Below, piece after piece: positions 1-34,652 of a stretch of DNA of 34,652 nucleotides. Both the position numbers and the translations under genes were made by a program. The first letter of the stretch is position 1. The number at the start of each line of letters is the position of its first letter. Origin of the DNA: a virus; IMG/VR virus record IMGVR_UViG_3300022745_000108, positions 1 to 34,652 of that record; one strand, written 5' to 3'. Under the pieces are notes generated by a model. That model had not been told where the DNA came from. It was given only the letters and a program-made list of their open reading frames with translations, and did no database searches.

Positions 1-13
1 TTCGCGCCATTGC
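1..13. repeat. Terminal 13-bp overlap (left copy) of a circular genome
   Basis: The 13 bases TTCGCGCCATTGC open the window and also close it at 34640-34652. An ORF passes through this sequence in a single frame, so this is most simply the linearisation point of a circular assembly. Confidence 0.85.
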
Positions 14-551
14 CGAATATCAGCCGCCCGGCAGCGGCGACCTATCCGCAGGCGATCCGCTTACAGTCACAATGGATGATGAGATTGCGGATGATATAGA
101 CCGGCTGGATGCCAGCCTTACCGAAAGGATGAAATCCAGCGCGGAGCGCTCTATTTATTCGCGCGTCGTCGAGCAGGCGCTAAAGCTGGCGATGATCCAC
201 GCAGTGAGCATAAACCACCACCGCCCGCACATCGGTGCAGAAAGTTGGGTGTGGGGGCGCGAGTTGGCATTGTGGAGCGCAAACCAAGTCGCCAACTTCG
301 CCAAAAACATCATCGCAGATAATGACTTCGAGGCGGCTTGTAAGCAAGTCATGGCGGCGGTAAAGGCTGGCGGTGCTGACGGGGTGACGGAATGGGAGGT
401 TTCCCGTTCCTGTTCGCGCTTTAGGGGCATGAATAAAGCCAAGCGCCGCGAGGTGCTGGAGGTGCTGGAAAGCGATTACGGAATCCGGCAGGTATCCGCC
501 AGCAGCGGCAAAGCTGGAAGGCCGTCAAAAAGGCTTGCATTCCCGCAATGA
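1..551 (+). CDS. C-terminal part of Prim-Pol/DUF3987-type replication primase-helicase (gene continues from 32977)
   Basis: This is the end of the replication gene that starts at 32977 and is cut by the window ends. The reading frame is open from base 3 and stops with TGA at 549-551. Treating the 13-base terminal overlap as one copy joins the two parts in the same frame into a protein of about 737 residues. This part holds the end of the helicase module and a basic C-terminus ending in a short Gly/Lys/Arg-rich tail. An internal ATG at 72 could be mistaken for a start, but it has no good ribosome binding site and the frame is open upstream. Joining is directly supported by sequence; function is taken from the N-terminal part. 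Confidence 0.9.
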   Translation, partial: RAIAEYQPPGSGDLSAGDPLTVTMDDEIADDIDRLDASLTERMKSSAERSIYSRVVEQALKLAMIHAVSINHHRPHIGAESWVWGRELALWSANQVANFAKNIIADNDFEAACKQVMAAVKAGGADGVTEWEVSRSCSRFRGMNKAKRREVLEVLESDYGIRQVSASSGKAGRPSKRLAFPQ

Positions 552-584
552 GTGGGCTATTATTTTCGCAAGCATTTGATGTAA

Positions 585-610
585 AAGGCTTTTTCTGAGG
601 GAAAAGCCTT
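585..610. terminator. Hairpin after the replication gene, possible weak terminator
   Basis: Bases 585-595 pair with 600-610 (11 bp, one G-U) around a TGAG loop, 34 bases after the primase-helicase stop codon. A-rich sequence flanks both sides. There is no downstream T-run on the plus strand; on the minus strand four T follow. It could end or process the replication transcript. The stem is clear, the role inferred. Confidence 0.4.
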
Positions 611-675
611 AAAAAACAGAGTTCTGCAATAAATCGCAATTTTCGCAAGGTTTTTCGCAACAGAAAAGTCTTTGA

Positions 676-699
676 AATCAGAATTTTAGCATTTTCGCA
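676..699. repeat. Left arm of perfect 24-bp inverted repeat
   Basis: These 24 bases are the exact reverse complement of 744-767, with 44 bases between. The arm contains TTTTCGCA (692-699), so the repeat presents the motif in both orientations. It could form a cruciform or a dimer binding site. Confidence 0.85.
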
Positions 700-743
700 C
701 AAAAATCAGACACCCATAGGCGGCAACGGGGTCATGCGGAAAA

Positions 744-767
744 TGCGAAAATGCTAAAATTCTGATT
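744..767. repeat. Right arm of perfect 24-bp inverted repeat
   Basis: Exact reverse complement of 676-699. It begins with TGCGAAAA, the inverted form of the motif repeated upstream, and follows TGCGGAAAA at 735-743. Confidence 0.85.
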
Positions 768-784
768 ATTAAAGGGTTTCCCGT

Positions 785-817
785 TGCGGAAATTATGCGG
801 AAATTGTGCGGAAATAA
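785..817 (+). repeat. Three tandem 11-bp iterons TGCGGAAATNN
   Basis: TGCGGAAAT starts at 785, 796 and 807, giving an exact 11-base period, close to one helical turn. Copies of the related TGCGGAAAA and TGCGAAAA lie just upstream. Phased short repeats of this kind are typical initiator or repressor binding arrays; the binding protein is unknown. Confidence 0.7.
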
Positions 818-821
818 AAAT

Positions 822-839
822 AGCCCGCTGATGCGGGCT
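822..839. terminator. GC-rich hairpin, likely (bidirectional) terminator
   Basis: AGCCCGC (822-828) pairs perfectly with GCGGGCT (833-839) around a four-base loop. On the minus strand the stem is followed by ATTTTTATTT, a good Rho-independent tail. On the plus strand the tail is TTTCGGCGTTT, which is weaker. Confidence 0.55.
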
Positions 840-864
840 TTCGGCGTTTCTGTTGCTTTTGCCT

Positions 865-923
865 GTATATAAGATATATTTTTTTATTATTTTTAATAAT
901 TTAATTTATTTATATATATAATG
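865..923. other. AT-rich tract, candidate DNA unwinding element
   Basis: About 59 bases that are nearly all A/T lie 50 bases after the iterons, in a genome that is otherwise GC-rich. The tract runs straight into a 16-base alternating purine-pyrimidine stretch (924-939, ACGTGCGCGCGCGTGT), a sequence type prone to Z-DNA. I infer duplex unwinding. Confidence 0.45.
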
Positions 924-1115
924 ACGTGCGCGCGCGTGTTATATATCTGGGTTCGGCATTTCACGATTGATGCGGGCTTATGGAGGCTTTGGGCGCTGAG
1001 TGGCGGCAAAGGTATGCCGAAAGAAGGAAAATGCCTTGGCGGGCGCTTAAAATTGAAAATTAGCAGCATAGTATGGCAAAGTGTTGGCGCAATATCCGGC
1101 CTTGCAAAAAATATC

Positions 1116-1144
1116 TTGCAAAGCGCGATTTTTTAGCGCATAAT
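1116..1144 (+). promoter_or_regulatory. Sigma70-type promoter for the Cro-like HTH gene
   Basis: TTGCAA (1116-1121), a 17-base spacer and CATAAT (1139-1144) stand 28 bases before the ATG at 1173. A good ribosome binding site (GAAGGGG) follows at about 1161. The -10 overlaps GCGCAT (1136-1141), the half-site also seen in the 108-bp early promoter repeats, which hints at a shared regulator. Confidence 0.6.
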
Positions 1145-1172
1145 CGCCGCACTAATTTTTGAAGGGGATGAA

Positions 1173-1364
1173 ATGCCAAATAAAAAGCTGAAAGAATTTC
1201 GGAAGGCGGCAAAGTGTACGCAGTATGAGGCGGCCGAACTGTTCTACGTCAATCGGCGCACATACCAGCATTGGGAGCTTGGTGCGCTTCCTGTCCCGAT
1301 GCTGGTGCAAGAGTGTATGGAGCAGAAGTTTGCCGAATTCATGGGGGCGAAAAGCAATGGCTGA
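1173..1364 (+). CDS. Small HTH transcriptional regulator (Cro-like)
   Basis: A 63-residue protein that is essentially one helix-turn-helix domain. Residues about 5-40 have the usual five-helix Xre/Cro pattern: a first basic helix, a 'TQYEAAELF' second helix and a 'NRRTYQHWELG' recognition helix. It has no dimerisation or peptidase tail, so it resembles Cro or an activator rather than a CI repressor. It is preceded by its own promoter (1116-1144) and the ribosome binding site GAAGGGG, and overlaps the next gene by 8 bases. It is the best candidate regulator for the GCGCAT operators at 1136, 27167 and 32681; that link is inference from the shared half-site. Confidence 0.8.
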   Translation: MPNKKLKEFRKAAKCTQYEAAELFYVNRRTYQHWELGALPVPMLVQECMEQKFAEFMGAKSNG

Positions 1365-1503
1365 TGAAGCGGACTACGCAGCAGAAATTGAGCAGCGCGA
1401 GCGCGATGCAAGATTGAGCGCGGCGCGCAACAGGGCGCAGGCAATCGAAACGTCCGAAACGTGCCTTTGCTGTGGCGAAGTAACGCAAGGCGGGCGCAGG
1501 TGA
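1357..1503 (+). CDS. Small zinc-finger-type protein, cut by in-frame TGA (could extend to 1560)
   Basis: The ORF from ATG 1357 gives 48 residues, with an acidic-basic helical N-terminus and a C-terminal CLCCGE motif. It stops at TGA 1501-1503 directly after GGRR. The same frame continues past this TGA for 18 more codons (1504-1557, stop 1558-1560) and supplies CDSDCRD. The result would be a complete four-cysteine C-x2-C...C-x3-C finger of the kind I know from small phage proteins with 'GRRWCDxDCRD'. The TGA sits where TGG (Trp) is expected. It may be a nonsense mutation, a base error or a readthrough site. Other genes here end at TGA normally, so a changed genetic code is unlikely. The start overlaps the HTH gene. 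Confidence 0.65.
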   Translation: MADEADYAAEIEQRERDARLSAARNRAQAIETSETCLCCGEVTQGGRR

Positions 1504-1535
1504 TGTGATTCGGATTGCCGGGATATTTACCAACA

Positions 1536-1820
1536 ATGGCAAAAAATGGGGCGGCTGTGAGTTTCCGCACAGGATTCGGATTGCCTAAAAACGGGAACCC
1601 GGTTTGCCCGGCTTGCGGGAAAAACAGAAAGCCGGGCGACTTAACTCACGGCGCGTGCGCGGCAATCATGGCGCAGCGGGAAAGCGAAAAAAAACGAATG
1701 CGAAGCGGAATTAAAAACGCCGTTTCGGATTCGGATGTCAAACAGAAAATCGACAAGAACAGGAGAAAACGCTATGAATCTGGAAGAGCAGGGGAATACC
1801 TCGCAAGCCGATATGATTGA
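1536..1820 (+). CDS. Small zinc-ribbon-like hypothetical phage protein
   Basis: About 94 residues from ATG 1536; a TTG at 1515 in the same frame is an alternative start with a slightly better upstream GGTGAT. The N-terminal third has CPACGK and, 13 residues later, HGAC, which could bind zinc. The C-terminal half is highly basic and predicted helical (many K/R), suggesting nucleic-acid binding. It overlaps both neighbours, as expected in a packed early cluster. I do not recognise a named family. Confidence 0.6.
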   Translation: MAKNGAAVSFRTGFGLPKNGNPVCPACGKNRKPGDLTHGACAAIMAQRESEKKRMRSGIKNAVSDSDVKQKIDKNRRKRYESGRAGEYLASRYD

Positions 1821-1911
1821 GGCGTTCGAGGAACGCGCCGCGATTATGGAATATGACGGCGGCATGACCCGCGAAGATGCAGAAACGGAGGCGCGCAAAT
1901 GTTTGGGATGA
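1774..1911 (+). CDS. 45-residue acidic hypothetical phage protein
   Basis: Starts at ATG 1774 with a strong ribosome binding site (AGGAG at about 1761) and ends at TGA 1909-1911. The protein has the pattern 'AFEERAAIMEYDGGMTREDAE', which I recognise as a recurring small motif in proteobacterial phages near replication or packaging genes; its function is unknown to me. It overlaps the previous gene by 47 bases in another frame and the next gene by 13. Confidence 0.65.
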   Translation: MNLEEQGNTSQADMIEAFEERAAIMEYDGGMTREDAETEARKCLG

Positions 1912-2015
1912 TCGCCAGTATGGTGGTGTTCTGTGGATTCTTCGGCGGGCTGGCAATCTCCGCAATTTTGGCAACATCGGAATGGGTTGAAAAAGAAAAT
2001 GGCACGAACCTCTGA
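1899..2015 (+). CDS. 38-residue single-pass membrane protein
   Basis: From ATG 1899 to TGA 2013-2015. Residues about 4-26 form one hydrophobic segment rich in Gly/Ile/Val/Phe, followed by a short charged tail. It overlaps the genes on both sides (13 and 17 bases), which suggests translational coupling. Tiny membrane proteins just before terminase genes are common; no function can be assigned. Confidence 0.5.
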   Translation: MFGMIASMVVFCGFFGGLAISAILATSEWVEKENGTNL

Positions 2016-2487
2016 TGAGAAAATTCAGGCAATCCTGATAGATTGGCGACTTGGGCAACTCAGCCAGCGGCATATCGCTGACAAGCACAAAGTCAGCAAG
2101 TCGCTGGTCAATAAAATCTGCAATGGCGCAACACAGGATGCCGCGCCAATCGTGACCGCTGGAGTCCAATACTTTCAAGAGCTTGCGAAAAAGGATGGAC
2201 AAATCGTCCACGCAATCGAAAAAACCGTGGACGATATTTCAAAGCGGCTTGAATGGCTAAACAAGGCCGCGCTGAAAAACGTGCAAGAGGCAATGAGTGC
2301 GGAGTGCATCGACCAAGCCGATTACAGGGCGCGGGCGGATACTATCGCAAAGGCCAAAGAGGTGGTGGCCGGGAAAAACCCGGAAACCGCAATCCAAATC
2401 AACAACAGCAACGCCAATCAGCCAAAGCAAGCGATTGACTTGGCCGCATTCGCTGAGGCGCGGCGTAAAATTTTGGAGGAATACTAA
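1999..2487 (+). CDS. Terminase small subunit (probable)
   Basis: The first part (residues about 5-38) is a helix-turn-helix: 'LGQLSQRHIADKHKVSKSLVNKI'. A helical central region follows, and the C-terminus has an Asn/Gln-rich linker. This arrangement, directly upstream of the large terminase, fits a small terminase subunit that binds packaging-site DNA. I choose ATG 1999 (162 residues) over the upstream in-frame start at 1933, because 1999 removes overlap with the membrane protein frame and begins right at the HTH domain. The ribosome binding site is weak, and coupling to the upstream ORF is likely. Confidence 0.75.
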   Translation: MARTSDEKIQAILIDWRLGQLSQRHIADKHKVSKSLVNKICNGATQDAAPIVTAGVQYFQELAKKDGQIVHAIEKTVDDISKRLEWLNKAALKNVQEAMSAECIDQADYRARADTIAKAKEVVAGKNPETAIQINNSNANQPKQAIDLAAFAEARRKILEEY

Positions 2488-2489
2488 GC

Positions 2490-2678
2490 ATGATTTTGCC
2501 GAATGACGTAGCGCGGTGCCGGGGAGAAGGATCGGATGCGGAAGGCTGGCGCGAAGGTTGCGAATCCTGCCTTCGCCGCTTGAGTGGAGACAGGCCAGCC
2601 GGTGAGTTCTCAAGCTGGATTGAGCCGCCTCCGATTATCGCGTTCCAGTGCGAATTTTTGATTCATGACCCAGATTGA
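2490..2678 (+). CDS. Small Cys-containing phage protein between terminase genes
   Basis: A 62-residue protein starting with ATG 2490 behind a strong GGAGG ribosome binding site (about 2475). It contains 'CRGEG' and 'GWREGCESCLRR' followed by a 'PPPIIAFQCEFLI' segment. This spaced cysteine pattern (C...C-x2-C...C) suggests a small metal-binding fold. I recognise the general pattern from other proteobacterial phages at this spot but know no function. Its end overlaps the large terminase start by 14 bases. Confidence 0.7.
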   Translation: MILPNDVARCRGEGSDAEGWREGCESCLRRLSGDRPAGEFSSWIEPPPIIAFQCEFLIHDPD

Positions 2679-4122
2679 TCGTCCGGCCTATCTCTACCGC
2701 GACGAAGCGCTAATCACCGAGGCGCAGGCAAGCCTATACGCCTTCGCGCGCATCATGTTCCGGGAGCAGCGCGGCTATAAATGGCAGCAGGCCGCGCATC
2801 ACGATCTTATCTGCAACGCTCTGATGCGCGTCTGGAGAGGAGAGTGCAAGCGCCTTATTATCAACTTGCCGCCGCGATACTCGAAAACGCAGCTTTGCGT
2901 AATCGACTTTATGGCGTGGGCGCTTGGTAAAAATCCAGACTGCGAATTCATCCACACCAGTTATAGCGCACGGCTTGCCACGGCGAATAGCTGGCAAACG
3001 CGCGAGCTTGTCCAGCACGAGCAATACCGGCAGATTTTCAGCGGGGTTTCGCTTCGCACCGATTCGACCGCGAAAGACGAATGGCGCACCGATGCGGGCG
3101 GATGCGTTTATGCGGTGGGGACTGGCGGCACCATCACCGGCTATGGCGCAGGCAAGCACCGGGACGGGTTCGGCGGCGCAATCATCATTGATGACCCGCA
3201 CAAGGCGGACGAGGCCACAAGCGACACCATCCGCGAGGGGGTGCTAGAGTGGTTTCAAAACACGCTGGAAAGCCGGAAGAACAGCCCGGACACGCCCATC
3301 ATCGTCATCATGCAACGACTGCACGAGCGCGACCTTTCCGGCTGGCTGCTGGATGGCGGGAATGGCGAAGAGTGGGAGCATCTTTGCATCCCGGCAATCC
3401 AGCCGGACGGCTCGGCGCTATGGCCGGAAAAGCACACAATCGACGACCTACGCCGCATGGAGCAGGCCGCGCCCTATGTTTTTGCCGGGCAATATATGCA
3501 GCGACCGTCACCACTTGGCGGCGGCATTATCAAGGGGGCGTGGTTCCAGCGGTACGAAATCGAGCCGCCCAGCATCCAATACCGGAAAATATACGCCGAT
3601 ACCGCGCAAAAGACCGGCGAAGCGAACGATTACAGCGTTTTCCAGCTTTGGGGTAAGAGCGCGGATGGCAAAATCTACCTACTGGATCAAGTTCGCGGGA
3701 AGTGGGAAGCGCCGGAGCTTCGGCAGGCAGCGATTGACTTCTGGGAAAAGCACAAGCCGCGCGGCGTGCGCGAAATGGTGATCGAGGACAAGGCCAGCGG
3801 CACCGGTCTAATCCAAGACATAAAAAGAGCCGCCCGCATCCCTGTGCGCGGATTGCAGCGCAGCCGCGACAAGCTAACGCGCGTTATGGACGTGGTTAGC
3901 TACATTTCTTCCGGCTACGTTTGCATTCCGCAAACGGCGCACTTTGTCAATGATTTTGTGGCAGAATGCGAGGCATTTACCGCGAACGACTCGCACGCGC
4001 ATGATGACCAGATCGACCCGCTTTGCGATGCGATTACAGATTTACTGGTGATTGGCGGGGCTTCTGCGCTGCTGGAATACTACAAGGGGGTTGCATCAAA
4101 TGCCAAAGCAAACACAGCTTGA
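2665..4122 (+). CDS. terL: Terminase large subunit (TerL)
   Basis: A 485-residue packaging motor and nuclease. The ATPase part shows a deviant Walker A LPPRYSKT (residues 68-75), Walker B AIIIDDPHK (172-180) with a GAGKHRDGFGG segment before it, and the coupling motif VIMQRLHERD (214-223). The C-terminal RNase H-fold nuclease has YADTAQK (Asp312), VIEDKASGTGL (372-382) and HDDQIDP (Asp447/448). Length and motif order match the psiM2 ORF9-like TerL group (TIGR01630 type, from memory). ATG 2665 overlaps the previous gene, and the end overlaps the portal start. It translocates DNA into the prohead and cuts it. Confidence 0.95.
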   Translation: MTQIDRPAYLYRDEALITEAQASLYAFARIMFREQRGYKWQQAAHHDLICNALMRVWRGECKRLIINLPPRYSKTQLCVIDFMAWALGKNPDCEFIHTSYSARLATANSWQTRELVQHEQYRQIFSGVSLRTDSTAKDEWRTDAGGCVYAVGTGGTITGYGAGKHRDGFGGAIIIDDPHKADEATSDTIREGVLEWFQNTLESRKNSPDTPIIVIMQRLHERDLSGWLLDGGNGEEWEHLCIPAIQPDGSALWPEKHTIDDLRRMEQAAPYVFAGQYMQRPSPLGGGIIKGAWFQRYEIEPPSIQYRKIYADTAQKTGEANDYSVFQLWGKSADGKIYLLDQVRGKWEAPELRQAAIDFWEKHKPRGVREMVIEDKASGTGLIQDIKRAARIPVRGLQRSRDKLTRVMDVVSYISSGYVCIPQTAHFVNDFVAECEAFTANDSHAHDDQIDPLCDAITDLLVIGGASALLEYYKGVASNAKANTA

Positions 4123-5356
4123 CCAGTCTTTCGTGCAGCGCGTTGCCGCTGGCATCCGGTATGCAGTGCAGGGCGTAACGCCGTCCGATTGGATGACTCC
4201 GGCGCAGCCATTGCAGCCGGTGGCACAGCAGGCCGCAGAAGGCAGGGCGATGGATTACCCGGTAGGGTTCAACGCCCGCATCCGCCCAAAACAAGAGGCG
4301 ACCGGATCGGTGACGTTCGACCAGTTGCGCGCTCTGGCTGACAATCTGGATATTCTTCGACTGGTGATCGAAACGCGCAAAGATCAAGTATGCGCATACG
4401 AATGGGAGATTCAGGGCGAGGGCGTGTCCGACGCTGTTCTGGCTGATGTGCGCGCCAAATTTTTGCAGCCGTCGCCGGATTGTGATTGGGATGGGTTTCT
4501 GCGGAAAATACTTGAAGATTTATTCGTGCTGGACGCGGTTGCCGTGTACCCGCGCCGAACGGTTGGCGGCGATCTGTATTCGCTGGAGGTGATCGACGCA
4601 GCCACAATCAAGCGCGTCATTGACGCAACCGGGCGCACACCATTGCCGCCAAGCCCCGCCTATCAGCAAATCCTGAAAGGCGTACCCGCTGCTGATTACA
4701 CCTCAGAAAGCCTGATTTACGCCATGCGGAACCCGCGAAGCTGGCGGCTGTATGGCTTTTCGCCAGTTGAACAAATCATGCTGACGGCAAACATCGCGCT
4801 GCGCCGCCAAGCGATGCAGCTTTCCAGTTTCACGGACGGCAATATCCCGGCCAGCTTTGCGTCAGTGCCAGAAAGCTGGAACCCAGACCAGATTGCAGAT
4901 TTCCAGAACTACTTTGATAGCATCATGTCCGGCAATCAGGTGACGCGCAGCAAGATGAAATTCATCCCGCTTGATACCGCGAAAATCAAGGAATCGCAGG
5001 ATGTTGGGGCGTTACTCAAGGGGCAGTTCGACGAATGGCTGGCGCGCATCGTTTGCTATGCGTTCAGCGTATCGCCTACTCCTTTCGTCGCGCAGGTCAA
5101 TAGAGCAACGGCAGAAAGCGCGCAAGATTCCGCCATTTCTGAGGGGCTGCTGCCGTTGCTGCAATTTTTGAAGCGCCTCATGGATAAAATCATCCGGCAG
5201 CAATTCGGGCTAGATGGCGTTGAGTTTCACTGGAAGATGCAGGCGGTAATCGACCCGCTTGTGCAGGCTCAGATCGACCAGATCAATGTGGCGGCGGGCA
5301 TCATGTCGGCGGATGAAATTCGGCAGGCGCGGGGGGTGGGCGATGCGCCGGTTTAA
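4100..5356 (+). CDS. Portal protein
   Basis: 418 residues from ATG 4100 (AGGGGG ribosome binding site at about 4083); an upstream ATG at 4052 lies inside the terminase gene and has no such site. The protein has features of HK97/SPP1-type portals: the 'ILRLVIETRKDQV' wing helix, an aspartate-rich 'DCDWDGFLRKILEDLFVLDAVAVYPRR' stretch, 'VEQIMLTANIALRRQA', and a long C-terminal part. It lies between TerL and the minor head protein, the standard place. It would form the dodecameric ring through which DNA enters and leaves. Confidence 0.9.
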   Translation: MPKQTQLDQSFVQRVAAGIRYAVQGVTPSDWMTPAQPLQPVAQQAAEGRAMDYPVGFNARIRPKQEATGSVTFDQLRALADNLDILRLVIETRKDQVCAYEWEIQGEGVSDAVLADVRAKFLQPSPDCDWDGFLRKILEDLFVLDAVAVYPRRTVGGDLYSLEVIDAATIKRVIDATGRTPLPPSPAYQQILKGVPAADYTSESLIYAMRNPRSWRLYGFSPVEQIMLTANIALRRQAMQLSSFTDGNIPASFASVPESWNPDQIADFQNYFDSIMSGNQVTRSKMKFIPLDTAKIKESQDVGALLKGQFDEWLARIVCYAFSVSPTPFVAQVNRATAESAQDSAISEGLLPLLQFLKRLMDKIIRQQFGLDGVEFHWKMQAVIDPLVQAQIDQINVAAGIMSADEIRQARGVGDAPV

Positions 5357-6587
5357 GTACGACCCGGCCAAGGCGCAAAAACACGCGCCACGGCTTGCAA
5401 AGGCGTTGCGAAAAGTGCTGGCAACGGAGGGCGCGAAGATCGCCGCGCAGTTGCGCGCCGTTGCCAAGTCGGAAGCTGATGACCTGCTGAATAGTATGGA
5501 TTTTGGTGCGATTGGCAATGCGGTCGGCAAGGCGGTCAATCCAGTGATTGAGGCGGCGCACGCGCAGGCGGCAACTGATGCGCTTGTGCAGGTTGGCGCT
5601 GCTGTTGACGTGCGGATGGTCAATCAGCAGGCAGTGGCCTACGCGGAAGAGCGCGGGGCAGAGCTGGTAACGCAGATTGCTGACTCGACACGCGACAAGG
5701 TGCGCGCGCTGGTAGTGGCGGCGGTAGAGAATGGCGCAAGCAGCTTTGATCTTGCGGACGAGATCGAGGGCGCGCAACTCTTCGGCGCTGTTCGGGCTGA
5801 CTTGATTGCCAGCTATGAACTTGGGCAGGCCATGTCGCAAGGCAATTTGCAAGGCTGGAAAGATTCGGGCGTAGTCTCTGGCAAAGGGTGGGCAACGGCT
5901 GGCGATGAAATTGTATCCGATGGCTGCTCAATGAACGAGCAGCAGGGCATTATCGGCATCGATGAGCTTTTCCAATCCGGCGACTCCGCGCCGCTGGCGC
6001 ACCCGATGTGCAGGTGCAGCTTATACGGGGCAGAAATTGGAAAATACACCACACTTTCTGGGTTGGAAAAGTTCAACCCAAATCACGATGAGAAAGGCCG
6101 ATTCACCTCAGAGGGAAGTGCAACTTTTGTCAGCACCACAAATTTGAGAGCTGTAGAAAGGATGAAGTTGGCGCATGAAAATAAACAAAACCCGATTGTT
6201 AGAAGAGGCGGAATTGAGGTAAAAATAAATGATAAAGGAGTGCCGGAAACAACAAAGAATGGTGAAATTGTGCCAATGAATTATGGCGAAAAAATTGTTT
6301 CCGTTAAAGAATTGAGAGATACAAAATCAGCAAGCAATATAAAACTTGCCGATGCTGTTGAGGCTAAAGGATTCACCCATATAATGGGTAGCAAGGTTCC
6401 GCTTCACGAAAGCGAAGCGTCAGCAATTATGGATGCGGTGAATAAACACCCAGCAACGAAGGAACGAAAAGCGGAGGCAGATAAAAATGCAGAAAGGATG
6501 AAGCAGCATGACAAAGAAGAAGCGGAATATAAAAGGCATTACAACTCTATTATTTCGGCAATGACGCTTAACGGCAGATCGAAATAA
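5343..6587 (+). CDS. Minor head protein (Mu F/SPP1 gp7-like) with AT-rich C-terminal extension
   Basis: 414 residues from ATG 5343, overlapping the portal end by 14 bases. Residues 1-229 form the head-morphogenesis domain, ending in the family's hallmark HPMCRCSLYG (220-229) with 'DGCSMNEQQGIIGIDELF' before it. Then follows 'FNPNHDEKGRFTSEG' (244-258), a linker type known to join head proteins to variable cargo domains. Residues about 260-414 are a different, lysine-rich domain encoded by visibly AT-richer DNA (about 6110-6587) with no motif I recognise. The core probably joins portal and capsid. The tail domain may be an injected effector or a decoration; that part is inference. Confidence 0.88.
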   Translation: MRRFKYDPAKAQKHAPRLAKALRKVLATEGAKIAAQLRAVAKSEADDLLNSMDFGAIGNAVGKAVNPVIEAAHAQAATDALVQVGAAVDVRMVNQQAVAYAEERGAELVTQIADSTRDKVRALVVAAVENGASSFDLADEIEGAQLFGAVRADLIASYELGQAMSQGNLQGWKDSGVVSGKGWATAGDEIVSDGCSMNEQQGIIGIDELFQSGDSAPLAHPMCRCSLYGAEIGKYTTLSGLEKFNPNHDEKGRFTSEGSATFVSTTNLRAVERMKLAHENKQNPIVRRGGIEVKINDKGVPETTKNGEIVPMNYGEKIVSVKELRDTKSASNIKLADAVEAKGFTHIMGSKVPLHESEASAIMDAVNKHPATKERKAEADKNAERMKQHDKEEAEYKRHYNSIISAMTLNGRSK

Positions 6588-6644
6588 CATAGTTGTACAT
6601 GACACGATATTACTTTTGCAGTCGATCCTCGCGCTCCAATGATT

Positions 6645-6666
6645 CCGCTCAGTAATCACTGAGCGG
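6645..6666. terminator. Hairpin between convergent genes, possible bidirectional terminator
   Basis: CCGCTCAGT (6645-6653) and ACTGAGCGG (6658-6666) form a perfect 9-bp stem with an AATC loop, between the ends of the minor head gene (+) and the moron gene (-). No strong T-run follows on either strand, so termination strength is uncertain. Confidence 0.5.
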
Positions 6667-6679
6667 ATATTTGCGGGGC

Positions 6680-6937
6680 TTAGGCATTGTTGCGGGCAAG
6701 GTCAATGATATAGTTGCGGTCGTAGTCCTCGCTTACCACGTCGAGCAGCACACCGCCACGTTCTCCGAACGTTCCGCCGCAGACGCATCCAGAAACACCG
6801 CAGAGTTCTGAGCGCAGGCGGAGAGCGGTCTTGCGGCTGATTTTGTGCATTCCGGCGAAGCGTCCGTTAGCGATGACTACTGGGCGTACTTTCGAGGAGG
6901 TGTTGTGGAAATTATTGGTTAGGGTGACAGTTTTCAT
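6680..6937 (-). CDS. Moron-type hypothetical protein with Cys cluster
   Basis: 85 residues starting at 6937 behind AAGGAG; longer starts upstream lie in the promoter. It is the only minus-strand gene inside the head operon, with its own promoter (6977-7004) and a hairpin after it (6645-6666), the classic moron layout. The protein has a basic central helix and 'LCGVSGCVCGGTFGERGG', a C-x4-C-x-C cluster that could bind metal, then an acidic C-terminus. I have a vague memory of similar small 'CxCGG.GERGG' phage proteins but know no function. Possible roles are host takeover, superinfection exclusion or anti-defence; all are speculation. Confidence 0.75.
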   Translation of the reverse strand: MKTVTLTNNFHNTSSKVRPVVIANGRFAGMHKISRKTALRLRSELCGVSGCVCGGTFGERGGVLLDVVSEDYDRNYIIDLARNNA

Positions 6938-6976
6938 TTTAATTCTCCTTTTGTTGTTGCGTTTCCGATGTGTTGC

Positions 6977-7004
6977 ATTATACGCATTTTTTTCGCAAAA
7001 GCAA
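6977..7004 (-). promoter_or_regulatory. Sigma70-type promoter of the moron gene
   Basis: On the minus strand, TTGCTT (7004-6999), a 16-base spacer and a perfect TATAAT (6982-6977) stand 39 bases before the moron ATG. The consensus -10 and an independent ribosome binding site suggest expression without phage factors, for example in a prophage or carrier state. Confidence 0.65.
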
Positions 7005-7047
7005 TACTTTTGCGCTATTTTTTCGCAAATTATTTTTAGGGATAAAT

Positions 7048-7076
7048 TTGACAACGCCAGCAAAATGCTTTACAAA
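7048..7076 (+). promoter_or_regulatory. Sigma70-type promoter before the protease-scaffold gene
   Basis: TTGACA (7048-7053, consensus), a 17-base spacer and TACAAA (7071-7076), followed by an AGGGGG ribosome binding site and ATG 7099. It would restart head-gene transcription after the inserted minus-strand moron. Confidence 0.55.
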
Positions 7077-7098
7077 GCAAAAATCTAAAGGGGGCGGC

Positions 7099-8376
7099 AT
7101 GAAAGTTTTCGCACAACTCACCAAAGTGGACGAAGAGCAGCGGCTGATTTTCGCCCGCGCAGCGCAGGAAACGCCTGACCGTTCCGGCGAAATTCTCGAC
7201 TACGAAACCAGCAAGCCGTTGTTCCAGAAATGGAGCAACGAGCAAGCGGAGGCCAGCGGCGGCAAATCCTACGGCAATCTGCGCGCGATGCACGGCAGCG
7301 GGGTTGCTGGCATCTTGGCAGAGCCTATCATTTTCGACGATGCCGAACGCGCGCTGGATGTGGTGGTAAAGGTGGTTGACGATGCCGACTGGAAGAAGGT
7401 TCTCGCCGGAGCCTACACCGGCCTGAGCATTGGGGGGAGCTATGCAAAACGCTGGAAAGATGGCGACCTTACCAGATACACCGCCGCCCCGGCTGAAATC
7501 TCGCTGGTGGATCGTCCGTGTATTCCCACGGCAAAATTCTTCGACGTTCGCAAGGCGGACGGGTCTTTGTCTAAAATGGAGTTTGCAAACATGACCGAAA
7601 ACGCAGCAGAAGTGCAGGTAAAGGGCGAGGCATCGGACGTTGAGCGTTTGGGCGAACTGCTCAATAAAAACGCGCTATCGGTTGCCGATGCAATCGAACG
7701 GCTGGAAAAGTCGCTTGCCGATGCGGAGCCTGCCGAAGAATTGAAAAAATCCCTGTTCGACGTTGCGAAACTGGCAGAAATTGTGCAGGCCATTAAGTAC
7801 ATGGCGGATAAAGCGGCATACGAAGCCAACCAAGAGCCGGATGACTCCGGCATTGCTGACCGCCTGCAATCGCTGGCCGCTGATGCCGCAATCCTGCTGC
7901 AAGACTTGGCCGCGCATGAGGCCGCTGAGATTGTGGGCGGCGAAGATGAAGCGCAGCCCGATGGTGAGGTGCTGGCTATGTCCGTCAAGTTGGCAGGGCT
8001 GGCAAAGGCCGGGGCGCGCAATAGCGCGGCAGACGCAAAGACCATCCAAGAATTGCACGACCTCGCAAACAAGCTAGGCGCAGCTTGCGCTGCTGGCAAT
8101 GTCGGAAAAACAGACGAAGCGGAGGAATTGCAGAAGGCCGACGCGCTAACTAAGGCAATCGACGATGCGACCGCACCGTTGAAAAAGCGCATCGCAGAAC
8201 TTGAGGCGCAGCCGCAGACCGCAGATATTGCGCTGCTGGCAGTGGATAAGGGCGCGGATGCTGTGCAAGTGCAGAAAACTGAGATCGCCCCGGTAATTGG
8301 CATCACCGGGGAAATCAGCGAAACGGCAACACTGATTAAAGCGGCGCGGGCGAAAAACCTGCAAATCATCAACTAA
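7099..8376 (+). CDS. Prohead protease fused to scaffold
   Basis: 425 residues from ATG 7099, with AGGGGG 6 bases before it; the longer ORF from 6970 crosses promoter DNA. Residues 1-150 look like a phage prohead serine protease: 'AMHGS' (His65) and 'GAYTGLSIGGSYAKRW' (Ser110/114), then 'PAEISLVDRPCIP' (131-143), a signature of the XkdF/Mu I-like proteases. Residues about 165-425 are long, acidic, Ala/Glu-rich and helical, typical of an internal scaffold. The protein would guide capsid assembly and then cleave itself out before DNA packaging. The major capsid gene follows at once. Confidence 0.85.
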   Translation: MKVFAQLTKVDEEQRLIFARAAQETPDRSGEILDYETSKPLFQKWSNEQAEASGGKSYGNLRAMHGSGVAGILAEPIIFDDAERALDVVVKVVDDADWKKVLAGAYTGLSIGGSYAKRWKDGDLTRYTAAPAEISLVDRPCIPTAKFFDVRKADGSLSKMEFANMTENAAEVQVKGEASDVERLGELLNKNALSVADAIERLEKSLADAEPAEELKKSLFDVAKLAEIVQAIKYMADKAAYEANQEPDDSGIADRLQSLAADAAILLQDLAAHEAAEIVGGEDEAQPDGEVLAMSVKLAGLAKAGARNSAADAKTIQELHDLANKLGAACAAGNVGKTDEAEELQKADALTKAIDDATAPLKKRIAELEAQPQTADIALLAVDKGADAVQVQKTEIAPVIGITGEISETATLIKAARAKNLQIIN

Positions 8377-8399
8377 CCAAGCTGTAAATTTTGGGCATC

Positions 8400-8411
8400 C
8401 GCCGTGAGGCG
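8400..8411 (+). repeat. 12-bp direct repeat forming a GTGA-loop mini-hairpin (copy 1)
   Basis: CGCCGTGAGGCG can fold as CGCC-GTGA-GGCG, a GNRA-type tetraloop. An identical copy is at 8443-8454; the two bracket the terminator-like hairpin. Confidence 0.7.
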
Positions 8412-8417
8412 CTGCCC

Positions 8418-8430
8418 ACCCCTTCGGGGT
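8418..8430 (+). terminator. Rho-independent-type hairpin between protease and capsid genes
   Basis: ACCCC (8418-8422) pairs with GGGGT (8426-8430), followed by TTTACTTT. It may partly stop or process the protease-scaffold mRNA so that capsid is made from a shorter, more abundant message. Confidence 0.5.
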
Positions 8431-8442
8431 TTTACTTTAACT

Positions 8443-8454
8443 CGCCGTGAGGCG
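8443..8454 (+). repeat. 12-bp direct repeat forming a GTGA-loop mini-hairpin (copy 2)
   Basis: Second copy of CGCCGTGAGGCG, directly before the AAAGGAG ribosome binding site of the major capsid gene. It could stabilise the 5' end of the capsid mRNA or hold its leader open. Confidence 0.7.
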
Positions 8455-8470
8455 AACAAAGGAGACTGCA

Positions 8471-9979
8471 ATGCCTGACGTTACTACTCAAACGCTTGAC
8501 CTGATTAAAAACCAACGCGCAGAACTGGCAAAGGCTGGTTGGGCGCAATCGGCTGTTGCCACTTCTGGCATCACCAACTATGACTTGGAGCTTGGAGCTA
8601 AAAAGCTGTTCCCGGTCAAAACTCCGCTGCGCGATATTATCCCTCGCGTGTCCGGCAAAGGCGGCATTCAAGCCAACTGGCGCGCAGTGACCGGCATCAA
8701 CACCTTGGGCGTGTCGGCTGGTATCAGCCAAGGCCAGCGCAATTCGGCGGTTACTCACGCAACCGCTGACTATTTTGCAGCTTACCGTACCCTCGGCATG
8801 GACGACTTCGTTAACTTCCAGGCTGATTGGGCTGCTGAAGGTTTCGACGATGCCAAGGCGCTGGCTGTTGAGCAGTTGCTGTACTCGACCATGATTCAGG
8901 AGGAGTTCACCGACTTGGGCGGCAACACTTCCGTCGCGTTGGGCGTTACACCTACGCCGACATTGGCAACTGCCACCACTGGCGGCACCCTGCCAGCGGC
9001 AACCGCCTATATCGTCAACTGCGTTGCACTGACCCTGCACGGCTATCAGCAGTTGGCCGGGTACAACAACGGCACCACCGGACAGGCTGTCAATATCGCC
9101 GCCGGTGCGCTGGCTGCAACCATCGCCCGCACCAATATGGACGGCACGACCGACACCGTAGCTGGCGGCGTGGCTCAGGTATCGGCAGCGGCAACCGTCA
9201 CCACCGGCGCAGGAGCTACCAACAGCATCACCGCAACTGTGGCACCGGTGCGCGGCGCTGTGGCCTATGCGTGGTATTGGGGTACGACCGGCGCGGTGGT
9301 GTTGGGCGCTGTGACTACCATCAACAGCCTGCTGATTACCGCCGCCGCGACTGGCACCCAGAACGTTTCGGCCTTGCCTGCTGCTGATAACTCGACCGAT
9401 TCGCTGGTTTATGATGGCCTGCTGTCGCAAATCATGAAGGCGGGTTCCGGCGCTTACTTCGCAGACTTGGCAACCGGCACCGCTGGCGTGGGTACCGTGC
9501 TGACTTCTGACGGCGCGGGCGGCTGTAACGAAATCGACGCGGTGCTGCGTGACCGTTGGGACTTGTATCGCTTGTCCCCTTCGCAGATGTTTATGTCGGC
9601 ATCGGTGGCGCTGGCTCTGAACAAGCTGATTATTGCCAACGGCGGCGCGCCACTGATTCGCTACGGCATGGACGCAAACGGCGCGACGATCACCGCTGGC
9701 ACGATGGTCGGCAGCTACCTGAACAAGATTACCGGCACGCTGATTAAGGTGACTATTCACCCGAACATGCCAGCCGGTCAAATCCTGTTCTACAGCGACT
9801 CGACACCGTATCCGACAAGCGGCATTGGTAGCCCAATCGTCAAGCGTGTGCGCCGTGACTACTTCGCAACCGAATGGCCGCTGAAATCGTACCGCTTCGA
9901 GTTCAGCGTAGCGTTCGACGGGGTGCTGCAATGCTACTTCCCGCCAGCTTACGGCCTGTTGCGTAACATCGCAGCCTAA
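8471..9979 (+). CDS. Major capsid protein with inserted Ig-like domain
   Basis: 502 residues from ATG 8471 behind AAAGGAG. Both ends look like an HK97-fold capsid: an N-terminal arm with 'LFPVKTPLRDIIPRVSGKGG' and an ending with 'VAFDGVLQCYFPPAYGLLRNI'. Between residues about 152 and 305 lies a Thr/Ala/Gly/Val-rich beta segment ('AYIVNCVALT', 'ITATVAPVRGAVAYAWYWG') resembling an Ig-like or fibronectin-like surface module. Such insertions often decorate capsids. Position after the protease-scaffold and before the connector genes supports the call. Length is above the usual 300-400 residues because of the insert. Confidence 0.85.
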   Translation: MPDVTTQTLDLIKNQRAELAKAGWAQSAVATSGITNYDLELGAKKLFPVKTPLRDIIPRVSGKGGIQANWRAVTGINTLGVSAGISQGQRNSAVTHATADYFAAYRTLGMDDFVNFQADWAAEGFDDAKALAVEQLLYSTMIQEEFTDLGGNTSVALGVTPTPTLATATTGGTLPAATAYIVNCVALTLHGYQQLAGYNNGTTGQAVNIAAGALAATIARTNMDGTTDTVAGGVAQVSAAATVTTGAGATNSITATVAPVRGAVAYAWYWGTTGAVVLGAVTTINSLLITAAATGTQNVSALPAADNSTDSLVYDGLLSQIMKAGSGAYFADLATGTAGVGTVLTSDGAGGCNEIDAVLRDRWDLYRLSPSQMFMSASVALALNKLIIANGGAPLIRYGMDANGATITAGTMVGSYLNKITGTLIKVTIHPNMPAGQILFYSDSTPYPTSGIGSPIVKRVRRDYFATEWPLKSYRFEFSVAFDGVLQCYFPPAYGLLRNIAA

Positions 9980-9994
9980 CCGGTAGGCACCATC

Positions 9995-10018
9995 TGACGG
10001 CTTCGCAAGAGGCCGTCA
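9995..10018 (+). terminator. GCAA-tetraloop hairpin after the capsid gene
   Basis: Bases 9995-10004 pair with 10009-10018 (10 bp, one G-U) around a GNRA-type loop GCAA, 15 bases after the capsid stop codon. There is no T-run, so it more likely protects the 3' end of the capsid mRNA or partly attenuates than fully terminates. Confidence 0.5.
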
Positions 10019-10051
10019 CTTAGTGGCAATCGAAAACGAAGAGGGCGAAAA

Positions 10052-10231
10052 ATGAAGATTTTTTGTGATGGAAATTTAAGCATCGACGGCGTTGAATATG
10101 AAAACGTCAATGGCGCGTGCGAAGTGCCAGATTCGGCCAATGTTGCCGAATTGCTGGCGCATGGCTGCTCGTTGGAAGAGCCGAAGCCAGCCAAGGCTAA
10201 GCGGCAGCAGGTGGCTGAAAATGTTGCTTAA
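10052..10231 (+). CDS. Small hypothetical head-region protein
   Basis: 59 residues from ATG 10052 with GAGGGCG as ribosome binding site. It has an N-terminal beta-like part ('GVEYENVNGACEVPD') and an Ala/Lys-rich C-terminal helix. It lies in the slot between capsid and head-tail connector genes, where small head-completion or decoration proteins occur. I do not recognise the family. It overlaps the next gene by 11 bases. Confidence 0.65.
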   Translation: MKIFCDGNLSIDGVEYENVNGACEVPDSANVAELLAHGCSLEEPKPAKAKRQQVAENVA

Positions 10232-10406
10232 CGTCCCGGCTGATTTTGATGGCGCGATTATGGATGCCGCCGGTACCATCTGCCAGCCGGTGAACGGAGT
10301 GGTGGATATTCCAGACGGCCTTCTGCACGCAGGGCTGTTTGCGCGTGGGCTGACTCAAGTTCCGCCAGCTGCACAAGCCGCGCCGGAAGAAAAGGCCGCT
10401 GAGTAA
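10221..10406 (+). CDS. Small hypothetical head-region protein
   Basis: 61 residues from ATG 10221; an upstream ATG in the same frame (10092) would overlap the previous gene almost fully and is less likely. The body is hydrophobic and beta-like ('FDGAIMDAAGTICQPVNGVVDIPDG') with an Ala/Pro/Glu-rich C-terminal tail. Its start overlaps the end of the previous small gene, and its stop shares a base with the next start (TAATG). The role is unknown; a head-tail joining accessory is a guess from position. Confidence 0.65.
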   Translation: MLLNVPADFDGAIMDAAGTICQPVNGVVDIPDGLLHAGLFARGLTQVPPAAQAAPEEKAAE

Positions 10407-10972
10407 TGGCTGACCTGACCACGCTGGCGAACGTCAAGACTTGGATAGGCATCCAGACCACCGGGGACGATGCCACGCTTACGCGCTTGGTTGCCAGCGT
10501 TTCGGCCTACATTCAGAGCTGGCTCAATCGCCAAATTCTGACGGCCAGCTATACCGAGGTGCGGAATGGTACCGGCACGCCAAGCATCGCGCTGTCCAAT
10601 TGCCCGGTGCAGAGTGTCCAGAGCTTGACGCTTAACGGCGTGACCATCCCGCAATCGCCGGACGGCATCGCGCCGGGCTTTGTGCTGCACAGTGGCAATA
10701 TGCTGTCCTTGGTTGGGATTGCTTACACAAGCATCTTTCCGATGGGGCTGGCGAATGTGCGGATTGTGTACACAGCAGGATTCGCCACGACCCCGCCAGA
10801 GCTTGAGCAGGCTGTGATCGAGTTGATCGCTCTGCGCTTCCGTGAGCGCACCCGGATTGGTGAGGTATCAAAAAGCATCGGCGGCGAGGTGGTGAGCTTT
10901 TCGCAAAAAGACTTCCCGGACGGCGTGCGGACAATCCTCAACAACTACAAAAAAGTGGTGAGCTTGCGATGA
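10406..10972 (+). CDS. Head-tail connector protein (HK97 gp6-like)
   Basis: 188 residues. The N-terminal 'LANVKTWIGI..DDATLTRLVASVSAYIQSWLNR' helices and the C-terminal 'PPELEQAVIELIALRFRERTRIG' helix are the usual pattern of the gp6/DNA-packaging connector family, with a beta insertion between. It would form the ring under the portal. Start and stop overlap the neighbours, consistent with one translational unit. The family call is by pattern only. Confidence 0.82.
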   Translation: MADLTTLANVKTWIGIQTTGDDATLTRLVASVSAYIQSWLNRQILTASYTEVRNGTGTPSIALSNCPVQSVQSLTLNGVTIPQSPDGIAPGFVLHSGNMLSLVGIAYTSIFPMGLANVRIVYTAGFATTPPELEQAVIELIALRFRERTRIGEVSKSIGGEVVSFSQKDFPDGVRTILNNYKKVVSLR

Positions 10973-11496
10973 TTCGCGCATCCATCACTGGTGAGCGTGA
11001 GCTTGTCGAGCGTTTCGGCAAATACCCGGATCGCGTAACCGGCGCACTTCGCCGGGCAATGGAAGAATGCGCCCGCGACCTGCACGCGCATGTCGTGCGC
11101 GACAAGTTGGGCGGGCAGGTGTTGAAGCGCGTCACCGGCGACCTGTCGCGCTCGGTAACGTGGAAAGTCGAGCATGATGGCGGCAATCTGGTTGGCATAG
11201 TTGGCGCAAATACGCCATATGCAGGGCGGCAGGAGTTCGGATTTGTCGGAACCGAAACGGTGCGGGCGCATGTTCGGCGCACTCAAGCGCAGATGGCTGG
11301 CGCGAAATACAACGCAATCGGGCGCGAGACACGGCCAAGCCTGGCAGCAGCAAAAGGAACCGGCGCGCAGATGGTTCGGTCGTTTGTTCGGCACGTCAAT
11401 TACCCGGCGCACAGCTATTTGCGTTCGGCACTGGACGACATGCGCGTTGAGATTTCAGCGCGGATTGAAAGCGCCGTAAGAAAGGCGCTGCAATGA
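10969..11496 (+). CDS. Tail completion / head-tail joining protein (HK97 gp10-like)
   Basis: 175 residues. 'LVERFGKYPDRVTGALRRAMEECARDLHAHVVRDKL' followed by 'TGDLSRSV' and 'GANTPYAGRQEFGF' is the characteristic layout of the HK97 gp10 family. The C-terminal part ends with 'PAHSYLRSALDDMR', also typical. It sits between the connector and the tail terminator, as in lambdoid and HK97-like phages. ATG 10969 overlaps the previous gene by four bases. Confidence 0.85.
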   Translation: MIRASITGERELVERFGKYPDRVTGALRRAMEECARDLHAHVVRDKLGGQVLKRVTGDLSRSVTWKVEHDGGNLVGIVGANTPYAGRQEFGFVGTETVRAHVRRTQAQMAGAKYNAIGRETRPSLAAAKGTGAQMVRSFVRHVNYPAHSYLRSALDDMRVEISARIESAVRKALQ

Positions 11497-11924
11497 ACCG
11501 TGAGGCGATTTATTCCGGCCTGTTTGCTCTGGTATCATCTACGCCGGGCGTGGCCTATGCCAGCCGCCGCATGAAGGCATTGCAGGACGTTGCGCCCGGC
11601 GATACTCCGGCGCTATTCATGGAGCAGAAGGGCGAATCTGTTACCACGCGGACGCGGATGCCTTCGCAATGGACGCTGAATGTCGATTTGGCTGTCTATG
11701 TGGCGACCGGCGCGAATGACTCGCACCTGATACCGGCTTCGGTCATCAACCCGATTCTGGACGCGATTACCGCCCGCCTTATGCCGCCAGTGGCAATCGG
11801 TGAGCAGACGCTTGGCGGACTGGTTGAGCGTTGCCGTGTAGACGGGGCGATTGAAATTGTCGAAGGCTCACAAGGCGAAACGGCGCTGGCAGTTATACCC
11901 GTTGCGATTTTCTTACCTGACTAA
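11493..11924 (+). CDS. Tail terminator-like minor tail protein
   Basis: 143 residues. It overlaps the gp10-like gene (ATGA) and lies directly before the major tail protein, the normal place for the lambda gpU/tail terminator. The pattern (N-terminal helix, 'PALFMEQKGESVTTRTRMPSQWTLNVDLAVYV' strands, central helix 'INPILDAITARLMP', final strands) fits that alpha-beta fold. The call rests on position and fold pattern rather than on a strong motif. Confidence 0.75.
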   Translation: MNREAIYSGLFALVSSTPGVAYASRRMKALQDVAPGDTPALFMEQKGESVTTRTRMPSQWTLNVDLAVYVATGANDSHLIPASVINPILDAITARLMPPVAIGEQTLGGLVERCRVDGAIEIVEGSQGETALAVIPVAIFLPD

Positions 11925-11941
11925 AAAGAAAGGGCTTTATC

Positions 11942-12697
11942 ATGGCACAGCAATTATTCGGCAGCGGCGCGATTTACGCAACGCCACTCGTTGACGCGGC
12001 AGGCAACACCATCACCAATCCGACACCGGTTAAATTCTTGGCTTGCCAAGACATTTCGATTGATATTTCTTTCGACACCAAGATGCTGCACGGTAGCAAC
12101 CAGATGCCGCTTTCTGTTGCGCGCGGCAAGGGCAAGATTGCGGTTAAGGCAAAGTATGGTCAAGTCAATGGCGCGCATTTCAATAATGCGTTTTTCGGCC
12201 AAACGCTGTCCACCGGGCGCGACCAATATGTGCAGGACAATACCGGCTCGGTCATCCCGGCCACGCCTTTCACCGTTACGCCTGTCGTTCCGGGCGCGGG
12301 GACTTGGAACGCTGATATGGGCGTTCGCAACGCGCAGGGCGCACCGCTGACCCGCGTTGCATCCGCACCAGCATCCGGTCAATACTCGGTGGCCGCTGGC
12401 GTGTACACCTTCGCGGCTGCTGATACCGGCCAGACCGTTTACATCGACTACCGCTATACCGTCACAACCGGTCAAAAGATCGTCGTCGGCAATCAGCTTC
12501 TGGGTAGCACTCCGATGGTTGCGCTGGATATTGTTATCCCATACGCTGGAAAGTCGCTGACGTGGAAGTTCCCGCAGGCGGTATCTGGCAAGATGGCGAT
12601 GGCGACCAAGCTGGACGACTTCACCATCCCGGAAATTGATTTTGACGTATTCGCGGACGTGAGCAACAACGTCGGCACAGTCGGGATTAGCGAATAA
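11942..12697 (+). CDS. Major tail tube protein
   Basis: 251 residues, preceded by AAAGGGC. The protein is rich in beta strands, Gly, Thr and Val; 'MLHGSNQMPLSVARGKGKIAVKAKYGQVNG' is typical of tail tube subunits. A middle segment (about residues 95-175) looks like an inserted beta module. The next gene is the tail assembly chaperone, as in lambda (V then G/T). Its start follows a short gap after the terminator gene. Confidence 0.82.
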   Translation: MAQQLFGSGAIYATPLVDAAGNTITNPTPVKFLACQDISIDISFDTKMLHGSNQMPLSVARGKGKIAVKAKYGQVNGAHFNNAFFGQTLSTGRDQYVQDNTGSVIPATPFTVTPVVPGAGTWNADMGVRNAQGAPLTRVASAPASGQYSVAAGVYTFAAADTGQTVYIDYRYTVTTGQKIVVGNQLLGSTPMVALDIVIPYAGKSLTWKFPQAVSGKMAMATKLDDFTIPEIDFDVFADVSNNVGTVGISE

Positions 12698-12978
12698 TGG
12701 GAGCGCCTAACGTGATTACGTTGGGCGGGCAACCTTTCGAGGTTGCCCCTATCCCATTTGGGCGGCTGCGCGGCATCATCGCCGCGATGAACCGGATGCA
12801 GGCGGCAGGGATGCAAAGCGAGACTGCGATGGAAGAATCTGCTGTCGTTTTCGCGTTGCTGCTTAACAAGCCACGCGAAGAAATTGACGCGATGCCGATT
12901 GGCGTTGCTGAAATGGTTGCTGCGCTGGAAAAAGTGCCGGGGCTTTGCGGGATTGAGCAGGCCAAGCCGGGGGAGTAG
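12697..12978 (+). CDS. Tail assembly chaperone, short form (gpG-like)
   Basis: 93 residues, starting on the last base of the tail tube stop codon. It has a beta N-terminus ('VITLGGQPFEVAPIPFGRL') and helical remainder, as in gpG-type chaperones of long-tailed phages. The end, 'KPGE' and TAG, is coded by CCG GGG GAG TAG, a slip-prone run followed by a possible stem. Slipping -1 on GGG joins the frame to a second ORF without its own start. The chaperone would coat the tape measure protein during tail assembly. Confidence 0.85.
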   Translation: MGAPNVITLGGQPFEVAPIPFGRLRGIIAAMNRMQAAGMQSETAMEESAVVFALLLNKPREEIDAMPIGVAEMVAALEKVPGLCGIEQAKPGE

Positions 12979-13217
12979 GTGGCGCGGGCGCATGGGATGA
13001 GATTTACGCCCACCTGATTACCTGTTTCGGGTGGACGTGGGAATACATCGACGAATTCATGACGTTACCGCGCCTTGCTGCTTTCGGGCGGTACTGGCAA
13101 AACAACCCGCCATTGCACCAACTCGTTGCAGCCTATTTCGGCGTAGAATCCAAGCCTGAAAACAGCCGCACGGCTGAGGAAAACTGCGCTGCACTCTTCG
13201 CGGCACTTGGGGGCTGA
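12697..13217 (+). CDS. Tail assembly chaperone, -1 frameshift product (gpGT-like)
   Basis: After the GGG codon at 12970-12972, a -1 shift lets translation continue at 12972 in another frame to TGA 13215-13217. This adds 81 residues ('WDEIYAHLITCFGWTWEYIDEFMTLPRL', 'FGRYWQNNPP') for a total of about 173. The second ORF has no credible start of its own, and the layout just before the tape measure gene is that of lambda G/GT. The G-run 12969-12973 permits GGG-to-GGG re-pairing. Frameshifting is inferred; the ORF arrangement is seen. Confidence 0.8.
12969..13015 (+). promoter_or_regulatory. Probable programmed -1 frameshift site with downstream stem
   Basis: GGGGG at 12969-12973 lets a tRNA on GGG (12970-12972) slip back one base and still read GGG. 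The zero-frame stop TAG is at 12976. AGGTGG (12977-12982) can pair with CCACCT (13010-13015), forming a stem starting four bases after the slip codon. Confidence 0.65.
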
Positions 13218-13219
13218 TT

Positions 13220-15334
13220 ATGGCTGATGATGTAAATGTAAAATTCGGGGCAGACATTGCGGAGCTTGAATCCAAAATGTCCGCCGCGCATGTTGCCGTT
13301 TCTGGCGCAACCACCAAGATGACGGATGCAATCAAGAGCTTCGGAGTAGCAATGGCCGGAGCTTTGACCGTTGGCGCGTTCCAGCACGCGATTAACGGCA
13401 GCCTTGAAATGCAGGATAGCTTGTCTAAGCTATCGGTCAAGACCGGCGTGACCGTTGAAAATCTGGCAGGCTTGAAACTGGTGGCTGAAATGTCTGGCGT
13501 ATCGCTGGAGGGGGCGGCGACCGGAATGAAGTTACTGGCTAAAAATATGTCCGAGAATGCGGATATGTTCGCAAAGCTGGGCGTGTCAGCCAAAGACCCG
13601 CAAGAAGTCATGATTCAACTTGCTGACAAATTCGTTGGCATCAAAGACCCGGCAGACCGCACCGCGCTGGCGATGAAACTGTTTGGCCGCGCAGGTGTTG
13701 AAATGTTGCCGATGCTCATGTCCGGCAGTGTAGCCATGCGGGGGCAGATTGCAGCCGGGACTGAATTGTCCGGCGTGACCACGCAGAGCGCGAAAGCAGC
13801 GGAGGCGTTTAACGACAAGCTGAGTCTGATGCACGCGCGAACTCAGGGCATGGTTAACACCGTCACCGGGGCGATGCTGCCCGCCCTGAACGGCATCGCT
13901 GACGCATTTGCAAACGACAAGAAAAACGGCGAGGCGCTGAATGCCGTTGCCGCTTTTTTGTCTGGCACCTTGCGGACGCTGGCATCTATTGGGCTGATCG
14001 TGCGCGATGTGTTTCTGGGTGTTGGCGATACAATCGGGGCGGTAGCGGCGGCGGCAGTGGCGGCGGCTTCTGGCGAGTTTTCGCAGGCCGGGCAAATACT
14101 CGACGAAATGTCGGCCAAGACCAAAGCGCGGGGCGAGAATCTACGGGCAACGCTGAAAACGCTTTGGACTGACATACCGCAATCAATCGGAGACACAATT
14201 CCTTTGAAAGAAACTGACCTGCGCGGGGTGCTGGACAAGGGGAATAAAAAAAGCGGAAATGCCAAAGCCGCCAAAGATGAAAGCCAGATGCCGCAATATG
14301 AGGCGGCGCTTGACCTAAAGCGCATCGAAATGATCGAGCAGCAGCACCGTGAATTGTCCAAAGCCGAGGAAAAGGCTTACTGGGATGCGGTGCTGCTGAC
14401 GGTGAAGGCTGGATCGAAAGATTATGATGCTGTCCTGAAAAAATCGCGCGGCGACCGGCTGGCGGATGCGCGCGAAAAGCTCAAAGAAGAGCAGGCGCTT
14501 GAAGAAGAGCGAAACAAACGAGAACAGGCCATTGCGAATGATGCACTGGCTACCCATGCCGCAAATATCAAACAGCGCCGCGCGATGGGTGAGATCGACG
14601 CGATGCAGGAAATTGAGGCAACGCGCCAGCTTGAGCAGGCCAAGTATGCGGTGCAGATGCAATACGCGCAAGCAAAGCTGGCAAAGCAGCGCGAAGGAAC
14701 TGTAGAGTATGCCAAGGCCGCCGAAGAGATTGCGGTAATCGACCGGCAGCACAATGCAGCGATGGTGGCCGCTGACAATGCCGCCGCGCTGGAGTCGCGC
14801 AAGGCATGGATGGATATGGTGCAGCCAATCTCAAATGCAATCGAGACAAGCGTTAAAGGGGTGATTCAGGGGACGCAAAGCATCAAGCAAGCCTTTGCAA
14901 ATCTGGCGCAGAATATCGCCCTGAGCATCACCAGCATGATTATTAAAACCAACATCGAACTGGCTGCGTCTAAGCTGTTCCAGCTTGGTGGCGGCGGGGC
15001 TGCTGGTGGCGCATCATCTGGCGGGCTGGGCGGTATGCTGACGGCTGGGCTTGGCGCGATATTCGGCGGCGGCGGGCTGTTTAGCTCGGCTGGCGGCGAA
15101 TGGAATGTGCCGCAAGACCGGCTGAATCTTGTCCACAAAAATGAGACAATCTTGCCCGCAAGCATGGCGGAAAAATTCCGCGACATGGTAAGCAATGGCG
15201 GCGGCGGGCGTAGTACATCCATGCAGACGGTCAACAACTTCAGCCTTTCCGGTAATGTTGACCGCGCAACGCAAGACCAGATCGCTATGCTGGCATCCGG
15301 CGCGATGGCGCAATCTATGCGGAGGAATGGATAA
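13220..15334 (+). CDS. Tape measure protein
   Basis: 704 residues, the longest intact single-frame gene of the window outside the megaprotein. An N-terminal coiled region ('DIAELESKMSAAHVAVSGATTKM') is followed by hydrophobic helices, 'KLSVKTGVTVENLAGLKLVAEMSGVSLEGA' and 'ADKFVGIKDPADRTALAMKLFGRAGVEML', which are lambda H-type tape measure motifs. A long charged coiled coil spans about 350-540, and a Gly-rich C-terminus follows. Length would set a tail of very roughly 105 nm (about 0.15 nm per residue). It starts 2 bases after the frameshifted chaperone stop. Confidence 0.9.
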   Translation: MADDVNVKFGADIAELESKMSAAHVAVSGATTKMTDAIKSFGVAMAGALTVGAFQHAINGSLEMQDSLSKLSVKTGVTVENLAGLKLVAEMSGVSLEGAATGMKLLAKNMSENADMFAKLGVSAKDPQEVMIQLADKFVGIKDPADRTALAMKLFGRAGVEMLPMLMSGSVAMRGQIAAGTELSGVTTQSAKAAEAFNDKLSLMHARTQGMVNTVTGAMLPALNGIADAFANDKKNGEALNAVAAFLSGTLRTLASIGLIVRDVFLGVGDTIGAVAAAAVAAASGEFSQAGQILDEMSAKTKARGENLRATLKTLWTDIPQSIGDTIPLKETDLRGVLDKGNKKSGNAKAAKDESQMPQYEAALDLKRIEMIEQQHRELSKAEEKAYWDAVLLTVKAGSKDYDAVLKKSRGDRLADAREKLKEEQALEEERNKREQAIANDALATHAANIKQRRAMGEIDAMQEIEATRQLEQAKYAVQMQYAQAKLAKQREGTVEYAKAAEEIAVIDRQHNAAMVAADNAAALESRKAWMDMVQPISNAIETSVKGVIQGTQSIKQAFANLAQNIALSITSMIIKTNIELAASKLFQLGGGGAAGGASSGGLGGMLTAGLGAIFGGGGLFSSAGGEWNVPQDRLNLVHKNETILPASMAEKFRDMVSNGGGGRSTSMQTVNNFSLSGNVDRATQDQIAMLASGAMAQSMRRNG

Positions 15335-15949
15335 ATGGCTTTTTTAGAGTCGCCCCGGTTCCCGGAGGAGGTATCGCCGTGGCTAATTGGCGGGGAAGAG
15401 TTCAAGACCGAGATTGTCGCCACGCAGGGCGGCTTTGAGAGCCGCAATTCGGTTTGGGCGATACCTCTGCGCCGCTACCGCCTATCGAATGCCATGCGGC
15501 TGCTGCAAAACGCAGTGGCAACCAAGGCCTTCTTTCGGGCAGTGGGAGGGCGGGCAAACGCATTCCGGGTGAAAGATCAACTAGACTACTTCTGCACAAC
15601 CCAGACCGGCGTGATGACACCTATCGGCGCGGCGTTGGGCGTTGCGGTGACGTTCCAGCTTGGCAAGCAGTATGTTTTCGGCGGAGTGGCAACCGTTGCG
15701 CCAATCAAAAAGCCGGTAGTTGGTACGGTGGTTTGCTATGTCAACGGCGCTCTGACTGCGCCGACGCTGGTTGATTACGCGACCGGACAAGTGACATTCG
15801 CCGCCGCGCCGCCGGTTGGCGCATCGGTTGTCTGGTCTGGGGAGTTTGATATTCCCTGTCGGTTCGACGTGGACTGGCTGCAAATCGGTATAGACCAAGG
15901 CGGCACAATGATTTGGGATAACATCCAACTGGTTGAGGTGCGGCTGTGA
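15335..15949 (+). CDS. Distal tail protein, DUF2460 / GTA gp12-like
   Basis: 204 residues. 'FPEEVSPWLIGGEEFKTEIVATQGGFESRNSVWAIPLRRYRLSNAM' and 'FFRAVGGRANAFRVKDQLDYF' match the DUF2460 (TIGR02217) pattern of gene transfer agent and related siphovirus tails. It starts on the base after the tape measure stop. It would form the distal tail ring that attaches the tip. Together with the next three genes it recreates the GTA gp12-gp15 order. Confidence 0.85.
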   Translation: MAFLESPRFPEEVSPWLIGGEEFKTEIVATQGGFESRNSVWAIPLRRYRLSNAMRLLQNAVATKAFFRAVGGRANAFRVKDQLDYFCTTQTGVMTPIGAALGVAVTFQLGKQYVFGGVATVAPIKKPVVGTVVCYVNGALTAPTLVDYATGQVTFAAAPPVGASVVWSGEFDIPCRFDVDWLQIGIDQGGTMIWDNIQLVEVRL

Positions 15950-17115
15950 GCCGGGTTATTTCGCCAGCAATGGCGGCGCATCTGGCTGGCGATGTGCAAA
16001 CTCTGGCGCACCTCTGGCTGGTTACGCGCAAGGACGGCGCTCGGTTTGGCTATACTGACCACGATTCAGATATTGTTTTCGGCGGCGTGACCTATTTGGC
16101 GGCAAGCGGATTCACGGCTTCAAACGTCCAATCTTCTGCGGCGCTGAATGTGGACAATCTTGAGGTTGCCGGGATGCTTTCGAGCGCGTCAATCCAAGAA
16201 ACAGATTTGATGGCTGGGCTGTGGGACTATGCCAGCGTGTCGCTTTCGTTCGTCAATTACAAAGACCTCACGATGGGGGCAGTGCATGTAAAGGCTGGCA
16301 CGTTGGGGCAGATTCGAGTGACTCGCGGGCAGTTCGTCGCTGAGTTGCGCGGACTGACCCAGCCGCTACAGCAAAGCCTGCTGGAGTTTTACTCGCCGGG
16401 ATGCCGGGCGAACTTCGCGGATGCGCGATGCAAGGTCAACCCGGCGCCGTGGACTGTAACCGGCAGCGTAGCGGCATCCGGCGCGACCAATAACCAAAGC
16501 TGGAGTGACCCGGCTTTAACGCAGACAACAGCAGCCGCGCCGCCGGTGGCGTTGCAGGCTATCCAACTTGGCGCTGCGACAAGATGTTATGCGCCTTGGC
16601 ACGGCATAACTAGCGGGGCTTATATTACGATTGGCGGCGCAACTTTTGGGACGGTTTATGTTAATTTGCCTTTTTCTGGGTGGCAAAGCATACCAATTTT
16701 GCCGCCAGAATTAGCAAAAATAAATGGGCTTGCCGGGTTCGCAACTTATATTGATAGAGACAATTTTTATCTCAACTGTGACTCATCGCAGTTGATAAAA
16801 AATCAAGGATCGCAAATAACTTTGACCGGAGCAAAAGCTAATCTCAGCGGCGCATCCGAATACTTCACCGGCGGGCTGGTGACTTGGCTGACCGGGGCGA
16901 ATGCCGGTCTATCAATGGAGGTGCAGACTTACGTCCCCGGCTACGTCAAGCTGTTTGAACCGATGCCGCATCCAGTGGTTGCGGGCGATACTTACACCAT
17001 CCGCGCCGGATGCGATAAACTGCTGGCAACGTGTCGGAATAAATTTTCCAACGCAATCAATTTCAGAGGTGAGCCGTGGATTCCGGGAAGCGACCAGTTA
17101 ATGCAGCATCCATAA
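15946..17115 (+). CDS. Tail hub protein, DUF2163 / GTA gp13-like, Fe-S type, with inserted module
   Basis: 389 residues. The N-terminal half ('HLWLVTRKDGARFGYTDHDSDIVFGGVTYLAASGFTASNVQSS') is the DUF2163 (TIGR02218) pattern. Cysteines occur as C153-x8-C162 ('CRANFADARC') and C356-x6-C363 ('CDKLLATC'); these spacings match my memory of the 4Fe-4S ligands of lambda gpL. Between them, residues about 175-308 are an extra beta-rich module coded by AT-rich DNA (about 16590-16850). The ending 'FRGEPWIPGSDQ' is typical of the family. It overlaps the peptidase gene by 40 bases. Confidence 0.85.
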   Translation: MSRVISPAMAAHLAGDVQTLAHLWLVTRKDGARFGYTDHDSDIVFGGVTYLAASGFTASNVQSSAALNVDNLEVAGMLSSASIQETDLMAGLWDYASVSLSFVNYKDLTMGAVHVKAGTLGQIRVTRGQFVAELRGLTQPLQQSLLEFYSPGCRANFADARCKVNPAPWTVTGSVAASGATNNQSWSDPALTQTTAAAPPVALQAIQLGAATRCYAPWHGITSGAYITIGGATFGTVYVNLPFSGWQSIPILPPELAKINGLAGFATYIDRDNFYLNCDSSQLIKNQGSQITLTGAKANLSGASEYFTGGLVTWLTGANAGLSMEVQTYVPGYVKLFEPMPHPVVAGDTYTIRAGCDKLLATCRNKFSNAINFRGEPWIPGSDQLMQHP

Positions 17116-17501
17116 TTGCCGCCGCGCGCGGATGCCTTGGCACGCCATTCCGGCACCAAGGCCGCGTGAAAGGCGTAGGGGTGGACTGCGCCGGGCTGTG
17201 CGTGTGGGTGGCGCGCGAGCTTGGGCTAGACCATTATGATGTTGACGGCTATGGCCGCATCCCGGCAGGCGGTGAGTTCGGCGCGCATCTGGATGCGATG
17301 CTTGAGCAGGTACCGGCACCCACTCCGGGCGGCATCCTGTTTATGACATTCGGCGGCGAACCGCAGCATGTGGCGATTTATACCGACTGCGACACCATCA
17401 TCCACGCGACAAGCGAACTCGGCAAGGTGGTGGAACACCGGCTTGATGACCTATGGCGCAGCCGGGTGTTCTGCTGTTACAAATTTAGAGAGGTGGCTTA
17501 A
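17076..17501 (+). CDS. NlpC/P60 tail-tip peptidase (GTA gp14-like)
   Basis: 141 residues from GTG 17076, with GAGGTGA just before it. Catalytic Cys38 is in 'GVDCAGL', His98 in 'QHVAIYT' and His110 in 'IIHATSE', giving the Cys-His-His triad of NlpC/P60 papain-like amidases. 'GTPFRHQGR' near the N-terminus is also usual. In GTA-like and lambda (gpK) tails this enzyme sits in the tail tip and locally opens cell-wall peptide links. It overlaps the DUF2163 gene and shares a base with the next start. Confidence 0.9.
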   Translation: MDSGKRPVNAASIIAAARGCLGTPFRHQGRVKGVGVDCAGLCVWVARELGLDHYDVDGYGRIPAGGEFGAHLDAMLEQVPAPTPGGILFMTFGGEPQHVAIYTDCDTIIHATSELGKVVEHRLDDLWRSRVFCCYKFREVA

Positions 17502-19345
17502 TGGCTAGTGTAGTCCTTGGCGTAGCTGGTGCGGCGGTTGGGTTCGCTTTTGGCGGGGTTGCTGGGGCGCAAGCTGGCTGGATGATTGGCAGCACCATCG
17601 GCGGGGTAATGGATGCCCCGAAAGGCCAGCATATCGAGGGGCAGAAGCTGGCTGATTTACGGGTGCAGGTTTCGACTTACGGCAAGGCGATGCCGCAGGT
17701 TTTCGGCAAAATGCGCGTCAGTGGCAACGTCATCTGGGCGGCACCGCTGATTCAAACCGCCCACACTCAAGCAGTGCAGGGCGGCGGAAAAGGTGGGGGC
17801 GGCGGGGCGACCCAAACGACCTACACATACAGCGCAAACTTTGCCGTGTCGCTGGTCAACCACCAGATCGACGCAATCTATCGCATTTGGGCTGACGGGC
17901 TGCTGATTTATAACTCGGCGGCAGGCGACACGACGACCATTTCTGTATCTGGTGGCACAGCAGGGCAGGCGGCAATCACCGGCAGCATCACAACCTACCT
18001 CGGCACCGAAACGCAGATGCCTGACGCGCTGATGGAGTCGTATATCGGGGCTGGCTCTGTCCCGGCCTATCGCGGGCAGGCTTACGTGGTTTTCAATAAT
18101 CTGCAACTCGCCCACTTTGGCAACCGCCTGCCGAATATCGAGGTGGAGATCGTGCGCGAGCCGAAAAACACTTCCGATTTTCGCAACAAGATCAAGGCTA
18201 TCCACATCATCCCCGGCGCGGGCGAGGCTTGCTATAACACTACGCGGCTAACCAAGGTGATGCAGAACGCGGCGGCACTTTTCCAAGGCACCGGAGTTAT
18301 CACAACCATCACCCGCAACAGCAACACCGTCGAGCCGCGCGCTGATGTATTGGTTGCGCTTGACCAATTACAAGCCACTTGCCCCAATCTGCAATGGGTG
18401 AGCCTTGTTGCCTGCTGGTTTGGCGATTCGACCGACGCGGGGCTTTGCACAATAAAGCCGCGTGTTGATTTCCCGCAGGCAATCGGCGCGATTGATTTTC
18501 AGGAAAACTTCGACGCGGCAACCGCCGCCAACCTGAACGCGGCGCAGACGGCAACGGCCAATACAACACCAAACCTTTACGCATGGTCGGTTGGCACTTG
18601 GACTCGCGCCAATACGCCCGTTGCCGCGCTGGTAAATGGTGTTCCGGCTTATGGCGGTTCGCCGTCTGATTTATCGGTGATCGAGTTGGCGACCGAACTC
18701 AAGCGGCGCGGTTTGAAGGTGATGTTTTACCCGCTGATTTTCATGGAAACGCCTACGAAGCCTTGGCGTGGGCGGATCGTTCCTGCAAACGCTACCGATG
18801 CCGCCAACTGGTTCACCAAGCCGAACGGATACAACGCATTCATCACCCACTACTCGACGCTGACTGCCCTCACTTCGCAGATTGATGCGTTTGTCGTCGG
18901 CTCTGAGTATGTGGGCATGACCTCATTCATGTCCGCGCCCGGAGTTTTCCCGGCTGTGACGGGCTTTGCCAATCTGGCGGCAACCGTGCGGGCGCAGCTT
19001 CCGGCAAACGTCAAGACGGTTTATGCGGCAGACTGGTCGGAATACCACCATGCCACCGGCGGCTGGTTCAATATGGATGAGCTTTTCGCAAACGTCAATC
19101 TTGACATTGTTGGCATCGACAACTACATGCCGGTCACGCCAGACCTTGACCAGAGCCAGATCACGCCCGCTCTCGTGCAGCAGTATTGGGCGAAAGGCGA
19201 GGGGTGGGTTACTATTGGGACAACTCGACATTTCCGCGATTCTGCTACCTGCCAGCCAATCCAATCACCACCACGGCTGGCAGCGCCGCCGTCACTATCA
19301 ACATGGCGGGATTCAACACCCTCCCGCTGGCTGGCGATTCGGTAA
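17501..19345 (+). CDS. Tail tip megaprotein (GTA gp15-like), N-terminal ORF before a -1 frameshift
   Basis: The ORF gives 614 residues, but only the first 568 (to about 19204) look native. They contain an N-terminal Gly-rich membrane-like segment ('GVAGAAVGFAFGG'), a beta domain and the start of a GTA TIM-barrel domain ('LKVMFYPLIFMETPTKPWRGRI', 'DAFVVGSEYVGMTSF', 'NLDIVGIDNYMPVTPDLDQS'). After 'QYWAKGEG' the frame degenerates into a Ser/Arg/Pro-rich 46-residue tail. The barrel continues in the -1 frame. Read with the shift, the protein is about 1366 residues, the normal size for this family. It would be the tail-tip host-recognition/penetration hub. Confidence 0.85.
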   Translation: MASVVLGVAGAAVGFAFGGVAGAQAGWMIGSTIGGVMDAPKGQHIEGQKLADLRVQVSTYGKAMPQVFGKMRVSGNVIWAAPLIQTAHTQAVQGGGKGGGGGATQTTYTYSANFAVSLVNHQIDAIYRIWADGLLIYNSAAGDTTTISVSGGTAGQAAITGSITTYLGTETQMPDALMESYIGAGSVPAYRGQAYVVFNNLQLAHFGNRLPNIEVEIVREPKNTSDFRNKIKAIHIIPGAGEACYNTTRLTKVMQNAAALFQGTGVITTITRNSNTVEPRADVLVALDQLQATCPNLQWVSLVACWFGDSTDAGLCTIKPRVDFPQAIGAIDFQENFDAATAANLNAAQTATANTTPNLYAWSVGTWTRANTPVAALVNGVPAYGGSPSDLSVIELATELKRRGLKVMFYPLIFMETPTKPWRGRIVPANATDAANWFTKPNGYNAFITHYSTLTALTSQIDAFVVGSEYVGMTSFMSAPGVFPAVTGFANLAATVRAQLPANVKTVYAADWSEYHHATGGWFNMDELFANVNLDIVGIDNYMPVTPDLDQSQITPALVQQYWAKGEGWVTIGTTRHFRDSATCQPIQSPPRLAAPPSLSTWRDSTPSRWLAIR

Positions 19346-21600
19346 CGCTTGCCGGGCTGATTGATACCGGCGGCATCGTGGCGGCAAACCTAAATGGCTC
19401 GTTTATTGTGCAGGCTTCGGGCGCTGGCGTGATTACCGTCACTGCGCCAGTCGTTGCAACGGCAACGGCCACGGGCGGCGGCACGGCGGGGACGATCAAT
19501 AAGCCCAAATACTTCACCGGCACGGCCTACGCGTGGAAAAACGTCGCGGCATGGTGGACAAGTACCCACACCAACCCTAACGGGGCGCTGACGGCGTGGA
19601 CTCCGAAGATGAAGCCGCTCTGGTTTACCGAGTTCGGGTTCCCATCCGTGGACGGCAGCGCCAATCAGTGCAACGTTTTCGTTGACCCCACCAGTAGCGA
19701 ATCAGGATACCCTCGCGCGTCAAAGCAGATGATCGACTTCCGCGCGCAGGATGAGGCAATCGGCGCAACGATTGACTTCTGGGACGCGCAGACAGCACAG
19801 CCGGGGATGGCTAATTTCGTTGCAAACAAAATCCTCTGGACTTGGGACGCCCGCCCGCACCCCTATTACCCAAACCTGCTGCCCGTCTGGGCAGATGGTA
19901 GCCTGTGGGCGACCGGCCACTGGATCGAGGGCAAGGGCGCGAAGGGCGTAGGCTCTTTGGTTGGCAACTTGTGCGCTCAGGTTGGCATGACCAATATCGA
20001 CGTATCGCAACTGACTGATCGCGTTGATGGGTACGCAATCACGCAACAGACAACGGCGCGGGCGGCGATTGAACCACTGATGCGGGCATACTATTTCGAC
20101 GCGGTGGAGTCTGACGGGGTTTTGAAGTTCGTCAAGCGCGGGGCGGCGGTGCCTGTGACCATCCCGGAAGATGACCTTGCCGCGCATTTGCCGCAACCAT
20201 CCGCGCAGATTCCGCCGTCCGTTGAGGTAACGCGGATGCAGGATTTGGACTTGCCAAAAATCGTTAACGTGTCGCATTTTGATTTGGCAATGGCCTATCA
20301 GGTTGGCGCGCAACACGCGGTAAAGCAAACGGCGACAGGCAGATCAACTCTGGACATTAACCTGCCGCTGGCGCTGACGGCGGCGAAGGCCAAAGAGGTA
20401 GCAGAGGTGGCGCTGCACACGCAATGGCAGCACCGCACCACAACCAAGTTCGCCACTTCGCGCAAGTGGGCGCATCTTGACCCGACTGACGTTGTGCTGG
20501 TGAGCAAGGCCAGCGGCGCAAGCTACAGGCTGCTGATTACCAAGCGCACCGAACGGGCGGGCGGCATTATGGATTACGAGGCGTTCACCGAGGATGCGAC
20601 CGCCTACGCGCCGCGAGTTACGCCCGGCGTAGTGTTGACCGCGCCAGCTTCCGGGCAGCTTTTCGCAATCGGGAACACCCGCGCCGAATTGCTGGACATG
20701 CCAATTATCCGGGATGCGGATGATGATGCGGGCTTTTACATGGTTGGCGGCAGCGCAACCGGCGACCCCAACTGGCAGGGCGCGGTTCTGCTCAAGTCAA
20801 TCGACGGCGGATCGACTTACCAGACAGCGGCGGCGATGTCGGTACCATCCGGGGCGCTGGGTACGGCGCAAACAATTCTGGGCGCATTTGCTGGCGGAAA
20901 TATGCTGGACGAAATGAACACGCTGGACGTTTTGCTGACAAGCGGCACCTTGTCGAGTACATCCATGCCGCTGCTGCTCAATGGCGCGAACTTCGCCAAG
21001 GTTGGCAACGAGCTGATTCAGTTCCGCACAGCCACGCTGACGGCGCTTAATCGGTACACATTAAGCGGGCTTCTGCGCGGTCGCTTCGGGACTGAGCAGC
21101 ATATCGGCACCCATGCCGCCGCTGAAACTTTCTGCGTGATCGATGCTCTGACCGCGCAGCGCATCCCGGCAGGCGTTGCGGAGGCCGGGCTTGCGCGCAT
21201 TTACAAGCCGGTAACGATGGGGCAGATTGCATCCGGCGTGACTGCCAAGACGTTCACCAATTCCGCCGCAGGGCTGCGCCCGCTTTCGCCGGTGCTGATT
21301 GGCGGCGGCCGCGATGCGGCTGGAAATTTGACTATTCAATGGACGCGCAGAACGCGAGTTGGCGGCGCATGGCGCGATTACGTTGACGCGGCTCTAGGTG
21401 AGGCCGTGGAAAGTTACAGCATCGACATTTACAACGGCGCGGCAATCGTGCGGACGCTTACCAGCGCCGTGCCATCAGTTACCTACACGGCGGCGCAGCA
21501 GGTGGCAGATTTCGGCGTGACGCAGGCGGCTGTTTCTGTTAGGATTTACCAAATATCGGCAACGATGAATCGCGGCTTTGCCGGGATTGCTACAGTTTAG
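19186..21600 (+). CDS. Tail tip megaprotein (GTA gp15-like), C-terminal ORF after a -1 frameshift
   Basis: The open frame begins at about 19186 (TTG), but native sequence probably begins at 19204 ('VGYYWDN'). It finishes the TIM barrel ('AYAWKNVAAWWTSTHTNPNG', 'MKPLWFTEFGFPSVDGSANQ', 'WTWDARPHPYYP') and continues into the tail-hub domain and beta-rich C-terminus. A Thr/Ala/Gly-rich beta module (about 19260-19500; 'DSVTLAGLIDTGGIVAANLNGSFIV') is inserted in the barrel. There is no ribosome binding site at the start, so independent translation is doubtful. It ends just before the tail fibre. Confidence 0.85.
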   Translation: MGERRGVGYYWDNSTFPRFCYLPANPITTTAGSAAVTINMAGFNTLPLAGDSVTLAGLIDTGGIVAANLNGSFIVQASGAGVITVTAPVVATATATGGGTAGTINKPKYFTGTAYAWKNVAAWWTSTHTNPNGALTAWTPKMKPLWFTEFGFPSVDGSANQCNVFVDPTSSESGYPRASKQMIDFRAQDEAIGATIDFWDAQTAQPGMANFVANKILWTWDARPHPYYPNLLPVWADGSLWATGHWIEGKGAKGVGSLVGNLCAQVGMTNIDVSQLTDRVDGYAITQQTTARAAIEPLMRAYYFDAVESDGVLKFVKRGAAVPVTIPEDDLAAHLPQPSAQIPPSVEVTRMQDLDLPKIVNVSHFDLAMAYQVGAQHAVKQTATGRSTLDINLPLALTAAKAKEVAEVALHTQWQHRTTTKFATSRKWAHLDPTDVVLVSKASGASYRLLITKRTERAGGIMDYEAFTEDATAYAPRVTPGVVLTAPASGQLFAIGNTRAELLDMPIIRDADDDAGFYMVGGSATGDPNWQGAVLLKSIDGGSTYQTAAAMSVPSGALGTAQTILGAFAGGNMLDEMNTLDVLLTSGTLSSTSMPLLLNGANFAKVGNELIQFRTATLTALNRYTLSGLLRGRFGTEQHIGTHAAAETFCVIDALTAQRIPAGVAEAGLARIYKPVTMGQIASGVTAKTFTNSAAGLRPLSPVLIGGGRDAAGNLTIQWTRRTRVGGAWRDYVDAALGEAVESYSIDIYNGAAIVRTLTSAVPSVTYTAAQQVADFGVTQAAVSVRIYQISATMNRGFAGIATV
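19201..19204 (+). other. -1 frameshift point inside the megaprotein gene
   Basis: At GGGG (19201-19204), codons GAG GGG TGG of the upstream frame meet GGG GTG GGT of the downstream frame. A -1 slip on GGG restores the family pattern. It may be a real one-base deletion, a homopolymer assembly error or programmed slipping like that at 12970. Confidence 0.75.
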
Positions 21601-21609
21601 GGGAGTAGA

Positions 21610-23022
21610 ATGGCAAACAGCACGACAAATCTTGACCTAATCAGCCAAAGCCAAGCGCAGAAAGAGGTCACGGCCAACGCTCTATTCGACGCAGCAAGCC
21701 CGGCAACTCTTTTTGGGCGGCGGGCGGCTGGGTGCGTTGCGCTTACTTGGGGCTACTATGGCGGGGTGCTGATGATTGCAGGCGTTCCGACGACCATCCC
21801 AAACGGAACGGTTGCGCTTCCTGCCAATTCCGCCGCCGTCTATATCGAGGCCACGCCTGCCGGAGTTGTTTCGCAAAACGCGATTGGGTTCACAGTCGGC
21901 AATCTGCCGCTTTACAAATGCGCCACTGGCGCAGCAGCGGTAACAAGCTGGATTGATTGCCGTATTGGGTTGGCGGGCGCGTCCGGCTTGCCAACAATGG
22001 CCGGGCAGGGCGGGAAATACCTACGAACCGATGGGACGGCTTATCAGTGGGATGCGATTTCAACGACCGTCCCTGTAACGATGGTTGCCAATGCCGCCGC
22101 GATTACGATTACCGATAGTGGAATCTTCGCATTCGACATTACCGGCACACTGACCGCCGCCGGGAACATCACGGCAACATTTACGTTCGCCAACACCTCA
22201 TGCGTTGCGATTTTCGACAATTTGACCACCGGCGCTTTCACGCTGACTGTGGCGGGCATCTATACGCTTCCAGCCGGTAAGTCTATCTGGTATTGGAACG
22301 GCACCCTTCTGGAGCAAATAGGCTATGCGCAATCGCAACTCGGCACAATGGCGGCGCAAAATGCTAATGCGGTAGCGGTAACGGGTGGAGCAATCAACAG
22401 CACCTCAATCGGTGCGACAACGCCTAGCACGGGGAGTTTTACGAGTTTAAGTTCCAGCAGTATTGCCAACTCTGGAGTTACGTACATGGGGGCGGGCGGA
22501 ATTCAGCTTAACAGTACTGGAATCAATGTGGGAAGTGTCGCATGGATCGGCGGAAATTCCAGTACATCATCTTGGCTTTATAACGTCCCAACAGGGGGCT
22601 CTCATACTTGGGGGATCAACAACGGGACTGGCGGAGCAGCGACTTTCGCCGCCGCGGGAGCCACTGGCAATAATCGCTTGACGATTACATCCGGGTCTGG
22701 AGGTGCGGATACTATCCTGCTTGCCGGCACTCAAGGCGGGATGGGCATGTCTTTCGGCTCTGTTGGCCCGGCCAATCTATACAGAGCAACCGCAGCGGGC
22801 ACCGGGATCGCCACTGATGGCAATATGACTATTGTTGGCCGCACCCTCCTAGCCGGAGCCGTGGACGACGGCGTTACTGCTTTACAGGTTAATGGTGCGG
22901 TCAAGGCTTCTTCGTTACAGACAACTCAAACCCCGACAGCATCTGCAACAGCATCAACGCATTCGATCCCTATTGTCGTCGGAGGTGTTACTTATTACAT
23001 GCGACTTTCAACAACTCCATAA
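21610..23022 (+). CDS. Tail fibre / receptor-binding protein
   Basis: 470 residues, preceded by GGGGAG. The N-terminus 'LDLISQSQAQKEVTANALFDAASPATLFGRR' resembles DUF2793-like fibre bases. The middle has 'AVTGGAINSTSIGATTPSTGSFTSL', a repeat-like motif frequent in phage fibre shafts. The C-terminal 200 residues are Gly/Ser/Thr-rich and somewhat less GC-biased, as usual for variable tips. The last residues ('HSIPIVVGGVTYYMRLS') form a short conserved end. It probably binds the host surface. Confidence 0.82.
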   Translation: MANSTTNLDLISQSQAQKEVTANALFDAASPATLFGRRAAGCVALTWGYYGGVLMIAGVPTTIPNGTVALPANSAAVYIEATPAGVVSQNAIGFTVGNLPLYKCATGAAAVTSWIDCRIGLAGASGLPTMAGQGGKYLRTDGTAYQWDAISTTVPVTMVANAAAITITDSGIFAFDITGTLTAAGNITATFTFANTSCVAIFDNLTTGAFTLTVAGIYTLPAGKSIWYWNGTLLEQIGYAQSQLGTMAAQNANAVAVTGGAINSTSIGATTPSTGSFTSLSSSSIANSGVTYMGAGGIQLNSTGINVGSVAWIGGNSSTSSWLYNVPTGGSHTWGINNGTGGAATFAAAGATGNNRLTITSGSGGADTILLAGTQGGMGMSFGSVGPANLYRATAAGTGIATDGNMTIVGRTLLAGAVDDGVTALQVNGAVKASSLQTTQTPTASATASTHSIPIVVGGVTYYMRLSTTP

Positions 23023-23034
23023 AAAGGAAAAATC

Positions 23035-23397
23035 ATGGCAATCACAGGCAATCTCAACTACAAGGGCATCAACATCCCGAACGCTTACGTTTCTATCGTC
23101 CGCACATGGGGCGGCACGAAAGACGGTGGCTTTAACGCATTGATCCGCGTCTATGTCGACCAAGCAACTCGTGAGGCAAACGAGCAGAACTTCCTCTTCG
23201 AGCGAAACCTGCACAGCAACGCACCGTTTGCAACCGGCAAGGACGCTCTAGCTACCGTGTACGAATACCTCACAACGGAGATCGTAACGCCCGCCAAGGC
23301 CGCAGTGCCGGAGGATACAACCACCACACCGCCGACACCGGCACAGCCCGCTGTGGCAGAGGTAAAAGGGGACTTTTATGGCTTCGTCGCTTGCTGA
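23035..23397 (+). CDS. Hypothetical protein after the tail fibre
   Basis: 120 residues behind AAAAAGGAAAAATC. The N-terminal 85 residues look like a compact alpha-beta domain ('NYKGINIPNAYVSIVRTWGGTKDGGFNALIRVYVD'). A Thr/Pro/Ala-rich linker and a short hydrophobic C-terminus follow. Position between fibre and lysozyme suggests a fibre-associated protein or chaperone, but I do not recognise a family. Its end overlaps the endolysin gene by 20 bases. Confidence 0.75.
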   Translation: MAITGNLNYKGINIPNAYVSIVRTWGGTKDGGFNALIRVYVDQATREANEQNFLFERNLHSNAPFATGKDALATVYEYLTTEIVTPAKAAVPEDTTTTPPTPAQPAVAEVKGDFYGFVAC

Positions 23398-23845
23398 TAT
23401 GCGCCCATCTGAGAACTGCCTGAATCTGGTCAAGCACGCGGAGGGGTTTTCCTCGCGGCCTTACCTCTGCCCGGCGGGTAAGCCTACAATCGGCTACGGG
23501 GCGACCCACTACCCGGACGGGCATTCGGTGAGTCTGCACGACGACCCGATTTCTGAGACTGAGGCCAGCCTGATGCTGTCGGCCATGCTGGACGACTATG
23601 CCGCCGCGATTGCCGGGCTGATCCACGTCCCGCTGACACAAGGCCAGTTCGATGCGTTGGTGGATTTTGCTTACAACTGCGGCGTGAGCAATCTGGCCGG
23701 GTCGACCCTGCTCAAATTCGTCAATGCGGGCAACTTCGCGCTGGCAGCGGCAGAGTTTGGCAAGTGGACGCACGGCGGCGGCAAGGAGTTGCCGGGGCTG
23801 GTGGCGCGGCGCGCGGCGGAGCGTAAGCTGTTTGTGGGGGTGTAA
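23378..23845 (+). CDS. Endolysin, GH24 phage lysozyme
   Basis: 155 residues. The catalytic signature E-x8-(D/C)-x5-T of T4/P22-type lysozymes is present as Glu22, Cys31 and Thr37 ('HAEGF', 'YLCPAGKPTIGYG'). 'LTQGQFDALVDFAYNCG' and 'GLVARRAAERKLF' are further family marks. Cys in the second position instead of Asp is a known variant. There is no signal or SAR segment, so export needs a holin. It cuts peptidoglycan between MurNAc and GlcNAc at lysis. Start: ATG 23378; an in-frame ATG at 23399 is less likely. Confidence 0.93.
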   Translation: MASSLADMRPSENCLNLVKHAEGFSSRPYLCPAGKPTIGYGATHYPDGHSVSLHDDPISETEASLMLSAMLDDYAAAIAGLIHVPLTQGQFDALVDFAYNCGVSNLAGSTLLKFVNAGNFALAAAEFGKWTHGGGKELPGLVARRAAERKLFVGV

Positions 23846-24265
23846 ATGGAGCCGCAAGATTTCGAGCCGTCCCTAGACCGCCGCAGCCCGGCACGCGACC
23901 TGAGCGACCTAGACCGCCTGTTCCGCCTGATGCGCGAAATGCACAGCGAAATGGGCGAGTTTCGCAAGGCGCTGGGCGAACACGCGCAACGGGAAGAGGG
24001 CGGCATCCGGGCGTTGCGGGACGAAGTGGCCGAACTCAACAAGTACCATCTGGCCTTCCCAGTCCACACCAACGGCGAGCCGGACTTGATCGGGCACCGC
24101 ATGACACACGAGAGCCTGCGCGAATCCGCTGAAGAGTTGCGCGAGCTGAAAAAAGAGGGGCGCAAGCTGGTGGTCGAGCAGGTTGTAAAGTGGGGCTTCG
24201 GCCTGCTGCAAGTGGGCTTTATGGCGTGGCTGACGCTGCACCTTGGGGGCGCGCATGGAGTTTAA
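23846..24265 (+). CDS. Coiled-coil protein with C-terminal membrane segment (lysis region)
   Basis: 139 residues, starting on the base after the endolysin stop. Residues about 20-110 are strongly charged and helical; residues about 115-133 ('WGFGLLQVGFMAWLTLHLG') form one transmembrane helix. The topology resembles hemolysin-XhlA-like or DUF2730-like accessory lysis proteins. The role could be holin accessory or anti-holin; I infer this only from context and topology. Confidence 0.7.
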   Translation: MEPQDFEPSLDRRSPARDLSDLDRLFRLMREMHSEMGEFRKALGEHAQREEGGIRALRDEVAELNKYHLAFPVHTNGEPDLIGHRMTHESLRESAEELRELKKEGRKLVVEQVVKWGFGLLQVGFMAWLTLHLGGAHGV

Positions 24266-24428
24266 ACACTGGCACCTCGCTACCGGTGTTGTTCCGGCGT
24301 TGCTGTTCTGGGCGGGCGTTCGCTACGAGCTGCCCGATTTAATTCTCGGCACCATCGTGCTGGGCTGCGCGGAGGTGTTGGGCTACGTTTTGGCGGAAAT
24401 TTTGATAGAAAGGATCGACCATGCCTGA
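24255..24428 (+). CDS. Small membrane protein of the lysis cassette
   Basis: 57 residues from ATG 24255 (11-base overlap with the previous gene; GGGGG is close upstream). Two hydrophobic stretches (residues about 6-22 and 28-48) indicate a small two-pass membrane protein with a charged C-terminus. It may be a holin or antiholin; three membrane proteins follow the endolysin, so which of them is the pore is unclear. Confidence 0.65.
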   Translation: MEFKHWHLATGVVPALLFWAGVRYELPDLILGTIVLGCAEVLGYVLAEILIERIDHA

Positions 24429-24723
24429 GTTTTACGTTTTCGCGCTGTATTTTTTCTTCGTCGTTTTGCAACTGGCGGACGCTTGGACGACCATCACCAT
24501 CGTGCGGAAAGGTGTCGGCCACGAAGCCAACCCGGTCATGGCGTGGCTGATCGACAAGGCGGGCATCTACGCGGCGTTCCTTTTCAAAACCGTCGTGGTA
24601 GGCGCAATCGGCGGCGGTCTGGCGTGGTACGGCTACCCGATTTCGCTGGCCGCGCTGATCGTGCTGTATCTGGTCGTCGTTATCAACAATCTGGAGGTAC
24701 TACACCATGCCCGACTTCCTTAA
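24421..24723 (+). CDS. Multi-pass membrane protein, DUF5658-like
   Basis: 100 residues with three hydrophobic segments (about 4-22, 48-68 and 72-92). 'LADAWTTITIVRKGVGHEANPVMAWL' resembles the DUF5658 pattern (D..TT....G.E.NP). The gene overlaps both neighbours. Located among lysis genes; a holin-like or membrane accessory role is inferred. Confidence 0.7.
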   Translation: MPEFYVFALYFFFVVLQLADAWTTITIVRKGVGHEANPVMAWLIDKAGIYAAFLFKTVVVGAIGGGLAWYGYPISLAALIVLYLVVVINNLEVLHHARLP

Positions 24724-25234
24724 AAACATCCTGCCGTGGATCGGCGCAGCGGCGACCGGCAACGTCCCGGCGTTGGTTACTATGGCCGCCAGTGCCGTCA
24801 GCAGCAGCTTGGGCGTGCCGGTCAAGGCGGATACCGGCGCAATTACCGCCGCAGTCAGCAACGCCACGCCGGAGCAGATCGCCGCGCTGAAACAGGCTGA
24901 GGCTGACTTTGCGCTGAAAATGCAGGCGCTTGGCTTCGGGCATGTCGAGGAGCTGGAAAAAATCGCCGCAGGCGACCGCGCCGATGCCCGCGACCGGGAG
25001 GTTAAGACTGGCGACCACCTGATGCCGCGCGTCTTGGCCGCGTTCGCCGTCGCCTGCTTCGTCGGGCTGGTCTATTCGGTGCTGGTTGGCATGACCCCGG
25101 CGGACGGGATGAAGGACACCTTCTTAATCCTGATCGGTGCGGCCATTGCGGTTTTCAAGGATGTGTACGGATACTACTTCGGCAGCAGCGCCGGAAGCCG
25201 CGCGAAAGATGCGGCTATAGCTGATCGCCCTTAA
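24707..25234 (+). CDS. Holin (GTA 3-TM holin-like)
   Basis: 175 residues. The N-terminal half has Ala-rich helices and a charged coiled part ('EQIAALKQAEADFALKMQ', 'ADARDREVKTGDHLMPR'). Two or three transmembrane helices follow, ending with 'LILIGAAIAVFKDVYGYYFGSSAGSR', the mark of the GTA_holin_3TM family. It would make the inner-membrane hole for the lysozyme. It is the last plus-strand late gene; its stop codon overlaps the stop of the converging minus gene. Confidence 0.82.
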   Translation: MPDFLKNILPWIGAAATGNVPALVTMAASAVSSSLGVPVKADTGAITAAVSNATPEQIAALKQAEADFALKMQALGFGHVEELEKIAAGDRADARDREVKTGDHLMPRVLAAFAVACFVGLVYSVLVGMTPADGMKDTFLILIGAAIAVFKDVYGYYFGSSAGSRAKDAAIADRP

Positions 25235-25596
25235 TCAACAGGACGCAACCAGCACCCGGCGGCAGTTTTTACCCACCCGGCAGCTATTCGCCCTTCGTCA
25301 ATCAATTCGCACATTCTGCCGTACATATTGCGCGGCGATTCCTCATACATTGCGGAAAGTTCATCCCATGCCGCAACCATTGGCGACCAAATAGGGTAGG
25401 CTTCTGCAACCTCTGGCAATCGCACGCGCCACTCCGGGAATAACTGTAGAAGACGGTAGCATCTGCCGAAGTCGCTGGAATCGCGCGGAACGTCAATTCC
25501 GAACGAATCGGTTTTTTTACTTCCGGTCATTACGGCAAGAATCGTTTTACTGCTGATTCCAGTGTCGCCGCTTAATAGCCATTCAATCGGGGTCAT
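25231..25596 (-). CDS. Conserved hypothetical phage protein ('MTPIEWLLSGDTGISSKT' type)
   Basis: 121 residues from ATG 25596 with AAGGA upstream; longer starts cross the leader ORF. I recognise the opening 'MTPIEWLLSGDTGISSKTI' and the 'DSSDFGRCYRLLQLFPEWR' middle as a widespread small protein of proteobacterial prophages, without known function. Its ATG overlaps the stop of a 14-codon leader ORF (ATGA), pointing to coupled translation. The 3' end meets the holin gene tail to tail with a four-base overlap and no clear terminator between. Confidence 0.8.
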   Translation of the reverse strand: MTPIEWLLSGDTGISSKTILAVMTGSKKTDSFGIDVPRDSSDFGRCYRLLQLFPEWRVRLPEVAEAYPIWSPMVAAWDELSAMYEESPRNMYGRMCELIDEGRIAAGWVKTAAGCWLRPVD

Positions 25597-25637
25597 GCGA
25601 AATATCCTTTTTTCAACAGCTTTCGTTTGGATTTCAT
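25593..25637 (-). CDS. 14-codon leader ORF coupled to the next gene
   Basis: ATG 25637 has its own AGGAG (bases CAGGAGCCACACG before it), reads MKSKRKLLKKGYFA and stops at TGA 25595-25593, overlapping the next ATG. The peptide is very basic. It may only bring ribosomes to the downstream start. Confidence 0.5.
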   Translation of the reverse strand: MKSKRKLLKKGYFA

Positions 25638-25693
25638 CGTGTGGCTCCTGTTGGTGGTGTTTTTTCTGGTTTTTAGGGGGTGTTTCAAATTTT

Positions 25694-25858
25694 TTAGGGG
25701 TGATACTTTGCGTTAGCCGCCAGTATCGCGCCGAGCCTAAGGATGAAAACTTCCTGTGCTTCTGGCGCTCCCCATTCCACAATCCCAAGCCCAGACTCCA
25801 GCCTTGTAAATTCGATCAGCAGCGGTGCATCCATGCCATGCAGTCCGGCTTTTTTCAT
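25694..25858 (-). CDS. Small hypothetical protein
   Basis: 54 residues from ATG 25858; a GTG directly before it is also possible. The protein has a globular pattern: 'LHGMDAPLLIEFTRLESGLGIVEWGAPEAQEVFILRLGAIL'. An overlapping frame (stop at 25737) also reads open from about 25908, but its product is rich in Cys, Arg and Trp and looks unnatural, so I prefer this frame. No family recognised. Expressed with the leftward small-gene operon. Confidence 0.55.
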   Translation of the reverse strand: MKKAGLHGMDAPLLIEFTRLESGLGIVEWGAPEAQEVFILRLGAILAANAKYHP

Positions 25859-25903
25859 CACCGTCGCCCCGGCAACGATGTCGTTGCAGTTTATGTTTAG
25901 TCA

Positions 25904-26089
25904 TCATTGCGCCTTGCCCGTAGCGATGCACCGAAACTTGGCTGGCTGAACACCCAATTCCGTAGCCGCCTGCTTGCAATGCTCGATAGACTGAAATTCA
26001 CCGATTGGCCTCCAGTCAAACTCCTTGTAGGTAACAAACTGCGTCCCCGCGTACCCAACTATCGTCCAAATCACAAGGATCGTTTTCAT
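25904..26089 (-). CDS. Small membrane-anchored or exported hypothetical protein
   Basis: 61 residues from ATG 26089, preceded by a G-rich run (GGGGTGTGGGG). Residues 1-20 ('MKTILVIWTIVGYAGTQFVT') look like an uncleaved signal anchor. The rest is a small soluble part ('FQSIEHCKQAATELG...FRCIATG') with two cysteines that could be disulfide-bonded in the periplasm. It overlaps the upstream gene by four bases. No family known to me; an envelope role such as exclusion would fit but is speculation. Confidence 0.65.
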   Translation of the reverse strand: MKTILVIWTIVGYAGTQFVTYKEFDWRPIGEFQSIEHCKQAATELGVQPAKFRCIATGKAQ

Positions 26090-26511
26090 CCCCACACCCC
26101 TAGCGTAATCACCCGCGCGGGCTGGCATAGGGCGGGGGGCGGAACGTGCCAAGGCCGTATGGCTTGCAGGGCGTTTTCCAGCGCATCGTAAGGGGACTGC
26201 ACAGCATCCATTCTGCTTTTCGCAATCTTGATTTGCGTAACGTCAAGCCCGCAGCCTTTGACGTTACGATAGCTGAAATAGGGATTCAGCCGATAAACCG
26301 TAATGCGCCGCCCGGCAGCGATAACGCTACCGCATTCAATCAGCGCGTCAATTTTATAAAGGCTGCGTAGCGTTTTAGCAGTGTGCCGTTCGCGCCTCGT
26401 GGGGTTGTGCAACTCGCAAAAATGGTCAAGTTTTGGATTGCGGGCGGTGAACTCTTGTGCAGGTATATTTTCCAGCAGCCAGTCGTAAATGATTCTCGGA
26501 GTCGTTTTCAT
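26086..26511 (-). CDS. Hypothetical protein with winged-helix-like N-terminal part
   Basis: 141 residues from ATG 26511. Residues 1-75 ('IIYDWLLENIP', 'RRERHTAKTLRSLYKIDALIECG', 'GRRITVYRLN') have the helix-helix-wing pattern of a small winged-helix domain, suggesting DNA binding. The C-terminal half has no motif. The start overlaps the stop of the upstream 50-residue gene (ATGA), so they are coupled. The regulatory role is inference. Confidence 0.65.
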   Translation of the reverse strand: MKTTPRIIYDWLLENIPAQEFTARNPKLDHFCELHNPTRRERHTAKTLRSLYKIDALIECGSVIAAGRRITVYRLNPYFSYRNVKGCGLDVTQIKIAKSRMDAVQSPYDALENALQAIRPWHVPPPALCQPARVITLGVWG

Positions 26512-26660
26512 GCCGCACCCACTTCCGCAATGTACCGTTGCCAAGTTTTCCGCACATCCGTAGCCGCCGCGCTTGTCGGGGAGAATTGGAACTCCAAAAT
26601 GTACATTTTTCTTGCCCGCAGATAGGCCAGAGCGTTTTCGAGTTTTTCAGCGTGTGTCAT
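26508..26660 (-). CDS. 50-residue hypothetical protein
   Basis: ATG 26660 with GAGGATGACG upstream; stop TGA overlaps the next start by four bases. The protein is helical: 'AEKLENALAYLRARKMYILEFQFSPTSAAATDVRKTWQRY'. Coding is supported by the ribosome binding site, the tight ATGA overlap and the even composition. I have no function for it. Confidence 0.65.
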   Translation of the reverse strand: MTHAEKLENALAYLRARKMYILEFQFSPTSAAATDVRKTWQRYIAEVGAA

Positions 26661-26670
26661 TTCGTCATCC

Positions 26671-26826
26671 TCAGTAAAAAATCACAACCAAACAGGCAAT
26701 CGCGCAAACAACCGGGAAAGCAACCGACAAGCGCCAATCAGAGGCCAGCAGAATTTCGCGCTCTTCCATTTCGCGCCGGGCGCGCGCGCTGGCGTTAATT
26801 GCCCGCACAAGCTCAGAATTTTCCAT
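26671..26826 (-). CDS. 51-residue C-tail-anchored membrane protein
   Basis: ATG 26826 behind a strong GGAGG; stop TGA 26673-26671. Residues 1-30 are charged and helical, residues about 33-51 ('LSVAFPVVCAIACLVVIFY') form one membrane helix. It overlaps the upstream gene by 14 bases. Small tail-anchored proteins in phage early operons often affect the host membrane or other phages, but nothing here tells which. Confidence 0.65.
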   Translation of the reverse strand: MENSELVRAINASARARREMEEREILLASDWRLSVAFPVVCAIACLVVIFY

Positions 26827-27118
26827 TTTTGATTTCCTCCAAAATCAGCGCATCGACAGCCATACGCACTCGCGCCATTGCCGCGAGTACCGCATCAATA
26901 GCAGCTTGTTCTCCGTTCACAGCCGCGCCCACCTCACTCAATGCGCGCCGAAAATGTCGCATGTTGTCGCGCAACCATCCATGATCGTCATCCAAATCCA
27001 GAAGATGAAACTCATCCGAGTTATAAACGGCCTCCTCAACATCCGAAACCGATACTTGATTGGCAAGATGCTGCTCTAGTCTTTCCTGAAAATCTGCTGT
27101 GTCGTTTGGATTGTTCAT
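26813..27118 (-). CDS. Acidic hypothetical protein, first gene of the second leftward operon
   Basis: 101 residues from ATG 27118. The ribosome binding site and the first codons (ATGAACAA) lie in the 108-bp repeat and are identical to those of the gene at 32632. The protein is acidic and helical, with 'SDEFHLLDLDDDHGWLRDNMRHFRRALSEVG'. Strong acidity and small size are compatible with a DNA mimic or inhibitor, but this is only a possibility. It leads the operon running to 25231. Confidence 0.75.
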   Translation of the reverse strand: MNNPNDTADFQERLEQHLANQVSVSDVEEAVYNSDEFHLLDLDDDHGWLRDNMRHFRRALSEVGAAVNGEQAAIDAVLAAMARVRMAVDALILEEIKNGKF

Positions 27119-27218
27119 TTTTCATTCCTTTGTTTGCAGGTTCGGCTTAATTGCCTAGCTGGTGAAGCGCATTATATGCGCATTAAAAAATTATGCAAGC
27201 ATTTTTTTAATTGTTTTT
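27111..27218 (-). repeat. 108-bp perfect direct repeat carrying promoter, operator and RBS (copy A)
   Basis: Base for base the same as 32625-32732. It includes the start codon of the gene at 27118, its ribosome binding site, a palindrome (27167-27181) and the promoter. The outer 47 bases (27172-27218) also code the last residues and stop codon of the VRR-NUC gene. Confidence 0.95.
27171..27198 (-). promoter_or_regulatory. Sigma70-type promoter and operator of the small-gene operon
   Basis: On the minus strand TTGCAT (27198-27193), 16 bases, then TATAAT (27176-27171). The palindrome GCGCAT-TAT-ATGCGC (27167-27181) covers the -10, ideal for repression. The same arrangement is at 32681-32712. 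Confidence 0.75.
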
Positions 27219-27615
27219 TTGCATTTTCAGCACCTCGCGCAATCTCTACCTGATACCCGGCAGCGCGCAGCGCCTCAGCCATTTCGCGCTGTTCCGGCGA
27301 TACCACGCCCCCACTTTCGCGCTTCATTTCAATAAACAGCCTCATGGCCGGGATGAATAGGTCTGGTATGCCTTTCGTCACGCCTTCCGCCTTCAAGTTC
27401 ATCGCTTCGACCGGGTGACGGCTTCCTCCGTTTGGGATTGCGAAAATCAAAACGCCCGGATATTCGCGCCGGAACCATGCGACGAACTCAACCTGCTCCG
27501 CGTGTTCATTGCGGCACGTCGTTTGCTTTTTCTTCGGCTGCTCTGGCTGCTTCGTCCGGCGTGGCGAAGAATCCCAAGGTGCGAAGTTGTCCGTTTTCCC
27601 GCCAGCAGATGCCAT
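27172..27615 (-). CDS. VRR-NUC domain nuclease
   Basis: 147 residues from ATG 27615, chosen because AGGGGA stands eight bases before it; a TTG at 27705 is the longer alternative. The PD-(D/E)XK core of VRR-NUC enzymes is visible: Glu39 ('NEHAEQVEFVAWFRR'), 'IPNGG' (60-64), Asp85 ('GIPDLFIP'), Glu96 and Lys98 ('LFIEMKRE'). These are stand-alone, structure-specific nucleases in phages (Holliday or flap type). The N-terminus overlaps the preceding small gene in another frame. The last 14-15 residues and stop are encoded by the duplicated promoter. Confidence 0.82.
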   Translation of the reverse strand: MASAGGKTDNFAPWDSSPRRTKQPEQPKKKQTTCRNEHAEQVEFVAWFRREYPGVLIFAIPNGGSRHPVEAMNLKAEGVTKGIPDLFIPAMRLFIEMKRESGGVVSPEQREMAEALRAAGYQVEIARGAENAKKQLKKCLHNFLMRI

Positions 27616-27715
27616 AAGCCGGTTCCCCTTTGCTGTAAAAAATCGGCATCGTAAAATTGCCGCATTTCGTGATGTAGTGCCACTGGTTGCCTTCGATCCA
27701 TTCAAGTTTTTTCAT
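27506..27715 (-). CDS. 69-residue hypothetical protein between helicase and nuclease
   Basis: ATG 27715 overlaps the helicase stop by 14 bases. The protein has an even beta-rich composition ('WHYITKCGNFTMPIFYSKGEPAYGICWRENGQLRTLGFFATPDEAARAAEE') that looks like a real small domain, reminiscent of AP2-like or integrase-arm-like three-strand folds. The long overlap with the nuclease frame means one of the two starts could be misplaced. Function unknown; it may be a helicase or nuclease partner. Confidence 0.7.
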   Translation of the reverse strand: MKKLEWIEGNQWHYITKCGNFTMPIFYSKGEPAYGICWRENGQLRTLGFFATPDEAARAAEEKANDVPQ

Positions 27716-29309
27716 GGTATTCCCGGCGTACCACTTCGTAAAATTTTGAATTCGCCTGATGCTTTACCAAAATTCGCGCAGGCATTCTGGCAATGATATA
27801 TTGCGCGTCGATTTCGGCGGCGGTGGCGTAACCTTCCGGCCTGTAATAGTCAGGCGGCATAAATTGCCGCATCGCATCGGCGGCTTTTTTCGCCGCAAAT
27901 CCGCCATGCTCAGGGCAGAGAAACTCGCAAACCACATCGCCAAGCATCCCGCCGATATAGTACGACACCCGCACGCTGTCAGGCTTGCCGGGCTTTCGGT
28001 GTATTGACCACCGCCAATCGGCAACTTCGCGCCAGATAGCTTCCTCGGCTTGGCGCTTGAGTATCGCGCCCGCGTATGATTGTGCGTCATGACTAATCTC
28101 TGGGTCAGGAAACGGCGCTCCGCACTCTTGGCAATGGCGGCACCCTGCCTGGCAGATTGTGTCGCAATTTTTGCAGACCTTCACCGGGGCATTCCCGCCG
28201 CCTTTGCCAGGCAGCTTTATAATCGGGTCGTCAACAAAGCCTAATCGTTCGACATTGCCGCCGTAATCGAGGAAAAGGCAATCCTTTTTGCCCGGATAAA
28301 GCCGCTGGCCGCGTCCGGCAATCTGGACGTAAAGCGCTGCGCTGCAAGTGGCGCGCATCATGGCTATCAGGGCGCAGATCGGGGCATTGAATCCTATTGT
28401 CAGCACATCGCAATTCACAAGGCACTTGATATTCCCGGCCTTGAAGTCTGCGATAATTGCCGCGCGCAGGTCTTTCGGCGTTTCGCCGGTGATGACTTCG
28501 CAAACCACGCCGCGCGCAGCGAATTCGGCAGCAATGTCCTCGGCGTGCTGCACGCCGGACGCAAATACCATCCATGCGCGCCGGTCTGCGCCAAGTTCGA
28601 TCACTTCCGACACCGCCGCCGCGATTAGCTCAGACTGATCGAATGCGCGTTCCATTTCTCCAGCGATAAATTCACCGCCGCGCATTTTCACGCCTGACAA
28701 ATCCGCCCGGCCAGCCGCCGCCCCGCGCTTGCTCACAAGTGGCAGCAAGTGGCCTTCGTCTATTAAAAACTGCACACCAATCTCATGCGCCACAGGTAGG
28801 TCAAGCATCCCTGTATCCAGCCGGTAAGGGGTGGCTGTCAGGTGTAAAAATCTTGCGTTCGGGTTGAGTTGCGTGATTGCCTTGATGACCTTGGCATATT
28901 GCGCGTTGCTGTTTTTCGTTCCGGCCAAGTGCGCCTCGTCAATGATGACAACCTGCCACGGCTCGAAGTCGTAAATTTGCCGCGCGATGCTGGCAATTCC
29001 GGCAAAGGTAACGCGCCGATGCTTTTCTTTTTTGCCTAAGCTGGCGCTGAAAAATCCAATATCAGCGCCGGGTAGAATGGCGCGCAGTTCGCCGCCATTC
29101 TGTTGCAGCAATTCCGCCCGGTGCGTCAGCACCAAGACCCGCACGCCGTCCCACTCAAGCGCCCGCCGGATTGTTTCCGCGATGATTAGGGATTTCCCTG
29201 CCCCGCATGGGGCGACCACAAGCGCATCACGTTCACCAGCATCCCCCCACAGGCGGAAAGTTTCATCGACGGCTTTTAGCTGATATGGCCGCAGTTCAAT
29301 TTTCGCCAT
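27702..29309 (-). CDS. Superfamily 2 DNA helicase with zinc finger
   Basis: 535 residues from ATG 29309. 'LRPYQLKAVDE' Q-like motif, Walker A APCGAGKS (33-40), DEAH box 'VVIIDEAH' (120-127) and motif III 'HLTATPYRLD' (157-166), then the RecA-2 part with 'VLTIGFNAP' and 'QIAGRGQRLYPGK' (motif VI). A four-Cys zinc knuckle 'CKNCDTICQAGCRHCQECG' follows. This is a RadD/ResIII-like helicase as found with phage recombination genes. It overlaps the nuclease gene upstream by 14 bases. It would unwind or remodel DNA during replication and recombination. Confidence 0.92.
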   Translation of the reverse strand: MAKIELRPYQLKAVDETFRLWGDAGERDALVVAPCGAGKSLIIAETIRRALEWDGVRVLVLTHRAELLQQNGGELRAILPGADIGFFSASLGKKEKHRRVTFAGIASIARQIYDFEPWQVVIIDEAHLAGTKNSNAQYAKVIKAITQLNPNARFLHLTATPYRLDTGMLDLPVAHEIGVQFLIDEGHLLPLVSKRGAAAGRADLSGVKMRGGEFIAGEMERAFDQSELIAAAVSEVIELGADRRAWMVFASGVQHAEDIAAEFAARGVVCEVITGETPKDLRAAIIADFKAGNIKCLVNCDVLTIGFNAPICALIAMMRATCSAALYVQIAGRGQRLYPGKKDCLFLDYGGNVERLGFVDDPIIKLPGKGGGNAPVKVCKNCDTICQAGCRHCQECGAPFPDPEISHDAQSYAGAILKRQAEEAIWREVADWRWSIHRKPGKPDSVRVSYYIGGMLGDVVCEFLCPEHGGFAAKKAADAMRQFMPPDYYRPEGYATAAEIDAQYIIARMPARILVKHQANSKFYEVVRREYHEKT

Positions 29310-30141
29310 CGTCGATCCAGCCATTCTGATATTGCACCCACGCGCCGGACTCGCAAGCATCCTCAACCGCGCCAATCAGCGGCGGCAGGTACCGATGCGC
29401 GCCGCATCCCCATTTTTGTTCGAGGAAGGTAATTGCGCCCTTGCCGTTGTCGCATGTCCAGCCGCCAGCAGGTTGAGGCGTTGAGCAATAGCAGGTTCGG
29501 CAGTTGCGCTCCGGTCGTTCTGCGCCGTGGCAGATGCCGGAAAACGGACACATACGGCAAACGTAAAAAGCCGGGTCGCTGCTGAGTTTTTCGGGTGGCA
29601 CCGGCGCGAAAATGATTGCTTTTGCCTTTGCGAATAGCGATTCGGCAAGTTCCGGGTCGGCATCAACCGGCAGCGTAGTCACCGCGTCGGTATCCTTGCA
29701 GATTGCCAGATAAATGCCTCGCGCCTTGCCTACCGCGTGGATATAAACCACAAGCTGCGCCAGATGCCGCGCCGGGATGCCCTCGCGTTCGAGTTTGGCA
29801 AACGATTTCGCGTTATGGGTTTTGACCTCCAGAACCGCATCACCGATGATGCCATCCACTGACCCGGAAAAATGCCCGCCGAATGCCGCGAATCCGTCTT
29901 GCTGCCCACCAACGTCAATCCCGGCTGCGCGCAGTTCGTCGATTATCCGCTGTTCGGAAAGTTTCCCGGTCTGGAAAATCCGCAGGATGCGCCCTTCGTG
30001 CGTGACGTTTTTCGCCCACCGGAATGCGTACCAGATATGCCGCGCGCAGGCATGACCGATTAGGCTTGCGCCAAGGTGCGGGCGGCGCGAATCCTCTTGA
30101 TTGCTTTCAAGGTGTTGATATAATTGCTTTGCGATGTTCAT
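29296..30141 (-). CDS. Cas4/RecB-like PD-(D/E)XK exonuclease with Fe-S cysteines
   Basis: 281 residues from ATG 30141 with GGAGT upstream. The nuclease core shows 'GSVDGIIGDAVLEVKTHN' (Asp96, Glu105, Lys107) and 'QLVVY' (Gln129...Tyr133). Cys32 together with C195-x2-C198-x5-C204 has the spacing of the 4Fe-4S cluster in Cas4 and AddB nucleases. A further group, C214, C217, C219 and C230, lies after it and may bind another metal. Next to a Sak4-like recombinase and helicase it would make single-stranded ends for annealing. Confidence 0.87.
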   Translation of the reverse strand: MNIAKQLYQHLESNQEDSRRPHLGASLIGHACARHIWYAFRWAKNVTHEGRILRIFQTGKLSEQRIIDELRAAGIDVGGQQDGFAAFGGHFSGSVDGIIGDAVLEVKTHNAKSFAKLEREGIPARHLAQLVVYIHAVGKARGIYLAICKDTDAVTTLPVDADPELAESLFAKAKAIIFAPVPPEKLSSDPAFYVCRMCPFSGICHGAERPERNCRTCYCSTPQPAGGWTCDNGKGAITFLEQKWGCGAHRYLPPLIGAVEDACESGAWVQYQNGWIDDGEN

Positions 30142-30162
30142 TTCGTTGACTCCTTCCTCTTT

Positions 30163-30188
30163 GCCCGGCTTGCGCCGGGCGTTTTTTT
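30163..30188 (+). terminator. Strong Rho-independent terminator facing against the operon
   Basis: GCCCGGC (30163-30169), loop TTGC, GCCGGGC (30174-30180), then GTTTTTTT on the plus strand. All genes here are on the minus strand, where the hairpin has no T-run. It would stop antisense transcription or protect an mRNA end between the DUF669 and nuclease genes. Confidence 0.75.
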
Positions 30189-30190
30189 GA

Positions 30191-30691
30191 CTATTTCGGC
30201 TTGCGTTCCCACGGTTTCGCTGGCGCTGCTGCTGGCGCGGCAGGCTTCGCCGGGGCGGATTCGGCTACGTCTGCGCCATAGGGCAAGAAGTCTGCCACCT
30301 CGTTTTTCGCATCATAGCCATTCTGTGGCGGAACGATTTTCAGCTTAATCACAAGCGGCTTGTCCAAAAATTCGCTGGATGCTTTCGGTTGCATCACGCC
30401 CACCGCCCGGCAGAAAGCCGAAAGCTGACGTTTTCCAATCTCTTCGGCCTTTGCGCTCTGGTTTCGGATGTTCAGATTCGCAAAAACCATCCTCCCGTCA
30501 TATTCGCCGCCCTCCTGAAAAATCTCAAACTTGAGCGATAGGCGTTTGCCGCTTCCTGTTTTGGCATCCAAAACCTCGGCCTCCCGCACAACTGCCGGAT
30601 ACTTGCCGGGCGGCATCGGGTCAAAGCTGCTGGATGGATCAACCTGTTCTGCGTCAAAATCAAATTCTTCAAAATCGTTGAAACTGCTCAT
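30191..30691 (-). CDS. DUF669-type ssDNA-binding / recombination accessory protein
   Basis: 166 residues. 'PPGKYPAVVREAEVLDAKTGSGKRLSLKFEIFQEGGEYDGRMVFANLNIRNQSAKAEEIGKRQLSAFCRAVG' is the DUF669 pattern, an OB-fold-like family that goes with Sak/Sak4 annealing systems. The N-terminus is acidic and the C-terminus is an Ala/Pro-rich tail ending with Lys, as in ssDNA-binding proteins. The ribosome binding site lies in a 24-base sequence shared with the pentapeptide gene upstream. It would coat ssDNA for the recombinase. Confidence 0.85.
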   Translation of the reverse strand: MSSFNDFEEFDFDAEQVDPSSSFDPMPPGKYPAVVREAEVLDAKTGSGKRLSLKFEIFQEGGEYDGRMVFANLNIRNQSAKAEEIGKRQLSAFCRAVGVMQPKASSEFLDKPLVIKLKIVPPQNGYDAKNEVADFLPYGADVAESAPAKPAAPAAAPAKPWERKPK

Positions 30692-30712
30692 TTTTAATGC
30701 TCCTTTTCGTTG
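30689..30712 (-). repeat. 24-bp RBS/start cassette, copy at the DUF669 gene
   Basis: It matches 31313-31336 except for one base (30696). It spans the start codon and AAGGAGCAT ribosome binding site. The two copies flank the pentapeptide gene. Confidence 0.8.
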
Positions 30713-30721
30713 TGAAAATTA

Positions 30722-31315
30722 TTAAAATTTGGCACCGGTCAGATCGGCACCGGTCAGATCGGCACTGGTCAGATCGGCACTGGTCAGATTGGAAAAGGCC
30801 AGCTTGGAAAAGGCCAGCTTGGCACCGGTCAGCTTGGAAAAGGCCAGATTGGCACCGGCCAGATCGGCACCGGTCAGATCGGCACCGGTCAGATCGGCAT
30901 CGGTCAGATTGGCACCGGTCAGATTTGCACCGGCCAGATTTGCACCGGTCAGATTTGCACCGGTCAGATTGGCACCGGTCAGATCGGCATCGGCCAGATC
31001 GGCACCGGTCAGATCGGCACCGGTCAGATCGGCATCGGTCAGCTTGGAAAAGGCCAGATTTGCACCGGCCAGATTTGCACCGGTCAGATCGGCACCGGTC
31101 AGATCGGCATCGGTCAGCTTGGAAAAGGCCAGCTTGGAAAAGGCCAGATTTGCACCGGTCAGATTTGCACCGGTCAGATCGGCACCGGTCAGCTTGGCAT
31201 CGGTCAGATCGGCATCTTCCTCAGCCGCCTTTTCTATCGTTTTTTTAATTGTATTTTCGTCGCAATCGTGCGCGAACAGTACTTCACCTTTGAGATTTTT
31301 GATTTCAATTTTCAT
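30722..31315 (-). CDS. Pentapeptide-repeat protein
   Basis: 197 residues. After a 34-residue header ('MKIEIKNLKGEVLFAHDCDE...') come 32 pentapeptides of the A(D/N)LTG type in unbroken register, enough for eight coils of a right-handed beta-helix. Some repeats are AFSKL-like, placing Phe inside and Lys outside at several coils. The protein is very acidic otherwise. The DNA is nearly pure 15-bp repeat, which means recent expansion. Such helices can mimic DNA (Qnr, MfpA act on gyrase), but no target loop is visible. It sits between the Sak4-like and DUF669 genes, with copied 24-base leaders on both sides. Confidence 0.9.
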   Translation of the reverse strand: MKIEIKNLKGEVLFAHDCDENTIKKTIEKAAEEDADLTDAKLTGADLTGANLTGANLAFSKLAFSKLTDADLTGADLTGANLAGANLAFSKLTDADLTGADLTGADLADADLTGANLTGANLTGANLAGANLTGANLTDADLTGADLTGADLAGANLAFSKLTGAKLAFSKLAFSNLTSADLTSADLTGADLTGAKF

Positions 31316-31336
31316 TTTTCATGCTCCTTTTCGTTG
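31313..31336 (-). repeat. 24-bp RBS/start cassette, copy at the pentapeptide gene
   Basis: Same as 30689-30712 apart from one base. It suggests the pentapeptide gene arrived by an event that copied the leader, or through recombination at it. Confidence 0.8.
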
Positions 31337-31337
31337 G

Positions 31338-32081
31338 TTAAATCAAATTTGCAAAAACATTCCAGCCGCCGACTTTAGGCATCGGAATTTGAGGCGGCAA
31401 ACTGTAGCGGTTTTTTGCCAAAAATGCGGGCGTTTCGCTGGTGTAAATCACCGGCTCTGGCGATCCAATTATTCCGCGCCGGTGGTCTTTCTCAAATCCT
31501 TCGCCCTCGGTTTTCAGCACTCTCGTTTTGTAGTTTGCGAAAAAAACCGCATCCGCCCATTCCTGCACAACCGCACTAGACCGGCTCTGCAATTTCGGCT
31601 GGTAGCGGTCATAGGGGTCTGTTTCTGGCGACTCAAACCTCCGAATTTCAGTGTGCGCCGTGATGATTACTGCCATGTTGCGCGACAGCCGCAACTCGTT
31701 AAGCCCGGCCAATACATCGCGCCAAGCGTCCGCCAGCAACAGCGCTCCTTTCCCGTATGCCAATTCGCTGGCGCTGTGCTTTTTCTCGATTTCGGCCATC
31801 ATTACCGACTCAAGCCAGTCAGCAGAATCAAGCACCACCGTTTCAAAGTCATGGCCATCACTCAGCAGCGTGCCGATTGCCTCAAAAACATGCTGGCTGC
31901 TTGTCGCCAGCGGGAACGCTGCTGTATCAATAGAGCCTAGCCCGTCTTCGGTGCAGATGAATACCGGGTTTGGCGCGGATGCCGCCCATGTGCTTTTTCC
32001 GATGCCGTGGGTGGCGTAAATCATAATGCGGGGGGCTTTGATTGCCTTTCCCTTCGTGATGCTTTTCAAGTCAAAAGCCAT
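31338..32081 (-). CDS. Sak4-like RecA-fold ATPase (phage nucleotide-binding, AAA_24)
   Basis: 247 residues. Walker A 'ATHGIGKST' (23-31), Walker B 'FETVVLDSADW' (79-89) and 'MAVIITAHTEIRRFE' are the marks of the AAA_24/TIGR01618 family to which Sak4 recombinases belong. With the DUF669 protein and Cas4-like nuclease downstream it forms a typical phage single-strand annealing/recombination set. It would load on ssDNA and promote annealing or strand exchange. Starts at ATG 32081, five bases after the preceding gene. Confidence 0.87.
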   Translation of the reverse strand: MAFDLKSITKGKAIKAPRIMIYATHGIGKSTWAASAPNPVFICTEDGLGSIDTAAFPLATSSQHVFEAIGTLLSDGHDFETVVLDSADWLESVMMAEIEKKHSASELAYGKGALLLADAWRDVLAGLNELRLSRNMAVIITAHTEIRRFESPETDPYDRYQPKLQSRSSAVVQEWADAVFFANYKTRVLKTEGEGFEKDHRRGIIGSPEPVIYTSETPAFLAKNRYSLPPQIPMPKVGGWNVFANLI

Positions 32082-32085
32082 TTTT

Positions 32086-32454
32086 TTAATCCTCCAGTTT
32101 TTTTACGGAAACGCTAGGCTTGCCCGGTGTTGCAATCATACATGCGGAAAATTTCAGGTAGTCAATCGGGTGATTTTCGCGCAGGCTTCGCATTTTGCCC
32201 ATGTCAATTTCCGGGCGGTACTTGACCGGAACCATTCCGGGCGGCAAGTCAAGCTCCTGCAATTTTTCAGGGTCAATCGTGCGGTTGATGCGCCCGGTGA
32301 TGGTCACTTTATAGCCGTCGAGCTTGTGCGTTTTCGCGCCATCGTCGCGCATCCATAGTTGCGATACAAGGCCAGATTCAGCCTCAGCCAGCGCGCATCG
32401 TGCCAAGTTGTAAGCCTCGCGCGCCGCGAGGTATTTTTCAAGCGCGGCGCTCAT
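32086..32454 (-). CDS. Hypothetical early protein of the recombination operon
   Basis: 122 residues from ATG 32454 with GGAGC upstream; longer starts overlap the previous gene. The N-terminal 45 residues are a helix pair ('ALEKYLAAREAYNLARCALAEAESGLVSQL'); then a basic beta part ('HKLDGYKVTITGRINRTIDPEKLQELDLPPGMVPVKYRPEI') and a final helix. The pattern is one I associate with proteins next to Sak4 and SSB genes, without a known role. The stop lies five bases from the ATPase start. Confidence 0.75.
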   Translation of the reverse strand: MSAALEKYLAAREAYNLARCALAEAESGLVSQLWMRDDGAKTHKLDGYKVTITGRINRTIDPEKLQELDLPPGMVPVKYRPEIDMGKMRSLRENHPIDYLKFSACMIATPGKPSVSVKKLED

Positions 32455-32455
32455 T

Positions 32456-32632
32456 TTATGCTGCTCCAGTTGTGTTTGCAGCGTCCCACACATTGCAGCA
32501 CAGTTTCAAGTATGCGCTTTCGCCCATTACCGCATCATACCCGGCGCGGACACTTCCGCCGTTTGCGTTGATTGCGTTAACGATGCGCTGATAAATTGCA
32601 GCCATTTCAGCATGAAATTGTTGGTTGTTCAT
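32456..32632 (-). CDS. 58-residue protein, first gene of the recombination operon
   Basis: ATG 32632 and its ribosome binding site AAAGGAATG lie in the 108-bp repeat. The protein reads 'MNNQQFHAEMAAIYQRIVNAINANGG' and is helical; it has two adjacent cysteines near the C-terminus. The stop is one base from the next ATG. It is not similar to the protein that follows the other repeat copy beyond the first three residues, so only the control region was copied. Function unknown. Confidence 0.7.
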   Translation of the reverse strand: MNNQQFHAEMAAIYQRIVNAINANGGSVRAGYDAVMGESAYLKLCCNVWDAANTTGAA

Positions 32633-32732
32633 TTTTCATTCCTTTGTTTGCAGGTTCGGCTTAATTGCCTAGCTGGTGAAGCGCATTATATGCGCATTAA
32701 AAAATTATGCAAGCATTTTTTTAATTGTTTTT
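32625..32732 (-). repeat. 108-bp perfect direct repeat carrying promoter, operator and RBS (copy B)
   Basis: Identical to 27111-27218. Here it lies in the divergent gap between the leftward recombination operon and the rightward HTH/primase genes, so it is probably the original copy. Confidence 0.95.
32685..32712 (-). promoter_or_regulatory. Sigma70-type promoter and operator of the recombination operon
   Basis: TTGCAT (32712-32707), 16-base spacer and TATAAT (32690-32685) on the minus strand, with the palindrome 32681-32695 over the -10. It would drive genes from 32632 down to 27172. Confidence 0.75.
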
Positions 32733-32733
32733 A

Positions 32734-32742
32734 TGCTAAGAT
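32734..32742 (+). promoter_or_regulatory. Possible rightward extended -10 promoter
   Basis: TGCTAAGAT is an extended -10 form, 43 bases before the HTH start and just outside the 108-bp repeat. No good -35 is seen. It would be the rightward partner of the leftward promoter at 32685-32712. Confidence 0.4.
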
Positions 32743-32785
32743 GAGGGTGTAACATTTTTTTCAACAAATAATGAAAGGGCAAAAA

Positions 32786-32977
32786 ATGCAAACGGAAAAA
32801 ATTGAGTACATCGTGCAAAAACTGACAGAAAGCAAAGGCGCGGCAAAGCGCATCGCTTCGGGCGCTGGCGTGCCATATCATGCCGTTTCTGCGCTTTACG
32901 CCATCCTCGATGAGGAGGCAATCGAGAAGGTTTATGACTATATCAAGCGCGCAGAAGCCGCCCGGATGGTGCTGTAA
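32786..32977 (+). CDS. Small HTH regulator before the primase-helicase
   Basis: 63 residues from ATG 32786; GAAAGGG six bases upstream favours this start over ATG 32771. The protein shows helix-turn-helix-like spacing: 'IVQKLTESKGAAKRIASGAGVPYHAVSALYAI'. It faces the leftward promoter copy B across the divergent gap, so it may control early transcription or be an activator of replication. Its last base is the first base of the primase start codon. Confidence 0.7.
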   Translation: MQTEKIEYIVQKLTESKGAAKRIASGAGVPYHAVSALYAILDEEAIEKVYDYIKRAEAARMVL

Positions 32978-34652
32978 TGATTCGCCACGCTTTGCGCTAC
33001 GCGGCTATAGGGTGGGCTGTTTTCCCGTTGCATACTTTCATCCGTGGCCGCTGCTCTTGCGGTAAGGCCGATTGCAATGCACCGGCGAAACATCCAATTG
33101 CCGCGCTTGTGCCTCGCGGGAGGAATGACGCGACCACCGACCCTGAGAAAATCAAAAGCTGGTGGAAGCGGCACCCGGAGGCGAATATCGGCATCGCAAC
33201 CGGGCGCGAGTCCGGCATCTTGGTGGTGGATATTGACGACAACGGCGCGATTCCGCTTGGCGCTTTGCCTGACACCATCGAGCAGATAACCGGCGGCGGT
33301 GGTCGGCATGTAGTGTATCGCAGGCCAGAGGGCGGGCGGTATATCAGCAACACCACCACGGCGGGGATCGTGGGCGTGGACAGTCGGGCAGATGGTGGGT
33401 ATATCGTGGCCGCGCCATCGCTGCACAGATCCGGCAGGCGGTACGAGTGGGAAGCCAGCGGCGACCCATTCGACGGCGGGGAAATTGCTGACGCGCCCGA
33501 ATGGTGGTTGGATGCGATTCGGGCAGAAGATGCGCCGCTGTTTTCTGCTCAGGCTGCGCCAGCTTGGAATCCTACCGGCGAGCTGCCGGACAATCTTGAG
33601 GCGATGCTGCGAACCATCCCGGCGCACGATTACGCAACATGGCGCGATGTTGGCCTTGCATTGCACCATGCCGCGCCAGTTGACGGGCTGGACTGGTGGG
33701 ACTGGTGGAGCGCGACCGCCAGCAATTACGATGCAGCATCCATCCGCCGCGAGTGGGCGAACTTCACCCGCCGGGCGCATCTGGTTGCGCGACCCGTCAC
33801 AATCGACACCGTGCGCCGTCTGGCCGACGAAAACGGCTATGCAGACGAACGGCTAGGGATTGGCGAGGAAATCGCCGGGATGCTGATTGACTCCGAGCAG
33901 GAAAAGCAGGCAGAGATCGTGCGCGAGGCGGCGCAGGCCATGCCGCACGAAAGCATCGCCATGCCTGAAATCATGCCCGCGCGCGGGCTGATACGCGATG
34001 TTGCCGAATACATCACCCGCACATCAATCTGGCCGCAACCTGAATTGGCCGTTGCAAACGCGCTGACTTTCATCGGCGCGATTGCCGGGCGAAAATTCCG
34101 CACCCAATACGGCGGCATGTCCAACATTTACACCATCGGGCTTTTGGATTCTGGCGGCGGGAAAGACCACAGCCGAAAAGAAATCAACAAGCTGGCGGTG
34201 CTGGCATCGTGCGGGGAATACATCGGCGGGGAAAACTTCGCCAGCGGGCAGGCGCTAATCAAGGCGATGGAGCGCAACCCGGCGCAGCTTTTCCAGATCG
34301 ACGAAATAGGCAAATTCATCGCATCGGCAACAAGCGGCAAGGCCAGCGACCACAAGGCGGACATTATTACGCGCCTGATGGTGCTGTATTCGGCGGCGGG
34401 AGGGGTCTATCAGGGGACGGAGTACGCAGATCAAAAAACCAATCCGCGAACGGTGATTTTCAACCCGTGCGCTTGCCTGTATGGGACGGCCACGCCGTCG
34501 AGCTTCTGGGGTGGGCTGACCTCTGGCGAGTCAATCGACGGCTTTCTGAGCCGCCTGCTTATAATCGAGCCGCAGCATTATCGCCAGAACAAGCAGCGCC
34601 CGGACTTGCGCGCGCCTGAGCCTTGGCTGATTGAGCAAATTCGCGCCATTGC
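32977..34652 (+). CDS. Prim-Pol / PriCT / DUF3987 replication primase-helicase, N-terminal part (continues at base 1)
   Basis: The frame is open from ATG 32977 to the window end and continues at bases 1-551 (about 737 residues in all). Residues 1-165 are a bifunctional primase-polymerase domain: zinc-type cysteines 'CSCGKADC', acidic DxD in 'LVVDIDDNG' (Asp85, Asp87), 'TGGGGRHVVYR' (His111) and 'GVDSRADGGYIVAAPSLH'. Residues about 205-265 fit PriCT_2 ('ATWRDVGLALHHAAP'). From about 330 a DUF3987 helicase begins, with a P-loop in 'LLDSGGGKDHS' (390-399) and Walker B 'LFQIDEIG' (438-445). It would prime and unwind at the origin beside its 3' end. Confidence 0.93.
   Translation, partial: MIRHALRYAAIGWAVFPLHTFIRGRCSCGKADCNAPAKHPIAALVPRGRNDATTDPEKIKSWWKRHPEANIGIATGRESGILVVDIDDNGAIPLGALPDTIEQITGGGGRHVVYRRPEGGRYISNTTTAGIVGVDSRADGGYIVAAPSLHRSGRRYEWEASGDPFDGGEIADAPEWWLDAIRAEDAPLFSAQAAPAWNPTGELPDNLEAMLRTIPAHDYATWRDVGLALHHAAPVDGLDWWDWWSATASNYDAASIRREWANFTRRAHLVARPVTIDTVRRLADENGYADERLGIGEEIAGMLIDSEQEKQAEIVREAAQAMPHESIAMPEIMPARGLIRDVAEYITRTSIWPQPELAVANALTFIGAIAGRKFRTQYGGMSNIYTIGLLDSGGGKDHSRKEINKLAVLASCGEYIGGENFASGQALIKAMERNPAQLFQIDEIGKFIASATSGKASDHKADIITRLMVLYSAAGGVYQGTEYADQKTNPRTVIFNPCACLYGTATPSSFWGGLTSGESIDGFLSRLLIIEPQHYRQNKQRPDLRAPEPWLIEQIRAI
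34640..34652. repeat. Terminal 13-bp overlap (right copy) of a circular genome
   Basis: Identical to bases 1-13. Counting it once gives a circle of 34,639 bp. The position lies inside a coding sequence, so it is not a natural cos or pac end that can be recognised from sequence. Confidence 0.85.

Follow-up and report, generated by a model that had tools for sequence, protein, structure and literature searches.

In T4-type phages, promoter early stem-loops (PeSLs; Arbiol 2010, Comeau 2014) are promoter and stem-loop elements repeated before genes (PMC4503421; PMC3950731). As these citing papers describe them, PeSLs are repeated cassettes lying between small early genes, with the promoter paired with a stem-loop (terminator) and the copies numerous, and they are able to mediate shuffling. 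HGTV-1, an archaeal virus, carries a TATA-box and inverted-repeat motif repeated before many of its ORFs (PMC3950731), and in mycobacteriophages of Cluster K a 13-bp repeat (SAS/ESAS) occurs in 11-19 copies, for which a translational role has been proposed (PMC3203893). The Roseobacter phage CRP-901 has five copies of a start-region sequence, made up of TTGTAATCTGTGACA-NN-TGTCA, a TATA-like element and AGAGAGAGAGGA and ending at start codons; four of the five lie beyond its VRR-NUC gene. In the CRP-901 paper (PMC10149686) we found neither promoters nor intergenic repeats mentioned.

Here we describe a 108-bp cassette that occurs twice in the early region of a small, uncultured tailed phage, within a virus record of 34,652 bases that was analysed whole and is called the window below. 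Compared with PeSLs as those papers portray them, the cassette is longer, is present in two exactly matching copies, has no terminator, includes a ribosome-binding site (RBS) and start codon, and overlies the 3′-end of a coding sequence; on terminator and copy number it is not a PeSL in that sense, though it works similarly. It shares with the HGTV-1 motif a promoter-like element and an inverted repeat ahead of ORFs, but precedes two genes rather than most ORFs of one genome half. The Cluster K repeats are likewise associated with start sites and in some cases preceded by inverted repeats, but they are short and numerous, and no promoter has been shown for them. CRP-901 is syntenic with the phage described here; its copies differ in being roughly 50 bp long, degenerate, of other sequence and not derived from its own divergent promoter.

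Results

The cassette forms a direct repeat that is identical at 108/108 bases, and a search of the whole record found exactly two copies (Table 1). The exact match is maximal, reaches 112 nt if one mismatch is allowed, and ends in flanks that are unrelated on either side, with 0-5 of 10 bases matching per block; chance origin is excluded. GC content is 32% in the cassette and 56% in the genome. An earlier note on this DNA had reported the 108 identical bases, including the start codon region, at the head of two leftward operons, and both points hold at both copies. Its claim that a control unit was copied without a gene is supported for the control unit, but the unit is not free of coding sequence: both downstream genes take their first two codons from the cassette, and the VRR-NUC gene takes its last 15 codons and stop from copy 1. 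Recent copying or gene conversion, as the note had proposed, fits the 0/108 differences but is not datable, because no close relative of the region was found. The note had also anticipated that recombination between the copies would delete the recombination operon, and the segment at stake is indeed that operon plus one cassette copy, 5,514 bp in all.

On the minus strand, each copy consists, in order, of an A-rich block, TTGCAT, 16 bp, TATAAT, a leader, AAAGGA and ATGAACAA, and a GCGCAT-ATA-ATGCGC dyad spans the -10, in agreement with the GCGCAT/ATGCGC palindrome noted earlier. The TTGCAT-16-TATAAT sequence proposed previously as a promoter is present in both copies; set against an early promoter of the sigma-70 type, TATAAT is exact, but TTGCAT fits the -35 consensus at 3/6 positions only. 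This -35 is below the threshold of an automatic consensus promoter scan, and the cassette promoter is absent from the resulting list. Within the cassette no terminator was predicted. At copy 2, the cassette ends at 32732, just short of the predicted -10 of the rightward operon, and because of this boundary copy 1 would correspond to a PL without a PR. We conclude that the 108-bp unit is probably regulatory in function and that the two early-gene blocks are probably run by one switch design.

Copy 2 lies where a small HTH-primase operon and the leftward recombination operon diverge. Copy 1 heads a 101-aa gene, after which six more small genes extend to 25231. A gene for a pentapeptide-type repeat protein sits inside the recombination operon, with the Sak4 and DUF669 genes on either side. 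Neither the 101-aa gene nor the primase fragment nor the HTH protein encoded at 1173 (HTH 1173) gave a viral relative when searched. The first and last 13 bases of the window are identical (1-13 and 34640-34652), and joining them over these 13 nt extends the primase, in frame, to 736 aa; because of these two features a complete, circular genome of 34,639 bp is probable, though the record is classed as linear. No Rfam families or tRNA genes were found in the record. Between the primase and HTH 1173 lies a perfect 24-bp inverted repeat (676-699 and 744-767, 44 bp apart), beside which TTTTCGCA motifs occur at 563, 640, 652 and 692 and, on the minus strand, at 751; the repeat and motifs are possible candidates for an origin or for regulator sites. 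A second TTTTCGCA cluster, at 6978-7106 (6990, 7020 and 7106), is found near a gene start.

Table 1. Features of the two cassette copies and their surroundings in the window, with the CRP-901 start-region copies used for comparison
Feature	Position	Strand	Remarks
Cassette copy 1	27111-27218	-	Exact repeat; AT-rich upstream block, -35, -10, dyad, leader, RBS, ATG AAC AA; overlaps 3′-end of VRR-NUC, heads distal leftward genes
Cassette copy 2	32625-32732	-	Exact repeat; divergent region, HTH-primase operon / recombination operon; position conserved in relatives
Predicted promoter, copy 1	27171-27198	-	From sequence; TTGCAT (27193-27198), 16 bp, TATAAT (27171-27176); -35 3/6, under scanner threshold
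Predicted promoter, copy 2	32685-32712	-	From sequence; TTGCAT (32707-32712), 16 bp, TATAAT (32685-32690)
Putative operator, copy 1	27167-27181		GCGCAT-ATA-ATGCGC over -10; exact to GCGCAY-N3-RTGCGC
Putative operator, copy 2	32681-32695		GCGCAT-ATA-ATGCGC over -10; exact to GCGCAY-N3-RTGCGC
Predicted extended -10 of rightward HTH-primase operon	32737-32742	+	TGC-TAAGAT; by eye
XRE/HTH_3 protein (HTH 1173)	1173-1364	+	63 aa; Aca2/YdiL-like below cut-off; R-R-x-x-Q recognition pattern
Distal leftward genes	25231-26826	-	26671-26826, 26508-26660, 26086-26511, 25904-26089, 25694-25861, 25231-25596 (phrog_1229)
101-aa gene (MNNPND...)	26813-27118	-	First after copy 1; no clear family
VRR-NUC nuclease	27172-27513	-	Frame open to 27705, start not fixed; final 15 codons plus stop within copy 1
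Small gene between helicase and VRR-NUC	27506-27715	-	69 aa; weak HNH match (E 0.009)
ResIII/DEAD helicase	27702-29312	-	
Cas4-domain/PD-(D/E)XK exonuclease	29296-30141	-	
DUF669 / ssDNA-binding-like protein	30191-30691	-	
Pentapeptide-type repeat protein	30722-31315	-	A(D/N)LTG units; 15-nt DNA repeat
Sak4-like single-strand annealing ATPase	31338-32081	-	AAA_24
phrog_2480 gene	32086-32493	-	Unknown function
58-aa gene (MNNQQ...)	32456-32632	-	First after copy 2; no family match
Small HTH protein	32786-32977	+	63 aa; weak match to phrog_9425 (repressor); divergent from copy 2
Prim-Pol/DUF3987 primase	32980-34652	+	Runs on into 1-551 after joining at the 13-nt ends; 736 aa
CRP-901 start-region copies (stretch compared)	12017-12038, 12647-12668, 13266-13287, 14279-14300		
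CRP-901 start-region copy (stretch compared)	1577-1598	-	

The gene order around copy 2 is shared with other phages. A small HTH gene and primase divergent from a run of Sak4, helicase and VRR-NUC genes recur in six named phages (Idiomarinaceae phage 1N2-2, Alteromonas phages PB15 and XX1924, Roseobacter phage CRP-901 and two Manatee Spring phages), and the phage described here fits this module, with DUF669 and Cas4-type exonuclease genes in its own leftward run. Copy 2 takes the same position as the PL/PR-type early control regions, with their Cro/XRE regulator, of 1N2-2 and others. When full divergent regions were compared with the stretches of 1N2-2, PB15, XX1924 and CRP-901, no second copy of a phage's own divergent region was found, giving one copy each in the four relatives in which the number of copies, a point raised in the earlier note, was checked; in the two Manatee Spring phages the divergent regions were compared in part, and no second copy was seen there. 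Operator-like sequences in 1N2-2 and the others compared are different from those of this phage. The leftward run is uninterrupted in relatives and broken by copy 1 here, and genes beyond VRR-NUC vary among relatives. The shared synteny and single-copy relatives thus support the assembly order and favour an ancestral position for copy 2. Outside this phage, the cassette had no match in phages or plasmids, it was absent from the other Sak4 loci inspected, and viral contigs probed with two different 21-22-mers of the cassette gave no match. The bare 15-mer palindrome occurs in 22 viral contigs that showed no shared cassette sequence, and these were put down to chance. Among long repeats in capsid-related contigs, the two inspected closely resemble degenerate portal/capsid coding copies and not control cassettes, and a relative by major capsid protein (MCP) shares the structural genes but not the early region.

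The dyad over the predicted -10 gave a lead to its possible ligand. The sole exact 21-mer match in 257 Gb of prokaryote genomes (genome_contigs) lies in Nisaea nitritireducens, immediately upstream of an 81-aa XRE gene, where we estimate about 0.1 chance matches to be expected. Upstream of this gene and its homologues, in genomes of the same class, the motif GCGCAY-N3-RTGCGC is found at 12/22 genes (at most two mismatches, within 170 bp), compared with a mean of 1.2 and a maximum of 5 in shuffles, a contrast that is somewhat flattering as the consensus was derived from the same upstream regions before counting. The motif is conserved upstream of small XRE regulator genes in the class of Nisaea (L126 2954-2974 and the L142-L162 upstream regions) and is likely an autoregulatory operator of that XRE family. 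Both phage copies match it with 0 mismatches in the same 6-3-6 arrangement at the predicted promoter (27167 and 32681). In shuffles of the cassette, any 6-bp dyad arose in 41%, and one with at least four G/C per arm in 3%, which makes the dyad no more than modestly unusual within this phage. Because the 21-mer match adjoins an XRE gene and the motif precedes 12 of the 22 family genes, the -10 palindrome is probably an XRE-type operator, and the earlier suggestion of a candidate operator here gains support from a cross-species motif. GCGCAY-N3-RTGCGC is not enriched across the phage genome.

As to the repressor, HTH 1173 aligns to the Nisaea XRE family with R-R-x-x-Q at the recognition helix, and the protein encoded at 32786 does not. 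The R-R-x-x-Q pattern is widespread in XRE proteins. BLASTP of HTH 1173 against the Nisaea XRE protein returned no similarity, and the best motif site at the promoter of HTH 1173 itself, over its -10, has three mismatches. The HTH gene nearest to an exact operator site is 32786, not 1173; a structure search with the 32786 protein gave weak XRE-like matches only, none at E ≤ 0.001. We favour HTH 1173 over 32786 as the candidate repressor and regard the assignment as a lead.

Discussion

The direction of copying bears on how the second cassette arose. The 15-codon VRR-NUC tail within copy 1 has a GC content of 20%, matched by 0/7,108 15-codon windows of the phage's genes, and it contains one ATA and two rare TTA codons, TTA making up 3.6% of the phage's leucine codons; the C-termini of the other genes are at 38-71% GC. 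Because the tail is foreign in composition and the divergent region is conserved in relatives, copy 2 is the better-supported source and copy 1 the product, a direction that is favoured though not proven. The tail could also be native, since its length, 15 residues past the last aligned alanine, matches relatives: VRR-NUC of 1N2-2, CRP-901 and MW202867 ends 14-16 residues past the same alanine, with a similar helix pattern (KKQLKKCL here). A promoter that had always overlapped the VRR-NUC 3′-end, with copy 2 made from it and bearing a remnant of the tail, nevertheless seems unlikely given a GC content unlike that of every coding window, the rare codons, the conservation in relatives of the divergent control region, and a cassette boundary just short of the predicted PR -10. 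We judge equally unlikely a modular exchange by a PeSL-type route, in which related phages bearing the cassette recombined by homologous crossover, so that either the recombination module or the block of the MNN1 gene was brought in with a cassette left at each end. Such a route has been described for T4-like phages (PMC4503421; PMC3950731), both genes here begin exactly at the cassette edge (ATG AAC AA), and the distal genes differ between relatives; the recombination module, in contrast, keeps its place across six syntenic phages and looks native, and no other phage with this cassette was found.

Two further readings question the cassette itself. The repeat may be kept not as a promoter but as a recombination substrate, a packaging or replication site or an RNA element; its 108 bp are sufficient homology for annealing-type recombination in a phage that encodes Sak4, and the leader is identical in both copies yet has no evident function. 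We consider this quite improbable, as each copy has its TATAAT, RBS and ATG in the orientation and at the spacing suited to starting a gene, and the RNA folding of the cassette is ordinary (z -1.26) with no match in Rfam. Least probable of all, in our estimation, is that one copy, or a join through the repeat, is an assembly error. The phage is known here from the assembled sequence of a single metagenomic record, and the repeat is longer than many assembly k-mers; against this, the two copies show four distinct flanks, relatives place the 5.5-kb inter-copy segment in the same location, a circle with two direct repeats allows only one single-molecule path, and the record does close as a circle with the primase in frame.

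On balance, we lean towards a model in which the leftward early promoter unit was copied from the divergent region to the position of copy 1, with both copies under the control of one XRE repressor. What the sequence shows directly is the exact repeat, the synteny, a VRR-NUC tail of foreign composition, the motif family and the recognition pattern shared with it; promoter activity, the identity of the repressor and the copying route are inferred. The PL of this phage would have been copied from the copy 2 site as one unit, including operator, leader, ribosome site and start codon, landing 5.5 kb downstream and replacing the 3′-end of VRR-NUC, so that the distal small genes of that leftward run gained an additional start point. 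At GCGCAT-ATA-ATGCGC, both -10 elements would be covered by a single small XRE repressor, for which the 1173 protein is the likeliest candidate, and RNA polymerase would be blocked. Upon relief of repression both operons would fire together, with copy 1 restoring full-strength transcription and translation midway down the run. Loss of the 5,514 bp by recombination between the copies would take Sak4 and the nucleases, and selection would oppose it.

It is conceivable, if doubtful, that small HTH-primase/Sak4 phages expand their early regulons in general by inserting whole repressor-controlled units, from promoter to start codon, further downstream, even on top of the 3′-end of the preceding gene, such that control logic spreads as mobile noncoding DNA without any gene attached, with CRP-901 as a separate case. 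For an uncharacterized phage module, the analysis names a testable candidate operator and a candidate repressor. Because the copies differ at no base, they also offer a natural paired test of one switch in two contexts, a divergent promoter and the 3′-end of a gene. In this compact phage, a complete promoter-operator-start unit would have been reused within one operon run, an instance of regulatory DNA that may spread without genes.
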